Assembly (NCBI RefSeq): GCF_900113875.1
Contig: NZ_FORA01000002.1
Coordinates: 682,001 to 746,000 of the forward strand
Direction: 5' to 3'
From: Jannaschia pohangensis
GTDB taxonomy: Bacteria; Pseudomonadota; Alphaproteobacteria; Rhodobacterales; Rhodobacteraceae
DNA: 64,000 bases
The position numbers and the translations under genes are program-made. Shown in pieces: positions 1-64,000 of the stretch. Numbering within the stretch: position 1 is the first letter of the stretch; each line of letters starts with the position of its first letter. The notes beneath the pieces are model-generated. The model did not search any database. It saw only the letters and a program-made list of their open reading frames with translations, and had not been told where the DNA came from.

Positions 1-570
1 GCGGACCGGGGGATCACCTGCCTGCAGGCCTATGCGACCGCCGATCTGGGCAACGTGGCCTATGAAAGCCCGGCGATGGAGGGGATGATCGTCGACGAGG
101 GCGTCATCGTCGAGATCGTGCGCCCCGGCACCGGCGACCCGGTGGCAGAGGGCGAGGTCGGTGAAGTCGTGGTGACGACGCTGAACCCCGATTACCCGCT
201 GATCCGCTTTGCGACCGGCGATCTGTCGGCGGTGATGGCGGGGCAATCCCCCTGCGGGCGGACCAACCTGCGCATCAAGGGCTGGATGGGGCGGGCCGAC
301 CAGACGGCCAAGATCAAGGGCATGTTCGTGCGCCCCGAACAGGTCGCCGATTTCGTCGCCCGCCACCCCGAAGTGACGGCGGCCCGCGTCATCGTCACCC
401 GCGACGGCGAGATGGACGCCATGGCCGTTCAGGTGCAGGCCCAAGGCGGCGACGAGGCCGCATGGGCCGCAAGCGTGGCGCAGGTGCTCAAGCTGAGAGG
501 CGCAGTGGAGCGTGTGGATGCCCTGCCCAACGACGGCAAGGTGATCGATGATCAGCGGGTTTATGAGTGA
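1..570 (+). CDS. Phenylacetate-CoA ligase family protein, C-terminal part
   Basis: The reading frame is open from the first base, so the start lies outside the window; 189 residues are visible. They match the C-terminal half of ANL-superfamily acyl-CoA ligases of the PaaK type, which activate an aryl or acyl acid with ATP and CoA in the cytoplasm. Visible markers are YPLIRFATGDLS, which holds the ATP-binding Asp, the hinge-like RIKGWMGRADQTAKIKG, and the small C-terminal lid domain ending in LPNDGKVIDDQRVYE. The substrate cannot be told. A stop codon follows and no co-directional partner is evident. Confidence 0.85.
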   Translation, partial: ADRGITCLQAYATADLGNVAYESPAMEGMIVDEGVIVEIVRPGTGDPVAEGEVGEVVVTTLNPDYPLIRFATGDLSAVMAGQSPCGRTNLRIKGWMGRADQTAKIKGMFVRPEQVADFVARHPEVTAARVIVTRDGEMDAMAVQVQAQGGDEAAWAASVAQVLKLRGAVERVDALPNDGKVIDDQRVYE

Positions 571-671
571 GGGAACGGTCTTGGGGCCAAGGTGAGCGAT
601 TCTGCGGGCGGGCGCACGGGCCGATCCTGCGGATGGTGATCGAGAGCCTGGCGCGGATGGGGGGCTAACAG

Positions 672-1295
672 ATGGCTTGGTTCGTGAGGGGGACGGTGAA
701 TCCACCGTACTACGTCCATGTGATTGATGACGAAAAAATGTCGCCGACTTTTGATCGTTTGGGTCTGGATGCAGGTCGACCCATCGACCCGGAGAGCGCA
801 GGTCCCAAAAAGATCAGATTGTGCCGCTCCGGAGCGACTGAAAAGCGACGCAAGCTGATCCCGGCCATCATGGAGCGAGCAAACCTTTTTTACGTCTCCG
901 AAACGTTCCGGCAGCTTGTCGAGGCGTTCGAGCCGGGGCGGCATCAGTTCTTTTCCTATGCGCTGCGCAACGGGAAAAAGGGTCCACCCGCCGAGGAGCC
1001 CTATTACATCCTCAACATCACCAACCGGGCGAACTCGATGAATCTGAGCGAATGGCAAAAGGAACAGGTCTATCTTCCACCAGCCAAATATTCGCAGGAA
1101 CCACAGATTGTTCCTATCCGGATCCCCTATAATCAGGATGATCACTTCAGTCTCCGCCGTGACGAGGTCGCTGGGTTTCATCTATGGCGGGAAGCAACAA
1201 TTTTTCCGGGTTTCTTCGTCTCGGAAGAATTCCTCGCCCGCTTCGACGCGCTTCGGCTGAAACAACTTGACCGTGTCCACGTTCTCGAGACCTGA
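672..1295 (+). CDS. Imm11-like (DUF1629-type) putative immunity protein
   Basis: A 207-residue soluble protein with no signal peptide. It carries the pattern I associate with Imm11/DUF1629 immunity proteins: NLFYVSETFRQLVEAFEPG followed by HQFF and YYILNI in the middle, and a C-terminal block with IFPGFFVSEEFLARF and LDRVHVLET. Family members neutralise polymorphic toxin domains. No toxin or secretion gene lies next to it. Base composition looks less GC-rich than the neighbouring rim genes, in keeping with acquisition. The ATG at 672 follows a weak ribosome site. Family assignment is by recalled pattern. Confidence 0.6.
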   Translation: MAWFVRGTVNPPYYVHVIDDEKMSPTFDRLGLDAGRPIDPESAGPKKIRLCRSGATEKRRKLIPAIMERANLFYVSETFRQLVEAFEPGRHQFFSYALRNGKKGPPAEEPYYILNITNRANSMNLSEWQKEQVYLPPAKYSQEPQIVPIRIPYNQDDHFSLRRDEVAGFHLWREATIFPGFFVSEEFLARFDALRLKQLDRVHVLET

Positions 1296-1394
1296 GTCCC
1301 TCGGTCCAGGACCGGTGTCGGGGCGGTGCCGCTTTCCTTCCCCGGAGTCCACAGGCTAGATGGCGCGCACCCGTTTCAAACGAAAGCTGCCGAA

Positions 1395-1868
1395 TTGCCC
1401 AAACCCAAGGAATTGATCGTCATCGGCTGGAAGGAGCGGGTGAGCTTGCCCGACATCGGTCTTTCGGACATCATGGCGAAGGTGGATACGGGGGCGCGGA
1501 CCTCGGCGCTGCATGCCGACCGGATCGCGACCTTCGAGCGGGACGGCAAGCTCTGGGTCCGATTTCATGTCCAGCATAGGGGAACGCCCGGCCGCGTCAT
1601 GACGGAATGTCCCGTCCACGAAATCCGGAGCATCAAGAACACCAGCGGTGTTCCCGAGGATCGCATCGTGATCCGCACCGATCTGGTGATCGCGGGGCAC
1701 CGCTGGCGGATCGACGTATCGCTGGCCGACCGCGCGAACATGCGCAATCCGATGATCGTGGGCCGCAACGCCCTGAGTTCACACAACGTCGCGGTTCATA
1801 CCCGGCGCACGAAACTGAAACACGTCACGACGACAGTGCCGCATCGGCGCAGGAAGGACGACCCATGA
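1395..1868 (+). CDS. rimB: RimB-like retropepsin-fold peptidase (putative ATP-dependent zinc protease family)
   Basis: The core [19 protein letters not shown] then [14 protein letters not shown] (DTG at residues 31-33) and a later MIVGRNAL match the COG4067 family. Members sit beside rimK and in Pseudomonas RimB cleaves the glutamate tail that RimK adds to ribosomal protein S6. I place the start at TTG 1395 because family homology begins just after it; a GTG at 1326 is in frame, so the start is uncertain. The C-terminus is a basic tail (RRTKLK, RRRKDD). The stop overlaps the rimK start as ATGA, so the two are translationally coupled. Confidence 0.8.
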
Positions 1869-2770
1869 AGATCGCAATGATGGCCCGCAACCCGAGCCTC
1901 TATTCCCACCAGCGCCTGAAGGAGGCCGCCGAGGCGCGCGGACACACGCTCGACATCATCAACACCCTGCGCTGCTACATGAACATCGCGAGCCGTCGGC
2001 CCGAGATGTATTACAACGGCGAAAAGCTGGAGGGCTATGACGCGGTCATTCCGCGCATCGGGGCGTCGGTGACGTTCTACGGTCTGGCCGTGCTGCGCCA
2101 GTTCGAGATGATGGGGGTCTATCCGCTGAACGAAAGCGTCGCCATCGGGCGGTCGCGCGACAAGTTGCGCTCGATGCAGCTGCTGGCACGGGACGGCATC
2201 GGCTTGCCGGTCACGACCTTCGCCCATGATCCCAAGCAGACCGAGGAGGTTCTGGCTTTGGCCGGGGGTGCGCCACTGGTCATCAAGCTGCTGGAGGGGA
2301 CCCAAGGCCTCGGCGTGGTGCTGGCCGATACCGACCGGTCGGCCAAGTCGGTGATCGAGGCGTTCCGCGCCACCAACACCAACATCCTGATCCAGGAGTT
2401 CATCAAGGAAGCGGGCGGCACCGACATCCGCGCCCTCGTCGTTGGCGGCAAGGTGGTCGCCGCGATGAAACGCACGGGGGCCGAAGGCGAATTCCGGTCG
2501 AACCTGCACCGTGGCGGATCGGCGCAGGTCATCAAGCTGACCCCGGAGGAGCGGTCGACCGCGATCCGCTCGGCCAAGGCCATGGGTCTGGAGGTCTGCG
2601 GCGTCGACATGCTGCGCGCCAACCACGGGGCGGTGGTGATGGAGGTCAACTCCTCGCCCGGTCTGGAAGGCGTGGAGAAGGCCACGGGCATCGACATCGC
2701 GGGCAAGATCATCGAGCACCTGGAAAAGGTCGCCAAGCCCGGTGCGACCAAGACCAAAGGCAAGGGCTGA
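1865..2770 (+). CDS. rimK: RimK, ribosomal protein S6 glutamate ligase (ATP-grasp)
   Basis: At 301 residues it equals the usual RimK length. RimK adds glutamates to the C-terminus of ribosomal protein S6. ATP-grasp signatures are in order: [20 protein letters not shown] for the central domain entry, [20 protein letters not shown] for the ATP-binding lysine and glycine loop, [20 protein letters not shown], and the metal site [15 protein letters not shown] near the end. The ATG overlaps the rimB stop (ATGA) and the stop overlaps the next start (TGATG). This is the middle gene of a tight three-gene operon. S6 as target is inferred from the family. Confidence 0.92.
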
Positions 2771-3810
2771 TGCCACGCGCGCCGTTCCGGATCGGGGGGC
2801 AGATCGTCTCGGCCGGGACGCGCGCGACCATCGAACTGCCGGTCAGTCACCTTTCGGATCACACGCCGGTGTCGATGTCGGTGCATGTGATCCATGGGCG
2901 CAACGACGGGCCGACCATCTTCGTCAGTGCGGGCATCCATGGCGACGAGGTCATCGGCGTGGAGATCGTGCGCCGCCTTCTGCGCGCGGCCCCGTTGCGA
3001 ACGGTCCGGGGGACGTTGATCGTGATCCCGATCGTCAATGCCTTCGGCTTCATGAACCATTCGCGCTACCTGCCCGACCGGCGCGACCTGAACCGGTCGT
3101 TTCCGGGGTCGAAGGGCGGGTCGCTGGCGTCGCGGCTGGCCAACATGTTCCTGCAGGAAATCGTGATGCGTTGCGATCTGGGGATCGACCTGCATTCGGC
3201 GGCCATCCATCGCACGAACCTGCCGCAGATCCGGATTTCGCCCGACAACCCCGAGACGCTGGATCTGGCCAAGGTGTTCGGGGCGCCGGTCATCCTGACG
3301 TCGCCGTTGCGGGACGGATCCCTGCGCGGGGCGGCCAAGGCGGCGGGGCGCGATGTCCTGCTTTACGAGGCGGGCGAAGGGTTGCGGTTCGACGAATATT
3401 CGGTGCGCACGGGCGTGGCGGGTATCCTGCGGGTGCTGCGCTACAAGGGGATGCTGGCTGGGCGCGGAATCGCGGCGGCAACGGCGCAACCCCAGATCTG
3501 TGCCTCATCCAAATGGCTGCGCGCGCCCGTGGGCGGCCTGTTGCGGACCTATCGCAGCAACGGCGACGTGGTGGCGGCGGGCACGGTCCTGGCGGCCGTC
3601 TCAGACCCGTTCGGGCGCGAGGAGCGCGAGATCGCTGCCCCCTTCGACGGCATCGTCGTGGGCCGCGCGGTGATGCCCGTGGTGAACGAGGGCGACGCCG
3701 TGTTCCACCTGGGGCGTGTCGCCTCGGTCGTGCGGGCCGAGACAACCGTGGATGACCTGAGCGCGCAGATCGCGGACGACCCGCTGTTCGACGAGGACGA
3801 GATCATCTGA
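2770..3810 (+). CDS. Succinylglutamate desuccinylase/aspartoacylase (AstE/AspA) family deacylase
   Basis: A 346-residue zinc carboxypeptidase-like deacylase. The zinc site is seen as SAGIHGDEVIGVE (His57, Glu60) and a later GIDLHSAA; the substrate-binding segment RDLNRSFPG lies between. Family enzymes remove acyl groups from amino acids. The start overlaps the rimK stop as TGATG, so it is the third gene of the rim operon. That context suggests it acts on the glutamate modification or on a released peptide. This is inference; the true substrate is unknown. Confidence 0.85.
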   Translation: MPRAPFRIGGQIVSAGTRATIELPVSHLSDHTPVSMSVHVIHGRNDGPTIFVSAGIHGDEVIGVEIVRRLLRAAPLRTVRGTLIVIPIVNAFGFMNHSRYLPDRRDLNRSFPGSKGGSLASRLANMFLQEIVMRCDLGIDLHSAAIHRTNLPQIRISPDNPETLDLAKVFGAPVILTSPLRDGSLRGAAKAAGRDVLLYEAGEGLRFDEYSVRTGVAGILRVLRYKGMLAGRGIAAATAQPQICASSKWLRAPVGGLLRTYRSNGDVVAAGTVLAAVSDPFGREEREIAAPFDGIVVGRAVMPVVNEGDAVFHLGRVASVVRAETTVDDLSAQIADDPLFDEDEII

Positions 3811-3811
3811 G

Positions 3812-3829
3812 CCGGGCGTCCCCGCCCGG
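3812..3829. terminator. GC-rich hairpin between convergent genes
   Basis: A seven-base-pair inverted repeat (CCGGGCG paired with CGCCCGG, four-base loop) lies between the ends of the deacylase gene and the opposing secreted-protein gene. There is no T tract, so it is only a candidate bidirectional terminator. Confidence 0.4.
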
Positions 3830-3837
3830 GGCGCGGG

Positions 3838-4449
3838 TTATTCCGACTCGGTCAGCCGACAGGTCAGGCGCAGGCGCGGGACATAGGTGGTCGCCGGGAT
3901 CGGGCCGTTGGAACACTGCCCGCTGACGCGGATCTGGGCGCTGCCCGGCAGGGGCATCGACGGGCCGAACGCGCGGGTGAAGACGGTGTCGCAGCCGGGT
4001 TCGCCGATGGGGATTTCGCCGCAGGTCGCGGTCGCCTGCTGTGCCACGTCCTGGCAGATCGCGTCGAGCGCATCGGGATCGAAGCTGTCGTAGTTGATCG
4101 AGCCAGAGATCGTGTTGCGGGTGCCGCCGAGGGTCTGGTTCTGGGTGCCGCTGGGGCCCTCGATCCGGAGCGACTCGATCCCCGAGGCACAGGAGGCCGC
4201 CGCGAACCATTCGATCCGGCGCGCTTCGGTATAGGCGGGGCCGTTCGGGCTCCAGCGTTCCCATTCCACGGCTTGCGGCTCCGCGCCGGTGGCCGGGTTG
4301 ACGGGACGCATGAGCAGTTCGATGGCGTGATCGCGCTGCGGCTGGCGCAGGATGACATAGTCGCGGGATTCGCCCGTGAAGATCGGCCCTTGTGCCAGGG
4401 CCGGGCCCGTTCCGGCACAGATGGCAATGAGGCACAGCAGATGTCGCAT
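3838..4449 (-). CDS. Secreted hypothetical protein
   Basis: A 203-residue protein with a clear N-terminal signal peptide: MRHLLCLIAICAGTGPALAQ, cleavage expected after ALA. The mature part has six or more cysteines (SCASG, AICQD, TCGEI, GCDTV, QCSNG, LTCRL), which suggests periplasmic disulfides. I do not recognise a family. It faces the rim operon tail to tail and has no same-strand partner close by. The start is preceded by AGGGAGTT, a reasonable ribosome-binding site. Confidence 0.7.
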   Translation of the reverse strand: MRHLLCLIAICAGTGPALAQGPIFTGESRDYVILRQPQRDHAIELLMRPVNPATGAEPQAVEWERWSPNGPAYTEARRIEWFAAASCASGIESLRIEGPSGTQNQTLGGTRNTISGSINYDSFDPDALDAICQDVAQQATATCGEIPIGEPGCDTVFTRAFGPSMPLPGSAQIRVSGQCSNGPIPATTYVPRLRLTCRLTESE

Positions 4450-4969
4450 TGGAAAACTCCCTGTGAAAATGACGCATGTCTAATGGGGTCGTCGGGCCGG
4501 AGCCGTCTGAGCCTGCGTCACCCTACCACAGAGGCGCATCGGGCGGAGGTCAGGGAATCCTTACTTCGCTTTGCAAGTCCTTGCGATTGCTTGGTATAAT
4601 TGCCACGAACGCAAATCCGCAGGCTGTAGGTGACTACCGTGCGTGAGGCTTGCGATGTGACTATTGAAGCGCGGCAGTGGCAGGGCATCCATTGGCGCTG
4701 AGGGAGGCAGCACCCATAGGGCTGCGCGGCAGTATTAGCCGTCCGCTACAACACCAGAATCGCAAACAGCGTTGACGACCTGAAGCGCAGCAAAAGCGCC
4801 CTTTGGCAGTTGTTTTGCAAGCGTCTCACCCACCAAAGGCCTGAACAAAAAGCACAATAAATAGCTTGTTCAGCGGCCCCTTGCACACTATGTTGTGCTT
4901 GGGCCCCTCCTTAGCCGAACGTCCAAGTTCCACTTGGATTTTTGATGTAGGCTCTGGTCGGGCCCATCC
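4450..4969. other. Gene-free stretch of the AT-richer accessory patch
   Basis: About 520 bp with no supported gene. It holds a strong-looking plus-strand promoter at 4571-4600. The ten-base sequence GCGCGGCAGT occurs twice, near 4669 and 4724. A small hairpin lies near 4708-4726 (GCAGC-A-CCC paired with GGG-CTGC). It separates a chromosomal secreted-protein gene from the DUF3800 gene and may be a remnant of an insertion. Confidence 0.5.
4571..4600 (+). promoter_or_regulatory. Candidate sigma70 promoter with extended -10, no gene downstream
   Basis: TTGCAA and TATAAT are separated by 18 bp, and TGG directly before the -10 makes an extended -10. It points into about 360 bp with no open frame worth calling, so it may drive a small RNA or be a relic. 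Confidence 0.5.
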
Positions 4970-5830
4970 TCAATTTTCTTTGTTGCCACGCTTAGCAAGC
5001 GTAAGATCGACGTCATGGTCACTTGGTTTAAACAACCAATGACGGTATGGATCAGACCATCGATCTTGGGGGCCATTAGGAGATCCAGTATTCGTGCCGA
5101 CGTTGAACAGCCGGGGAGTAATTGCTTGGATTTCAGCGTTAATATGGCGATACAGTTTCTCCTTTGCAATCGTCCGTTTTCCTCTGCGCTTAGCACCATC
5201 AGGCTTCGCGTACAGCTTTCCGTTCAGCTGGGCACACATCGCGCCAAGAATGATATCAAGTCCTTGAAGGATTGCATGCTGGGATGAATCAATGTCAGTA
5301 ATATGCCGCCTTGGAATATTTAAGTTAGAGCCCCGCATATCATAGGAGTTTGGAATGTTGCTTACTCTCGTTTTGAAGGCGTCGATTTTAGCTTGGCTCT
5401 CCGGAAGCTGATCTGGGAAAATGTGAAAGTAAACCCGATCTAAGCTGTTAGGGTTTGAGTACTTTATTCCAAACGCATGCTTGTAGAATTGATAGTATAA
5501 CCGAAGATACTGCTCATCCATCTGCTCCCGGCTTAGACCTTTAGGAACATGCATATTTTGTGTAAACATCACTCTGATTCGAAGACGTGACGTGGCAACA
5601 AAGGTGAAATAGTAGGTGATGAACTCTTTGTACTTTTCCAAATAGTTCTTTGTCACCTTCTCCCACTTAATCTCACGATTGAGATTCAACTCAATCTTTT
5701 TGGCAGCAAGAAGCGCTTCGATATCCTCTCGATCTTCAGCCTTCATCAAGACGCCACCAAAGAAGTTCGAAAAGTACTTCCCCTTCCGATCAGATTCATC
5801 ACTATATATTATGTAATGACGCTTAGCCAT
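4970..5830 (-). CDS. DUF3800 domain-containing protein
   Basis: A 286-residue protein whose N-terminus HYIIYSDESDRKGKYFSNFF is the DUF3800 signature (acidic YSDES followed by a Phe/Gly-rich strand). Later conserved parts include PDQLPESQAK, HITDIDSSQHAILQGLDIIL (an acidic and Gln-containing stretch typical of the family) and a basic region KRRGKRTIAKEK. The family has an RNase H-like look and is common on genomic islands and near defence genes, but has no settled function. Codon and base use are clearly AT-richer than the neighbours, which suggests horizontal transfer. It is a single gene with its own promoter and operator-like dyad. Confidence 0.8.
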   Translation of the reverse strand: MAKRHYIIYSDESDRKGKYFSNFFGGVLMKAEDREDIEALLAAKKIELNLNREIKWEKVTKNYLEKYKEFITYYFTFVATSRLRIRVMFTQNMHVPKGLSREQMDEQYLRLYYQFYKHAFGIKYSNPNSLDRVYFHIFPDQLPESQAKIDAFKTRVSNIPNSYDMRGSNLNIPRRHITDIDSSQHAILQGLDIILGAMCAQLNGKLYAKPDGAKRRGKRTIAKEKLYRHINAEIQAITPRLFNVGTNTGSPNGPQDRWSDPYRHWLFKPSDHDVDLTLAKRGNKEN

Positions 5831-5833
5831 GAG

Positions 5834-5851
5834 ACATCAAATGACTGATGT
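5834..5851. promoter_or_regulatory. Operator-like dyad at the DUF3800 start
   Basis: ACATCA and TGATGT form a perfect six-base inverted repeat around a six-base spacer. It begins four bases before the DUF3800 ATG and abuts the predicted -10, so a bound repressor would cover the transcription start. Confidence 0.4.
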
Positions 5852-5879
5852 TTATAAGAGTCAACTGAAATGCCTCAAA
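5851..5879 (-). promoter_or_regulatory. Candidate promoter of the DUF3800 gene
   Basis: On the minus strand TTTGAG and TATAAA are 17 bp apart. The -10 lies about 20 bases before the ATG, so the transcript would be nearly leaderless. Confidence 0.45.
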
Positions 5880-5982
5880 GAAGCCGCCCACAAACTCGAT
5901 GATTGAGCAGCGCTGTCAGGCGGTCGCTCAGAAGCGCGGGCCTTGGGGATGTCAGATGCACAATCGCCCACTCTCGGGCTCA

Positions 5983-6014
5983 CCACACCCCCGGGGCCGG
6001 GCCCGGGGGTGTGG
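5983..6014 (-). terminator. Large GC hairpin after pheT
   Basis: A stem of at least 13 bp (CCACACCCCCGGG paired with CCCGGGGGTGTGG) lies just past the pheT stop. It lacks a T run but is the obvious candidate for ending the pheT transcript. Confidence 0.55.
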
Positions 6015-6042
6015 AGGGAAGGTCGGCAACCTTGCGGAGGTG

Positions 6043-8436
6043 TCAGCCGCGCAGGGTGCCGCCGGTGGCCTTGGTGACCTTGTCGACGATACTGGCGGAG
6101 ACGGCCTCGATCTCCTTGTCGGTCAGGGTGGTGTCGGTGGGTTGCAGGCGGACGGTGACGGCCAGCGATTTCCGGCCTTCGCCCAGTGACCCGCCGATGA
6201 ATTCGTCGAAGACGCGCACGTCGGCGATAAGGGCCTTGTCGGCCCCCTGCGCCGCGTTCACCAGCGTCTGCGCCTCGACCCCTGCATCGACGACGAAGGC
6301 GAAGTCGCGCTCGACCGCTTGCAGGTCCGACAGGGTCAGGGCCCCGCGCGACGCACCGGCGGATTTCGGGAACGGCATCTCGGCGGGCCAGATCGTGAAG
6401 CCCACGGCGGGGCCCTTGACGTCGAGCGCGCGGAGAACCCTCGGGTGGATTTCCCCGAAGACGGCCAGCACCTTTTTCGGCCCGAGGCAGATCTTGCCCG
6501 ATCGGCCCGGATGCCACCAGTCGTCCACCCCGCGCAGGATCTGCGCACGGGCGGGCGCGCCGATGGCGGCCAGCACCGCCTCGGCGTCGGCCTTGGCGTC
6601 GAAGACATCGACCGCGCGGCGCGCGCCGTGCACGTCCTTCGGGCCGGTGTGCCCGACGAGCAGGCCGGAGAGCAGGAAGTGCTGCTCCCCCGGTTCACCG
6701 CCCGAGAAGGCGTGGCCCGCCTCGAAGAGGGCAAAGTCGGTCTGGCCCCGCGCCTGATTGCGGGCCGCCGCCTGAAGCAGGCCCGGGAGAAGTGCCGGGC
6801 GCATGTGGCTCAGGTCGCTGCTGATCGGGTTTTCGAGGCGGGTGGCGTCGGTGCCACCCCCGAACAGCGCCGCAGCCGCCTGGTTAACGAAGGAATAGGT
6901 GACGCATTCGTTGTAGCCGAGCGCCGCCGTGGTGCGGCGCGCGATCCTCTCGCGCTGCTGCATCGGGGTCAGGACCGGGCGCAGGACACCGGCGGGCCGC
7001 ACCATGGGCCGCCCCTCCAGCTTGGTGAGGGAGGCGATGCGGGCAACCTCCTCGACCAGGTCGGCCTCGCCCTGAACGTCGGGCCGCCAACTGGGAACAT
7101 GGGCCATGTCGCCGTCGAGCGTGAAGCCAAGCGCGGTCAGCGTCGCGCGCTGCGTGTCGGCGGGAATGGACATGCCGACGAGGCTTTCGACGCGGGCGGT
7201 ATCGAGGCGATAGGCACGGGACACATCGGGCACCTGCCCCGCGACGACCATATGCGACACCTCGCCCCCTGCGTGATCCAGGATCATCCGGCAGGCGTGG
7301 TCCAGACCGTCGGGCGTGAAGGCGGGGTCGACGCCCCGTTCGAAACGGTAGCGGGCGTCGGAATTGATCTTGAGCGCGCGGCCCGTCAGGGCGATCTGGA
7401 CGTTGTCCCAGAAGGCGGATTCCACCAGCACATTGGTCGTCGCCTCGGTCACGCCCGAATGCGCCCCGCCCATGATGCCCGCGATGCTTTCGGGACCGTT
7501 GGCGTCGCTGATGACCATCGCCCCGGCGGGCAGTGTATAGTCCTTGTCGTCGAGCGCGGTCATGGTCTCGCCGCCCATGGCGCGGTGAATGCGCAGGTTT
7601 CCGGCCACGACATCGGCGTCGAAGACGTGCAGCGGGCGGTTCATATCATAGGTGAACCAGTTGGTCACATCGACGAGGAAGCTGATCGGACGCAGGCCGA
7701 TGGCGCGCAGCTGATCCTGCAACCAGTCGGGGGACGGGCCGTTCCTGACGCCCCGGATCATGCGCAGGGCAAAGACCGGGCAGCCGTCGGCGGTGTCATC
7801 GTCGATGGTGACGGACACCGGGCAATCGAAGGTGCCGTCGATGGCGGGGGTCGGCACGTCGCGCAACACGCCCAGACCGCGCGCCGCAAGATCGCGGGCG
7901 ATGCCGCGCACGCCCAGCGCATCGGGACGGTTGGGGGTGATCGCGATCTCGATCACCGGGTCGACCTTGGCCGGGTCATGTTCGGCCAGCCAGTCGGTGA
8001 AGCGCTGCCCCACCTCGCCCGAGGGAAGCTCGATGATGCCATCATGTTCGTCGCTGAGTTCCAGTTCCCGTTCCGAGGCCATCATGCCGAACGACTCGAT
8101 CCCCCGGATCTTGCCCACGCCGATGGTCGTGTCGATGCCGGGGACATAGACGCCCGGCTTGGCCACGACGACAGTGATCCCCGCGCGCGCGTTCGGCGCC
8201 CCGCAGATGATCTGCTGCACACCCTCGTCCGTCTCGACCTGACAGACGCGCAGGCGGTCGGCGTCGGGGTGCTTTTCGGCGCTGACGACCTTGCCGATGG
8301 TGAAGTCATGCAGGCGGGCGGCGCGGTCCTCGATGCTTTCGACCTCAAGCCCCAGATCGGTCAGCGTCTCGGCGATTTCGGCCACGCTCGCAGAGGTGTC
8401 GAGGTGATGCTTGAGCCAGGAGAGGGTGAATTTCAT
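6043..8436 (-). CDS. pheT: Phenylalanyl-tRNA synthetase beta subunit
   Basis: At 797 residues this is the normal bacterial beta-subunit length. With PheS it forms the alpha2-beta2 enzyme that charges tRNA-Phe. The N-terminus MKFTLSWLKHHLDT leads into the tRNA-binding EMAP/OB fold (VVSAEKHPDADRLRVCQVET, about residues 49-68), then the B3/B4 editing region, B5, the catalytic-like core (RYRFERGVDP) and the C-terminal ferredoxin-fold anticodon-binding domain (LQAVERDFAFVVDAGV). The start overlaps the stop of the upstream small gene as ATGA. pheS is not in the window, so alpha and beta genes are separated here. Confidence 0.96.
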   Translation of the reverse strand: MKFTLSWLKHHLDTSASVAEIAETLTDLGLEVESIEDRAARLHDFTIGKVVSAEKHPDADRLRVCQVETDEGVQQIICGAPNARAGITVVVAKPGVYVPGIDTTIGVGKIRGIESFGMMASERELELSDEHDGIIELPSGEVGQRFTDWLAEHDPAKVDPVIEIAITPNRPDALGVRGIARDLAARGLGVLRDVPTPAIDGTFDCPVSVTIDDDTADGCPVFALRMIRGVRNGPSPDWLQDQLRAIGLRPISFLVDVTNWFTYDMNRPLHVFDADVVAGNLRIHRAMGGETMTALDDKDYTLPAGAMVISDANGPESIAGIMGGAHSGVTEATTNVLVESAFWDNVQIALTGRALKINSDARYRFERGVDPAFTPDGLDHACRMILDHAGGEVSHMVVAGQVPDVSRAYRLDTARVESLVGMSIPADTQRATLTALGFTLDGDMAHVPSWRPDVQGEADLVEEVARIASLTKLEGRPMVRPAGVLRPVLTPMQQRERIARRTTAALGYNECVTYSFVNQAAAALFGGGTDATRLENPISSDLSHMRPALLPGLLQAAARNQARGQTDFALFEAGHAFSGGEPGEQHFLLSGLLVGHTGPKDVHGARRAVDVFDAKADAEAVLAAIGAPARAQILRGVDDWWHPGRSGKICLGPKKVLAVFGEIHPRVLRALDVKGPAVGFTIWPAEMPFPKSAGASRGALTLSDLQAVERDFAFVVDAGVEAQTLVNAAQGADKALIADVRVFDEFIGGSLGEGRKSLAVTVRLQPTDTTLTDKEIEAVSASIVDKVTKATGGTLRG

Positions 8437-8894
8437 TGTTTGTCACTTTCAATTTCTGGCGCATTGACACGGGTCTTGCCATTATATGCGAATACGGACC
8501 AAGCGAGTACGTCACGCCTCATTTCGAGGATTATGTCATTATAAGCACGAGCGACCTCTAGGTAGAGAGGATCCAGCGCCGGACTATCAGGACCTAAGGC
8601 TTCATCAGCCTTTTGGAACTTCTCCAAGTAAGCCTGAACGGCAAAAGCTACGGAAGGAGCACAATAGATCTGCAATTTCGGCATCGCGCGATCTATCGCG
8701 GCCTTTCGCGTCATTTCAACTTCAGGGGTCCAGTGCTCGTAGACGGTTTGAGCAGTCGGAAAGCTGTCCAGAAACGAAGCGTATACCTTTCGTTTTTCCG
8801 CTAAGATAGTTTCAGACTGAGCAAAAATTCGTCCGAAGAGGAAGGACAGAATTGAAATCAGTATCGCGCCAACTGACACCAATGCACTTATCAT
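8433..8894 (-). CDS. Small membrane-anchored hypothetical protein coupled to pheT
   Basis: A 153-residue protein with one N-terminal membrane segment (ISALVSVGAILISILSFLF, about residues 2-20) and a mostly helical soluble part rich in charged residues and tyrosines. I recognise no family. Its DNA is visibly AT-richer than pheT and the GNAT gene on either side. Its stop overlaps the pheT start (ATGA), so it is translationally coupled to an essential synthetase gene, an unusual place for an apparently acquired gene. The start ATG is preceded by a good GAGGTG ribosome site. Confidence 0.75.
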   Translation of the reverse strand: MISALVSVGAILISILSFLFGRIFAQSETILAEKRKVYASFLDSFPTAQTVYEHWTPEVEMTRKAAIDRAMPKLQIYCAPSVAFAVQAYLEKFQKADEALGPDSPALDPLYLEVARAYNDIILEMRRDVLAWSVFAYNGKTRVNAPEIESDKQ

Positions 8895-8924
8895 GATCTT
8901 TTCACCTCTTATCCGATCGCCCGA

Positions 8925-9428
8925 CTATCCCATCCCGGCGGCGGTTTGAAGGTCGAAGCCGATGCGGCGGGCCTTGACCGGGTGTCCGACCAGGAAATCG
9001 TCGACCGGACCCTGATCGAGGCCGCCCTGCGCCAGATAGAAGGCCAGCGCGCGCGGGTTCGATTCGAGCACGGTCAGATAGGCCGCACCGTGCCCGGCTT
9101 GGCGCAGGGCAACGCGGATCGCCCGCAGCAGATGTGCGCCCGTCCCCTGCCCGCGCAGCTCCGGGCGGACGTGCAGGTTGTCGATCAACGGCGGCTCCCG
9201 GTCGGTCAGGGCACAGACAAAGCCCGTCATCCGACCCCCATCCTCGGCCACCAACGTCAGTTCCGGGGCCGCGAAACGCCGCGCCGCCCATTTCGCCTCC
9301 ATCGCGCCGGGCAAGATGTCGCGCAGATACTCCGGCGGCAGTTCGGCCCCATAGCTGTCCTGCCACGAGGCCAGATGCAGCGCGCAGATCTCGGCCCGGT
9401 CGGCGAGGGTCGCGAGGCGGATGGTCAT
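8925..9428 (-). CDS. GNAT family N-acetyltransferase
   Basis: A 167-residue single-domain acetyl-CoA-dependent acetyltransferase. The acetyl-CoA pyrophosphate loop is VRPELRGQGTGAHLL, followed by the C-terminal core LTVLESNPRALAFYLAQGG typical of the family. I chose ATG 9428 because MTIRLATLADRAEICALH is the normal GNAT start; an upstream in-frame ATG at 9542 would add an unlikely Arg-rich tail. The substrate cannot be predicted. It lies downstream of the MOSC gene on the same strand. Confidence 0.85.
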   Translation of the reverse strand: MTIRLATLADRAEICALHLASWQDSYGAELPPEYLRDILPGAMEAKWAARRFAAPELTLVAEDGGRMTGFVCALTDREPPLIDNLHVRPELRGQGTGAHLLRAIRVALRQAGHGAAYLTVLESNPRALAFYLAQGGLDQGPVDDFLVGHPVKARRIGFDLQTAAGMG

Positions 9429-9507
9429 GCGCAATGTCCTCTCATCCAGACGTCGCGTTGACCGGATGGATCGACACACGCCCGTGTGCCGCTCCATCGG
9501 GCGCCAC

Positions 9508-9987
9508 TCATTCCTCGACCTCGGCCATGGGCAAGACCGCATCGCCCAGGCCGATCTGCCCGGCCGTCACGACGCTGGCGCACCAACCGCCGTGGTGGCG
9601 CACGGCGGAGTAGCCGCCGCGCCCCAGTGTCTCTTCCATCCGGCTGCACGGGGCGCAGGGCCCGGTGATATGCAATGTGACCGCACCGATCGCCACGTCT
9701 CGCCCGCGCAATGCGGCCAGGTTGATGCCGGACACGAGGATGTTTCGGCGCAGCGCCTCGGGCGTCACCACACCATCACAGAGCGCGGCGATCACCGGCA
9801 GATGCTCGGTCTGGATCAACGTGACCGCCCGCTTGCCCGGCCGCCCGTGGTCGCCCGCCAATCCCGCGTCGGTCACCGCCACACGGTCCAGCGGCACCAG
9901 AGTCGCCCGCCGCGCGCCCCGCACCCCGATCCAGTCGACGCGACCGGGCCGGGCATGGGTCGCCATCAGGTCGCGCAGATAGCTCAA
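9508..9987 (-). CDS. MOSC domain-containing sulfurase-like protein
   Basis: A 159-residue stand-alone MOSC domain. Conserved features are RPGRVDWIGVRGARRA, LAGDHGRPGKRAVTLIQTEH, LRRNILVSGINLAAL and the cysteine-bearing TGPCAPCSRMEETLG. MOSC proteins carry persulfide sulfur or bind molybdopterin-related cofactors. I place the start at TTG 9987, which overlaps the upstream reductase stop as TTGA; ATG 9966 is the alternative. Tight coupling to a free methionine sulfoxide reductase hints at a shared sulfur-redox role, which is inference. Confidence 0.8.
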   Translation of the reverse strand: MSYLRDLMATHARPGRVDWIGVRGARRATLVPLDRVAVTDAGLAGDHGRPGKRAVTLIQTEHLPVIAALCDGVVTPEALRRNILVSGINLAALRGRDVAIGAVTLHITGPCAPCSRMEETLGRGGYSAVRHHGGWCASVVTAGQIGLGDAVLPMAEVEE

Positions 9988-10460
9988 CGACGGAAGACCG
10001 AGGCCAGCATGGCGGACAAGCCTTCTGCATCCGCCGGGGTGAAGGCGGCCGGTCGGTCGCTGTCGATATCGAATACGGCGATCAGCGCGCCGTCTTGCCC
10101 GAACACCGGCAACACGATCTCGGACCGGGTGGATGACGCGCAGGCGATATGCCCCGGGAAGGCGTCGACATCGGGCACAAGCTGCACCTGCCGTGTCGTG
10201 GCGCATGCCCCGCAGACGCCCCGCGAAAACGGGATCACCAGGCATCCGTGTCCGCCCTGATACGGCCCGATCTTGAGCATGTTCGGCCCGGTCACGCGAT
10301 AGAAGCCGGTCCAGTCGAAGCGGTCGTCCGCATGATGGACCTCGCAGGTAACGGTCGCCATCAGGGCCACGACATCGTCTTCGCCCTCGGTCAGGCTGGC
10401 GATTGTCTTGGACAGGGCGTCATAGTTGATCTGTTGCATCCGGGGATCTTGCTCCGTCAC
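9984..10460 (-). CDS. msrC: Free methionine-(R)-sulfoxide reductase (GAF domain)
   Basis: A 158-residue single GAF-domain protein. Three cysteines, C73 (GHGC), C83 (RGVCG) and C107 (GHIAC), have the spacing 10 and 24 of the catalytic cysteines in Escherichia coli fRMsr (84, 94, 118). Other conserved pieces are FDWTGFYRV and STRSEIVLPVF. The enzyme reduces free Met-R-sulfoxide in the cytoplasm using thioredoxin. It is 16 bp downstream of the thiolase gene on the same strand and overlaps the MOSC start. The start could also be Met8. Confidence 0.88.
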   Translation of the reverse strand: MTEQDPRMQQINYDALSKTIASLTEGEDDVVALMATVTCEVHHADDRFDWTGFYRVTGPNMLKIGPYQGGHGCLVIPFSRGVCGACATTRQVQLVPDVDAFPGHIACASSTRSEIVLPVFGQDGALIAVFDIDSDRPAAFTPADAEGLSAMLASVFRR

Positions 10461-10476
10461 GAAAAAGGGGCGGTGG

Positions 10477-11655
10477 TCAGGGCCGCTCGATGGCGATGGC
10501 CGTGCCCTCGCCCCCGCCGATGCAGATCGCGGCGATCCCCCGCTTGAGGCCCCGCGCCTCCAGCGCGTGCAGCAGCGTCACCATGATCCGCGCGCCGGAC
10601 GCCCCGATCGGGTGGCCCAGGGCACAGGCCCCGCCGTTCACGTTCACCACCTCCGGGGACAGGCCCATTTCGTGCATGAAGGCCATGGGCACGACGGCGA
10701 AAGCCTCGTTCACCTCCCACAGATCGACATCTGCGGTGGTCCAACCGAGCCGGTCCATCAGCTTTCGGGCCGCCGGAACGGGGGCGGTCGTGAAGAGCCC
10801 CGGCTCCTGTGCATGGGACGCATGGCCCCGGATCACGGCGCGTGTCGTCAGATCGTTGGTCGCCGCATATCGACCGGACACCAACACCAGCGCCGCGGCC
10901 CCGTCCGAGATGGAGGACGAATTCGCCGCCGTCACCGTGCCGTCCTTGCGGAAGGCAGGCTTGAGTTGCGGGATCTTGTCGGGCCGCGCCGTCCCGGGTT
11001 GCTCGTCCCGGGTGACCTCGGTCGTGCCCTTGCGCGTGGTGATCGCATAGGTCGCGACCTCACCGTCGAAGCCGCCGCCGGAAATCGCCGCCTGCGCCCG
11101 GCTCAGCGACCGCAGGGCATAGTCATCCTGCGCCTCGCGGGTGAATTGATAGGCCTCGGCGCAATCTTCGGCGAAGGTGCCCATCAGGCGACCCTTGTCA
11201 TAGGCGTCCTCCAACCCGTCGAGGAACATGTGATCGACCGTCACCCCGTGCCCCAGACGTGCTCCGCCGCGCATCGCGGGCAGCAGATAGGGGGCGTTGG
11301 TCATGCTCTCCATGCCGCCCGCCACCATCACGTCCGTCTGGCCCAGGGCGATCTGGTCGTGGGCGATCATGGCCGCTTTCATCCCCGATCCGCACATCTT
11401 GTTGAGCGTCGTGGCCGGCACCTCTTTGGGGAGGCCCGCGTGAAAGCCGGCTTGCCGGGCCGGGGCCTGGCCCTGTCCCGCAGGCAGGACGCAGCCCATC
11501 AGGACTTCGTTCACGCTTTCGGGCGGCAGACCCGCATCCCGCAGGGCAGCGGCGATGGCGGCACCCCCGAGTTCGGACGCCGTGGCGCCGGACAATGCCC
11601 CCTGAAATCCGCCCATCGGCGTCCGCTTCGCACCCGCAATGACCACGTTTTCCAT
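10477..11655 (-). CDS. Acetyl-CoA C-acetyltransferase (thiolase) family protein
   Basis: A 392-residue thiolase of normal length. Catalytic residues are visible: Cys88 in TTLNKMCGSGMKA, the NEAF motif in VNEAFAVVPMAF, His in GHPIGASGAR and Cys378 in CIGGGEG. Such enzymes join or cleave acetoacetyl-CoA or 3-ketoacyl-CoA. ATG 11655 was chosen because MENVVIAGAKRTPMG is the standard thiolase start. It diverges from the STAS gene and heads a minus-strand run with the sulfoxide reductase. A second, different thiolase lies at 14491-15666. Acetoacetyl-CoA preference is likely but not proven. Confidence 0.93.
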   Translation of the reverse strand: MENVVIAGAKRTPMGGFQGALSGATASELGGAAIAAALRDAGLPPESVNEVLMGCVLPAGQGQAPARQAGFHAGLPKEVPATTLNKMCGSGMKAAMIAHDQIALGQTDVMVAGGMESMTNAPYLLPAMRGGARLGHGVTVDHMFLDGLEDAYDKGRLMGTFAEDCAEAYQFTREAQDDYALRSLSRAQAAISGGGFDGEVATYAITTRKGTTEVTRDEQPGTARPDKIPQLKPAFRKDGTVTAANSSSISDGAAALVLVSGRYAATNDLTTRAVIRGHASHAQEPGLFTTAPVPAARKLMDRLGWTTADVDLWEVNEAFAVVPMAFMHEMGLSPEVVNVNGGACALGHPIGASGARIMVTLLHALEARGLKRGIAAICIGGGEGTAIAIERP

Positions 11656-11745
11656 CCGGCCCCCGATAAGGTTTTGGTAACTTCTGGGGTCTACCTTGCC
11701 AGTGCGTGGTGCAAGTTGCCAGCCGCCTGTCCAACGGGGGAACCC

Positions 11746-12069
11746 ATGAATATCCAGAGCAATGCGCAGGGCAATATCCTTGTCCTGACGATCAACGAAC
11801 CCCGGATCGACGCGGCGGGCGCGGTCGCGTTCAAGGACCGGATCCGAAGTCTTGTCCAGGACTTCGACGGGCGAGTCGTCCTCGATATGGACCGCGTCGA
11901 ATTCCTTGATTCGAGTGGCCTCGGGGCGCTGGTCGCGGTTATGAAACTTCTGGGCGGCGGACGACGACTGGAACTGGCCAATTGCGGGACGATCGTGCGC
12001 AAGGTTCTGGCGCTGACGCGGATGGATAGCGTCTTCGTGCTGCACGAATCGCTACAGGACGCGGCGTGA
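11746..12069 (+). CDS. STAS-domain anti-sigma factor antagonist
   Basis: A 107-residue single STAS domain. The segment VEFLDSSGLGALVAVMKLL holds the conserved serine that the partner kinase phosphorylates in SpoIIAA/RsbV proteins. ATG 11746 has a GGGGGAA ribosome site just upstream. Its stop overlaps the next start (TGATG), so the antagonist and its kinase are made together. In the family, the unphosphorylated antagonist frees a target from the kinase. No sigma factor or PP2C phosphatase is nearby, so the output is unknown. Confidence 0.9.
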   Translation: MNIQSNAQGNILVLTINEPRIDAAGAVAFKDRIRSLVQDFDGRVVLDMDRVEFLDSSGLGALVAVMKLLGGGRRLELANCGTIVRKVLALTRMDSVFVLHESLQDAA

Positions 12070-12530
12070 TGTATTGTTTCGGAACCGTGGACCATGGCGC
12101 CAATGGGGTCAGCCGCGAGTTTCCGGGCACCGAAGCCTCGGTAAGCGAGGCCTTGGCGGATCTGCGGCATCTGCTGATCGAGCGCGGCTACTGCGAGGAG
12201 GTCTGCGCCAATGCCCTCATCGTCTTGGGCGAAGTTCTCAACAACATTGTGGAGCACGCTCTGCCGGAAATCCCGGACGCCGTCATTTCGCTGAACGTGA
12301 TGGAAGCGGGTCGACGGCTCATGCTGGAAACCTGTGACTCGGGGCGTCCCTTGCCGCCAAACCTGATGCAGGCCCCCAATCAACCCGTCATTTCAGACAG
12401 GATCGACGATATGGCGGAAGGAGGTTTCGGCTGGTTCATCATCCACAGCTTGGTCGAAGACATGGTTTACGAACGCGAAGACGGACAGAATCGCCTGAGC
12501 TTCTCTGTCATGTCGGACGCGACCGTCTGA
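12069..12530 (+). CDS. RsbW/SpoIIAB-like ATP-binding serine kinase (anti-sigma type)
   Basis: A 153-residue GHKL-fold ATPase. The N box is LGEVLNNIVEHALP, the Mg-binding region includes CDSGRPLPP, and the G box is EGGFGWFIIHSLVEDM. These are the HATPase_c_2 features of RsbW-type kinases, which phosphorylate the STAS partner and bind an output protein. The start ATG overlaps the STAS stop; an in-frame GTG sits three bases earlier. In roseobacters such pairs may control stress responses, biofilm or exopolysaccharide, but the sequence here does not say which. Confidence 0.87.
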   Translation: MYCFGTVDHGANGVSREFPGTEASVSEALADLRHLLIERGYCEEVCANALIVLGEVLNNIVEHALPEIPDAVISLNVMEAGRRLMLETCDSGRPLPPNLMQAPNQPVISDRIDDMAEGGFGWFIIHSLVEDMVYEREDGQNRLSFSVMSDATV

Positions 12531-12916
12531 GAGGCCGGACCTGAATTCCGGCAAAAGTCCGGCGCTGCTGCGGATCACGATCCCCGGATATACAACAATC
12601 ACACAGGCAAATATCCGCGACCATTTCAGTTTGCGAAACAATCACATCGAAGCACCCAAATTGCCGCGCCCAGCACGACGATTTGCCTTTCGGACGCCGC
12701 ATTCACGGCCCCAAACCGCCACGCCTTCGCGACAATATCGCCATGTAGCTGCATATGGCTTCCCTCGGCGTCAAGGTGACGGCCCCCAAGCTAGGTCGCC
12801 TTGGCGTCGAGGTCAGTTTCCCGAAATCGCAATGTCCTTCACGTCGATCATTGGCTTTCCGTGACGCGCATCCTAGCGTTCATCCAGAAAGACGATGCAC
12901 CCGCAGAAAGGTCGAC
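12531..12916. other. Gene-free stretch before gamma-glutamyltransferase
   Basis: About 385 bp with no supported gene. A hairpin (GCCGGA paired with TCCGGC near 12532-12550) just after the kinase gene may end its transcript. The rest contains GTCAAGGTGACGG-like and GTCGAGGTCAG-like similar stretches but no clear promoter. Confidence 0.4.
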
Positions 12917-14494
12917 ATGCGCGATTTCCATCTTCCCGGAAGATCCCCCGTTCTTGCCGCAAACGGCATGTGTGCAACCTCCCACCCGCTGGCCGCCAAG
13001 GTCGCCATCGACACGCTGGCGCGCGGCGGAAACGCCGTCGATGCCGCCATCGCGGGCGCGGTCCTGCTGGGCCTGTGCGAACCGCAGATGACCGGTCTGG
13101 GCGGGGACTGCTTTGTGCTCCTGAAGCCCGCTGGCTCCGAAGACGTGCTCGCGCTCAATGGATCGGGCCGCGCTCCGGCGGGGGCATCGGCCCAGAAGCT
13201 GCGTGCACAGGGACTGTCCGCGATCCCGCTGACCTCGCCCCATGCGGTCACGATCCCGGGGGCGGTCGATGCCTTCTGCACCCTGTCCGAGTCGCACGGC
13301 AAACTGGGGCTGGCCGATACGCTTGGCCCCGTGATCCCCTATTTCGACGCGGGCGTTCCGGTGGCGCCGCGCGTGGCCTTCGACTGGGCGCAGGCGGTCG
13401 ACACGTTGCAGGGATCGGCGCGCGACACCTATCTGATGGCGGGACAGGCCCCGCAGGTCGGCGCCAACTTCGCCCTGCCCGGCCAGGCCGAAGTGCTGCG
13501 CCGCCTGGCCAAGGACGGACGCGCGGCCTTCTACGAGGGCGAAATCGCGGAGGACATGGCCACATCGCTGCAGGCGCTCGGCGGTGTCCACGAGGTCGGC
13601 GATTTCGCCGACACGGCCTGCGAGTGGACGACGCCCATCAGCGGCACCTACAAGGAAACCGAACTGGTCGAGCATCCGCCCAACGGCCAGGGCGCGACCG
13701 CGATCCTGATGGCGAATATCCTGAAGCATTTCGACATCGCCGCCATGGACCCCTTCGGCGCGAAACGCGCCCATATCGAGGCGGAAGCCGCGAAACTGGC
13801 CTATGACACCCGCAACCGGTTCCTGGCCGATCCCGATGCGATGTCGCGTCTCGACCACATGCTGTCGGCCGAGACCGCCGCCGCGCTGGCCGCGCTCATC
13901 AACCCCAAGCGCGCCATGGCCGCCGCCGCCCCGCTGAGCGAGGCGGTGCATCGCGACACGATCTATATCACGGTGGTCGACCGCGACCGGATGGCCGTGT
14001 CCCTGATCTATTCGATCTTCCACAGCTTCGGGTCCGGCATCGCGTCCGACAAGTTCGGTATCCTGATGCAGAACCGTGGTGCGGGCTTCACGCTGGAGCG
14101 GTGGCACGCGAACGAGATGGGTCCGGGCAAGCGGCCGATGCACACGATCATCCCCGGCATGTTGCGCGAGAACGGGCGCGTCAACATGGCCTTCGGTGTC
14201 ATGGGTGGCGCGTATCAGCCCAATGGTCATGCCCGTTTCCTGACCAATCTGAAGGACTTCGGGATGGACATTCAGACCGCCATCGACGGCCCGCGCAGCT
14301 TTACCGATCAGGGCGTGATGAACGTCGAGACGGGCTATGCCGACAGTGTCCGGGCCGAACTTTATGCCATGGGGCACGACGTACAGACGCCGAAGACCGC
14401 AATCGGCGGGGCGCAGGCTATTCGCATCGACGAGAGCGGCTACCTCGAGGGCGCGTCCGATCCGCGCAAGGACGGTTGCGCCCTCGGCTACTAG
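12917..14494 (+). CDS. ggt: Gamma-glutamyltransferase family protein
   Basis: A 525-residue Ntn-hydrolase of the gamma-glutamyltranspeptidase family, which cleaves gamma-glutamyl bonds as in glutathione. The N-terminal part has GMCATSHPLAAKVAIDTLAR and LCEPQMTGLGGDCFVLL. The expected self-processing site is Thr348 in HRDTIYITVVDRDRMAVSL, whose Thr becomes the nucleophile. Later GSGIASDKFGILMQNRG and TIIPGM are also conserved. The start MRDFHLPGRS was chosen because homology begins there and AAAGG precedes it. No signal peptide is visible, so it may act in the cytoplasm. It overlaps the convergent thiolase by four bases. Confidence 0.9.
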   Translation: MRDFHLPGRSPVLAANGMCATSHPLAAKVAIDTLARGGNAVDAAIAGAVLLGLCEPQMTGLGGDCFVLLKPAGSEDVLALNGSGRAPAGASAQKLRAQGLSAIPLTSPHAVTIPGAVDAFCTLSESHGKLGLADTLGPVIPYFDAGVPVAPRVAFDWAQAVDTLQGSARDTYLMAGQAPQVGANFALPGQAEVLRRLAKDGRAAFYEGEIAEDMATSLQALGGVHEVGDFADTACEWTTPISGTYKETELVEHPPNGQGATAILMANILKHFDIAAMDPFGAKRAHIEAEAAKLAYDTRNRFLADPDAMSRLDHMLSAETAAALAALINPKRAMAAAAPLSEAVHRDTIYITVVDRDRMAVSLIYSIFHSFGSGIASDKFGILMQNRGAGFTLERWHANEMGPGKRPMHTIIPGMLRENGRVNMAFGVMGGAYQPNGHARFLTNLKDFGMDIQTAIDGPRSFTDQGVMNVETGYADSVRAELYAMGHDVQTPKTAIGGAQAIRIDESGYLEGASDPRKDGCALGY

Positions 14495-15666
14495 ACCCGC
14501 TCGATGGCCAGGGCGATGCCCTGGCCGCCGCCGATGCACATGGTGATCAGCGCCCGGCGCCCGCCAATGCGCTCCAATTCGTACAAGGCCTTGACGGTGA
14601 TGATCGCCCCGGTGGCCCCGACCGGATGCCCGAGGGCGATTGCGCCACCATTCGGATTGACCTGCGCCGGATCGAAGCCGAGTTCGCGGCTTACCGCCAC
14701 GGCCTGAGAGGCGAAGGCTTCGTTCGATTCGATCACGTCGAAGTCGCCGACGGTAAGCCCGGTGCGCGCCAGCAGGTTCTGTACCGCCGGGACCGGGCCG
14801 ATGCCCATCACCTCGGGACGCACGCCGGCATGGCCATAGCCCAGGATGCGCGCACGGGGTTTCAGCCCCGCAGCCTCCGCAGCTTCGGCCCGGGCCAGCA
14901 CCAGAGCGGCAGCCCCATCGTTGATACCCGACGCATTGCCCGCCGTGACCGTGCCATCCGACCGGAAGACCGGGCGCAGGCCGGCAAGCGCGGCCTCGTC
15001 GGTCATGCGGGGGTGCTCGTCGGTGGCGAACTCCACGTCCTGACGTTTGACCTGGACGGTGACGGGCACGATTTCCGCAGCGAAATGCCCTGCGGCAATG
15101 GCGGCGGCGGCGCGGGTCTGGGACGTGAGTGCAAACGCATCCTGATCGGCGCGGCTGACCCCATGTTCGGCCGCGACATTCTCGGCCGTGACGCCCATGT
15201 GGCCGGTCCCGAATGGGCAATTGAGAGCGCCGAGCATCATGTCGAGCGCCCGGGCATCGCCCATCTTGGCCCCCCAACGCGCATCCGGCAGGATGAAGGG
15301 CGAGCGTGACATGCATTCGGCCCCGCCGACGAGGGCGAAATCGGCGTCGCCCAATTGCAGGGCCTGGCTCCCCGACACGATCGCCTGCACCCCCGATCCG
15401 CAGAGACGGTTGACGTTCATCGCAGGCACCGCGTCGGGGACCCCGGCCTGCATCGCCGCGACGCGCGACAGATACATGTCGCGGGGTTCGGTGTTGATGA
15501 CATGGCCGAAGACGGCGGTTCCGATCTGTCCGGGGTCGACACCGGCGCGGGCCAGGGCGGCCTTCGCCGCGACCGTGGCGAGGTCGATGGGCGCGGTTGC
15601 GGCAAGGCTGCCCCCGAAGGTTCCGATGGCGGTGCGCGCACCGGACAGGATGACGATGTCGGTCAT
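14491..15666 (-). CDS. Beta-ketothiolase (BktB/PhaA-like acetyl-CoA acyltransferase)
   Basis: A 391-residue thiolase with Cys89 in [13 protein letters not shown], the NEAF motif in [13 protein letters not shown], His in [10 protein letters not shown] and Cys377 in CIGGGQG. The region [19 protein letters not shown] and the overall look resemble BktB, which condenses acetyl-CoA with longer acyl-CoAs for polyhydroxyalkanoate or fatty acid metabolism. It is clearly distinct in sequence from the thiolase at 10477-11655. A hairpin-plus-29-mer repeat lies between it and the phosphatase gene upstream on the same strand. Confidence 0.92.
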
Positions 15667-15700
15667 GGGATCAGCCCTTTCGCGGGGGCGAGAGGACGGG

Positions 15701-15749
15701 CCGGGGGCCAGCCCCCGGACCCCCGGAGTATTTGTGAAGCAGAGAAGGG
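15701..15749. repeat. Intergenic hairpin repeat, copy 1
   Basis: A perfect 8-bp stem (CCGGGGGC paired with GCCCCCGG, 15701-15718) is followed by a 29-base block at 15721-15749. That block matches the copy at 47156-47184 in 27 of 29 positions. Both copies lie between two minus-strand genes and have the same orientation. Similar elements are familiar from Rhodobacteraceae intergenic regions. Confidence 0.75.
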
Positions 15750-15778
15750 GGGCGTGGAAAGCCCGACGTTGCGGCGGA

Positions 15779-16525
15779 TCAGGAGGAGATCGGAACGCGC
15801 CCCGCCCCGGTCACCGCCCAGGCCCGCGTCCCGTCGACAAGGGCGGCGGTGGCGGGATGGCCGTAGCCGGCCCCGGTATCGAGGTTGAGGCGGTTGCCGT
15901 AGTGTGTCGGGGTGTCGACGGGTGTGTGGCCGTGAACGACAAGGCGCAGGTGGTCGCGTCGGTCGGTCAGGAACGGCTCCCGAATCCAGATCAGATCGTC
16001 CTCAACCTGCATGCCGAGGGGCAGGCCCGGGCGGATGCCCGCGTGGACGAAGACCTGCGCGTCGGTGATGTGGATCCGGGGCAGGTTTTCAAGGAAGGAC
16101 AGGTGTGTTTCGGGCACGGCTTCGAGGGCGGCGGCCCGCAGCTCCTTGCGGGCGGCATCGCCGCGTTCGTTTGCCATGTCCGCCGTATGGGGTGTGCTCA
16201 CGCCGTAGGACGCGAGGGTCGTCGGGCCGCCCAAGGCCGGATGCAGCCAGGACTTGCCCGATTTGATCGCGGGATCGTGGATATCGCCGCTGCGCAGGAA
16301 CCGCAGGAACATCCGGTCGTGGTTGCCCAGAAGGACCGTCCAGTTGCGCCCTTGGTCCACCCCCGCGATGAGCCTGTCGAGAACGCCCCGCGCGTCCGGA
16401 CCCCGGTCGACGTAGTCGCCCAGAAAGACGATGGGTGCATCCGCCCCGCCATCGGCCTCGACCAGGGCGAGGGTCCGGTCGAATTGATCCGCGTAGCCGT
16501 GCAGATCGCCGATGGCATAGGGCAT
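15779..16525 (-). CDS. Serine/threonine protein phosphatase (PP1/ApaH-type metallophosphoesterase)
   Basis: A 248-residue calcineurin-like phosphoesterase. The three metal motifs are at the usual places: AIGDLHGYADQF, FLGDYVDRGPDARG and LLGNHDRMF; a later VVHGHTPVDTPTHYGNRLNLDTGAGYGH supplies the remaining histidine and the end motif (written here in part from two adjacent blocks). It resembles bacterial PrpA/B-like phosphatases and could act on phosphoproteins or small nucleotides. It lies 9 bp downstream of serA on the same strand, so it probably shares the serine transcript. Confidence 0.88.
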   Translation of the reverse strand: MPYAIGDLHGYADQFDRTLALVEADGGADAPIVFLGDYVDRGPDARGVLDRLIAGVDQGRNWTVLLGNHDRMFLRFLRSGDIHDPAIKSGKSWLHPALGGPTTLASYGVSTPHTADMANERGDAARKELRAAALEAVPETHLSFLENLPRIHITDAQVFVHAGIRPGLPLGMQVEDDLIWIREPFLTDRRDHLRLVVHGHTPVDTPTHYGNRLNLDTGAGYGHPATAALVDGTRAWAVTGAGRVPISS

Positions 16526-16534
16526 GGCGCGACC

Positions 16535-18127
16535 TCAGACGTTGAAGCGCAGGGGTGCGATGTTCTGGAACAGTCCCGTGGCACGCAGCTTGTCGAGAAC
16601 CGCCGCCGGGGGTTGGTCGTCGAGATAGAGGATCGCGATGGCGTCCTTGCCACGGTCCGACCGGCCCAAGGTGAAGTTCGCGATGTTCACCCCGTTTTCG
16701 CCCATGGTGTTCCCCAGCGCGCCGATGATGCCGGGCACGTCTTCGTTGGTGGTATAGAGCATGTGCGCGCCCACCTCGGCATCGATGTTGATGCCCTTGA
16801 TCTGGATGAAACGCGGCTTGCCGTCAGAGAAGGCCGTTCCGGCCACCGAGCGTTCGCGCTTGTCCGTCCGCACGACCAGCTTGATGTAGCCGTCGAAGGC
16901 GCCAGTCTTGTCCTGACGGGTGGTCGAGATCTCGACCCCGCGTTCACGGGCGACGACGGGGGCCGACACCATGTTCACGTCGGGATTGGTCGCCTTCATG
17001 ACGCCCGCGATGGCCGAACAATTCAGCGCCTCGAGGTTCATGGATGCGACCGAGCCGTTGTAGATGATCTCGATCGACTTGAGCGGCTCGTCGGTCATCT
17101 GGCCGACGAAGGCACCCAGGTGTTCGGCGACCTTGACCCAGGGGCCCATCACCTTGGCCTCTTCGGCGGTGACCGACGGCATGTTGAGCGCATTGGAGAC
17201 GGCCCCCGTCAGCAGGTAATCCGACATCTGCTCGGCCACCTGAAGGGCCACGTTTTCCTGCGCCTCGGTCGTGGCGGCGCCCAGGTGCGGGGTCACCACC
17301 ACGTTGGGCAGGTTGAACAGCGGGCTGTCGGTCGCAGGCTCCACTGCGAAGACGTCGAAGGCGGCCCCGGCGACGTGCCCGGATTTCAGCGCCTCGGCGA
17401 GGGCGGCTTCGTCCACGAGGCCGCCGCGCGCGCAGTTCACGATGCGCACGCCCTTTTTCGTCTTGGCGATGTTTTCCGCCGACAGGATGTTCCTCGTCTG
17501 ATCGGTTAGCGGGACATGCAGCGTGATGACATCGGCCCGCGACAGCAGCGCGTTCAATTCGACCTTTTCCACGCCGATCTTGGTGGCGCGTTCTTCGGAG
17601 AGGAAGGGATCATAGGCGATGACCTTCATCCCCAGGCCCACGGCCTTCTGGCAGACGATGCCGCCGATGTTGCCCGCACCGATGACGCCCAGCGTCTTGC
17701 CGGTCAGCTCGACCCCCATGAAGCGCGACTTTTCCCATTTGCCGGCGTGGGTGGAGGCGTTCGCCTCGGGGATCTGGCGGGCGACGGCGAACATCATCGC
17801 GATGGCGTGTTCGGCAGTCGTGATCATGTTGCCGTAGGGCGTGTTCATCACGATCACGCCGCGGCGGCTGGCGGCGTCCTTGTCGATGTTGTCGGTGCCG
17901 ATGCCGGCCCGGCCCACGACCTTTAGGTTGGGGCCGGCGTCGAGGATCTTTTCGGTGACCTTGGTGGCGGAGCGGATGGCGAGGCCGTCGTAGTCCTTGA
18001 TGACGGCAAGCAGGGCATCCTTGTCCTTGCCCAGGGAGGGGTCGAAGGTCACGTCGATACCGCGGTCGCGGAAAATCTGGACAGCCGCGTCGGAGAGGCT
18101 GTCGGAAATGAGTACTTTGGGGGCCAT
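16535..18127 (-). CDS. serA: D-3-phosphoglycerate dehydrogenase with ACT domain
   Basis: A 530-residue long-type SerA, first enzyme of serine synthesis (3-phosphoglycerate to phosphohydroxypyruvate, NAD-dependent). The N-terminal substrate domain, the Rossmann loop LGVIGAGNIGGIVC, the catalytic region RIVNCARGGLVDE and TPHLGAATTEAQENVA are all seen. An intervening (ASB) domain and a C-terminal ACT domain (about residues 455-530, ending LFQNIAPLRFNV) allow serine feedback control. It follows serC on the same strand with a 66-bp gap, giving a serC-serA operon that may extend into the phosphatase gene. Confidence 0.96.
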   Translation of the reverse strand: MAPKVLISDSLSDAAVQIFRDRGIDVTFDPSLGKDKDALLAVIKDYDGLAIRSATKVTEKILDAGPNLKVVGRAGIGTDNIDKDAASRRGVIVMNTPYGNMITTAEHAIAMMFAVARQIPEANASTHAGKWEKSRFMGVELTGKTLGVIGAGNIGGIVCQKAVGLGMKVIAYDPFLSEERATKIGVEKVELNALLSRADVITLHVPLTDQTRNILSAENIAKTKKGVRIVNCARGGLVDEAALAEALKSGHVAGAAFDVFAVEPATDSPLFNLPNVVVTPHLGAATTEAQENVALQVAEQMSDYLLTGAVSNALNMPSVTAEEAKVMGPWVKVAEHLGAFVGQMTDEPLKSIEIIYNGSVASMNLEALNCSAIAGVMKATNPDVNMVSAPVVARERGVEISTTRQDKTGAFDGYIKLVVRTDKRERSVAGTAFSDGKPRFIQIKGINIDAEVGAHMLYTTNEDVPGIIGALGNTMGENGVNIANFTLGRSDRGKDAIAILYLDDQPPAAVLDKLRATGLFQNIAPLRFNV

Positions 18128-18193
18128 TCTATCGGTCCTTTGATCGGGGGCGGAGGTCCGCCGGAATGTGGATGGTGTGGGGTGCGGCAGGGG

Positions 18194-19321
18194 TCAGCCC
18201 GCCGCGAGCTCCGCGTGATAGGCCCAGTCGATCCAGGGCAGCAGCGCCTCGATGTCCGAGGTCTCGACCGTGGAGCCGCACCAGATGCGCAGCCCCTCGG
18301 GCGCGTCGCGGTAGGCCCCGACGTCGAGGGCCACGCCCGCGGACTCGAGGCGTTTGGCGACCCGCTTGGCCAGACCGTCGGGCGCGCCGACGAACTTGAG
18401 ACAGACGGACGTCGTCGACCGGGTCGCCGGATCCGCCGCCAGATTGTCGATCCAGTCGCGGGTTTCGCAGAACGTCCAGATCGCGCTGGCATTCGCCGTG
18501 GCCCGCTCCACCAGTCCGGACAGGCCCAGACCCTCGGCCCAGTCGAGCGCGACGAGGTAATCCTCCACGCAGAGCATCGAGGGCGTGTTGATCGTGGCGC
18601 CGGTGAAGATGTCCTCGATCAGCTTGCCGCCCTTGGTCAGGCGGAAGATCTTGGGCAGGGGCCAGGCCGGGGTGTAGGATTCGAGCCGTTCGACCGCGCG
18701 CGGCGACAGGACCAAAACGCCATGCGCCCCCTCGCCGCCCAGAACCTTCTGCCAGCTGAAGGTCGTCACATCGAGCTTGTCCCAGGGCAGGTCCATCGCA
18801 AAGGCCGCCGACGTGGCATCGCAGAGCGTTAGGCCGGTGCGGTCGTCGGCGATCCAGTCGGCATTCGGGACGCGCACGCCGGAAGTGGTGCCGTTCCAGG
18901 TGAAACAGATGTCACGCGCAGGGTCGATGGTCAGGTCGGGCAGCAGGCCATAGTCGGCAGTGCGCACATCGGCGTCGAGCTTGAGCTGCTTGACGACGTC
19001 GGTGACCCAGCCCGAGCCGAAGCTTTCCCAGGCGAGCATTGTGACGGGACGCGCGCCCAGCATCGACCACATCGCCATTTCATAGGCGCCGGTGTCGGAG
19101 GCCGGGACGATGCCAACGCGGTATCCTTCGGGGAGATCGAGCAGCGCATGGGTGCGGTCGATCGCGTCGCGCAGCTTGGCCTTGCCCACGGCGGCGCGGT
19201 GGCTGCGGCCCAAGGGTGCATCGGAGAGGGAGGAAAGGGTCCAGCCGGGGTGTTTGGCACAGGGGCCGGAGGAGAAACGCGGATTGCCCGGGCGTTTGGC
19301 CGGAGTCGTCGAGTCAGTCAT
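18194..19321 (-). CDS. serC: Phosphoserine aminotransferase
   Basis: A 375-residue class V aminotransferase that makes phosphoserine from phosphohydroxypyruvate and glutamate. The start [27 protein letters not shown] is the form known from alphaproteobacteria (shown as two joined blocks [16 protein letters not shown] and [11 protein letters not shown]). The PLP-binding lysine is in [19 protein letters not shown] 19321 has a GCAAGGA ribosome site. The 150-bp leader contains hairpins that fit the serC-motif regulatory RNA. It is divergent from serB. Confidence 0.95.
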
Positions 19322-19400
19322 GACTATCCTTGCAGATAAATGCCCTTCGTTGGGGAAGGGTGTCCCGCGGCCGTCGCTATTCCCATCCAAGGGGTCGCGC
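19322..19400 (-). promoter_or_regulatory. serC leader RNA with hairpins (serC-motif candidate)
   Basis: On the minus strand, right before the serC ribosome site, CCCTT and AAGGG pair around an eight-base loop (19343-19360). A GC-rich arm with CCGCGG precedes it. The layout, a stem ending a few bases before TGCAAGGA and the serC start, fits my memory of the serC motif, a structured RNA found upstream of serC in alphaproteobacteria. Motif identity was not tested by covariance search. Confidence 0.5.
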
Positions 19401-19472
19401 AAGGGCCATTTTCCGGCTAAGGCGCGGCAAATGGCGGGTTCGTTGCCCGACGACGACCATCATAGGAAACCC

Positions 19473-20351
19473 ATGTTCACCACCGTCCTGACCTGCGCCC
19501 CCGATGCTCCGAAACTGGAGATCCCGCTGATCGAAGCGCTTCGCAACGGATGGGGCGGCGGCGAGGCGCGCTGGCTGGCCCGTGGCGTCGCGGCGGAATT
19601 CGACATGCCCGCGCGGCCCGATACCTTTGCGACGGTGCAGACCGACATGGATGCCATGGGCATCGACGTGAACATCGTGGCCAGCGGGAATCGCCGCAAG
19701 CGCCTGCTTCTGGCCGATATGGACAGCACGATGATCCAGCAAGAGTGCATCGACGAGCTGGCCGCCGAGGCTGGGGTGGGCGAAAGGGTTGCGGGCATCA
19801 CCGCACGCGCCATGAACGGCGAGATCGATTTCGAGGGCGCCTTGCGCGAACGGGTGGGCCTGCTGGCGGGTCTGGATGCCGCCGTCATCGACCGGGTCCT
19901 GGCCGAGCGCATCACCCTGATGCCCGGCGGCCCGGCCCTGCTGGCCACGATGAAGCGTCACGGAGCCAAGGCCGCGCTGGTGTCGGGCGGGTTCACGGCC
20001 TTTACCTCGGCCATCGCGGCGCGGCTTGGGTTCGACTGGAACCGGGCGAACACGCTGCTGATCGCGGACGGCAAACTGACCGGCGCGCCGGGCACGCCGA
20101 TCCTGGGCAAGCAGGCCAAGGTCGACGCGCTGGAGGATTTCACCGCCGAGATGGGGATTACAGACGCAGACGTGATTGCCGTGGGCGACGGGGCCAACGA
20201 CCTCGGGATGCTGACGCGCGCGGGAATGGGTGTGGCGCTGCACGCGAAACCCGCCGTTCAGGCCGAGGCCGGGCTGCGGGTCAACCACGGCGACCTGACC
20301 GCGCTCCTCTATCTGCAGGGCTATCACCGGGACGACTTCGCGGATGCCTGA
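19473..20351 (+). CDS. serB: Phosphoserine phosphatase
   Basis: A 292-residue HAD-superfamily enzyme that releases serine from phosphoserine, the last step of the pathway. HAD motif I is LLADMDSTMIQQECIDELA (nucleophile Asp82, acid Asp84), motif II is LVSGGFTAFTS and motif IV is VIAVGDGANDLGML. The N-terminal 70 residues form the ACT-like regulatory part seen in SerB. ATG 19473 follows ATAGGAAAC. It is divergent from serC-serA, so all three serine enzymes share one control region. Its end overlaps the TSUP transporter start by eight bases. Confidence 0.95.
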   Translation: MFTTVLTCAPDAPKLEIPLIEALRNGWGGGEARWLARGVAAEFDMPARPDTFATVQTDMDAMGIDVNIVASGNRRKRLLLADMDSTMIQQECIDELAAEAGVGERVAGITARAMNGEIDFEGALRERVGLLAGLDAAVIDRVLAERITLMPGGPALLATMKRHGAKAALVSGGFTAFTSAIAARLGFDWNRANTLLIADGKLTGAPGTPILGKQAKVDALEDFTAEMGITDADVIAVGDGANDLGMLTRAGMGVALHAKPAVQAEAGLRVNHGDLTALLYLQGYHRDDFADA

Positions 20352-21102
20352 CATCGCGGGGGACCTGTTGGTCCTGTTGATGATCGCCGCGCTCTGCGCC
20401 GGTTTCATCGACAGCATCGCGGGCGGCGGCGGCCTGATCACCGTACCGTCCCTCGTTCTGGCGGGGGCGGACCCGGTGACGGCGCTGGCCACGAACAAGG
20501 TGCAGGGCATCTTTGGCCCGCTGTCGGCGGCCACGGCCTATGCGCGACGGGGTCTTGTCGATCTGCGGGGGCAATGGCCCATGGCGCTCGCGTCCTTCGC
20601 GGCGTCGATCGGCGGGGCGCTCTGCGTCACCCTTCTGCCGGTCGACACGTTGCGCCTGGGCCTGCCGGTCCTGCTGATCGGGATCGCGCTCTACTTTGCG
20701 TTCAAGCCCGGGCTCGACGATCTGGACCGCGCGCGGCGGATGTCGCCCCTTCTGTTCGGCGCGACATTGGTGCCGTTCGTGGGGTTCTATGACGGGTTGC
20801 TGGGACCGGGTGCGGGCAGTTTCTATATGCTGGGGTTCATCCTGCTGGCGGGTCAGGGTGTGCTGAAGGCGACTGCCCATTCCAAATTGCTCAACGCCGC
20901 GTCAAACCTGGGCGGATTGCTGACCTTTGCCATCATCGCGGAGCCGTGGTGGATCGTCGGCCTGGCCATGGGCGCCTCGCAGATCGTGGGGGCGCAACTG
21001 GGCGCGTGGCTGGCAGCGGGGCGGGGGGCACGGTTGATCAAACCGCTTCTGGTCGTCGTGACAACGGCCATGGCGCTGCGGTTGATGTGGGATTGGCTCT
21101 GA
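20344..21102 (+). CDS. TSUP family (TauE/SafE) membrane transporter
   Basis: A 252-residue protein with about eight membrane segments. The N-terminal repeat AALCAGFIDSIAGGGGLITV followed by ALATNKVQG and the later AHSKLLNAASNLGGLL are TauE/SafE hallmarks. The family exports or imports sulfite, sulfoacetate and related organic anions. The start overlaps serB by eight bases, so it is co-transcribed with serB; whether the substrate relates to serine or sulfur metabolism is unknown. Confidence 0.9.
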   Translation: MPDIAGDLLVLLMIAALCAGFIDSIAGGGGLITVPSLVLAGADPVTALATNKVQGIFGPLSAATAYARRGLVDLRGQWPMALASFAASIGGALCVTLLPVDTLRLGLPVLLIGIALYFAFKPGLDDLDRARRMSPLLFGATLVPFVGFYDGLLGPGAGSFYMLGFILLAGQGVLKATAHSKLLNAASNLGGLLTFAIIAEPWWIVGLAMGASQIVGAQLGAWLAAGRGARLIKPLLVVVTTAMALRLMWDWL

Positions 21103-21230
21103 GCGTCACGCGGGCGTCATGCGACGGGGCTATGCCCGCCTCGTGACGTGCCAACCCGGAGCAGACCCATGGCCGAAATCGACGCCTTCCACTTTGTCCT
21201 CGACGTGATCCTGCCGCGCTGGCGGAAGCG

Positions 21231-22406
<1,176 letters not shown>

Positions 22407-22481
22407 GGCGGATCTCCGGGGTGGAACGGCAACGGGCGCCTCATATGGAGACGCCCGCGCGAAATTACCAATGCGAACCTG

Positions 22482-23015
22482 TCAGCCGCAGCGTTGCTCG
22501 GCGTCGGTGACGGCGGCGGTGAAGCCCAGAAGGCTGAAAGTGTCTTCGGTGCGGGTGCCGCGACCCGACTGACCCGACACGGTGGCCTGCGAGCCGCGCT
22601 TCATGGCGTCGATGATCCGCTGATCGTCGGTGGGCGACGCGGCCCAGGCCAGTTCGCCGTCGGTGAACATCTCGAAGGTCGACGACCCGATGGTGATCGT
22701 CACCGTGGACCCGCTGGCATAGGGATAGCCGCCGGTCGCAGACACCTCGCCCTTCTTGTCGGCGCCGGGCCAATAGCTGACGAACAGGCGGATATCGCCG
22801 CGCCGCGCCTCGACCTCTGCCCCGTCACGGGTGTTCCGGATGGATTTCGGAGCAGACACGATCCAGCACTGCGTGGGGTTGTCTTCCACGAAGACGGACC
22901 AGTCTGTTTCGGTGCTCACGCGGTTCTGACTGTCCTGTGCGGTCGCCGGAAACGCCACCGCTGCGGCGACGATCAGGGATGTTGCGAAAGACCGAATATT
23001 AACCATGCAATTCAT
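22482..23015 (-). CDS. Invasion-associated locus B (IalB) family protein
   Basis: A 177-residue exported protein. The signal peptide is RSFATSLIVAAAVAFPATAQ. The mature part has WSVFVEDNPTQCWIVSAPKS, RGDIRLFVSYWPG and MKRGSQATVSGQSGRGT, the layout of IalB-family domains, which are beta-rich periplasmic proteins of uncertain role. Two cysteines (TQCW and the terminal QRCG) may pair. ATG 23015 is used; ATG 23006 is in frame. It lies between rlmN and a divergent asparaginase gene. Confidence 0.85.
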   Translation of the reverse strand: MNCMVNIRSFATSLIVAAAVAFPATAQDSQNRVSTETDWSVFVEDNPTQCWIVSAPKSIRNTRDGAEVEARRGDIRLFVSYWPGADKKGEVSATGGYPYASGSTVTITIGSSTFEMFTDGELAWAASPTDDQRIIDAMKRGSQATVSGQSGRGTRTEDTFSLLGFTAAVTDAEQRCG

Positions 23016-23178
23016 TTTTCACTGCCTCTGTCACTCGTTCTGGGTGGCCCCGGCTGCCCGGTTCATCCGGACTTGAGATGCCCGAGGCGTGTGGTTCCCA
23101 ATGCTGCGGGGTAATGATAGCGCAGCATTGGTCCTGTGGGAAAGCCCGGACTGACATTTTTCCGTCGGGGAGGCGAGG

Positions 23179-24177
23179 ATGAGCCAACTGAGCAGCGCAG
23201 CGGTCGATCTGGTCGAGGTGATCCGGGGCGATACGGTCGAGTCCGTTCATCGCGGCCATGCCGTCATTTGTGACGGCGCGGGGCAGATCATCGAAGCCTG
23301 GGGCGACCCCGCGACGATGATCTATCCCCGGTCCTCCTGCAAGATGATCCAGGCCCTGCCGCTTCTGGAATCGGGGGCCGGGCGCGCGCTGTCGACGGCG
23401 CAGCTGGCGCTGGCCTGTGCCTCGCATCAGGGGGCGGCGATCCATAGCGAAGCGGTCGCGCATTGGTTGGCGGACATGGGTCTGGGCGAGGCGGATCTGC
23501 GGTGCGGGACGCATATGCCCTATGCCGAGGAGGCCCGTGATGACCTGGTCCGCGCAGGCAAGGAACCCTGCCAGCTGCACAACAACTGCTCGGGCAAGCA
23601 CGCGGGCTTTCTCATGCTGTCGCAGCACCTTGGCGCGGGCCCCGAGTATGTCGAGGTCGACCACCCGGTCCAGCGCGCCATCCGGACCGCCTTCGAGGAG
23701 GCAACGGAAATGGACAGCCCCGGCTATGGCATCGACGGATGTTCGGCGCCGAATTTCCTGACGCGGCTCGACGCGCTCGCGGGGGCCGTCGGGCGGTTTG
23801 CCCGCGCCCGCGAGGGTCAGGGCACGCGGCAGGACGCGATGGCCCGCCTGACCCACGCGATGGGAGCCTTCCCCGAGATGGTGGCCGGCGAAGGTCGCGC
23901 CTGCACCGACCTGATGCGGGCCATGAAGGGCAAGGGCGCCGTCAAGACAGGGGCCGAGGCCGTCTTTGTGGCGATCCTGCCGGAGCTTGACCGCGGGATC
24001 GCCCTCAAGATCGTCGATGGGACAACGCGCGCCTCTGAGGCGGTGATTGCCGCCCTCCTGAGCCGGATCGGCGCGCTTGATGCAAAAGACCCGGTTGTGG
24101 AGCGGCTGACCATGGGTCCGATCCGCAATCGGCGGGACATGGTCACGGGGCGTTACAACGTCGTCCTCGGGTCATGA
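23179..24177 (+). CDS. L-asparaginase II family protein (COG4448 type)
   Basis: A 332-residue enzyme of the thermolabile asparaginase family first described in Rhizobium etli. Conserved parts are VESVHRGHAVICDGAGQIIE, YPRSSCKMIQALPLLESGA, LALACASHQGAAIHSEAVAH and LHNNCSGKHAGFLML, plus GYGIDGCSAPNF. It converts asparagine to aspartate and ammonia. No signal peptide, so cytoplasmic. The ATG at 23179 has GGGGAGGCGAGG upstream. The end overlaps the opposing histidine kinase gene by six bases. Confidence 0.9.
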   Translation: MSQLSSAAVDLVEVIRGDTVESVHRGHAVICDGAGQIIEAWGDPATMIYPRSSCKMIQALPLLESGAGRALSTAQLALACASHQGAAIHSEAVAHWLADMGLGEADLRCGTHMPYAEEARDDLVRAGKEPCQLHNNCSGKHAGFLMLSQHLGAGPEYVEVDHPVQRAIRTAFEEATEMDSPGYGIDGCSAPNFLTRLDALAGAVGRFARAREGQGTRQDAMARLTHAMGAFPEMVAGEGRACTDLMRAMKGKGAVKTGAEAVFVAILPELDRGIALKIVDGTTRASEAVIAALLSRIGALDAKDPVVERLTMGPIRNRRDMVTGRYNVVLGS

Positions 24178-26283
24178 CAGGCCACGCGGCATCAGCCGTT
24201 CCAGTTCCGCAAGGAGCAGGTCTTTCTTGAGCGGCTTCGTCAGGTAGGCGTCGAACCTGGCCTCTTTCAACCGCGCCTCCATGTCGTCGCCCACATGGGC
24301 GGTCACCGCGATGATGGGGATCGGCGACAGACCGAGAGACGTGACATGGGCGCGAATCGCTGCGGCGGCTTCGAACCCGTCCATCACCGGCATGGAAATA
24401 TCGAGAACGACCACGGACGGCAGGGATGCCTTGACCGCCGCCAAGGCCGCGGCGCCATCGGCTACCAATTCAATCGGGCAGGCCTGATCTTTCAGCATCC
24501 GTTCAAGCAGCAGCCTGTTGGTCGCGTTGTCGTCGGCCAGCAGGATCCGACCATCCCCTGCCGGGGCGACCATATCTGCGTCTGACGTCGGGGATGCCTC
24601 GCGTTTCGCCAAAAGCGCCGCCACCACATCCGCCCCCGCGACCGGAACCGGCAGGATCGAGTCGGCCCGCTTGGCCAATTCTTCGATGGCTTCGTTGCGA
24701 CGCCCGAAGAGCAGGAGCTGTGCGTCCGGGGCCAGTTGATCGAGGATCTTCTGTTGTTCGCGAACGTCCAGAACAAGGGGAACAATCGCGACCCGAACAG
24801 AGGCATTGATATCCTGCGTAACCTCGACGCCCGCGCCGACGAGCCGCTCTGCCGCAAGCTTTCCGCGAATGCCCGTATTCTTCGGGATCGCGATCCGGGT
24901 CGGCAGCGGCGGCAACGCCTCGGGTGCGGCACCCGGCTCCAGCGGGAGCGTCAGCGTGAAAACCGACCCTTTGCCAAGTTCGGACGCAAGGCCGAGCGTT
25001 CCGCCCATCTTTTCTGCCAAACCACGGGAAATGGTCAGGCCCAGTCCCGTCCCTTCGCGCACGGGTCGGCTGGGATCGTCGACCTGCCCGAAGGCGTCGA
25101 AAACCACCGCCTGCTTGTCTTTCGCGATACCGGGCCCGGTATCCTCGACCGTCAGGACGACCTGGAACGGGTCGCCGGGGTGCAGGGACGCGCGCAGAAC
25201 GACATGGCCTTCGGACGTGAATTTCAGCGCGTTGCCCAGAAGGTTCATCACGACCTGGCGCAGCCGCCCGCCGTCGCCGAAGAACCGTGTCTGCGCGCCG
25301 AGCGGATAGAAGAGGCCGACATTCACATTCTCGGCCGCGTTCACCGCAGCCAGCCGGATGCAATCGATCAGCACGGCTTCGAGGTCGATATCCTCGGACC
25401 TCAACTCAACCTTCCCGGCCTCCAGCTTGGAGACATCGAGCGTGTCATTGACGATTACCAGAAGCGCTTCGGCCGAATCGTGGATGGTTTGCGCATAGAG
25501 TTTCGCTTCGGCGTCGGTGCTTTCGTCGATCAGCATCTGGGACATGCCCAGGACCCCGTTCATCGGGGTCCGGATTTCATGGCTCATGCGCGCGAGGAAG
25601 TCGGCCTTTGCCCGTGCAAGGCTTTCCGCGGCATCGCGAGCGGCCGCCAGCGACTGCTCCCGTTCCTGGTGTTCGGTCATGTCGATGGCAAGGGAGACAA
25701 CATCCCCATCCGGGGCCCGGCGGTCCTGAAACCGGACGACGCGGCCATCGTAGTGGTGAAGGACAAGCGTCTCGATTGTCGGCGCATCCCACCGCGCCAC
25801 CTGTTCCCGGGCCCATTCTTCGGGGCTGAGGTCGCCGATGTCGAAGGCCCCCTCCTCTGCCGCAAGGCCGAAAATCTCGGTCGCGTGGGCTCCTGGCGCG
25901 ATTTCCGACGCGGCGTCGAACAAATCGAGCCAGACGTGGTTCGCCGCGATCAGGACACCCGAGCGGTCGAACAAGGCAAAGCCGTCCCGCATCGTCTCGA
26001 GCGCGTGCCACAGGCGGCGGCGCGCGCGATCCGCCTTTTCCGCCGCATTCCGGCTTCGCTCCAGCATGGCATGCTGTCGTTCGCTGAGCTTCAGGTTGTG
26101 ATCGCGCTGCGCAAGATAGCCGCGTGACAGACGGTCGGCGTTCGAAACCAGAGCCGAATGCGCACGCGCCAACTCCCGACGCGTGTGTTCCAACGTTCGT
26201 TCCGCCGCCAGACGTCGTCGGCGCTCCTCAAGATAGAGGCTATCTGGAACGGCTCCGTCCATGGGTCTCCGTGGTCCCGGCAT
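24172..26283 (-). CDS. Hybrid sensor histidine kinase/response regulator
   Basis: A 703-residue soluble hybrid kinase with no membrane segment. Residues 15-100 are coiled coil; 95-205 form a PAS-like domain (RDGFALFDRSGVLIAANHVW); HisKA has His235 in ARMSHEIRTPMNGVLGMSQM; HATPase_c follows with LLGNALKFTSEGHVV (N box), VEDTGPGIAKDK and GTGLGLTISRGL. A degenerate receiver-like segment (about 480-570) comes next, and the C-terminal receiver has acceptor Asp628 (VVLDISMPVMDG) with Lys in YLTKPL. The signal is unknown; the output goes by phosphorelay. Start ATG 26283; Met8 is possible. Confidence 0.9.
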   Translation of the reverse strand: MPGPRRPMDGAVPDSLYLEERRRRLAAERTLEHTRRELARAHSALVSNADRLSRGYLAQRDHNLKLSERQHAMLERSRNAAEKADRARRRLWHALETMRDGFALFDRSGVLIAANHVWLDLFDAASEIAPGAHATEIFGLAAEEGAFDIGDLSPEEWAREQVARWDAPTIETLVLHHYDGRVVRFQDRRAPDGDVVSLAIDMTEHQEREQSLAAARDAAESLARAKADFLARMSHEIRTPMNGVLGMSQMLIDESTDAEAKLYAQTIHDSAEALLVIVNDTLDVSKLEAGKVELRSEDIDLEAVLIDCIRLAAVNAAENVNVGLFYPLGAQTRFFGDGGRLRQVVMNLLGNALKFTSEGHVVLRASLHPGDPFQVVLTVEDTGPGIAKDKQAVVFDAFGQVDDPSRPVREGTGLGLTISRGLAEKMGGTLGLASELGKGSVFTLTLPLEPGAAPEALPPLPTRIAIPKNTGIRGKLAAERLVGAGVEVTQDINASVRVAIVPLVLDVREQQKILDQLAPDAQLLLFGRRNEAIEELAKRADSILPVPVAGADVVAALLAKREASPTSDADMVAPAGDGRILLADDNATNRLLLERMLKDQACPIELVADGAAALAAVKASLPSVVVLDISMPVMDGFEAAAAIRAHVTSLGLSPIPIIAVTAHVGDDMEARLKEARFDAYLTKPLKKDLLLAELERLMPRGLS

Positions 26284-26359
26284 GCCGAAACCGGCAGCCC
26301 CCGGAGGTGGTCGCAGACGAAGGTGAATATCGGCTTAAAGGTTCAGAACCGGACGCGCT

Positions 26360-26686
26360 TTAGTTGAGATCGAAATGCAGCGGGTACTGCCGCCCGTCAA
26401 AAGCCCCGAACAGGTCGCCGATATCCGGATGCGTCACCGGCTGGCCGCTGCGGTCCGGCACAAGGTTCTGCTCGGAGACATAGGCAATGTAGTAGGACTC
26501 ATCGTTCTCGGCCAGAAGGTGGTAAAATGGCTGGTCCTTGCGCGGGCGGCTTTCACGCGGAATCGCGTCGTACCATTCCTCGGTGTTCGAAAAAACGGCG
26601 TCCACATCGAAGATCACACCGCGGAACGGATGCTTCTTGTGGCGCACGATTTCGCCGAGCGCATATTTCGCTTCATTCTTAAGCAT
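26360..26686 (-). CDS. hspQ: Heat shock protein HspQ
   Basis: A 108-residue YccV-like protein. The core KYALGEIVRHKKHPFRGVIF, EWYDAI, DQPFYHLLAEND, YYIAYVSEQNL is the HspQ/hemimethylated-DNA-binding domain. In enterobacteria HspQ is a Lon specificity factor and affects DnaA stability. ATG 26686 was chosen since homology starts at KNEAKYALGE; an in-frame ATG at 26767 would add 27 unrelated residues. It sits upstream of the hybrid kinase gene on the same strand. Confidence 0.88.
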   Translation of the reverse strand: MLKNEAKYALGEIVRHKKHPFRGVIFDVDAVFSNTEEWYDAIPRESRPRKDQPFYHLLAENDESYYIAYVSEQNLVPDRSGQPVTHPDIGDLFGAFDGRQYPLHFDLN

Positions 26687-26770
26687 AAGTTGCCCTTTCC
26701 CGATCCAATTCCTATCGCGGAGGGCGGGGTCTTGTAAATCGAGGCTGCGCCGAATCAATGGAAACATACT

Positions 26771-27652
26771 GTGACTCTAGCCTTGACAGTCCTCGAGATC
26801 GTGACGCCGGTGTTCGCCCTGGCGGCCATCGGATTCACCTGGGTCAGGCTCGGGTACGACTACGACACGGCCTTTGTGACACGCCTTGCGATGACACTCG
26901 CCGTGCCCTGTCTGGTCTTTGTCGCGCTGGCCCGGGGCACCATCGACGCAGGCGACGCCGGGACCCTGACCGTGGCGACCCTTGCCGTCTATGCCGCGAT
27001 GTTCATCGCGTTTCGGTTGATCTGCGCGGTGATGCGGCTGGACGTGCGCACCTATCTTGCCCCGCTGGTCTTCGGGAATACCGGCAACCTGGGGTTGCCG
27101 CTCGCCCTGTTTGCGTTCGGCGATCTGGGGTTGGGCTATGCGGTGGTCGTCTTCGCGGTGACGGCAATCCTGCAATTCACGGTCGGGATATGGCTGGTGT
27201 CCGGCGGGGGAAACCCCCTGCGGGCCCTCAAGGAGCCGATGGTACTTGCGACCCTGCTGGGGGCGGTTTTCCTTTGGAAGGGGTGGGCGGTGCCTGCTGT
27301 CGCGCTCAATTCGCTGAACCTTGTTGGTCAGATGGGGATCCCGCTTATGCTGGTCACACTTGGCGTCGCGGTTGCCCGAATCAAACCGTCGGGCATGGGC
27401 CATGTGGCCGGACTCTCGGTGCTCAAAGCCATCGTCTGCACCGGGCTGGCACTCGGGATCGGGCTGGCCTTCGGGTTGGAGGGTGTCACGCTCGGGGTAC
27501 TGACGGTGCAACTGGCCACCCCTGTCGCCGTCAGCTCCTATCTGCTGGCGTTGAAATACGGGGCGGATGCACCGCCCGTCGCGGGTCTTGTCGTCGTGTC
27601 GACCGTGATGTCCGTCGGATTTCTGCCGATCGTTCTGGCCTTCTTTGTCTGA
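26771..27652 (+). CDS. AEC family transporter
   Basis: A 293-residue membrane protein with about ten membrane segments in the auxin-efflux-carrier fold. The first repeat has PVFALAAIGFTWVRLGYD and TRLAMTLAVPCLVF; NTGNLGLPLALFAFG is the conserved unwound helix; the second repeat ends with VQLATPVAVSSYLLALKYG. Bacterial members export malate, malonate or auxin-like acids, so the substrate cannot be fixed. The GTG start at 26771 lacks a clear ribosome site. It is divergent from hspQ. Confidence 0.85.
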   Translation: MTLALTVLEIVTPVFALAAIGFTWVRLGYDYDTAFVTRLAMTLAVPCLVFVALARGTIDAGDAGTLTVATLAVYAAMFIAFRLICAVMRLDVRTYLAPLVFGNTGNLGLPLALFAFGDLGLGYAVVVFAVTAILQFTVGIWLVSGGGNPLRALKEPMVLATLLGAVFLWKGWAVPAVALNSLNLVGQMGIPLMLVTLGVAVARIKPSGMGHVAGLSVLKAIVCTGLALGIGLAFGLEGVTLGVLTVQLATPVAVSSYLLALKYGADAPPVAGLVVVSTVMSVGFLPIVLAFFV

Positions 27653-27725
27653 TGTGATTGGCAGGGGGGCATCGAATCGGCTACAGTGCGGAAAATCGGT
27701 AAGAACAATAAACCGGGCAGTGAGT

Positions 27726-28313
27726 ATGATACGTTATTTGCAGATTGGGTGTCTGCTGGTGCTGACCGCATGCGGCGGTGGCGGCAGCGGAGGAGACGGT
27801 CGCGCGCCGCGCGAGCTCGACAATGCCTGTTCCATCCTGGCGCAGCGCCCCGACTACCTGCGCGCGTTCCGGACGGCAGAGCGCAAGTGGGGCGTCCCCG
27901 TTCATGTTCAGATGGCGACGATCTATCAGGAATCGAAGTTCATCTCGGACGCGCGCACGCCGCTTCGCTATTCGCTCGGCGTGATTCCCGTCGGCCGTCA
28001 GAGCAGCGCCTTCGGCTATTCTCAGGCGCTCGATGCGACCTGGAAGGAATATCAGCAGGCCGAGGGCGGTCGCCGCACCCGGCGCGACGATATCCGCGAT
28101 GCCACCGATTTCATGGGCTGGTATATGGCGGAAACCAACCGCAGCCTCGGCATCTCGCTATCGGACGTGCGCAACCAGTACCTTGCCTATCACGACGGGC
28201 GCACCGGGTATCGGCGCGGAACCTACCGTGGCAAACCCTGGCTCGTGCGGATCGCGGGCGAGTTGGAGGCCCGGGCCGAAGTCTACCGCGTGCAGCTTCA
28301 GAGTTGTTCCTGA
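27726..28313 (+). CDS. Lytic transglycosylase (SLT domain) lipoprotein
   Basis: A 195-residue exported lipoprotein. The lipobox is LTAC with Cys16, followed by a Gly/Ser-rich linker. The SLT-like domain has catalytic Glu69 in VQMATIYQESKFISDAR, then SSAFGYSQALDATW and NQYLAYHDGRTGYRRGTY. It cleaves peptidoglycan glycan strands from the outer membrane side. The end overlaps the opposing FlgJ-like gene by 16 bases. As that FlgJ protein lacks its own muramidase domain, this enzyme could provide the wall-cutting step; that link is inference. Confidence 0.88.
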   Translation: MIRYLQIGCLLVLTACGGGGSGGDGRAPRELDNACSILAQRPDYLRAFRTAERKWGVPVHVQMATIYQESKFISDARTPLRYSLGVIPVGRQSSAFGYSQALDATWKEYQQAEGGRRTRRDDIRDATDFMGWYMAETNRSLGISLSDVRNQYLAYHDGRTGYRRGTYRGKPWLVRIAGELEARAEVYRVQLQSCS

Positions 28314-28600
28314 CCGATAGGCGTGGCGGCCTGGCGGTCGGCAAGCGAGCGATAGATGGCCTCGGCCAAACCTGTCTGACCGCTGGCGGCGACGGCCTCG
28401 GCCTGCGACTGCCTGAGGAAACTGTCGAATTGCGTCTCGCCTCCGCCCCCGGGTGACGGCGTGCCGGTGCCCGAGACGCGCAGAAGTTCGGCAAAGAGAA
28501 ACGCCTCCAGCTGTTGGGCCTGGTCGCGCAGCACGCGATCACGCGCATCAGGCGAGGGCGTCAGTTGCCAGGGAGCCGGGGCGAGCGGTGTCGCGATCAT
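28298..28600 (-). CDS. flgJ: Rod-binding protein (FlgJ N-terminal domain only)
   Basis: A 100-residue protein corresponding to the FlgJ N-terminal rod-capping domain: LRDQAQQLEAFLFAELLRVSG, then FDSFLRQSQAEAVAASGQTG and LAEAIYRSLADRQ. The C-terminal muramidase domain of enterobacterial FlgJ is absent, as is usual in Rhodobacteraceae, where a separate transglycosylase does that job. It acts in the periplasm as scaffold for flagellar rod assembly. It is divergent from fliK with a 114-bp gap. Confidence 0.82.
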   Translation of the reverse strand: MIATPLAPAPWQLTPSPDARDRVLRDQAQQLEAFLFAELLRVSGTGTPSPGGGGETQFDSFLRQSQAEAVAASGQTGLAEAIYRSLADRQAATPIGQEQL

Positions 28601-28714
28601 CGTCTGTCATCCTTTCAAGTCAGGTCGCGCCATCAAAAGCACACAGGAGTAAAGGATTTCGTAATGCCCGCGCCCTAGACAGACCGGATCGAGATGATTC
28701 TATCCGGAGGGGCC

Positions 28715-30568
28715 ATGCTGTCCGACTTCCTGACTGCCATCGCATCGCAACAGGGGCCGAACCCGACCCAACCGGGCGAGGCGCGCAATGCCTTGCCGGA
28801 TGATCCGCAAGGCTTCGAGAGCCTGCTCGAGGCCCCGACCACCCCGCAAACCCGGACACCGGCGCCGCGCGATCCCGTTCCGTCTGGGCAAGACGCCCTG
28901 ATCGTCGCGCTTCGCACCCCAAGACCGGGTCCCGTGGCAGAGCCAGAAGTCGAAGTCCCCGCGTGGCTGGCCGAGGCTTTGGCGCGCGCCCCTGTATCGA
29001 CACCAGAATCTGTTCCGCAGCCCGATCCGATCTCCATTGAAGCGCTCCTTGGCGGTCGCCGAACTGCGGTGCCCGATGTAACCCCGAACCTGGCCGCGCC
29101 GACCGCAGGCTCCGTGGCGGCGCTTCTGACGGGACAGACCGTCCCCCCGACCGATCCGACCACGATCCGGCCCGTTCTGCCCGTCCTGCCGGGCACCGGG
29201 ACCGGGTCTGTTCGGCCTGCCCAACCGGCCAGTCCGCAGCCCCCCGTGGATGTGCCCGGGATCGCGACCTTGATAGCCGCACCGAACCCGTCCTCAGGCG
29301 GGCAGGACGTGGTCCAGGATACTGCAAGCGACCCGATGTGGCGGGCGTTTCAGACCAATCAACAACCTGAATCCCGACCCATTCGATCGGTCGACTTGCA
29401 ACCCGGTCGTCACCCGAAACAAGCAGCCGAGTTTGGCACGCCGACGCTGCCGGGACAGCCCGTGGATCGCACGGGATTTCCCTCCCCTGAACTCTCCGGT
29501 GGTTCCGCGGTCGGCTTACCCGGGAAAACGAACACAGGGGAACTGCGACCGGAAATCGGGGAAGCCTTCGTCGCAAAGCCTGTGCAAACCAAACTGTCGG
29601 AGGGACCGACCTCCGACCCCTTCCGCGCGGTCGCGACCGCCGCCAGCGGATTCGAGACGATCGCCCCGACCTTGGCTGCGGCGGCACCACCCGCCCGTCG
29701 GCCGATATCCGAAGCGATATCCGACACGCCAACCAGAAGCCGCAAGGTTTCGATGGGCGACGCAGCGTCGGTTACCGAAGGTCGGATGCCTTCGGCCACA
29801 GCATTGCCGCTCGTCCGGGACACGGTCAGCCAGTCGGACGATGTCGGCCAGCGCGTGGCGAGCACGCCCCCGCCGATTTCCGACCCGGATCGCACGACTT
29901 CTGTCGTGGGCGATGACCGGTCAGGCAAGACGTCGGCCATTGTCCAAGGCACCGCACAGGCAGACAGCGCTTCAAAACCTGCTCCTTCGGGAGACGTCGC
30001 GGCGGATATTCGCGCCGTCGATACGACCGTTGCCGTCCTGTCCGACCGGGCGCCGACTCAGGCCATCCCCATGCAGACCGATGGCACGCGTGCCGGATCG
30101 GCGGTCCCCCTCGCCCTCCCCGAATTGCGCGACGGCGTGGCCGCGCGGCTGGCACCGATGGCCGAAACGCTTCAGGTCACCACACAGCGCAGCGATGCGG
30201 GCACCATGTCCACGGAGGTCGAACTCGCACCGGCCGATCTAGGACGTCTGAAACTGACGTTGCAGACCGGGGATCGTGGATTGAACCTCGTGGTCACGGT
30301 CGAACGCCCCGAGTCGCTTGAAATGGTGCGCAGGCACCTGGACGGGCTGCACCGATCCTTCATCGCGGATGGCGTCACGCTCACGTCGATCGACATCCAG
30401 ACCGGCGCACGCGGCAACAGTCACGACGGCGGGCAGTCCGCGTTTCGCCATCCCGAAAGACATGCGCCGCAGTCCGAACAATCCGACACCTCGACAAACG
30501 AGAGGGCCGAGGCCGATGCGACGCCGCAACGATCCATCGCGCCAGGGCGCCTCGACATCAGTCTCTAG
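28715..30568 (+). CDS. fliK: Flagellar hook-length control protein FliK
   Basis: A 617-residue protein. Most of the length is low-complexity Pro/Thr/Ser/Ala-rich sequence, the expected ruler region. The C-terminal domain has STEVELAPADLGRLKLTLQT, NLVVTVERPESLEMVRRHLD and GLHRSFIADGVTLTSIDIQT, the FliK substrate-switch domain. I put the start at ATG 28715 because GGAGGGG lies six bases upstream; ATG 28694 is in frame. It couples directly to flgD nine bases downstream. FliK ends hook growth and switches the flagellar export gate. Confidence 0.85.
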   Translation: MLSDFLTAIASQQGPNPTQPGEARNALPDDPQGFESLLEAPTTPQTRTPAPRDPVPSGQDALIVALRTPRPGPVAEPEVEVPAWLAEALARAPVSTPESVPQPDPISIEALLGGRRTAVPDVTPNLAAPTAGSVAALLTGQTVPPTDPTTIRPVLPVLPGTGTGSVRPAQPASPQPPVDVPGIATLIAAPNPSSGGQDVVQDTASDPMWRAFQTNQQPESRPIRSVDLQPGRHPKQAAEFGTPTLPGQPVDRTGFPSPELSGGSAVGLPGKTNTGELRPEIGEAFVAKPVQTKLSEGPTSDPFRAVATAASGFETIAPTLAAAAPPARRPISEAISDTPTRSRKVSMGDAASVTEGRMPSATALPLVRDTVSQSDDVGQRVASTPPPISDPDRTTSVVGDDRSGKTSAIVQGTAQADSASKPAPSGDVAADIRAVDTTVAVLSDRAPTQAIPMQTDGTRAGSAVPLALPELRDGVAARLAPMAETLQVTTQRSDAGTMSTEVELAPADLGRLKLTLQTGDRGLNLVVTVERPESLEMVRRHLDGLHRSFIADGVTLTSIDIQTGARGNSHDGGQSAFRHPERHAPQSEQSDTSTNERAEADATPQRSIAPGRLDISL

Positions 30569-30577
30569 GAGGGACGC

Positions 30578-31243
30578 ATGGACATCTCGACGACTTCTTT
30601 CACAAGCCCGGCTTCGGCCAGTGCCGCCAGCACCAACAGCGCCGGTACGAATATCGCATCGGATTTCGACACCTTCCTGAGGTTGCTGACCGCCCAGATC
30701 CGCAACCAGGACCCGTTGGAGCCCGCCGATTCAACCGAATACACGGCCCAACTCGCCACCTTCTCGAATGTCGAACAGGCGGTGAAGACAAATGACCTGC
30801 TGGCGCAGATGATCACCCGGCTCGATACGCAACAGGTCACCGGGGCCTCCGACTGGATCGGAATGGAGGTCCGGCACACCGGTCCGGTCGGCCATACCGG
30901 CGGATCGACCGTACTCTATACGCAGATCAATCCAGTTGCCGACCGCGCGGAGCTTGCGATCCTCGACGAGAACGGGGCCGAGATCGGGCGCTATCCCATC
31001 GACCCGGACGCGCCGTCCCTCTCCTGGCCCGCTGACGGTCAGGGGGGCTCGGTCCCCAACGGCCTGTATCAGCTTTATATCGACAGCTGGGCGGGGGACC
31101 GGAAACTCGATCCCACCGTTCTGGCGCATTATGCGCCCGTCAATGAGGTCTTGCTGGGCCGGTCCGGCACAGAGCTGATCATCGGCGGTGGCGTCCGTCT
31201 GCCCATCGATCAGCTGGAATCGATCCGTCGGCCGCCCGCCTGA
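30578..31243 (+). CDS. flgD: Flagellar hook assembly protein FlgD
   Basis: A 221-residue hook-cap protein. The N-terminal export and cap region has SDFDTFLRLLTAQIRNQDPL followed by STEYTAQLATFSNVEQAVKT, which is the FlgD signature. The C-terminal half carries the FlgD Ig-like/tudor domains (LSWPADGQGGSVPNGLYQLY). It forms the scaffold for hook polymerisation. GGAGGG precedes the ATG. It is the second gene of a fliK-flgD unit that ends against ubiB; no other flagellar genes are visible. Confidence 0.9.
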   Translation: MDISTTSFTSPASASAASTNSAGTNIASDFDTFLRLLTAQIRNQDPLEPADSTEYTAQLATFSNVEQAVKTNDLLAQMITRLDTQQVTGASDWIGMEVRHTGPVGHTGGSTVLYTQINPVADRAELAILDENGAEIGRYPIDPDAPSLSWPADGQGGSVPNGLYQLYIDSWAGDRKLDPTVLAHYAPVNEVLLGRSGTELIIGGGVRLPIDQLESIRRPPA

Positions 31244-31255
31244 CGCCTGCCCGCG

Positions 31256-32788
31256 CTACAGAACCTGAAGCAAGGCTGCCACGCCGGAGGCCACCACCAC
31301 ACCGGCACCGAACCAGAGCCAGGGCCGACCGGCAGCGCGACGCCGGGCCACTTCCGCCACTTTGGGATCAGGCCGGCGCAAGGCGTCTTCGACCGCACGG
31401 GGCAGATGCGGACCGAACCTCGACAACACCCTCAGCGTCTTGCCCAGATCGCGCACCAGAGCCCGCGGGCCAAGGTTCTCGCGGATATAGCGTTCCACCT
31501 CGGGCCCGGCTGCGGTCCAGAGGTTCATGTGCGGATTGAGCGTGCGGGCAACACCTTCGACGACCACCATCGTACGCTGCAACAGGATCAGTTCGGTCCG
31601 CGTCTCCATCCCGAACCGTTCCGTCACTTCGAAAAGATAGGCCAGCAAACGCCCCATGGAGATGCGCGAGGCATCCATCCCGAAGATCGGTTCGCCGACC
31701 GACCGCAGGGCCTGCGCAAAGAGGTCGATATCCCGATCTGCCGGCACATAGCCCGCCTCGAAGTGGACTTCGGCGACACGTCGGTAATCCTTGCGGATGA
31801 AACCCATCAGAATCTCGGCATAGACGCGGCGCGTGTATTCATCGAGCCGCCCCATGATCCCGAAATCCAGCGCGACGATATCGCCGTTCGGGGCCACCTT
31901 GAGATTGCCTTGATGCATGTCGGCATGGAAATATCCGTCGCGCAGCGCGTGCCGCAGGAACATGGCGATCACCCGTTCCGACAGGGCCGCGCGATCGTGG
32001 CCCGCCGCATCGATCGCGGCGAGGTCGGCCATCTGAACGCCTTCTTCCCAGTCGAGCGTCATGACCGCCCGACCGGACAGGCTCCATTCGACGCCGGGCA
32101 CGCGGAAGCCTTCGTCGCGGGCCGTGTTGGCGGCGAATTCGCCGGCGGCGGCAGCCTCGGTTCGCAGGTCCAGCTCCTGCTGCACAGTCTCGTCGAAATG
32201 GGCGATGACATCCATGGGTCGCAACCGTCGGGCCGACGACGACAGCATCTCGATGACGCGTGCGCCCAGATAGAACGCATCGATGTCGCGCCGGAAAGCC
32301 CGCGCGATTCCGGGGCGCAGCACCTTGACCGCGACCTTCCGCCCGTCACCGACCAGTCTTGCCTGATGGACCTGCGCGATGGAGGCGGCGGCGACGGGGT
32401 CGGAAAACTCCGAAAAGATCGACGACAACGGCACTTCGAGATCCGCTTCGATCATGGCCTTGGCCTGATCGGTCGGGAACGGAGGAAGCTTGTCCTGCAG
32501 GACGCGCAACTGCAGCGCCAGTTCATCGCCCACGAAGTCGGGCCGCGTCGACAGGATCTGGCCCAGCTTGATGTAGCTCGGTCCAAGGGCGGTAATGGCG
32601 CGGGTAACGGGCGGCAGAGCCGGATCGCCCGCGAAACCCAGCCACTTGAACGGCCAGCCCAGAACGCGGGCCGCGATCCGCAACTCGCGCGGGGCGTTCA
32701 GCTGATCGAGGACGACATCCATTGCCCCGGTCTTCTCGAAGGTCCCGGCCGTCCGGATCAGACGCCAGAGGTTGTGCGGCCCCCTCAT
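31256..32788 (-). CDS. ubiB: Ubiquinone biosynthesis atypical kinase UbiB
   Basis: A 510-residue ABC1/ADCK-family protein needed for ubiquinone synthesis. The KxGQ motif is in LGPSYIKLGQILSTRPDFVG, the Ala-rich nucleotide loop in PVAAASIAQVHQARL, the lysine in KVAVKVLRPGI, and the metal site in YFHADMHQGNLKV and IVALDFGIMGRLDE. The C-terminus ends with a membrane anchor (PWLWFGAGVVVASGVAALLQ). It lies 13 bp downstream of ubiE on the same strand. In related genomes this gene is usually followed by coaBC and dut; here flagellar genes follow. Confidence 0.94.
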   Translation of the reverse strand: MRGPHNLWRLIRTAGTFEKTGAMDVVLDQLNAPRELRIAARVLGWPFKWLGFAGDPALPPVTRAITALGPSYIKLGQILSTRPDFVGDELALQLRVLQDKLPPFPTDQAKAMIEADLEVPLSSIFSEFSDPVAAASIAQVHQARLVGDGRKVAVKVLRPGIARAFRRDIDAFYLGARVIEMLSSSARRLRPMDVIAHFDETVQQELDLRTEAAAAGEFAANTARDEGFRVPGVEWSLSGRAVMTLDWEEGVQMADLAAIDAAGHDRAALSERVIAMFLRHALRDGYFHADMHQGNLKVAPNGDIVALDFGIMGRLDEYTRRVYAEILMGFIRKDYRRVAEVHFEAGYVPADRDIDLFAQALRSVGEPIFGMDASRISMGRLLAYLFEVTERFGMETRTELILLQRTMVVVEGVARTLNPHMNLWTAAGPEVERYIRENLGPRALVRDLGKTLRVLSRFGPHLPRAVEDALRRPDPKVAEVARRRAAGRPWLWFGAGVVVASGVAALLQVL

Positions 32789-32801
32789 CGACGGATGACC
32801 A

Positions 32802-33554
32802 TCAGAGTTTCCAGCCGGAATGCAGCGCCGCGATCCCGAACGACAGGTTGCGATATTTCACATTGCCGAACCCCGCATCGACGATCATCCCGGCGAAACG
32901 GTCCTGATCGGGAAACTGGCGGATCGACTCGACAAGATACTGATAGCTGTCGCGATCCCCGGCAATCGCCTGGCCCATGCGCGGGATCACGTTGAAGGAA
33001 TAGAGGTCATAGGCCTTCTGCATCAGTGGGTTGGGCAATTGGCTGAACTCCAGCACCATCAGGCGGCCACCCGGGCGCAACACGCGAAAGGCCTCGCGCA
33101 GGGCGTCTCCGATGCGGGTCACGTTCCGGATGCCGAAGCTGATGGTATAGACGTCGAAGGTCGCATCCTCGAACGGCAGGGCCATGGCATCGCCCGCAAC
33201 CCAATCGAGACGGTCCGAAAAACCCTCGGCCTCGGCCCGGCCGCGCCCGGCGACCAGCATGCCTTCGGTCATGTCGCAGACGACGGCACTGGCCTCCGGG
33301 GCGCGGGTCAGGAAGCGAAAAGCGATGTCACCGGTGCCGCCCGCCACGTCCAGCAAGCGTTGGCCGGCCCGCGGGGCCAGCCAATCGAGCATCGCATCCT
33401 TCCAGATCCGATGCACCCCCATCGACATGGCGTCGTTCATCACGTCGTATTTGGAGGCCACCGACGAAAACACCCCGTGGACCATTCCGGCCTTCTGGTC
33501 TTCGTCCACGGTCTGGAAACCGAAATGCGTCGTGCTCTTGCCGTCTTGCGTCAT
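32802..33554 (-). CDS. ubiE: Ubiquinone/menaquinone methyltransferase UbiE
   Basis: A 250-residue SAM methyltransferase acting at the C-methylation step of ubiquinone synthesis. Conserved pieces are [20 protein letters not shown] and [12 protein letters not shown] motif [33 protein letters not shown] and [12 protein letters not shown]. The C-terminus [17 protein letters not shown] is typical. It forms an operon with ubiB and is divergent from mutM with a 68-bp gap. Confidence 0.96.
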
Positions 33555-33622
33555 CGGACAATCATCCTCATCTGTCGGACTGACTTATAGGGCGCGGGGC
33601 CGCGCCTGCAACGTGAGGTCCC

Positions 33623-34474
33623 ATGCCAGAGCTGCCGGAAGTTGAGACGGTTCGTCGCGGGCTGACCCCCGCGCTGGAAGGCGCGCGCCTGATCCGGGTC
33701 GATGTGAACCGCGCCGATCTGCGCTGGCCCTTTCCCGAACGGATGGCCGAACGGATGACCGGGGCCCGGATCACCGGGCTTGGGCGGCGGTCGAAATACC
33801 TGCTGCTGCATCTGGACCGGGGCGAGACGCTGATCGTGCATCTGGGGATGTCGGGACGGATGGTGGTCGATGACGCGCAACCCGGGCTGTTCCATTATCC
33901 CCATGGTTGGCTGCCGCAGCATGACCATGTCCTGTTCCACACCGACCGGGGCGCGCGGGTCGTGTTCAACGATGCGCGCCGGTTCGGAGCGATGGACCTG
34001 CATCCGACCGAGTCGCTGGAGCAGCATTGGCTGATCGAGAAGCTGGGGCCGGAGCCCTTGGGCAATGCGTTCAACGAGGCGCATCTGATCGCAGCGTTCC
34101 GGGGTCGCAACACGCCCGTGAAATCCGCGCTTCTGGATCAGCGGATCGTGGCGGGTCTAGGCAACATCTATGTGTCCGAAGCGCTTCACCGCGCGGGAAT
34201 CGCCCCCACACGCAAGGCAGGACGAATCGCCGCGGGACGGGTCGCGGCCCTGGTTCCGATCATTCGCGAGGTGCTGGCCGAGGCGATCGCGGCAGGCGGA
34301 TCATCGCTTCAGGACCACCGGCAGGCCGATGGAAACCTTGGGTATTTTCAACACAGTTTCCGGGTCTACGACCGCGAGGGGCACCCCTGCGCCGGTGATG
34401 GCTGCGACGGATCCATTCGCCGGATCGTGCAATCGGGCCGCTCGACCTTCTATTGCGCGACCTGCCAGAGATGA
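33623..34474 (+). CDS. mutM: Formamidopyrimidine-DNA glycosylase
   Basis: A 283-residue Fpg enzyme that removes 8-oxoguanine and ring-opened purines and cuts the abasic site. The N-terminus [14 protein letters not shown] supplies catalytic Pro2 and Glu3. The helix-two-turn-helix region has [20 protein letters not shown], and the C-terminal zinc finger has two Cys pairs ([10 protein letters not shown] and TFYCATCQR). Length and order are normal. It lies 59 bp before the enoyl-CoA hydratase gene. Confidence 0.96.
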
Positions 34475-34533
34475 CTTGAAACCCCCCGCCAACCGGGGCA
34501 GGCCTGACATCTGGACAACCTGCGAGGCAGACC

Positions 34534-35310
34534 ATGGGTTACGAGACACTGAAGGTCGAGATCAGCAATCATGTGGCCCTGATCCGTCTGGATCGGCCCG
34601 AAGCGCTCAACGCGCTGAACTCGATGCTGCTGTCTGAACTGACAAAGGCGCTTGTGGCCGCGCAGGACGACAAGACGGTGCGCTGCATCGTGCTGACCGG
34701 ATCGGAAAAGGCCTTTGCGGCGGGCGCCGACATCACCGAAATGGCTCAGAAGTCCTTTGTCGACGTGTTCATGGGTGATCTGTTCGGGACCGAGGTCGAT
34801 CGCTTCATGCGCATCCGCAAGCCGATCATCGCAGCCGTTTCCGGCTATGCCCTGGGCGGCGGGTGCGAGTTGGCGATGATGTGCGATTTCATCATCGCGG
34901 CGGATACCGCCAAGTTCGGCCAGCCGGAAATCAACCTTGGCGTCGTGGCGGGCATGGGCGGGACCCAGCGCCTGACGCGTGCCGTGGGCAAGGCCAAATC
35001 GATGGACATGCATCTGACGGGGCGCTTCATGGACGCCGCCGAAGCCGAGCGGTCCGGTCTCGTCAGCCGCGTGGTTCCGGCCAAGAAACTGGTCGAGGAG
35101 GCCTTGGCCGCCGCGGCCAAGATCGCCGAGAAATCCATGGTGACGGTTACCGCCGTCAAGGAAGCCGTCAACCAGAGCCAGGAGATGGGGCTGCGCGAAG
35201 GGCTGCTGTTCGAAAAACGTCTGTTTCATTCGCTGTTCGCCTCCGAAGACCGGGCCGAGGGGATGAAGGCCTTCGTCGAAAAGCGTGAACCACAGTTTCG
35301 CGACAAGTGA
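34534..35310 (+). CDS. Enoyl-CoA hydratase
   Basis: A 258-residue crotonase-fold enzyme that hydrates trans-2-enoyl-CoA. The first oxyanion-hole segment is [13 protein letters not shown], the second is [20 protein letters not shown]. The catalytic glutamates lie in GGGCELAM and [19 protein letters not shown], both conserved. Position beside mutM and rpsT is the usual roseobacter order. Specific pathway (fatty acid, phenylacetate or amino acid breakdown) is not evident. Confidence 0.92.
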
Positions 35311-35336
35311 CCACGCGGCCCCGGGAACGGGCCTGC

Positions 35337-35365
35337 TTGACCTGACGCCCCCCCTCGTCTAAGCG
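35337..35365 (+). promoter_or_regulatory. Candidate rpsT promoter
   Basis: CTTGACC followed 17 bp later by TAAGCG, about 125 bases before the rpsT start. The -35 is good; the -10 is poor. Confidence 0.3.
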
Positions 35366-35490
35366 ACGCCGATCATGCGTGTGAGGCCCGCTTTGGCCGG
35401 AGTGACCTGTCGGACCCTGTGCCGGCAATTTTGGTCGGCGATACCCTTCGCGCGCATTCAATTTCAAATGCCCGAGAAAGGGACCCGACC

Positions 35491-35757
35491 ATGGCCAACT
35501 CTCCCCAGTCCAAGAAACGCGCCCGCCAGAACGAGCGTCGCTTTGCCGTGAACAAGGCACGCCGCTCGCGGATTCGCACCTACCTGCGCAAGGTCGAAGA
35601 GGCGATCGCCTCGGGCGACCAGGCCGCCGCCGCCGCTGCGCTGAAGGCCGCCCAGCCCGAGATCATGCGCGGCGTGACCAAGGGCGTTTTCCACAAGAAC
35701 ACCGCATCGCGGAAAGTGTCGCGCCTGTCGTCGCGCGTGAAGGCCTTGAACGCCTGA
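35491..35757 (+). CDS. rpsT: Small ribosomal subunit protein S20
   Basis: An 88-residue basic protein, normal S20 length. It starts [20 protein letters not shown] and has the helical [18 protein letters not shown] and [20 protein letters not shown] segments that bind 16S rRNA. ATG 35491 follows GAAAGGGACCCGACC; an in-frame upstream ATG adds unrelated residues. A strong intrinsic terminator follows at 35814. Position upstream of dnaA is the usual alphaproteobacterial order. Confidence 0.97.
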
Positions 35758-35763
35758 CACGCC

Positions 35764-36029
35764 GATTCTCGGGTCGCTGCAAAATTGCACGGCCACAGGT
35801 CAAGAGATTCGAGAGCCCGCCCTTGGCGGGCTTTTTTTATCGCCACCGATCAGAGACTTGAGACTGGTATGGCAGATTCTTTTCGCCCCTCGCCCGAGTC
35901 AAGAACGAAGAGTCGTTGAGGCGCCGACACCCCACAGGTATCTGATTGAGCGAGCGAGTCAGATCGCTAGGGGACATTGATGAGTACGTCTGCGGAAGCT
36001 TTGGTTTCCGAGGTAACACCTCGGGAGTC
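35764..36029. promoter_or_regulatory. Cluster of seven GANTC sites upstream of rhodanese-dnaA
   Basis: GANTC, the CcrM methylation target of alphaproteobacteria, occurs at 35764, 35806, 35875, 35896, 35910, 35956 and 36025. About one would be expected in 266 bp if GC is near 64 percent. In Caulobacter, methylation of such sites ties dnaA transcription to replication. The seventh site lies inside the rhodanese reading frame. Confidence 0.6.
35814..35838 (+). terminator. Intrinsic terminator of rpsT
   Basis: An 8-bp stem (AGCCCGCC paired with GGCGGGCT, three-base loop) runs into a seven-T tract. This is a textbook rho-independent terminator 57 bp after the S20 stop. Confidence 0.92.
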
Positions 36030-36426
36030 ATGGGAGATTTTATCGACCGATCCAGCCGCAGTGCTCGTCGACGTTCGGACCCGCCCTGAATGGGGATTCG
36101 TGGGGGGGCCGGACCTGTCGGAATTGGAAAAGGACGTCATCCGGTTGGAATGGATGTCCTGGCCCGAGATGACCCCGAACCCGGCATTCGCCCGGGCGCT
36201 TTTGGACCAGATGCCGGGGCTGCCATCCCGCATCTTGTTCATCTGCCGCTCTGGCGCACGGTCGATGCAGGCGGCGCATGCCGTAGCCGAAACCCTCACT
36301 GCCGAGGGTCAGGCCATAGAGTGCATCAACGTGGCCGAAGGGTTCGAAGGCGATCTGAACCAGCTCGCACACCGGGGGGGCCTGAACGGATGGAAGGCCC
36401 GGGGACTGTCATGGCGGCAGTCCTAA
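35980..36426 (+). CDS. Rhodanese-like domain protein
   Basis: A 148-residue single rhodanese domain. VLVDVRTRPEWGFVGGPDLS is the substrate-side strand, and the active loop CRSGAR carries Cys89 (ILFICRSGARSMQAAHAVAE), so sulfur transfer is plausible. The end FEGDLNQLAHRGGLNGWKAR is typical. ATG 35980 is used; a TTG three bases earlier is possible. It lies 33 bp upstream of dnaA and may be co-transcribed with it, behind the GANTC cluster. Confidence 0.85.
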   Translation: MSTSAEALVSEVTPRESWEILSTDPAAVLVDVRTRPEWGFVGGPDLSELEKDVIRLEWMSWPEMTPNPAFARALLDQMPGLPSRILFICRSGARSMQAAHAVAETLTAEGQAIECINVAEGFEGDLNQLAHRGGLNGWKARGLSWRQS

Positions 36427-36459
36427 GCGAAACAGGATAAGCGGGTAGGGCCGAAAGAA

Positions 36460-37797
36460 ATGACGAATGACGCATGGAACCTCGCCAAGGGCGGGATCCG
36501 AAAGGACGTTGGCACGCACAACTTCACGACGTGGATCGAGCCTCTCTCGTTCTCGTCGCTGGAAGATGGGACGCTGCGACTGTCTTCCCCGACGGATTTC
36601 ATCGGCAAATGGGTCATGCAGAATTTCCAGGACGTCATCTTGCGGCATGTGGCAGACGTTGGGGCAGATGCCGGGCGCCTTGTCTGCGGGGCCGCCATCC
36701 GCGCGGTGCCCACCCCGGCCAAGACACCTGACGAAACCACCCCCCGCCGCAACGTCCGCCAGGAAAACACCCTCGACAAGCGCTTCACCTTCGACAGCTT
36801 CATCGTCGGCAAGTCGAACGAGCTGGCCCATGCTGCCGCCCGCCGCGTGGCCGCCGGTGGATCGGTCAGCTTCAACCCGCTGTTCCTTCACAGCCGCGTC
36901 GGCCTGGGCAAGACCCACCTGATGCAGGCCATCGCCTGGGAATTGCAGGAGCAGCACCCCGAAAAGCGCGTGATGTATCTGTCGGCGGAACAGTTCATGT
37001 ATCGTTTCGTCCAGAGCCTGCGCGAAAAGAACACGATGGATTTCAAGCATCTGTTCCGCACCGTCGACGTCCTTCTGGTGGACGACGTCCAGTTCATCGC
37101 GGGCAAGGACAGCACGCAGGAAGAGTTCTTTCACACGTTCAACGCTCTGGTCGATCAGGGTAAGCAGGTCGTCATTTCGGCCGACCGCTCCCCCGCCGAT
37201 ATCTCCGATCTGGAAGAGCGGATCACCTCGCGGCTGCAACAGGGTCTTGTCGTTGATCTGCACCCCGCCGACTACGAATTGCGCCTTGGTGTGCTGCAAC
37301 ACCGGGTCGACAGCTTTGCCGCACAGCATCCCGAGTTTTCCCTCGCCGACGGGGTTCTGGAGTTTCTGGCCAGCCGGATCACCGCGTCGATCCGTGTTCT
37401 CGAAGGCGCGGTCATGCGGCTCTTTGCCTATGCCGATCTGGTCAAGCAGGAAGTCACCCTGGAACAGGCGCAGGACGTTCTGGGCGACCTGCTGCGCGCG
37501 TCGGATCGCAAGCTGACCATCGACGAGATCATGAAGACCACTTGCGAGCATTATTCCCTGCGGATGTCCGACATGACCTCTGCCCGTCGGTCGCGCATGG
37601 TGGCCCGCCCACGCCAGATGGCGATGTACCTCGCCAAGAAGCTGACACCGCGCAGCTATCCGGAAATCGGCCGCAAGTTCGGGGGGCGCGACCACACCAC
37701 GGTTCTCTATGCCGTGCGCAAGATCGAAGAGCTGATCGCCGCCGAACCGCAGATCGCCGAAGACGCATTGTTGTTGCAGCGCAAGCTGGAAGGCTGA
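36460..37797 (+). CDS. dnaA: Chromosomal replication initiator DnaA
   Basis: A 445-residue initiator. Domain I covers about residues 1-75, a linker follows, and the AAA+ domain starts near KRFTFDSFIVGKSNELAHAA. The Walker A is in FLHSRVGLGKTHLMQAIAWE; its first glycine is replaced (usual form GG.GLGKT). Walker B is VLLVDDVQFIAGKDSTQEEF. The C-terminal DNA-binding domain has PEIGRKFGGRDHTTVLYAVR, the DnaA-box recognition helix. Followed 72 bp later by dnaN. Both the rhodanese upstream and the GANTC sites suggest control of its transcription. Confidence 0.97.
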   Translation: MTNDAWNLAKGGIRKDVGTHNFTTWIEPLSFSSLEDGTLRLSSPTDFIGKWVMQNFQDVILRHVADVGADAGRLVCGAAIRAVPTPAKTPDETTPRRNVRQENTLDKRFTFDSFIVGKSNELAHAAARRVAAGGSVSFNPLFLHSRVGLGKTHLMQAIAWELQEQHPEKRVMYLSAEQFMYRFVQSLREKNTMDFKHLFRTVDVLLVDDVQFIAGKDSTQEEFFHTFNALVDQGKQVVISADRSPADISDLEERITSRLQQGLVVDLHPADYELRLGVLQHRVDSFAAQHPEFSLADGVLEFLASRITASIRVLEGAVMRLFAYADLVKQEVTLEQAQDVLGDLLRASDRKLTIDEIMKTTCEHYSLRMSDMTSARRSRMVARPRQMAMYLAKKLTPRSYPEIGRKFGGRDHTTVLYAVRKIEELIAAEPQIAEDALLLQRKLEG

Positions 37798-37869
37798 CAC
37801 GCGCCACGGCGCTTGCAACGGCGCGGGGCGCGGCTATGCTGCCCATCCGGTAAGGCGAGGGGATACCAG

Positions 37870-38988
37870 ATGAAGTTCTCGATCGAGCGCGCCGCGCTTT
37901 TGGACGCGGTCAGCCAGGCGCAGGCCGTTGTCGAGCGTCGCAACACCATCCCGATTCTCGCCAATGTGCTGATGGAGGCCGACGGAGACTCGGTCAGCTT
38001 CAAGGCCACCGATCTGGATATCGAGGTCATCGACAAGGCCCATGCCCAGGTCGAGCGCCCGGGCGGCACCACGGTGTCGGCCGTCCTGTTCCACGAAATC
38101 GTGCGCAAACTTCCCGACGGCGCGCTGGTCCAGATCACCGAAGATCAGGCGCAGGGGCGTCTTGAGGTCACGGCGGGCCGGTCGCATTTCTCGCTCGCCA
38201 CGCTGGCGCGCGAAGATTTCCCGGTCATGGCGTCCTCGGATTATACCGCGAATTTCTCCTGCGAGGCCAAGGTGCTGCGGCGGCTGCTCGACAAGACGCG
38301 CTTCGCCATCTCGACCGAAGAGACGCGCTATTACCTCAACGGGGTCTACATGCATGTGGCCGAAGGCGCCGAGGGTCAGAGCCTGCGCGCCGTCGCGACC
38401 GACGGTCACCGCCTGGCCCGGGTCGATGCAAAACTGCCCGAAGGCGCCGCCGACATGCCGGGCGTGATCGTCCCCCGCAAGACCGTGGACCAGGTGCGCA
38501 AACTGCTGTCCGATGATGATGCCCAGATCGCCGTGTCGGTGTCCGAGACCAAGATCCGCTTCGCGACACCCGAAATCACGCTGACCTCCAAGGTCATCGA
38601 CGGCACCTTCCCCGACTATGCCCGCGTCATTCCGACCGGCAACACGCGCGAGTTGAAGGTGGATGCCGCCGACTTCGCCAAGGCCGTCGACCGGGTCGCC
38701 ACGGTGTCATCCGAACGGTCGCGCGCCGTCAAACTGTCGCTGGATGAAGATCGCCTGACCCTGTCGGTCAACGCGCCCGACTCCGGCGCCGCCGAGGAAG
38801 AGCTGGCCGTAGCCTATGCCGACGAAAAGCTCGAAATCGGGTTCAACGCGAAATACCTTCAGGAAATCGCCGCCCAGGTGGACCGGGAAAACGCCGTCTT
38901 CCTGTTCAACAACGCGGGCGACCCGACCCTGATGCGCGAAGGCGACGACCTGTCGGCAATCTACGTCGTCATGCCCATGCGTGTCTGA
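37870..38988 (+). CDS. dnaN: DNA polymerase III beta subunit (sliding clamp)
   Basis: A 372-residue clamp with three clamp folds, normal length. N-terminus MKFSIERAALLDAVSQAQAV, middle LRAVATDGHRLARVDAK and C-terminus NAGDPTLMREGDDLSAIYVV followed by MPMRV are standard. ATG 37870 has AGGCGAGGGG upstream. Its end overlaps the recF start (GTG 38981) by eight bases, so dnaN-recF are coupled. Confidence 0.97.
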   Translation: MKFSIERAALLDAVSQAQAVVERRNTIPILANVLMEADGDSVSFKATDLDIEVIDKAHAQVERPGGTTVSAVLFHEIVRKLPDGALVQITEDQAQGRLEVTAGRSHFSLATLAREDFPVMASSDYTANFSCEAKVLRRLLDKTRFAISTEETRYYLNGVYMHVAEGAEGQSLRAVATDGHRLARVDAKLPEGAADMPGVIVPRKTVDQVRKLLSDDDAQIAVSVSETKIRFATPEITLTSKVIDGTFPDYARVIPTGNTRELKVDAADFAKAVDRVATVSSERSRAVKLSLDEDRLTLSVNAPDSGAAEEELAVAYADEKLEIGFNAKYLQEIAAQVDRENAVFLFNNAGDPTLMREGDDLSAIYVVMPMRV

Positions 38989-40084
38989 AGCGTCCGACAC
39001 GTCCGCACGGGTCACCGCGCTCGCCCTGTCGCATTTCCGCTCGCATCGTCGCACAAGATTGGCGTTCGACGGGCGGCCCGTGGCGATCCACGGGGCCAAC
39101 GGGGCGGGCAAGACCAATCTGCTGGAAGCGATTTCCCTGCTGTCTCCGGGGCGCGGCATGCGCACGGCAGCGGCAGAGGAAATCATCCGCAAACCCGAGG
39201 CGATTGGCTGGCGCATCCTGGCGACGCTCAGCGGCCACGAAATCGAGTTACGGGCCGAACCGGGTACCAGCCGCAAGACCACGATCGACGGCAAACCTGC
39301 GCCGCAGATCGCCCTGGGCCGGATCGCGCGAGTGCTGTGGCTTGTTCCGTCGATGGATCGTCTCTGGCTGGAAGGGGCCGAGGGGCGGCGCCGGTTCCTG
39401 GATCGCATGACGCTCAGCTTTCACCCCGACCATGCCGAGGGTGTGCTGGCCTATGACAAGGCCATTCGGGACCGGAACCGCCTCTTGAAGGATGGGGTCC
39501 GGGATCCGATCTGGTACGACGCGCTTGAGGCGCAGATGGCGCGGCACGGTGCCGGCATTCACGCCCGGCGGGTGTCTGCTCTGGCGACGCTTGCGGCCGC
39601 GCAAGAAAGTGATGGCCCCTTCCCCGCTGCCGATCTGGCCCTGTCCGATGCCGACGGCCCCGCAACCGAAGCGGCACTGGCGGACGCCTTCGCGGAAAGC
39701 CGCTCGCGGGACATGGCCGCCGGGCGCACGCTGGTCGGGCCGCACCGCACCGATTTGGCAGGGCGGTACAGCGCCAAGGACATGGAGGCGCGGCTCTGCT
39801 CCACCGGCGAGCAGAAGGCGCTGCTGATTTCGCTGATCCTTGCGAATGCCCGCGCGCTCAAGCACGACTCCGGATTCGCGCCGATCCTGCTGCTGGACGA
39901 AGTCGCCGCCCATCTGGACGCCACCCGGCGCGCCGCACTCTATGACGAGTTGCTGGCGCTTGGCGCGCAGGCCTTCCTGACCGGCACCGGTCCGGAATTG
40001 TTCGCCGAACTTGGCAACCGCGCGCACCATCTGCGCGTGATCGACCGGGGCGGTGAAAGCCTGGCCGAGGAGGTCGCGCCATGA
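38981..40084 (+). CDS. recF: DNA replication and repair protein RecF
   Basis: A 367-residue SMC-like ATPase that loads RecA at gaps. Walker A is AIHGANGAGKTNLLEAISLL; the signature region has STGEQKALLISLILANARAL; Walker B and D-loop are PILLLDEVAAHLDATRRAAL. GTG start at 38981 overlaps the dnaN end. The stop at 40084 comes just before the nucleotidyltransferase-like gene. Confidence 0.95.
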   Translation: MSEASDTSARVTALALSHFRSHRRTRLAFDGRPVAIHGANGAGKTNLLEAISLLSPGRGMRTAAAEEIIRKPEAIGWRILATLSGHEIELRAEPGTSRKTTIDGKPAPQIALGRIARVLWLVPSMDRLWLEGAEGRRRFLDRMTLSFHPDHAEGVLAYDKAIRDRNRLLKDGVRDPIWYDALEAQMARHGAGIHARRVSALATLAAAQESDGPFPAADLALSDADGPATEAALADAFAESRSRDMAAGRTLVGPHRTDLAGRYSAKDMEARLCSTGEQKALLISLILANARALKHDSGFAPILLLDEVAAHLDATRRAALYDELLALGAQAFLTGTGPELFAELGNRAHHLRVIDRGGESLAEEVAP

Positions 40085-40112
40085 CCCGCAAGCCGTGCAA
40101 ACGACCGAAGAC

Positions 40113-43407
<3,295 letters not shown>

Positions 43408-43437
43408 GGCGCGACCTTCCGCCGACCCCTGAAACAC

Positions 43438-43464
43438 AAGGGCCGCCCAATGGGGCGGCCCTTT
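43438..43464. terminator. Bidirectional hairpin after gyrB
   Basis: An 11-bp stem (AAGGGCCGCCC paired with GGGCGGCCCTT, loop AATG) stands between the gyrB stop and the end of the opposing 43-aa gene. Short T runs flank both sides, so it may serve both transcripts. Confidence 0.75.
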
Positions 43465-43467
43465 CGA

Positions 43468-43599
43468 TTATGCCCGGTCGAACCGTGCGAGAACTCGGGA
43501 AACGGGATGGTCAGGCGCGAAGGCCAGCAACGAAAAACGGATGATCCCCAAAATCGTCCCGACGCACAGAGCGGCAAAAAATGATTCGAACAAAGTCAT
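43468..43599 (-). CDS. 43-residue membrane peptide
   Basis: A short open frame with an unusually good ribosome site: AAGAAGGAGATGAGAC directly before ATG 43599. The product begins MTLFESFFAALCVGTILGII and continues RFSLLAFAPDHPVSRVLARF, ending DRA. It has one membrane helix (about residues 6-26) and a short basic cytoplasmic tail. It ends at the hairpin shared with gyrB. I recognise no family. Support is the Shine-Dalgarno site, the helix and the position, not homology. Confidence 0.6.
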   Translation of the reverse strand: MTLFESFFAALCVGTILGIIRFSLLAFAPDHPVSRVLARFDRA

Positions 43600-43755
43600 G
43601 TCTCATCTCCTTCTTTAATACGCCATATTTGCCCTGACTTCTGGGCAGAAATGTGGCGGGATTGTCGGTCAATCTGAGACAATCCGAGACTTATCAAGGA
43701 ATTACGCGGCTCAAAACCGGGTTTTGCGCCTGTCGATCCCCATCCGCGCGTCATG

Positions 43756-43772
43756 GGCCCGGAATCCGGGCC
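43756..43772 (-). terminator. Inverted repeat downstream of dnaE2
   Basis: GGCCCG and CGGGCC pair around a short AT loop about 37 bp past the dnaE2 stop. There is no T tract; candidate terminator only. Confidence 0.35.
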
Positions 43773-43808
43773 TCAATTGAGTCGCAAATTGGGCCCGATT
43801 CCCCATCC

Positions 43809-46800
43809 TCAGTGAAAATCGCGGGATTTCGGAATGACGCGGACGTCCCGGGGATGGCGCGCGGTGTGGTCGGGGATCGGCCGCACGACCTCGTCCGCGC
43901 GGGCCAGGGCGGGGGACAGCTGATCTTCGGACAGGCGCAGAAGGGCATCGTTGCGATCCACGATCTCGTGGGCCACGACGTGGATGACGGCGTCGTCGAA
44001 CTGCACGTGCCCATGCACCGCCATCAGGCGCGATCCCATGATCTGTTTGCGGAACCGGGCGAAGAGATCGGGCCAGATCACCACGTTGATCACCCCGGTC
44101 TCGTCCTCCAGCGTGGTGAAACAGACGCCCTTGGCACTGCCGGGTTTCTGCCGGATCAGGACAAGCCCCGCGACCGAGACCTTCTGGTTGAACCGCAGCG
44201 ACCGCAGATCGGCGGCGGCGGTATAGCCGCCCTTGTTCATCGCGCGGCGCATGAAGGACATGGGATGCGCCTTCAGCGACAGGCGGGCGGTCTGGTAGTC
44301 GGTGACCACATGTTCGGCCAGGGGCATCGCGGGCAGCAGGTGTTCCGGCTCGGGTCCGACGTCCGGAGTGTCGTCATGGGTGAACAGCGGCAGGTCCGGC
44401 CCCGACCGGATCGCCTTGGCATCCCAGAGCGCCTGCCGCCGATCCTGCCCGCAGGACCGGAAGGCATCGGCGGAGGCCAGCATCTCCACCGCCCGCTTTG
44501 AGATGCGGGTCCGGCGGCGCAGATCCTCGACATTGGCAAAGGGCGTCCTGCGGGCGGCGATGATGCGCGCCGCATCCTCCTGCTTGAAGCCCGACAACTG
44601 GCGCAGCCCGAGACGCAGGGCGTGCCTGCCGACCCCGACCGGCTCCAACGTGTTGTCCCATTCGCTGAAGTTCACGTCGATCGCACGCACCTCCACCCCG
44701 GACCGGCGGGCCATGTCCACGATCTGCGCGGGGGCATAGAACCCCATGGGCTGCGAATTGAGCAGGGCGCAGGCGAAGACGTCCGGGTGGTGGCATTTCA
44801 GATAGCTCGACACATAGACCAGATGGGCGAAACTGGCGGCGTGGCTTTCGGGAAAGCCGTATTCGCCGAACCCCTCGATCTGGCTGAAACAGCGGGTCGC
44901 GAACTCCGGATCATAGCCCCGCGCGACCATCCGTTCGACCATGCGTGCCTTCAGATCGCTGACCTTGCCCTTGGCGCGGAAGGTGGCCATCGCCTTGCGC
45001 AGCTGGTTGGCCTCGGCTCCGGTGAACTCGGCGGCGACGATGGCAAGTTTCATCGCCTGCTCCTGAAAGATCGGCACGCCCAGCGTCCGCTCCAGAATGC
45101 GCTTCAACTCGTCCGGGTCGTGTTCGGGGCCTGGGGTGGGATATTCCACCACCTCCCGCCCGCGCCTGCGCTTGAGATAGGGGTGGACCATGTCGCCCTG
45201 GATCGGGCCGGGCCGGACGATGGCGACCTGAATGACGAGGTCATAGAAACGCTCCGGCCTGAGCTTGGGCAGCATGGCCATCTGCGCCCGGCTTTCCACC
45301 TGAAACACGCCCAGCGAGTCGCCCCGCTGCAACATCTCATAGGTGGGCCTGTCGCCTTCCTTGACCGTGGCAAGGGTCATGTCCTGTCGGTAATGCGCCC
45401 GCAGCAGGTCGAAACACTTGCGGATGCAGGTCAGCATGCCGAGCGCCAGCACATCCATCTTGAAGATGCCCAAAACCTCGATGTCGTCCTTGTCCCATTC
45501 GATGAAGCTGCGGTCCGGCATGGCGCCGTTGCCGATGGGCACCGTCTCGACAAGGGGGAATTCGGTCAGGACGAACCCGCCCACATGCTGACCCAGGTGG
45601 CGCGGCATCCCGATCAGCATGTCGGCCAGCCTGATCGCCTGCCGCACCACGGGGTCGCGCAGATTGACGCCCGATTCCTCCAGATGCATGTCCTTGGCGG
45701 AGCGGCCCCAGGACCCCCAGACCGTCTTGGCCATTGCGGCGGTCACATCCTCGGACAGACCCAGAACCTTGCCGACCTCGCGGATCGCCATGCGCGGACG
45801 ATAGTGGATCACCGTCGCGCAAAGCCCGGCATGGGCGCGGCCATAGCGGTTGTAGATGTGCTGGATCACCTCTTCGCGGCGCTCATGCTCGAAATCGACG
45901 TCGATGTCGGGCGGCTCGTTGCGCTCGTCGCTCAGGAAGCGTTCGAACAGGAGGTCATGCTGCGCCGGATCGACCGAGGTGATGCCGAGGCAGAAACAGA
46001 CCGCCGAATTGGCCGCCGACCCCCGGCCCTGACACAGGATGCCCGCGCCGCGCCCGAAGGCAACGATCTCATGGATGGTGATGAAGTAGCGCGCCAACTC
46101 CTTGCGGGCGATGAAGGGCAGTTCCATCTCGATCGCCCCGCGCACCCGGTCGGGCACCCCGTCCGGATAACGCCGCCGCGCGCCCTCTTCGGTCAGGATG
46201 CGCAGGTGTTCGTCGGGGGTGCGTCCCTCGGGGACGTCATCCTCGGGGTATTCGTATTTCAATTCGGTCAGCGCGAAGGTGATCTGGTCGGCGATCGCGC
46301 GGCTTTCGGCAATCGCATGGGGCCAGCGGGCGAACAGGCGGACCATCTCGGCGGGGGATTTGAGGTGGCGTTCGGCGTTGGCGTGCAGGCGATACCCGGC
46401 CTCGGCGATCTTCACCTTTTCGCGGATGCAGGTCAGCACGTCCTGGAGGGGACGGCGATCAGGGGCATGGTAGTGCACGTCATTGGTCGCCAGCAGGCGC
46501 AACCCCTGCGCGCGTGCCAGACGGTCCAGCCGCTCGATCCGGGCGTGGTCATCCCCACGGTAAAGGTGGCTGGCGGCGATATGGGAGAGCGACGGCAGAC
46601 GCCTGAGCAGTTGCGGCAGGCGGGTCTCGAAGGCGTCCAGATCCTCACCGGGAAGGGCGATGAGGATCACGCCTTCCTGCCGGTCGGCCAGATCGTTCAG
46701 GCTCAGATCGCAGCGCCCCTTTTCCTGCCATTCGCCATCCAACCCCTGCATCCGGCCCTTGGAAATCAGCGCCGTCAGCCGCCCGTAGGCCGCCCGGTCG

Positions 46801-47111
46801 CGCGGATAGGCCAGGAAGGACTGGCCATCGACCAGCACGATGCGCGTTCCGATCAGGGGGCGAAGCCTGGCGGTGGTGGATTCCGCATGCAGGCGGACGA
46901 CACCGGCCATCGAATTGCGGTCCGCCACGCCAAGCGCATGATACCCGAGACGGTGAGCGGTGGCGACTAGGTCGACCGGTTCGGACGCGCCGTGCAGGAA
47001 GGAGAAACAGGTGGTCAGGCCCAGTTCGATGAAGGGGGCGGGCGGATTGGGGGTGAATCCTTCCGTGGTGTCCAATCGGCGCCGGTCGGGTGTCAGGGGT
47101 TGGTCAGGCAT
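43809..47111 (-). CDS. dnaE2: Error-prone DNA polymerase DnaE2 (ImuC)
   Basis: A 1100-residue C-family polymerase of the mutagenic DnaE2 type, the catalytic part of the SOS mutasome. The PHP domain begins IELGLTTCFSFLHGASEPVD (the SNFSFLHGAS-like start that marks DnaE2). The palm has GRGSAANSAVCFCLGITSVD and NEPPDIDVDFEHERREEVIQ, with the metal-binding aspartates. The OB-like C-terminus has KVSVAGLVLIRQKPGSAKGV. It is shorter than replicative DnaE. It is the last gene of imuA-imuB-dnaE2; the gap to imuB holds repeat copy 2. Confidence 0.95.
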   Translation of the reverse strand: MPDQPLTPDRRRLDTTEGFTPNPPAPFIELGLTTCFSFLHGASEPVDLVATAHRLGYHALGVADRNSMAGVVRLHAESTTARLRPLIGTRIVLVDGQSFLAYPRDRAAYGRLTALISKGRMQGLDGEWQEKGRCDLSLNDLADRQEGVILIALPGEDLDAFETRLPQLLRRLPSLSHIAASHLYRGDDHARIERLDRLARAQGLRLLATNDVHYHAPDRRPLQDVLTCIREKVKIAEAGYRLHANAERHLKSPAEMVRLFARWPHAIAESRAIADQITFALTELKYEYPEDDVPEGRTPDEHLRILTEEGARRRYPDGVPDRVRGAIEMELPFIARKELARYFITIHEIVAFGRGAGILCQGRGSAANSAVCFCLGITSVDPAQHDLLFERFLSDERNEPPDIDVDFEHERREEVIQHIYNRYGRAHAGLCATVIHYRPRMAIREVGKVLGLSEDVTAAMAKTVWGSWGRSAKDMHLEESGVNLRDPVVRQAIRLADMLIGMPRHLGQHVGGFVLTEFPLVETVPIGNGAMPDRSFIEWDKDDIEVLGIFKMDVLALGMLTCIRKCFDLLRAHYRQDMTLATVKEGDRPTYEMLQRGDSLGVFQVESRAQMAMLPKLRPERFYDLVIQVAIVRPGPIQGDMVHPYLKRRRGREVVEYPTPGPEHDPDELKRILERTLGVPIFQEQAMKLAIVAAEFTGAEANQLRKAMATFRAKGKVSDLKARMVERMVARGYDPEFATRCFSQIEGFGEYGFPESHAASFAHLVYVSSYLKCHHPDVFACALLNSQPMGFYAPAQIVDMARRSGVEVRAIDVNFSEWDNTLEPVGVGRHALRLGLRQLSGFKQEDAARIIAARRTPFANVEDLRRRTRISKRAVEMLASADAFRSCGQDRRQALWDAKAIRSGPDLPLFTHDDTPDVGPEPEHLLPAMPLAEHVVTDYQTARLSLKAHPMSFMRRAMNKGGYTAAADLRSLRFNQKVSVAGLVLIRQKPGSAKGVCFTTLEDETGVINVVIWPDLFARFRKQIMGSRLMAVHGHVQFDDAVIHVVAHEIVDRNDALLRLSEDQLSPALARADEVVRPIPDHTARHPRDVRVIPKSRDFH

Positions 47112-47137
47112 GGCAGCGTGGCGTCAGGTCGGAGAGG

Positions 47138-47184
47138 CTGGGGCGCTGCCCCAGACCCCGGAGTATTTCCGAAGCAGAGAAGGG
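47138..47184. repeat. Intergenic hairpin repeat, copy 2
   Basis: A perfect 7-bp stem (CTGGGGC paired with GCCCCAG, 47138-47154) is followed by a 29-base block at 47156-47184 that is nearly identical to copy 1. The stem sequence differs from copy 1 but stays fully paired, so structure seems conserved. It lies between imuB and dnaE2 inside the presumed SOS operon. Confidence 0.75.
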
Positions 47185-47200
47185 AAAACAGCCCCGTCCA

Positions 47201-48811
47201 TCAGGCGAACATACCATGGAGGAACCAGTCGGGATCGCCGCCGCGCCCGTCTTCGGCCAGACCTTCGCGGAAGAGCCAGTAACGGGCGCCTTCCTCTACC
47301 TCGACCTTGTAGTAATCGCGCAGGCGGGTTCCGGGCCGAACGCGCCACCATTCGGGGGCGATGCGTTCGGGCCCCTGGTGGCGTTTGATCAGATAGGGCT
47401 TTCGGCGCCATTTGAAGCGCACGGGCGGGCCTTCGGGAACGGCATAGAGCACTTCGATGGGTTCGGGCGTGCGCAGCAGACGGACGGGACGGTCGCGGCG
47501 CGGGGCGACCATGCCCCCACCACCCAGCCCGCCGGGGGCCAGAAGATCGGCGCGCCGCCCCGCAAGGCGATCCATCGCCGGGGTCCAGTTTTCCGCCCGC
47601 TCGGGCAGATGGCTGTCGCGCGGATCAGGCAGGCAGACCGCATCGGGCCCAAGCCGGGCAGAGAGCCGGTCGACGAGGGTTGCGACGGCGACATCCGTCT
47701 CGACATCGCCGTCCAGGCGGACCTGCGCGGCGGCAAGCGGTTCGGGACGAAGGGCCGACAGGCTGAGGGTGTCGAAGCCGAACCCGGCGTCCAGATGTTC
47801 GAAGTGCCGCCCCAGAAGCCGTTGCAGATGGGCGGGGTCGCGATTGGACTGGGCGCAGCCGACCTCGACCCGGGTCGCGTGCCCGTCCATGCGGAACAGA
47901 TCGAGCCGCAGCCCGCGCAATCCCTGACCCTCTGCGGCAAGGTCGGCGCAAAGGCGGCCCAGAAGCGCGGGCAGCAGGGGTTGCGGGTCCATCACCGGTT
48001 CGGCCAGACGCTGCACCACGCAGAACCGGCGGGCCGGCGCCGGGCTGACCACGGGTTCAGGCAGGGTGCCCAGCATCTGATCCAGCCGCCGCAGCGGGGT
48101 CATCAGGGTCTTGCCATCGCGCCCGAAACGCCGCTCCAGCGTGGCGCGCGGGATCAGCATCAGATCGGCGATCCGCTTGAGCCCCAGACGGCGCAACACC
48201 AGAAGCGTCGCCCCGTCCAGACGCAGCGCCGCGATCGGCAGCATCGCAAGCCGTGCCTTGAGCGCCTGGGGGCCGCAGACCTCTCGCGGGCCACCATATC
48301 GCGCCAGAGCCCAGGCCGCGCCATGGGTGGGGGCGACGGCCAGCCGCACAGGCTGACCCAAGGCGGCCAGCCGCGCCTCCATATCGGCCAGCATCGCGGC
48401 CTCGCCCCCCCAGAGATGATCCGAACCGGTCGTGTCGAGCACCAGGCCATCGGCCCCGTCCCCCGCCGACCAGGGGCACCAGCGGCGCATCCAATGGGTC
48501 AGCCGTCCAAGGGCCTGCGCATCCCCGGCCAGATCGGCGGGAACGACCTGCAGGTCGGGACAGAGGGCACGGGCATCCACCACGCGGGTTCCCTGAACGA
48601 TCCCCTCGGCCTGCGCGGCGTCGTTGATGCCGTGGATCACCGGACCATGCGGGCCATCGATCGCCAGAACCAGCGGGGACATCAGATCGGGGCCTGTCTC
48701 AGCCTCCTCCCACGGCGCGGGATCCGGAGCCGGGCGCATCGCCTGCACCCGCTCCCACCGGGCGATCGGAAACCGCGGAAACCAGAGAGAGACGATGCGC
48801 CGACCGGTCAT
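47201..48811 (-). CDS. imuB: DNA polymerase Y family protein ImuB
   Basis: A 536-residue Y-family-like protein that lacks the catalytic acidic residues and bridges the sliding clamp and DnaE2. The N-terminus MTGRRIVSLWFPRFPIARWE is the usual ImuB start. LVLDTTGSDHLWGGEAAMLA sits where a true polymerase would have its SxE metal site. The C-terminal part has LYAVPEGPPVRFKWRRKPY and ends with RYWLFREG and DWFLHGMFA, as in other ImuB proteins. It overlaps imuA by 113 bp and precedes dnaE2. Confidence 0.9.
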   Translation of the reverse strand: MTGRRIVSLWFPRFPIARWERVQAMRPAPDPAPWEEAETGPDLMSPLVLAIDGPHGPVIHGINDAAQAEGIVQGTRVVDARALCPDLQVVPADLAGDAQALGRLTHWMRRWCPWSAGDGADGLVLDTTGSDHLWGGEAAMLADMEARLAALGQPVRLAVAPTHGAAWALARYGGPREVCGPQALKARLAMLPIAALRLDGATLLVLRRLGLKRIADLMLIPRATLERRFGRDGKTLMTPLRRLDQMLGTLPEPVVSPAPARRFCVVQRLAEPVMDPQPLLPALLGRLCADLAAEGQGLRGLRLDLFRMDGHATRVEVGCAQSNRDPAHLQRLLGRHFEHLDAGFGFDTLSLSALRPEPLAAAQVRLDGDVETDVAVATLVDRLSARLGPDAVCLPDPRDSHLPERAENWTPAMDRLAGRRADLLAPGGLGGGGMVAPRRDRPVRLLRTPEPIEVLYAVPEGPPVRFKWRRKPYLIKRHQGPERIAPEWWRVRPGTRLRDYYKVEVEEGARYWLFREGLAEDGRGGDPDWFLHGMFA

Positions 48812-49373
48812 GGCTGGCCACCCATTTGCCCGGCGACGAGCTGCGCGACCGGAACAATTCGGCCCACCAGCAGGCCTGCCCCGGGGCGCGCGCATCCCAG
48901 AGGTTGGGGCGCGACGGCGCCGAAGCCACCCGCCAGCGATCGGGGGCGACCGACAGATCGGCGGCCCCGTCCAACCGCATGAGCCAGAGCGGAACCCCGG
49001 TGCGCCGCGCCCGCAGGGCAAGACGCTTGGTCGCAGTGAAGTCGAGCGCCCGGGGATTTCCCCAGACCTCGCCCACGACGGCGGACAGCGCTGTGCATTC
49101 CAGTCCCTCCTCCATCGCCCAGAGCGCATCGACCGCATTGCGCGCGGTGATGCGCAGAACAGGCATCCTCAGACCCAACGACTCGATCCCGTGCAGGCAG
49201 GGCAGCCCGTTTTCCTGTGCCGAACGCATGTCCTGCACCCAGAGAACCGGCTTGCCCCCCGCCCCTTGCCGCCCCAGCACCGCATCGAGCTGGGCCAGAA
49301 GCAGACCTGTCCCGGCCCCGTCCCGTGCAGTCGAGAAAGCTTCGGTGAAGACAGGATGCGGGGTCGGCGACAT
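48699..49373 (-). CDS. imuA: ImuA, RecA-like SOS mutasome accessory protein
   Basis: A 224-residue RecA/SulA-like protein of the ImuA family. Recognisable parts are PVFTEAFSTARDGAGTGLLL, GGKPVLWVQDMRSAQENG and ATKRLALRARRTGVPLWLMR. In Caulobacter and Myxococcus ImuA helps the ImuB-DnaE2 complex in translesion synthesis. The last 37 residues are read in a different frame over the imuB start, and may be partly non-conserved. ATG 49373 lies 28 bp after a perfect LexA box. Confidence 0.85.
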   Translation of the reverse strand: MSPTPHPVFTEAFSTARDGAGTGLLLAQLDAVLGRQGAGGKPVLWVQDMRSAQENGLPCLHGIESLGLRMPVLRITARNAVDALWAMEEGLECTALSAVVGEVWGNPRALDFTATKRLALRARRTGVPLWLMRLDGAADLSVAPDRWRVASAPSRPNLWDARAPGQACWWAELFRSRSSSPGKWVASHDRSAHRLSLVSAVSDRPVGAGAGDAPGSGSRAVGGG

Positions 49374-49401
49374 GGGGCAGGACCACCGGGAATCGATCAG
49401 T

Positions 49402-49416
49402 GTTCCTGTTATGTTC
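49402..49416. promoter_or_regulatory. LexA (SOS) box for imuA-imuB-dnaE2
   Basis: GTTC-N7-GTTC, the direct-repeat LexA operator of alphaproteobacteria, is present without mismatch 28 bp before imuA. It fits known SOS control of this cassette. Confidence 0.9.
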
Positions 49417-49468
49417 TAGTTTTGAGTCGAATTTGTCGAGTCCCCTTTCGCGCCATCTGGCGCAAAGA

Positions 49469-50146
49469 TCAGGGCGTCAGACAGTCCGCGAGGGAATTGC
49501 CCAGGTTTTCCAACAACATCGGATAAAGGGTCGGACCCGAGGCCAGGGATGACCCAAGCGGATCCAGCACGCCGGAGCGGGCGGGCGTTCCGTCGACCAG
49601 GGTTTCGACCAGCGCCGTGTCGAACTGCGGCTCGGAAAAGACCCAGACCGCCTCGGAGGAGACGACCCTGTCGCGCAACTCCGACAAGCGGGCGGCAGAA
49701 GGGCGCACAGCGTCGCTCAGTGAAATCGCGCCCAGTCCGGGCAGGTCGAAGGCCGCTTGAAAATGGCCATAGGCGTCATGGAAAACGATGTGTCCTCGAC
49801 CCTGGACCGGCGCGAGACGGGCCTCGAGCTGCTGAACCAGAAAATCGATTTCGGCTTCGGCCGCATGGGCATTCGCATCGTAGATGACGGCATTGTCCGG
49901 GTCGACCTGCGACAGGGTTTCGGCAATCGCCGCAAGCCAGAGCTTGCCGTTTTCAAGGTCGAGCCAGCCGTGCGGATCGCCCTTGCCATACCCATGATCG
50001 TGGTCATGGTCGTCGCCGTCGTCATCGTCCCCAGATACGACAGGGAAATTCGTGCCCTCGATATCCAGCAGCTCGACGGTCACCGCATCCTCGGCCAGGT
50101 TTTCCACGGCGGTCTTCAACCAGGAGGTGAGCCCCTCGCCGACCCC
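49469..50146 (-). pseudogene. znuA: ZnuA zinc-binding protein, 5'-truncated
   Basis: The frame encodes about the C-terminal 225 residues of a periplasmic zinc-binding protein. GEGLTSWLKTAVENLAEDAV corresponds to the internal VGxxLTxWL region; an Asp/His-rich metal loop (GDDDDGDDHDHDHGYG) precedes DPHGWLDLENGKLWLAAIAE, then GHIVFHDAYGHFQAAFDLPG. The signal peptide and first lobe are missing, and upstream codons are unrelated (they read over zur and znuC fragments). The stop is at the normal end (SLADCLTP). It cannot be exported, so it is called non-functional. Confidence 0.85.
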
Positions 50147-50196
50147 GGTCCGGCGGCTGGTTCTGGAAATCCTGCTGGCGCGACACAGGGCGCTCG
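50147..50196 (+). pseudogene. zur: zur fragment (zinc uptake regulator)
   Basis: About 17 codons read LTP-like PTPVRRLVLEILLARHRALG, which match the start of the winged helix in Zur/Fur proteins. The N-terminus and everything after are lost. The right edge merges with znuC at a run of Gs. Short length limits certainty, but its place between znuA and znuC is where zur normally stands in roseobacters. Confidence 0.65.
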
Positions 50197-50480
50197 GGAA
50201 AATCGACGTTGCTGCGCGCGCTTCTGGGGGCGATCCGGACGGCAACGGGCTCTGCCGGCCTGAAGGTGAGCCACGAATTGCATATGGTGATGGCCGCGTC
50301 GGATCGGGTGATCTGCCTCAACGGACATGTCTGCTGCGAGGGGCACCCGGAACATGTGACCTCTGCCCCCGAATACCGGGCCTTGATCGGAACGGGCACC
50401 CAAGGGCCCTCGCGCTCTATCGTCACGAACACAGTCACGATCATCACGACCATTACCACGACGCAAAGACCGGCGCGTGA
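50197..50480 (+). pseudogene. znuC: ZnuC ATPase, deleted and frameshifted
   Basis: The piece starts inside Walker A at GKSTLLRALLGAIRTATG (50197 on), then jumps after GLKV to the C-terminal VSHELHMVMAASDRVICLNG and HVCCEGHPEHVTSAPEYRAL. Missing are the N-terminus and the region with the Q-loop, signature and Walker B. A one-base loss near 50405 shifts frame; the original His-rich tail ALALYRHEHSHDHHDHYHDA and KTGA ends at 50480 in another frame. It cannot be an ATPase. Confidence 0.85.
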
Positions 50481-51030
50481 CCATCCTCGACAATTCCTGA
50501 TCCGGGCGGCGCTTGCCGGTCTTGGGGTGGCCCTTGTGGCCCTGTCCTTCCTTCCGGGCGTGCGCGTCGACCTGACCAGCTATCTGTTCGGCGATATCCG
50601 TGCGGTCGGCCGCATCGACTTCCTGGTGATCTGGGGCGGCGCCGCCATCGTGCTCGCCCTGCTGGCCTGGCGGTGGTCTCGTTTGCTGACGGCCACGCTT
50701 GGCCCCGACGTCGCCCATGCGGCGGGTATCGATCCGCGGCGCAAAAAACTGGTCCTGACCATCGCCCTGGCACTTGTGGTCGCGGTCGCGATCAAGGTCG
50801 TCGGTGCCCTTCTGATCGGCGCCTTGCTCCTGATCCCGGCGGCAACGGCCCGGCACCTGTCACCGACACCCGAGGCAATGGCCTGTCTGGCCGCGACCAT
50901 CGGCGCGGCGGCGGCCCTTGGCGGCATCTGGATGTCCTGTCCCTTCGACACCCCCACCGGTCCCAGCATTGTTTGCATTGCGGCCCTTCTGTTTGCCGGG
51001 TCACTTGTGATTGGATCGCGGCACCGCTGA
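50477..51030 (+). pseudogene. znuB: ZnuB permease, frameshifted with internal deletion
   Basis: The old GTG start at 50477 overlaps the znuC stop (GTGA). It reads VTILDNS then a stop at 50498; a missing base there restores FLIRAALAGLGVALV. The next residues, ALSFLPGVRVDLTSYLFGDI, belong about 90 residues further on in ZnuB, so an internal deletion removed several membrane helices. The rest (VIWGGAAIVLALL, KVVGALLIGALLLIPAATAR, DTPTGPSIVC) is intact to 51030. Confidence 0.85.
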
Positions 51031-51045
51031 ACACCCGAGGGACCC

Positions 51046-51963
51046 ATGGCACAGACGACCCACGACGCGACCGAAGATACGCGCAATCGCGACATCAAGA
51101 TCTATGTGAACGGCGAACTGCTGCACCGGGACGACGCCAAGGTCTCGGTCTATGACAGCGGCTTCCTGCTGGGTGACGGCATGTGGGAGGGGATGCGGCT
51201 CTATGACGGAGTCTGGGCATTCTTCGACGAGCACATGGACCGGTTCTTCGAATCCTGCAAAGCCGTGTCTCTGGATATCGGCATGGACCGGGCCGGGATA
51301 CTGGATGCGCTGAACCGGACGGCGGCGGCAAACGGGATGGTGACGGATGTGCATTGCCGCCTGATGCTGACACGCGGCGTCAAGGTGAAGCCGTTCCAGC
51401 ACCCCTCGCTCAGCCGGTCCGGCCCCACGTTCGTCATCATCATGGAGCATTCAAAGCCCGTCGACGCGCTGCAATCGCGGGGCATCCGCCTTGCGACGGT
51501 GCCGCAGGTCCGCGGCCTGCCCATGAGCCAGGACGCGAAATACAACAGCCATTCCAAGCTCAATTGCGTCATCGCCTGCCTTCAGGCCGAGCAGGCCGGG
51601 GCGGACGAGGCCCTGATGCTCGACCCGCATGGCTTCGTGAACACGACCAACGCCTGCAATTTCTTCATCGTCCGCAAGGGCGAGGTTTGGACCTCGACCG
51701 GCGACTATTGCATGAACGGCGTCACCCGGCAGAAGGTCATCGACCTGTGCCACGCCAATGACATCGTCGTCCGGGAACGCAATTTCTCGCTCTTTGACAC
51801 CTATGGAGCGGACGAAGCCTTCCTGACCGGCACATTTGGGGCCCAGACCCCCGTGGCGGAGATCGACGGCAAGCCCATCGGAACCGGCGACCGCCCTGTC
51901 ACCGCCCTCTTGCGGGAGAGGTATCGCGCGCTTGTCGCGGATCATGTGCGACAGCGTCAGTGA
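51046..51963 (+). CDS. Class IV (D-amino acid/branched-chain) aminotransferase
   Basis: A 305-residue fold-type IV PLP enzyme. The N-terminus has VNGELLHRDDAKVSVYDSGF and LLGDGMWEGMR; the PLP lysine is expected in AKYNSHSKLNCVIACLQAEQ, and DEALMLDPHGFVNTTNACNF is the conserved glutamate/threonine region. It could be a D-alanine or branched-chain aminotransferase or an aminodeoxychorismate-lyase relative. ATG 51046 is preceded by CGAGGGACCC. It is 15 bp after the znuB remnant. Confidence 0.88.
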   Translation: MAQTTHDATEDTRNRDIKIYVNGELLHRDDAKVSVYDSGFLLGDGMWEGMRLYDGVWAFFDEHMDRFFESCKAVSLDIGMDRAGILDALNRTAAANGMVTDVHCRLMLTRGVKVKPFQHPSLSRSGPTFVIIMEHSKPVDALQSRGIRLATVPQVRGLPMSQDAKYNSHSKLNCVIACLQAEQAGADEALMLDPHGFVNTTNACNFFIVRKGEVWTSTGDYCMNGVTRQKVIDLCHANDIVVRERNFSLFDTYGADEAFLTGTFGAQTPVAEIDGKPIGTGDRPVTALLRERYRALVADHVRQRQ

Positions 51964-52013
51964 AATACTGCCCTGCGGGGGAACGAACCTTTTGTGTTCT
52001 GAGATTACGCCAT

Positions 52014-52036
52014 GCGGGCAGCGGGTGACCGCCCGC
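52014..52036. terminator. Hairpin after the class IV aminotransferase
   Basis: GCGGGC and GCCCGC pair around an 11-base loop about 50 bp past the stop. No T tract; candidate terminator. Confidence 0.35.
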
Positions 52037-52109
52037 CAGCAACAGGACCCTTGAACCGAGGCCGCCAAGCATCAAATCACGAGGTCACTGCAGTTCGAAT
52101 GGATATCAA

Positions 52110-52505
52110 ATGTTTGCTGTTGAAGTACGTGACCACGTCATGATCGCACATTCCCTGCCCTCGCCGGTGTTCGGTCCGGCGCAGGGAATGCACGGGGCCA
52201 CCTTCGTTGTCGATGCGGCCTTCTACACCGAGGATCTGGATGAAAACGGGCTGGTCGTGGACATGGGCCTCGCCACGAATGCGCTGGCCGAAGCCCTTGA
52301 ACCGCTCCGATATTCCAACCTGGACGATGTGCCCGCCTTCGCAGGCAAGATCACCACGACCGAATTCCTGTGTCACCACATCTGGTCCCTGCTGCGCGAT
52401 GCCGCCAAGACAACCGGTCTGGGCGACGGCGGTCGGCTGCGCCGCATCCGGGTCATGCTCCACGAAAGCCATGTGGCGCGCGGCTGGTACGAAGCAGACA
52501 TCTGA
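52110..52505 (+). CDS. 6-pyruvoyl-tetrahydropterin synthase/QueD-fold protein with altered active site
   Basis: A 131-residue T-fold protein of the PTPS/QueD family. Fold markers are IAHSLP (His14), GMHGATFVVDAAF (His28), VVDMGLATN, KITTTEFLCHHIWSLL and VMLHESHVARGWY. The usual CxxxHGH motif is AxxxHGA here: the catalytic Cys is Ala24 and one zinc His is Ala30. The LDHxxLN motif is LRYSNLD, so the catalytic His is also gone. It may bind a pterin-like compound without normal catalysis or do a new reaction. First gene of a seven-gene plus-strand cluster. Confidence 0.82.
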   Translation: MFAVEVRDHVMIAHSLPSPVFGPAQGMHGATFVVDAAFYTEDLDENGLVVDMGLATNALAEALEPLRYSNLDDVPAFAGKITTTEFLCHHIWSLLRDAAKTTGLGDGGRLRRIRVMLHESHVARGWYEADI

Positions 52506-52506
52506 C

Positions 52507-53280
52507 GTGGCCTTCACAGCCGATTGGTTGGCCTTGCGGGAGCCCGCAGACCTCGCCGCGCGGGACAGCACCCTTCTGACCCGCGCGGCCGAATGCGTCG
52601 CCTCAGGCAAAGTCGTTCTGGATCTGGGAAGCGGCACGGGGTCCACCCTGCGCGCGTTCGAGGCGCATGGGTTCACAGGCCTGTCGTGGCGTCTGTTCGA
52701 TAACGACCCAGGCCTTCTTGACGTGGCGGGCAAGCGGCATCCGGGCGCCGAACGGGTAACCGGGGATCTGGGCGATCTGGGTGCGCTCCCCCTGGGTGGC
52801 GTGGGCCTCGTCACGGCGTCGGCCTTGCTCGACCTGATGCCGCTGGATTGGGTCACCGACCTGGCGGCACGGCTCGATACCGCCGGCATCCCCTTCTACG
52901 CCGCGCTGAACTATGACGGCATCATGCATTGGGAGCCGGTGCTTCCGACCGACACGGATGTCACGACCCATTTCAATATGCACCAACGCGGCGACAAGGG
53001 CATCGGGGCGGCGCTCGGTCCCTCGTCAGGCGAAACATGCCGAAGGGTGTTTGGGGAACGCGGCTTTGACGTGACGACCGCCGACAGCCCATGGATCATC
53101 GACCCGGATCGGGCTCCCCTTCACGAGGCGCTGCTGCAAGGGATCGCCGGTGCCGCCGACGAGGCGGGTTGTGCGGTTGCCACGGACTGGTGCGCCGCCC
53201 GCATTGGCGCACTGCACGACAGTCGGGGGGTGATCGGGCACACCGACCTTCTGGCGATCCCGCGCGGAACCTCCGCATGA
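52507..53280 (+). CDS. SAM-dependent methyltransferase
   Basis: A 257-residue class I methyltransferase-like protein. SAM motif I is VVLDLGSGTGSTLRAFEAHG; the acidic residue follows in WRLFDNDPGLL; VGLVTASALLDLMPLDWVTD is motif IV/post-I-like. The second half (ALNYDGIMHWEPVLPTD, THFNMHQRGDKGIGAALGPS) reads as a substrate domain. GTG 52507 directly follows the PTPS stop at 52505, so they are coupled. Substrate unknown; position suggests a pterin- or pyrimidine-related intermediate. Confidence 0.8.
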   Translation: MAFTADWLALREPADLAARDSTLLTRAAECVASGKVVLDLGSGTGSTLRAFEAHGFTGLSWRLFDNDPGLLDVAGKRHPGAERVTGDLGDLGALPLGGVGLVTASALLDLMPLDWVTDLAARLDTAGIPFYAALNYDGIMHWEPVLPTDTDVTTHFNMHQRGDKGIGAALGPSSGETCRRVFGERGFDVTTADSPWIIDPDRAPLHEALLQGIAGAADEAGCAVATDWCAARIGALHDSRGVIGHTDLLAIPRGTSA

Positions 53281-53371
53281 CATTGCGAGTTTGCGATCTA
53301 GGTACACGGATAGTCAGCTGCGTGCGAAGCGTCACACAGCTTATGCGAAATGGCCCCCGTGGGAGAATGCA

Positions 53372-54187
53372 ATGCAGCTTGTCGATGTGACGCCACGCGT
53401 GTGGAGCAGGCTCCTTGCCGCAGGTGCGGGCAAGGCCTGCCTGTGCTGTGGCGACTGGACGGCAGGCGAGCGTCAGTCTCTGGCACTCTACGGACCGCTG
53501 GCCCAGCCTTCGGGTGGCACAATGGTTGTGGGGCAGATCGGTCAGTCGCTGGACGGGCGGATCGCCACGCAATCGGGCGACGCCCAGGATGTTTCGGGCC
53601 CGGACGGCCTTGCGCATCTGCACCGGTTGCGGGCGCTGTGCGACGCCGTTGTCATAGGGGTCAACACCGCGCTCCACGATAACCCACGTCTGACCGTGCG
53701 ACTGGCCGACGGACAAAATCCGGCCCGCGTGGTGATCGACCCCAAGGGTCGCCTGCCCTGGGACACGGGCCTGCTGCACGACGAAACCGCCCGATGCATT
53801 GTCATCCAGACCGTGGACGTGCCCCGTCCGGACGGGGTCGAGGTGATCCGCCTGCCCCAGACGGACTGGCTTTCGCCGCAGGACATCGTCGCCGCGCTCA
53901 GGGAGCAGGGGTTCAATCGGCTCTTGATCGAAGGCGGTGGCGTGACCATCGCGCGCTTTCTCGAGGCTGACATGCTGAACCGCCTGCACGTGGCCATCGC
54001 GCCGCTGCTGATCGGTGCGGGTCCCCAGGGCCTGACCACCAGTCCCGTGGCAACCCTGGCGCAGGCGCGCAGGCCCAGTACACAGGCCTATGGTCTCGGC
54101 TCGGATGTGGTGTTCGATTGCAGTCTCAGTCCCGGAGCCGCCCGGTCTCCGGTCTGCAACGCGGCGCTCGAAACAGCCGGCGAATAG
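53372..54187 (+). CDS. RibD C-terminal-domain reductase (no deaminase domain)
   Basis: A 271-residue protein with only the RibD_C/DHFR-like reductase domain after a 50-residue N-terminal segment. Motifs: VGQIGQSLDGRIATQSGD, LCDAVVIGVNTALHDNPRLT, RVVIDPKGRLP and LLIEGGGVTIARFLEADMLN. RibD_C uses NADPH to reduce the ribose of a 5-amino-pyrimidine. The cytidine-deaminase-like domain of RibD is missing. ATG 53372 follows GGGAGAATGCA. It lies between the methyltransferase and a RibA-like gene, so it probably works on the RibA product or a related compound. Confidence 0.85.
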   Translation: MQLVDVTPRVWSRLLAAGAGKACLCCGDWTAGERQSLALYGPLAQPSGGTMVVGQIGQSLDGRIATQSGDAQDVSGPDGLAHLHRLRALCDAVVIGVNTALHDNPRLTVRLADGQNPARVVIDPKGRLPWDTGLLHDETARCIVIQTVDVPRPDGVEVIRLPQTDWLSPQDIVAALREQGFNRLLIEGGGVTIARFLEADMLNRLHVAIAPLLIGAGPQGLTTSPVATLAQARRPSTQAYGLGSDVVFDCSLSPGAARSPVCNAALETAGE

Positions 54188-54256
54188 CGCCACCAGGGCT
54201 TGCCGCCTTCCGGCGGTGCCTCCCCCGAGATGATGACCCTTGCGAGGACTTCAAAC

Positions 54257-55375
54257 ATGCCATCACCCGCCAACGCCCTCGCGCCCACGCCCGCAGAGCG
54301 GCTGACCCGCATCCGCAGCGATCTGCGTATGGGCCTTCCGTGCCTGATCACACGGGGTACGCACCGGGCGATCCTCGTAGCCGTCGAGACCGTGTCACCG
54401 GAACGCTACGCCGGTCTGCATGCCCTGTGCGGCGCGCCAGAACTTGTCCTTGCGTCGAACCGGGCACGCGCCATCATGTCCGCCGCAGCCTCTGCCGATC
54501 TTGCGCATGAGCCGGTTCGCATCCGCCCGCCCGACGGCGCGGACATCGACTGGTTCCGCACGCTGAGCGATACGGCTTTCGACCAACAGGCCAACGCCCG
54601 GGGGCCGCTTCATGTGTTGCGCGACGGCGATCACGCTTTGGCGTCCTTTGCGCTGACGCTGGTGAAATCTGCAGAACTTCTGCCCTCGGCAGTCCTTTTC
54701 GCGGTTGCAGACGAGACCGTGCTGCCGGCCGAGCTTTCGCTGGCCTGCCTCGATGTGGCGGAAGGTGCCGCACTCGTCGCGGCACAGCCGACGCTTCATC
54801 CGGTCGCCGCCTCCGCCTTCCCGCTTCAGGCCGCAGACCGGGGGAGCCTTCACGTCTTTCGCGATCCGACCGGCAGATACGAGCACTACGCGCTGGAAAT
54901 CGGCGACCCGGACCGCAGCCAGCCTGTCCTGTCCCGATTGCATTCCGCCTGCTTTACCGGAGACGTGCTGGGCAGCCTCAAATGCGACTGCGGCCCGCAG
55001 CTTCAGGCCGCACTGGCGCAGATGGGGTCGGAGGGCGCAGGCGTGCTGCTCTATCTCAACCAGGAGGGTCGCGGGATCGGGTTGGCCAACAAGATGCGCG
55101 TCTACGATCTGCAATTGCAGGGCTTTGACACGGTCGAGGCGAACCATCGGCTTGGTTTCGAGGATGACGAACGCGATTTCCGCGTCGCCGCCGAGATGTT
55201 GCGCAGGCTCGGCTTCAGCGCCGCGCGCCTGCTGACCAACAACCCGAAAAAGACCGAAGTGTTTGAGATGCAGGGCATCGCAATCACCGAGCAGTTGCCG
55301 CTTCGCGTCGGAAGAAACATTCACAACAGCGGCTACCTCTCCGTCAAGGCGCTTAAATCCGGACATGCGCTTTGA
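54257..55375 (+). CDS. ribA: GTP cyclohydrolase II with extra N-terminal domain
   Basis: A 372-residue protein. The C-terminal half is a full GTP cyclohydrolase II: zinc cysteines 232, 243 and 245 in CFTGDVLGSLKCDCGPQ, catalytic LLYLNQEGRGIGLANKM, then RLGFEDDERDF and LLTNNPKKTEVF. It opens GTP to a diamino-ribosylamino-pyrimidinone. The N-terminal 190 residues (RIRSDLRMGLPCLITRG) look like a decayed RibB-type domain with no clear catalytic acids. ATG 54257 was chosen for the GAGG nine bases upstream. Its stop overlaps the dehydrogenase start (TTGA). Confidence 0.88.
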   Translation: MPSPANALAPTPAERLTRIRSDLRMGLPCLITRGTHRAILVAVETVSPERYAGLHALCGAPELVLASNRARAIMSAAASADLAHEPVRIRPPDGADIDWFRTLSDTAFDQQANARGPLHVLRDGDHALASFALTLVKSAELLPSAVLFAVADETVLPAELSLACLDVAEGAALVAAQPTLHPVAASAFPLQAADRGSLHVFRDPTGRYEHYALEIGDPDRSQPVLSRLHSACFTGDVLGSLKCDCGPQLQAALAQMGSEGAGVLLYLNQEGRGIGLANKMRVYDLQLQGFDTVEANHRLGFEDDERDFRVAAEMLRRLGFSAARLLTNNPKKTEVFEMQGIAITEQLPLRVGRNIHNSGYLSVKALKSGHAL

Positions 55376-56337
55376 CAGGGGAAACACGCGCCGCGCAGGC
55401 GCTCTGGATCGCCGCGCCGAAGCAGGCAGAATTGCGCGACGTCCAGTTTGACGTGCCGGACGGCCACGTCGTGATCGACACAATGTTCACCGGCATCAGT
55501 CGCGGCACGGAGCGCCTGGTATTCGAGGGTCGGGTCCCCGAAAGCGAGAACCAGACCATGCGCGCACCGTTTCAGGAGGGCGAATTTCCCGGCCCGGTGA
55601 AATACGGATACGCCGGCGTCGGGCGGATTGCGCAGAGCGATGACATCGTCTTTGCGCTCTTTCCGCATCAGACAGCTTTCGCCATTCCGCCCGAAGCCGC
55701 CGTCCCCGTCCCGCCGACTGTTCCGGCCGAACGTGCGGTGCTGGCGGCGAACATGGAAACGGCGCTCAACATCCTGTGGGATGCGGGCGTCCAGCCCGGT
55801 GACCGGGTGGCCATCGTCGGCTCCGGCGTCGTCGGGGCTCTGGTCGGCTACCTCTCTGCGCGGATCCCGGGAACCGAGGTGTGCCTGATCGACATAGTCC
55901 CGGGTCGCGCCGCGCTCGCCGATGCGCTCGGCTGCGACTTCGCAGAACCGCAGGCGGCCGGCGGCGATGCCGACGTGGTGATCCATGCCTCGGCCACAGC
56001 CGCGGGACTGGCTACCGCAATCTCTCTGGCTGGTCTCGAGGCCGCAATCGTCGAAGCGAGCTGGTACGGCACCGGCACCGTCGATGCACCTCTCGGCGGG
56101 CGTTTTCACCAGCGCCGCCTGCGCCTCGTCGGCTCGCAGGTCGGGCGCATCCCGCCCAGCCACGCCGCACGCTGGACCTATCGTCGCCGTCTGCAAAAGG
56201 CGCTCGACCTGTTGGCCGATCCGGCGCTCGATGTTCTGATTTCGGGCGAAACGCAGTTCACCGACCTCGTGCGTCGCTATGAAGGGATCCTGGCGGACCC
56301 GGCTACCTTGTGCCACCGCGTCCGGTTCGGGGGGTGA
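55372..56337 (+). CDS. Zinc-type (MDR) alcohol dehydrogenase-like protein
   Basis: A 321-residue medium-chain dehydrogenase. The GroES-like part has FTGISRGTERLVFEGRVPES and GPVKYGYAGVGRI; the Rossmann loop is VAIVGSGVVGALVGYLSARI. The usual catalytic-zinc cysteine before GT is replaced by arginine/serine (ISRGTE), as in BchC-like relatives, so zinc use is doubtful. It probably oxidises or reduces a sugar-type alcohol with NAD(P). The TTG start at 55372 overlaps the RibA stop, tying it to that gene. Confidence 0.82.
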   Translation: MTGETRAAQALWIAAPKQAELRDVQFDVPDGHVVIDTMFTGISRGTERLVFEGRVPESENQTMRAPFQEGEFPGPVKYGYAGVGRIAQSDDIVFALFPHQTAFAIPPEAAVPVPPTVPAERAVLAANMETALNILWDAGVQPGDRVAIVGSGVVGALVGYLSARIPGTEVCLIDIVPGRAALADALGCDFAEPQAAGGDADVVIHASATAAGLATAISLAGLEAAIVEASWYGTGTVDAPLGGRFHQRRLRLVGSQVGRIPPSHAARWTYRRRLQKALDLLADPALDVLISGETQFTDLVRRYEGILADPATLCHRVRFGG

Positions 56338-56338
56338 C

Positions 56339-57184
56339 GTGACCCAGACCGTCGACGCCGTTCTCCCGGACACCGTCTCCGACAGGCTTCGCGTCATGGT
56401 CGACGCCGCGCATCGCGCGGGCGCCCTCCTGCTGGGTGCCGCGCAAGGCCGCCATACCCTGCGCATCGATGAAAAGACCGCAGGCGATTTCGTGTCCGAC
56501 GCCGACCGCGCGGCCGAGGCGCTGATCGCCGATGATCTGGGCAACGCCTTTCCCGAATACGGCTGGCTGGGCGAGGAAAGCGGCCTGCGCCCTGCCAGTG
56601 CCGGGAACACCCTGACCTGGGTCGTCGACCCGCTCGACGGGACGACAAATTTTCTGAAGGGCCTGCCGCATTGGGCCGTGTCCATCGCCCTGTGCGATGG
56701 CGAAGACATCCTGTGTGCCGTGGTCCATGATCCGGCCAAGACCGAAACCTTCGTCGCCGAAAAGGGCCGTGGCGCATATCTCAACGGCAGGCCCATCGCC
56801 GTCTCGGAGGGTATTTCGCTTCAGGCAGCGCTCTTTGCCACCGGGGTGCCCGCGGGCGGGCGCGTCACCTATCTGAACGATTGCCTGGGCGATCTGGAAC
56901 GCCTCATGCCGAAGACCGCCGGCATACGCCGTTGGGGGGCCGCCGCGCTCGACCTTGCCTATGTCGCTGCCGGTCGGATCGACGGATATTGGGAACGCAA
57001 TCTCGGCCCCTGGGACGTGGCGGCCGGGATCCTGCTGGTCACCGAGGCTGGCGGCACCGTCAGCCGCTTGTGGCCCGGGCGAAGCGTCCTGTCCTGCGGA
57101 TCGTTCATCGCAGCCAATGCAGCTCTCGGACCAGAGCTTGCTGCAATGATCGGCACGCGCGAGGAACACCATGACCGGGACTAG
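56339..57184 (+). CDS. Inositol monophosphatase/CysQ family phosphatase
   Basis: A 281-residue lithium-sensitive-type phosphatase. Metal motifs are all present: DFVSDADRAAEALI, WLGEESG (Glu79, Glu80), WVVDPLDGTTNFLKGLPHWA (Asp97, Asp100) and NLGPWDVAAGILLVTEAGG. It removes phosphate from a sugar or nucleotide alcohol. The GTG at 56339 begins one base after the dehydrogenase stop. In this cluster it could dephosphorylate a ribityl-type intermediate, an inference. Its end overlaps the glycosyltransferase start by 14 bases. Confidence 0.9.
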   Translation: MTQTVDAVLPDTVSDRLRVMVDAAHRAGALLLGAAQGRHTLRIDEKTAGDFVSDADRAAEALIADDLGNAFPEYGWLGEESGLRPASAGNTLTWVVDPLDGTTNFLKGLPHWAVSIALCDGEDILCAVVHDPAKTETFVAEKGRGAYLNGRPIAVSEGISLQAALFATGVPAGGRVTYLNDCLGDLERLMPKTAGIRRWGAAALDLAYVAAGRIDGYWERNLGPWDVAAGILLVTEAGGTVSRLWPGRSVLSCGSFIAANAALGPELAAMIGTREEHHDRD

Positions 57185-58241
57185 CACCGTCGCCTTCGCC
57201 GTACCCGGCGACATTCACGCGCTGACCGGCGGCTACATCTACGACTTCAAGCTGATGACTGCGCTTGCTGCCACCGGCCTTGACGTGCGGCACCTGGAAT
57301 GGGGCGACAGCTTTCCCCATCCGACGCCGATGGATGCGGAACAGGCCATGGACCAGCTCCGAACGCTCGGGCCCGATCAGGCCGCGCTGATCGACGGTCT
57401 GGCCTACGGCGCGCTGGACACTGCTGAACTGAGCACCGTCACTGCAAGGCTGTTCGCGCTCGTCCACCATCCGCTGGCGCTTGAACCCGGTCTGGAGCCC
57501 GAAGTGGCCGACCGCATGGCCGCGCGGGAACGGGCCAACCTCGGCCTTGCGCGCCATATTTTCGTGACCAGCCCGCACACCGGCGACATGCTGCGTCGAC
57601 ATTACGGCGTCGCACCGGACCGGGTGACCGTGGTGAAGCCCGGATTCGGCCCGCCCAACGATACGCTAACCCAAAAGGCCGATCCCCCGCTCATCCTGTC
57701 GGTCGGACTGCTCGCCCGGCGCAAGGGTCACGATATCCTGCTCCGTGCGCTTGCCCGGATCGCCGACCTCGACTGGCAGGCAGATATCGTCGGGCGCGAC
57801 CACGAGGCCGGGATGACGGCCACTCTCACCGCTCTGATCAGTGATCTGGGTCTGTCCAAGCGGGTCCGCCTGTCGGGAGAGGTCAGCGATCAGGCGCTTC
57901 ATGAACGCTATGGCCGCGCCACCGTCTTCGCGCTCGCCACCCGGTACGAGGGTTATGGGATCGTCTTCGGAGAGGCGATGGGTCACGGTCTGCCGATCGT
58001 GACGACCCGTGCCGGGGCCGTTCCGGAAACTGTCGGCAGCGGGCCGGGCCTGCTGGTCGACCCCGACGATGCCGAAGCCTTTGCCGGTGCCCTGCGCCGG
58101 ATGCTGACGGAGCCCGAGATGCGCAGCAAGTGTGCCCGCGCCAGTCTGCGCGCCGCGTCGGGCCTGACCAGCTGGGCCGAGTCAGCCGCCCTTGTGCGCG
58201 ACACCATCATCCATATCGACGATCTGGCCCGCGGTCGCTGA
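57171..58241 (+). CDS. Glycosyltransferase family 4 protein
   Basis: A 356-residue GT-B enzyme. N-terminal domain: FAVPGDIHALTGGYIYDFKL; C-terminal donor domain: PPLILSVGLLARRKGHDILL, RVRLSGEVSDQALHERYGRA and the EX7E block RYEGYGIVFGEAMGHGLPIV. It transfers a sugar from an activated donor at the cytoplasmic side. The 14-bp overlap with the phosphatase gene shows coupling. It is the last of the seven plus-strand genes and overlaps the opposing flippase-like gene by 60 bp. Acceptor unknown; the cluster suggests a GTP-derived heterocycle or a lipid. Confidence 0.88.
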   Translation: MTGTSTVAFAVPGDIHALTGGYIYDFKLMTALAATGLDVRHLEWGDSFPHPTPMDAEQAMDQLRTLGPDQAALIDGLAYGALDTAELSTVTARLFALVHHPLALEPGLEPEVADRMAARERANLGLARHIFVTSPHTGDMLRRHYGVAPDRVTVVKPGFGPPNDTLTQKADPPLILSVGLLARRKGHDILLRALARIADLDWQADIVGRDHEAGMTATLTALISDLGLSKRVRLSGEVSDQALHERYGRATVFALATRYEGYGIVFGEAMGHGLPIVTTRAGAVPETVGSGPGLLVDPDDAEAFAGALRRMLTEPEMRSKCARASLRAASGLTSWAESAALVRDTIIHIDDLARGR

Positions 58242-59159
58242 CGCCGCGGATTTCCTTGACCCCGACCGGGCGCGGAGCGGGACCAGAACCCCCGGAAGAC
58301 AGGCAATCATCAGCGCAAGGCCATAGGCGGCCCCCGCCGCCACGCCCGCACTGGCCGATGCCCCGATAATCGGAAAGAGCGCGGCGGCAGCGCCTTCGCG
58401 CAGGCCCCAGCCACCCACCGACACCGGGATCATCATCGCCGTCAGGATCAGGGGGACGAGGATCAGCGCGGCCTCGCCTGCCATCGCTGTCCCCGTCGCC
58501 CGCGCGCAGGCCCAGAAGGCCACGATCATGAGCACCGCGATCGCCAGTGAAAGCGCGAGTTGCCACAGCACCACCGCAGGCGCCAGAAATGCCGCCTCGA
58601 GCGATGCCCGGAACTGCGCCACCGGACCGAGCCGTCGAAGGATCGGCCCGACGACGACCGCGATCAACACAAGGACGAGGCCGACCCAGAGCGCGCCTTG
58701 GACCAGCCAAGCGGGCCAATCGACACCCCCGGGCACAAGCGCCCAGGCAACCCCGAACGTCCCGATGGCCAGGACCCCGACCTGTCCGGCCAAACGCTCG
58801 ATCATCACCGCATGGGCTGCACGGGTCAGATCGACCCCGCCGCGCGGCGTGCGCCATGCGCGCCCCGCATCGCCCAGCATGCCGCCCGGCAGACACAGGT
58901 TGACCAGTTGCGACAGATAGTATTCCCGCACCGCCCAACCAAACCCGAATGTCGCGCCGAGGCGCTGCGCCGTGAGCCTCCATCGCCACGCCATCAGAAC
59001 CGTCACCAGCGTGAAGCACCCCACCGCCAGAGCCAACCAGCGCAGGTCCATCCCGCGCAAGCGTGCGTAGGCCTCGGGCGCGTCGACGATCCACGCCAGC
59101 CCCGCCAGTATGGCGAGCGACACGACAAGTCGCAGCGCATATCCGGCGTACCGCTTCAC
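58182..59159 (-). CDS. Lysylphosphatidylglycerol-synthase TM-region (flippase-like) membrane protein
   Basis: A 325-residue integral membrane protein with about eight helices of the UPF0104/LPG_synthase_TM type. Markers are SQLVNLCLPGGMLGDAGRAW, AAHAVMIERLAGQVGVLAIG and ILTAMMIPVSVGGWGLREGA. Such domains flip lipids or glycolipids, as the N-terminal half of MprF does. GTG 59159 overlaps the sulfatase-family stop as GTGA. It is the last gene of a minus-strand unit. Confidence 0.87.
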   Translation of the reverse strand: MKRYAGYALRLVVSLAILAGLAWIVDAPEAYARLRGMDLRWLALAVGCFTLVTVLMAWRWRLTAQRLGATFGFGWAVREYYLSQLVNLCLPGGMLGDAGRAWRTPRGGVDLTRAAHAVMIERLAGQVGVLAIGTFGVAWALVPGGVDWPAWLVQGALWVGLVLVLIAVVVGPILRRLGPVAQFRASLEAAFLAPAVVLWQLALSLAIAVLMIVAFWACARATGTAMAGEAALILVPLILTAMMIPVSVGGWGLREGAAAALFPIIGASASAGVAAGAAYGLALMIACLPGVLVPLRARSGSRKSAASATAGQIVDMDDGVAHKGG

Positions 59160-60787
59160 ATCGCTTCTCGATCCGCCGCAGCCGTCGTGAAGGCGCGGAT
59201 AAAGCGGTCGCGAAAGACCTCCATCGGCCAGACCGGCGTGTCCGCGCCGGGGACGAGCCCGTCGCGCCAGTTCCAATCCGATGCAAGCGCCACCAGATCC
59301 GGGGGCCCGATCAGATGCACGGCAACGTCGCGGCTGTCGATCCCGGCGACAAAGCCCGCCGGCTGGTGATCGCCCAGAATGATGAACAGCGGCTGATCCG
59401 CGCGCCGCGCGGCATAGGACATCGCCGCCTGCAGGGTGTAGTCGATGGCCTGGCGATATTGGTCGCGAACCCGATCACGGTCGCGCCAGACCACCGACGG
59501 CGGGTCACCCGACGTCGCCCATCGGTCGAATGCCGTCCCGTCGCCCACATCTTCCCAGTCGATCATTTCAGGCACCGGCACCCATGGGGCGTGGGATGAA
59601 ATCAATGCGATCTGCAGGAAATCCGGGCGCGGATCAGGTGGCAGAAGCGCGTCGAAGGCCGACAGGGTGTATTGATCCGGCATCGTGATCCAGTTGAAAG
59701 GCGCGCCTGCGTAGTTCAGATCCGCCGCCGCCAGGATCGTGTCGAACCCCATGGTCAACCCTTCGGGCCAGGCCAGCGTAATCGCCGGCATCACCGCGGC
59801 CGTCCGAAACCCCGAGGTCTGGGCCAGATGAAACAGACTTTGCCGCCCCGATGCGAGCATCGCGCCATAGCGACCCTGATCCGAGGTCCGCAGACCCGAC
59901 GCCAAGGTGCCATGCGCCAGCCAGCTTTGCCCCCCTGCGGTCGGCGAGTTCAGCCAACCGCTCTGCATCGCGTAACCCGCGTCGCTCAGGGCGACTTCGG
60001 CGTTGCGCAGGGTCGGCACATGGGTTTCGGAATAGAGCAGGTTGTCGAAGCTGGATCGTCCATAGCTTTCGATGAAGATCACGATGACATCTCGTCCGTC
60101 CACAGCATCGAACAGGCCGGTTCTGTCGGCGTAGGGATCCTGCGCCGCCGCCAGGCGAAATGCCCGCAGATCGCGCAAGACCGTGACGCTACGCTCCAGT
60201 TGCGCGCGCACCGTGCGAATGTTGGAGACCGCGCCCGGCGGATCGACCGCACCTTGCCAAAGTCGCAACGTCGGCCCGAAATCCGCCGTCATCAGGGCCA
60301 GGGCAGCGACCAGGCCGCCGCCCATCCAGGGCCGAAAGTGCGGTGCAAGATCGATCCGCAGCAGGCACATCAGCGCCCGATACAGGATCAGGCCAATGGC
60401 TGCGAAGGCGATGACGCTTGCGATCACGGCCACCACGGTCAGGGGCATCCCGATACTTCCCGACAGGACGTTCAGGCCCGCCTCGATCAGAAACATGTCG
60501 ACAACAGGACTGAACCGCCGGTTGAGCGACGACAGCATCGCGATATCCGCCCCTTTCAACAGCAGCAGTACCAGGATCACCCCGGTCAGGATTCCGGCAA
60601 TCGCCGACCGCCCGCGCCACTGCGGCGGCCAGAGGACGAGCGCCAGGATCAGGACGGGCCATTCCAGCGGAACCTGCGCGAAGAGGTCGCCCAGACCGCC
60701 CGGTTTGTCGGGCAACGCCAGCAGCAGGTACAAGACCCCCGCCGCCAACGCAGGTCGCGCCCATTGTCGCAAATCGGGTCGGATCAT
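59156..60787 (-). CDS. Sulfatase/phosphoethanolamine-transferase superfamily membrane enzyme
   Basis: A 543-residue protein. The first 180 residues hold four or five membrane helices (GVLYLLLALPDKPGG, IAGILTGVILVLLLLKG, VVAVIASVIAFAAIGLILYR); the rest is an alkaline-phosphatase-fold domain facing the periplasm. DVIVIFIESYGRSSFDNLL is the first metal site, TAGGQSWLAHGTLASGLRTS the nucleophile region, and PLFIILGDHQPAGFV the second metal site. It resembles LtaS/EptA enzymes that move phospho-head groups. The start overlaps the CDP-alcohol transferase stop (ATGA). Confidence 0.87.
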   Translation of the reverse strand: MIRPDLRQWARPALAAGVLYLLLALPDKPGGLGDLFAQVPLEWPVLILALVLWPPQWRGRSAIAGILTGVILVLLLLKGADIAMLSSLNRRFSPVVDMFLIEAGLNVLSGSIGMPLTVVAVIASVIAFAAIGLILYRALMCLLRIDLAPHFRPWMGGGLVAALALMTADFGPTLRLWQGAVDPPGAVSNIRTVRAQLERSVTVLRDLRAFRLAAAQDPYADRTGLFDAVDGRDVIVIFIESYGRSSFDNLLYSETHVPTLRNAEVALSDAGYAMQSGWLNSPTAGGQSWLAHGTLASGLRTSDQGRYGAMLASGRQSLFHLAQTSGFRTAAVMPAITLAWPEGLTMGFDTILAAADLNYAGAPFNWITMPDQYTLSAFDALLPPDPRPDFLQIALISSHAPWVPVPEMIDWEDVGDGTAFDRWATSGDPPSVVWRDRDRVRDQYRQAIDYTLQAAMSYAARRADQPLFIILGDHQPAGFVAGIDSRDVAVHLIGPPDLVALASDWNWRDGLVPGADTPVWPMEVFRDRFIRAFTTAAADREAM

Positions 60788-61542
60788 CGACGGGCCGCCA
60801 GATAGAGAACATCGCGTCCGAAAGACCACGTCAGCAGGCCCGCCGCGCCCAGAGAGATCACCTTGGCCAACAGCGGCGGCAGGCCCGGCAGAACCAGCAC
60901 GCACAGCGCGCCGATCTGCAGCACGCAGACGACCTTGCGACCAAACCTTTCCGGAAGCGGGGCACGCAGCCAGGTCAACCAGATGCCGGCAAGCAGAAAG
61001 GCATAGCGGCTGAACCCGAGGATCAGGACCTCGATGCCGACACGCCCGGCCATCAGCAGGATCAGCGACAACATGCAGGCCAGCGCCGCGTCCACTTCCA
61101 TGTCGAAACGTGCGCCGAACGCCGTCGACAGACCATTGCGACGGGCCAGCCATCCGTCCAACCCGTCCAGCGACAACGCCAGAACCGCAATGCCGAACAC
61201 CGCATAGCCCATCTGCGTCAGCATCCCGGCCCGCAACAAAGCGACAGACAACACGCAGAGCAGGGCGAGGCGCAGAAACGTGATCGAATTGGGGGCCCCG
61301 AATGTGCGGTGCGGATATCCCAGCGGCCCCATTGCCCAGAGGGCGACAGCGCCGCTCAGCCCGAACAGGCCGGTTGCCAGAGCGGCGGCGAGTGACCCGC
61401 TCAGCGGGTCAAACGGACCGCTCAGGACGAAGACGAGACATCCGAGGATCAACCACAACACGCCGCCCTGCACTTGCGCACGGCTCACCGAAGGGCGCGG
61501 CATGCCCTGGGCTTTTGGGAGCGGGAGAATGTCGTTGGTCAT
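60784..61542 (-). CDS. CDP-alcohol phosphatidyltransferase family protein
   Basis: A 252-residue membrane protein with about six helices. The full catalytic motif DGLDGWLARRNGLSTAFGAR followed by FDMEVD (the four Asp and two Gly of the CDP-OH-P family) is intact. Such enzymes join a CDP-linked lipid or alcohol to a second alcohol. GAPNSITFLRLALL is the usual entry to the first helix. It precedes the sulfatase-like and flippase-like genes with four-base overlaps, making a lipid-type head-group operon. Confidence 0.9.
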   Translation of the reverse strand: MTNDILPLPKAQGMPRPSVSRAQVQGGVLWLILGCLVFVLSGPFDPLSGSLAAALATGLFGLSGAVALWAMGPLGYPHRTFGAPNSITFLRLALLCVLSVALLRAGMLTQMGYAVFGIAVLALSLDGLDGWLARRNGLSTAFGARFDMEVDAALACMLSLILLMAGRVGIEVLILGFSRYAFLLAGIWLTWLRAPLPERFGRKVVCVLQIGALCVLVLPGLPPLLAKVISLGAAGLLTWSFGRDVLYLAARR

Positions 61543-61601
61543 GGAACGAACCTAGGCGGCGCATGATGATGTCAAGCGTCACCGGTGACACAACAGCGTG
61601 T

Positions 61602-62363
61602 CTACGTCGACCCGCACGTAGTGGCGCTGATCCGGGCGCTTACCGGCCGATGATCCGAGGCCGCGCGGATGGTCGCGCTGTCGAGCGCCCGCAGATCCGT
61701 AGGGTCCGGTCCTTCGTCCACCAGGATACGATCCAGCGGCAGCATGGGCCGCCCGACGGGAAAGCTGGCGACCACCCCGCCCCGGAGCTTCGAGCCAAAG
61801 AAACGCGGTGACAATGCCAGCCCGCCCCAGGGACGCCATTCGTTGAGATCCCCCAGCAGTACCGTGCGCATCCGGGCATGGCGTGCGATGTGCTGGCCCA
61901 GTGTCCGCATCTGCACAACGCGCAACCACTGCGCCAGGGAAAGATGGGTGGCGATGATCCGCAAGTCCCTGCCGTCGCGACGTGTCTCGGCCACGACTGC
62001 GCCGCGCGGATAGTGGCCCGGCAGGTCGACAAGGCTCAGACGTGTAATCTCGAAACTCGGATGAACGAACAGAAGGCTTCCCAGGAAGCCGTGACTCCTG
62101 GGCCCCCACCGCGCGTCCTGGGGGCCATGGATCCATCGCAAGCCGGTCGTGGCCTCGATCCTCTCCAGATCGAGAAATCCGCCATAGGGCGGGTCCTCGT
62201 CATCCGCTTCCTGCAGGGCCAGGATATCCGGCTCGGTGGCGGCAATGTCCTGTGCGATCACATCCGCGATCCGCCTTGGATCGACCGGACCACGAGCGCC
62301 CCGCCCACGGTGAATATTCCAGCTCACGCAGCCGTAGCTGCGCGCGGTGTCGGCTCTTGTCAT
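61602..62363 (-). CDS. Endonuclease/exonuclease/phosphatase (EEP) family protein
   Basis: A 253-residue EEP-fold hydrolase. Catalytic motifs: SWNIHRGRGARG, ILALQEADDED, LRIIATHLSL, VLLGDLNEW and ASDHRPVSARI, covering the Asn, Glu, His, Asp/Asn and terminal Asp/His. The family contains nucleases and phospholipid or inositol-phosphate phosphatases; next to a CDP-alcohol transferase a phosphodiesterase or lipid phosphatase role is plausible. It is 59 bp upstream of that gene on the same strand. No signal peptide. Confidence 0.88.
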   Translation of the reverse strand: MTRADTARSYGCVSWNIHRGRGARGPVDPRRIADVIAQDIAATEPDILALQEADDEDPPYGGFLDLERIEATTGLRWIHGPQDARWGPRSHGFLGSLLFVHPSFEITRLSLVDLPGHYPRGAVVAETRRDGRDLRIIATHLSLAQWLRVVQMRTLGQHIARHARMRTVLLGDLNEWRPWGGLALSPRFFGSKLRGGVVASFPVGRPMLPLDRILVDEGPDPTDLRALDSATIRAASDHRPVSARISATTCGST

Positions 62364-62505
62364 GGGTGTCCTGAACTCTCGGGCGACCCCGCCACCATCT
62401 GCGAGCCGCTCCAGACTGACAAGGCAGGCGCGACAACTTGCCCTCGGGTGGGTTCAGCTTAGTTTCATCGCTATCGCCTTCCGAACCAACCGAAAGGAAT
62501 TCCCC

Positions 62506-63090
62506 GTGTCCCGTGTCCTTCCCTGTGCTGCCCTCTGTGCCTTGATCGGGTTCCCCGCCGTCGCCGAACCTCATCGGTACGAGCTTGATCCCGCCCACAC
62601 CACGGTCGCCTTCACCGTTCAACACCTGGGCTTTGCCGACACTCTTGGCCTGTTCGGAGAAGTGTCAGGCAGTTTCGTCTATGACATGGAAACGCAGGAG
62701 CTGTCGGATGTCTCGGTCACCGTCACCTCCGCCAGCCTGAACACCCTGAACGAGGCACGTGACCAGCATGTCAGGAGCGGCGATTTCCTGGCCGTCGATG
62801 CGCACCCCCAGATCACGTTCACCGCACAGAGCGGCGAGGCCATCGACGACACATCCGGCACCGTGACGGGCGATCTGACGATCCTCGGCGAAACGCGTCC
62901 ATTGACGCTGGACGTTTCGCTGGTCGGTGAGGGTGAGTATCCGTTCGGGCACAAGCGCTTCGTCCTCGGCCTATCCGCCCGTGGCAGCCTCATGCGCAGT
63001 GACTTCGGCATGACCTACGGCGTCGACAATGGCCTTGTCGGAGACGAGGTGGAACTGCTGATCGAAGCCGAGGCAATGCGGATGGAGTGA
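62506..63090 (+). CDS. YceI family periplasmic protein
   Basis: A 194-residue exported lipocalin-like protein. Signal peptide: LPCAALCALIGFPAVAEPH, cleavage expected after VAE or AVA. The mature domain has YELDPAHTTVAFTVQHLGFA, LNEARDQHVRSGDFLAVDAH and LGETRPLTLDVSL, all YceI hallmarks. Members bind polyisoprenoids or quinone-like lipids in the periplasm. GTG 62506 follows GAAAGGAATTCCCC. It is divergent from the EEP gene. Confidence 0.9.
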   Translation: MSRVLPCAALCALIGFPAVAEPHRYELDPAHTTVAFTVQHLGFADTLGLFGEVSGSFVYDMETQELSDVSVTVTSASLNTLNEARDQHVRSGDFLAVDAHPQITFTAQSGEAIDDTSGTVTGDLTILGETRPLTLDVSLVGEGEYPFGHKRFVLGLSARGSLMRSDFGMTYGVDNGLVGDEVELLIEAEAMRME

Positions 63091-63147
63091 CCAACTCCGC
63101 CGCCCGCCAGTGGAGGTATGTGTCTGGCGTTGCAGAAGAACACGGTG

Positions 63148-63255
63148 CCCAGCTTCTTGCGCATGCCAGACTATTCCACGCTGTGTCTCAGACAGTTGAG
63201 GCTGGCCATTCGATCCCCGTCCAGCCGTGTCAAAGGCCGACTGAACGTTTTGATT
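63148..63255 (+). pseudogene. IS5-family transposase remnant, central segment
   Basis: A short stretch reads PSFLRMPDYSTLCLRQLRLA and SSRVKGRLNVLI, which fits the central part of IS5-family transposases (usual form W.VPDYSTLCRRQ...GPLNVLID). It is cut off on both sides and in opposite orientation to the N-terminal remnant at 63405-63530. Confidence 0.65.
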
Positions 63256-63404
63256 CCCTTTCGGGGGTTCTGGGACAAGCGCTGCGGCGATACCTTGATG
63301 GCAGCGTGCGATATCTGTGAGGTCATTTCCATGGCGTCGTCCAAGGTTCCGGAGTTTCTGCTTGAAGTGATCCCGCATGCGGTCAGCCGAGGGCCACGCT
63401 TGCC

Positions 63405-63530
63405 TTATGGCGAGGCTTCCCAGGTCATCTCGGGGTCAAACCAAATCGTCAGCGAGCCTCGGCGCTTGAGCGCTTCAGTGTAGGCCGGCCAGGTCCTGGT
63501 CTTGTAGGTCGGGGAAGTTGGCCTGCTCAT
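63405..63530 (-). pseudogene. IS5-family transposase remnant, N-terminal segment
   Basis: Starting at ATG 63530 the frame reads MSRPTSPTYKTRTWPAYTEA and LKRRGSLTIWFDPEMTWEAS, the N-terminus of IS5-family transposases. It ends at an early stop at 63405; past the stop GKRGP continues the family pattern for a few residues and is then lost. Only 41 codons remain. Confidence 0.8.
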
Positions 63531-63573
63531 GCATCAGAATTACCATGCTCGATCAACGAGATGGAACCCCGAC

Positions 63574-63593
63574 GGGATTTGTGCAACAGAGCC
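63574..63593. mobile_element. IS terminal inverted-repeat end
   Basis: On the minus strand GGCTCTGTTGCACAAATCCC precedes the transposase N-terminus by about 43 bp, the right place and style for an IS5-group terminal repeat. The matching other end was not found in the window. Confidence 0.55.
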
Positions 63594-64000
63594 CCTCTGT
63601 ATCGAACTCAAGCTCAGGCACTTGCAGTGTGACAATGGATGGCTCGCCCACATCCTCTGGAAGCGAGCGACGTTGCGGGCACGCGCTATGGGCATTTATT
63701 TGCACCAGTCGTTCAGCGCCATGCACACCCAATCAGAGCCCTCAGCCAGGACGTCATGCCCAACCCGGCGCTTTCCATCGGTCCGATCGGATCGCACCAA
63801 GCCAGCCCGGGCAGCGCCAGAAGGTCAGGAGGTCGAAGTCACAAGCTTTGGCGTCCGCATCAGCTTGCGAGGCCGATACCTTCGCGGCGAAGCCATCGTC
63901 TGTGCGTCTGCGCCTTGGGAGCCGTCGAGATGCAGATTCTCCCCGTTGGTGGATCGATTGCGGGTGGCCTTGCGGTCGATCGTCGAGTGGTGCGACCGAA
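63594..64000. other. Gene-free stretch at the window end
   Basis: About 400 bp beyond the IS end with no recognisable intact gene on either strand. Both strands show only short, interrupted frames, in keeping with decayed or rearranged DNA. It could contain the edge of a gene that continues outside the window. Confidence 0.4.

Follow-up and report, generated by a model that had tools for sequence, protein, structure and literature searches.

A locus of eleven genes in Jannaschia pohangensis, which unites riboflavin-type enzymes with glycosyl and lipid enzymes, is conserved across other genomes. We give about an even chance (roughly 0.5) to the reading that it encodes a dedicated pathway whose small GTP-derived product serves the cell envelope, and that some relatives lacking genes A–E import this product.

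A conserved gene neighbourhood

The locus spans positions 52110..62363 of the window, the whole 64,000-nt stretch of DNA that was analysed (GCF_900113875.1, NZ_FORA01000002.1 682,001-746,000). All eleven genes of the original prediction have open frames at the coordinates in Table 1, and the spacing is as it described, tight or overlapping except at the joints around C. Specifically, C is flanked by gaps of 91 and 45 bases (given starts at 53372 for C and 54233 for D), 4-base overlaps are possible at D/E, J/I and I/H, and F and G overlap by 14 bases. D has three candidate starts (54200, 54230 and 54233), F starts at either ATG 56279 or GTG 56339, and the frames of H and I stay open as far as 59276 and 61153, respectively. 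Pfam backs the assignments of A, C, D and F–K; the methyltransferase call for B falls under the Pfam cut-off, yet its AlphaFold model (mean pLDDT 97.5) finds methyltransferases in Foldseek. The upstream aminotransferase (51046-51963) is not a cluster member, because it is present in only 1/87 loci.

Table 1. Genes of the locus, with their positions in the window and the basis of each assignment
Gene and product	Position	Strand	Basis
A: PTPS-fold protein, subfamily PTPS-IV	52110..52505	+	Pfam PF01242 (PTPS)
B: class I SAM-dependent methyltransferase, GTG start	52507..53280	+	AlphaFold + Foldseek
C: RibD_C-type reductase without deaminase domain	53372..54187	+	PF01872 (RibD_C), E 6.8e-39
D: GTP cyclohydrolase II paralogue	54233..55375	+	PF00925 (GTP_cyclohydro2)
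E: MDR dehydrogenase, BchC-like, SRGTE motif	55372..56337	+	NCBIfam bchC, below cut-off
F: IMPase-type phosphatase	56279..57184	+	PF00459 (Inositol_P)
G: GT4 glycosyltransferase	57171..58241	+	PF00534 (Glycos_transf_1)
H: flippase-like membrane protein	58182..59159	-	PF03706 (LPG_synthase_TM)
I: membrane-anchored sulfatase-superfamily enzyme	59156..60787	-	PF00884 (Sulfatase); AlphaFold + Foldseek
J: CDP-alcohol phosphatidyltransferase	60784..61542	-	PF01066 (CDP-OH_P_transf)
K: endonuclease/exonuclease/phosphatase-family hydrolase	61602..62363	-	PF03372 (Exo_endo_phos)
YceI-family protein, adjoins K, doubtful member	62347..63090 (frame limits)	+	PF04264

The co-occurrence search proposed with the original prediction reveals a recurrent core of A, B, E and G, with all four genes present in 76/97 fetched loci; the grouping is therefore beyond chance. 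In particular, E is found in 90/97 loci and G in 84/97, while C (64/97) and D (34/97) are less frequent within the fetched flanks, so that a pyrimidine origin of the product rests on a subset of the loci. J occurs in 37/97 loci, Streptomyces and Microbacterium plasmids among them, H in 30/97 and F in 19/97. K is rare (4/97 A loci), as is the YceI gene beyond it (4/97); K also lies near J-I in three loci without A (L135, L137 and L138) and in L145, and has a weak match near J-I in another A-less locus (L140). K is thus accessory at most. Locus L029, from Palleronia pelagia DSM 26893, shows the whole set A–J. The full core is present on a Streptomyces plasmid, and three Streptomyces plasmids carry A but no cluster (L106, L107 and, by annotation, L116); 12 of the 20 plasmid matches were taken, picked by hand. 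De novo clustering of neighbouring ORFs gave many antisense shadow frames, and only profile-confirmed families were counted. Other such neighbours in the 97 loci are b561 (36), FkbM (35) and MdoH-like (35) genes. ABC ATPase matches near A (40/97 loci) were set aside as generic.

Residues of the putative ring-building enzymes

By sequence, A is a member of the published orphan subfamily PTPS-IV, whose FGPAQ signature it carries (97/98 aligned rows). Alignment with 1b66 places Ala at the position of the PTPS catalytic Cys (Cys42, of the CxxxHGH or CxxxxxHGH motif) in 98/98 rows; the catalytic His is likewise replaced and the third zinc His is changed to Ala in all 98, while the other two zinc His and the pterin-anchoring Glu (Glu119) are retained in A, the Glu in 98/98 rows (residue numbers as in PTPS). 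The PTPS-fold call of the original prediction holds for the fold, with the correction that the PTPS catalytic residues are absent. The nearest solved relative by sequence is SCO6650 of Streptomyces coelicolor (PDB 3d7j, E 3e-35), which, unlike A of the window, is actinobacterial; the Streptomyces loci read here are all on plasmids. SCO6650 was reportedly found by Spoonamore in 2008 to lack zinc and the catalytic triad and to carry out no PTPS reaction. A is annotated as '6-carboxytetrahydropterin synthase' in 9/9 annotated plasmid loci, a name that the residues argue against. PTPS-IV-like genes are widespread, with at least 583 confirmed stretches in one scan.

The locus was predicted to be undescribed, which is true in part. 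PMC5445326 (AGeNNT) describes PTPS-IV as a subfamily of COG0720 with the FGPAQ signature and a neighbourhood containing PF00925 and PF01872, and both domains are found beside A in the window. However, its passages on PTPS-IV label PF00925 as GTP cyclohydrolase I/FolE2, whereas D is a GTP cyclohydrolase II (GCHII), and mention none of the GT4, MDR, methyltransferase, lipid or importer links seen here. Our literature search, which extended to transporters, recognised no description of the pathway among the papers listed, of which PMC5445326 and PMC5041015 treat PTPS-IV.

D is a homologue of RibA and C of RibD, and GTP cyclohydrolase II and RibD_C act consecutively in riboflavin synthesis. D retains the zinc Cys triad and Tyr105, and among the cluster GCHII rows Tyr105 is present in 34/35, and each Cys of the triad in all 35 or all but one. 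The solved chain nearest to C by sequence, 6p8c, is named a 2,5-diamino-6-ribosylamino-pyrimidinone phosphate reductase, and the RibD_C core columns DGR, AT and EGG are conserved. D and C could on these grounds be merely extra riboflavin genes inside an envelope operon, but this is very unlikely: C has no N-terminal deaminase domain by Pfam, in the tree D falls among copies from other such clusters and stands away from one other GCHII encoded by the genome, and a RibD with a deaminase domain, RibH (lumazine synthase), DHBP synthase and another GCHII are all encoded separately from the cluster. A riboflavin operon has DHBP synthase and lumazine synthase alongside; here neither adjoins the cluster, and both lie ~400 kb away on the same contig. 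Ordinary riboflavin synthesis is thus unlikely to be the job of the cluster; the original prediction had held it unlikely to be the only purpose. With the neighbourhood conserved and other riboflavin genes present in the genome, neither of the two findings that it named as fatal was made.

The product might instead be an unusual reduced pterin, formed by A and C from the dihydropterins of GTP cyclohydrolase I with GCHII as a mere helper. A keeps the pterin-binding fold and the Glu, and RibD_C enzymes can be similar to pterin reductases. This reading is nevertheless unlikely, given the loss from A of the catalytic Cys and His and of one zinc His in every row, and given that the recurrent cyclohydrolase is a GCHII with its Tyr105 and zinc Cys conserved; GTP cyclohydrolase I is listed in 0/9 annotated plasmid loci, whose annotation is incomplete.

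Service to cofactor F420 is another candidate function. F420 synthesis also draws on the RibD product, and two genomes (G344 and G424) have CofH at a distance of ~9 kb from A. Furthermore, PMC5041015, in its passage on PTPS-IV, ties the subfamily to F420 synthesis, citing unpublished work. Against this, CofH is above cut-off in only 8/52 A-bearing genomes and in 0/8 A genomes of the family of the window, whose own genome is one of the eight and has no CofH match. F420 is extremely unlikely here because of the missing CofH match, and for this genome the reading already seems refuted, short of a non-homologous Fo synthase.

Two Streptomyces plasmid clusters encode a GCHII with Met at the Tyr105 position and a creatininase-family gene nearby. 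GCHIIs with such a Met reportedly form FAPy (Spoonamore's work of 2006), and the formyl group of FAPy is removed by ArfB, which is related to creatininase; a Met-type GCHII followed by ArfB-like deformylation would thus arrive at the same diaminopyrimidine. The Streptomyces creatininase-type protein scores higher as MftE than as ArfB, and creatininase-type genes are also present in two alphaproteobacterial loci, one whose GCHII has Tyr (L077) and one in which GCHII was not found (L098). The portion of PMC2853524 on SCO6655 merely lists it as a GTP cyclohydrolase II.

E has no Pfam match and only the BchC match in NCBIfam. Its assignment as an MDR dehydrogenase needs a qualification at the metal site: SRGTE (86-88/89 rows) occupies what we take to be a zinc-ligand site in ADHs, the one ligand place compared with them. 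No Cys column of E reaches 93%, and the Cys-richest column has Cys in 64/89 rows.

Make or import, and the lipid-type genes

In a sample of 100 genomes from the family of the window, G (E<=1e-40) is found in 15: seven carry A, nine carry a strong match to the substrate-binding protein (SBP) of an ABC importer, one carries both and none carries neither. G is thus the gene common to the synthesis and import variants. The SBP cut-off was placed where the matches jump from E 1.5e-139 to 2.1e-88, and weaker matches were not counted (a second copy in G048, one in G024, and one of 32% identity in the A genome G083). In the single genome with both A and the importer (G063), a stop interrupts the SBP match and the permease is split in two; in the eighth A genome of the family (G008), a 36% GT4 under the G cut-off adjoins A. 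The importer-linked G rows (n=6, one from G063) nest among A-linked rows in the tree and form two groups, parted by a starred branch.

The importer, composed of an NMT1/THI5-type SBP and an SsuC/TauC-like permease, is encoded beside G or beside J-I-H, and nitrate/sulfonate types give the highest scores for both its ATPase and its permease. In the A-less locus L140, the SBP is encoded at 11456-12457. It shares the SBP type with RibXY/ThiXYZ-type importers, a similarity at the family level only, but differs in its two-domain permease of 529 aa. PMC4418817, where it deals with RibY, places it in COG0715 and terms the family versatile. Our guess is that the substrate is the A–E compound. The importer was not found in 385 alphaproteobacterial class genomes at E<=1e-60, and the make-or-import test therefore rests on the 100 family genomes.

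The AlphaFold model of I (pLDDT 90.7) shows a membrane-anchored sulfatase fold, with the metal-site GDH in 31/31 rows. Its nearest matches in Foldseek are lipoteichoic acid synthases, MCR-1 and GacH (TM 0.31-0.44 of query), and the inner-membrane protein PbgA/YejM is also among the matches. The predicted 'sulfatase' is thus right as to superfamily, while the fold is closest to these other enzymes. I has the fold and the GDH motif in common with LtaS, GacH and MCR-1/EptC-type transferases, but their sequences are too distant for phmmer, which found 0 solved chains at E<=1, and transfer by I from a phospholipid donor is putative. In J, the D..DG..AR(8-9)G...D...D motif is intact, as it is in 37/38 rows (exception, L066).

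The distribution of I suggests a link to A. Among the 385 class genomes, I is found in 25 and A in 45, and 23/25 I genomes carry A, although 22/45 A genomes are without I and two I genomes are without A. The 23 genomes with both have the pair within 20 kb in six cases, farther apart on one contig in four and on different contigs in 13, some of which may be neighbours because the contigs are draft. In the family sample, B is present in exactly the same 8/100 genomes as A (in G083 on separate contigs), whereas 5/8 A genomes are without I, and I set against A alone gives no significant association (p 0.07, Fisher; as in all our Fisher tests, ancestry is ignored and the genome of the window counted). 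The B and I profiles were built solely from A-bearing loci and thus favour A-linked members.

These counts bear on whether the locus merely juxtaposes two separate systems, A–G making a soluble glycosylated methylated pyrimidine or pteridine, retained in the cell or released from it, and J-I-H-K modifying the envelope with an unrelated head group. I occurs without A in 10/100 family genomes, three of which have neither A nor the importer; J, I and H are all missing from the fetched flanks of 58/97 A loci; and an MdoH-like gene is present without I in 32 of the 97 loci and with I in three, while accompanying I in at least 4/10 A-less I loci. However, seven of the ten A-less I family genomes have the importer and G, the class-wide co-occurrence holds although 17/23 pairs, as assembled, lie more than 20 kb apart or on different contigs, and J and H are present in clusters of another phylum, the actinobacterial ones. 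We regard two separate systems as somewhat doubtful; judged by gene content, the lipid-type genes seem to belong with the A–G set.

A proposed route to an envelope compound

For the dedicated pathway, we set beside the observed conservation, co-occurrence, make-or-import partition and residues a scheme in which every reaction, the reaction order and the lipid link are inferred. D would open GTP to give 2,5-diamino-6-ribosylamino-pyrimidinone phosphate, and C would reduce its ribosyl to ribityl with no deamination, so that the guanine-like 2-amino-4-oxo face would be kept. F may then take off the phosphate, while A, a T-fold protein with the anchoring Glu and no PTPS chemistry, could tailor the ring or side chain together with E (hydroxyl oxidation) and B (methylation). 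G would attach a sugar, J would join the glycosylated compound to phosphatidate, and H would flip the lipid-linked compound across the membrane, where I could use the lipid as a donor outside the cell, as LtaS/EptA-type enzymes use ordinary phospholipids. Some relatives without A–E would import the compound through the NMT1/THI5-type transporter, for glycosylation by G.

Toxoflavin clusters offer a parallel, in that GCHII, RibD-type enzymes and a methyltransferase are recruited for a non-vitamin product; they are not known to include a GT4, PTPS-IV, CDP-alcohol transferase or flippase.

In its most specific form, which we put forward tentatively and hold to be possible rather than probable, the product is a phosphatidyl-linked, glycosylated, methylated N-ribityl diaminopyrimidine or pteridine made from GTP, flipped and passed to an envelope acceptor. 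It would be a new class of membrane lipid in at least two phyla, and import of the head group in place of synthesis by some relatives would imply sharing between cells.

If the model is true, the widespread orphan family PTPS-IV gains a pathway, and the head groups of envelope lipids come to include a purine-derived one. The importer ligand should then be the A–E product, so that importer genomes without A would serve as a direct bioassay, and the choice between making and importing would point to a metabolite shared between cells.

Gene layout and conservation of the cluster

The eleven predicted genes are open reading frames within 52110-62363, seven on the plus strand (A, PTPS-like; B, methyltransferase; C, RibD_C reductase; D, GTP cyclohydrolase II, GCHII; E, MDR dehydrogenase; F, IMPase-type phosphatase; G, GT4) and four on the minus strand (H, flippase-like; I, sulfatase superfamily, LtaS/MCR-1-like; J, CDP-alcohol phosphatidyltransferase; K, EEP hydrolase), and the strands converge tail to tail at the G/H joint. 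Pfam and NCBIfam searches return the families originally named; the Pfam match of B is weak, and its predicted structure is a methyltransferase fold. Suitable start codons would give 4-base overlaps coupling J, I and H, and also D and E. A serC leader RNA also lies in the window (table).

A search with an alignment of A, comprising eight rows from the window's own family (Rhodobacteraceae), confirmed at least 583 A-related stretches, of which the best 80 (flanks up to 10 kb) were combined with seven window-family loci and ten plasmid loci. Profile scoring of these 97 loci found A in 97, B and E in 90 each, G in 84, C in 64, J in 37, D in 34, I in 31, H in 30 and F in 19, counts that are not natural frequencies because the best 80 were chosen by a window-family query and some contigs are short. 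A, B, E and G occur together in 76 of the 97 loci, and K occurs in four. Other neighbours are cytochrome b561 (36 loci), an FkbM-type methyltransferase (35), an MdoH-like glucosyltransferase (35), PfkB (7), YceI (4) and creatininase (3); b561 and FkbM profiles gave no match in window positions 44111-64000.

Outside this set, a Streptomyces globisporus plasmid (L115) carries J, E, A, G, B, H, C, a creatininase-family gene and D, and another plasmid (L116) carries, by annotation, A alone of the cluster. A locus labelled Aquiluna (Actinomycetota; L048) has a Rhodobacterales-like cluster whose G sits in the Rhodobacterales clade; mislabelling, a mixed MAG or recent transfer is the likely cause.

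Coordinates of features in the window and in fetched loci
Feature	Sequence	Position	Strand	Remark
serC leader RNA	window	19319-19370	minus	66.5 bits
DHBP synthase fused to GCHII domain	L021 (own genome)	4543-6156		C15 near 326560
MdoH-like glucosyltransferase	L109	6079-7881		example
Cytochrome b561	L110	12011-12544		example
FkbM-type methyltransferase	L112	5981-6706		example

Protein A, GCHII and the riboflavin genes

In an alignment of A with PTPS (1b66), described with the residue roles and numbering of PTPS, the catalytic Cys is replaced by Ala, the third zinc His by Ala and the catalytic His by Tyr, while the pterin-anchoring Glu is retained, each in 98 of 98 rows. The closest solved chain is SCO6650 (3d7j), which reportedly has no PTPS activity. 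Synthesis of a pterin via the GCHI route is less likely, given the residues lost in A and the fact that the recurring cyclohydrolase is GCHII. The sequence FGPAQ, present in 97 of 98 rows, is the signature of PTPS-IV according to PMC5445326, which also places PTPS-IV in a neighbourhood with PF00925 and PF01872. PTPS-IV has a second context on three Streptomyces plasmids (L106, L107 and L116), where the rest of the cluster is missing and the neighbours include cupin, MBL-fold, MEKHLA or discoidin genes.

PMC5041015 links PTPS-IV to F420 on the strength of unpublished work. A role of the cluster in F420 synthesis nevertheless finds little support, as just 8 of the 52 genomes with A, and none of the eight in the window's family, have a CofH match above the cut-off. 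In two genomes (G344:C10 and G424:C132), the PTPS-IV gene and CofH are some 9 kb apart, a proximity perhaps connected with the published F420 remark.

D of the window retains the zinc Cys and Tyr105. A tree joins it, at support 100/100, to cluster copies of G063, Roseovarius, Sulfitobacter and Puniceibacterium. The other GCHII of the genome (L020), the sole non-cluster full-length row, falls elsewhere; some further cluster copies lie near that row, which may mean that D was recruited on more than one occasion. Met at the place of Tyr105 is associated with FAPy formation, and the creatininase-like ArfB with FAPy deformylation. Both GCHII-bearing Streptomyces loci (L105 and L115) have this Met and a creatininase-family gene nearby (in L115 by eye), a pairing that is a lead. 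Against it, one creatininase match (L077) adjoins a Tyr-type GCHII, and at the locus of another (L098) no GCHII was found; the Streptomyces gene scores highest with MftE and weakly with ArfB.

The genome contains separate riboflavin genes, namely RibD with a deaminase, lumazine synthase, DHBP synthase and another GCHII, in line with the prediction that ordinary riboflavin synthesis is unlikely to be the sole purpose of the cluster. In its DHBP synthase fusion (table), the GCHII domain matches in two pieces and is probably degenerate.

Putative lipid head-group module and importer

Among 385 alphaproteobacterial genomes, A occurs in 45, I in 25 and both in 23, including the window's genome, with two I genomes lacking A (Fisher P = 1.9e-22, ancestry ignored). 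The I profile was built from A-bearing loci only, a bias favouring the link to A, and A-less copies were nonetheless found. Six of the 23 pairs lie at most 20 kb apart, four lie farther apart on the same contig, and 13 lie on different contigs, some perhaps being neighbours split by draft assembly.

Among 100 genomes of the family, I occurs in 13, three of them with A (P = 0.07). The ten A-less I loci carry J in nine, b561 in nine, H in eight and K in three plus one weak match, and seven carry an ABC importer with an ATPase, a permease of two domains and a binding protein of the NMT1/THI5 type. That the cluster comprises two adjacent yet separate systems is less likely than one joint pathway. 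The MdoH-like gene accompanies I in at least four of these ten loci (four plus one weak match) but, near A, in three of its 35 loci; this second configuration, mostly without I, suggests a different final acceptor. A fold search with I gave LtaP, LtaS, MCR-1, PbgA and GacH as best matches, with modest TM scores; several of these draw head groups from phospholipids. The J motif is intact in 37 of 38 rows.

Strong binding-protein matches occur in nine family genomes, none lacking G. G matches occur in 15, seven with A, nine with the importer, one with both and none with neither; in the eighth genome with A, the GT4 adjoining A is a weaker match. In G063, the sole genome with A and importer, the binding-protein match contains a stop and the permease is in two pieces, lesions that could reflect sequencing errors. 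A tree built from 87 rows of G nests the importer-linked rows, the G063 row among them, within the A-linked rows of Rhodobacterales, as two groups of three with a starred branch between. Part of this pattern is expected because importer and G are adjacent; the telling point is which partner G has, A-E or the importer. PMC4418817 calls the importer family versatile and gives riboflavin, thiamine or methionine as suggested substrates, depending on the member, and the ATPase and permease here score best with nitrate/sulfonate types, so that import of a pyrimidine compound would be plausible. No importer was found in the 385 class genomes at E ≤ 1e-60.

Proposed pathway

In the pathway that we infer, D would open GTP, C would reduce the product, and F or a housekeeping enzyme would dephosphorylate it. 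A, E and B would tailor the dephosphorylated compound and G would glycosylate it, whereupon J would join it to phosphatidate, H would flip it and I would transfer it.

The cluster had been called undescribed-looking. The neighbourhood of PTPS-IV, RibA and RibD is already known, but a search of the open literature, outside which most subscription papers lie, yielded no description of a conserved core that includes MDR, GT4 and methyltransferase genes, of its connection with a lipid head-group module, or of the division into making and importing genomes. We rate the cluster as belonging with biosynthetic loci that recruit riboflavin enzymes. In a bolder reading, to which we assign a probability of roughly 0.3, it may specify a new class of membrane lipid with a phosphatidyl-linked, glycosylated and methylated GTP-derived head group, which would be made or, in some relatives, imported.
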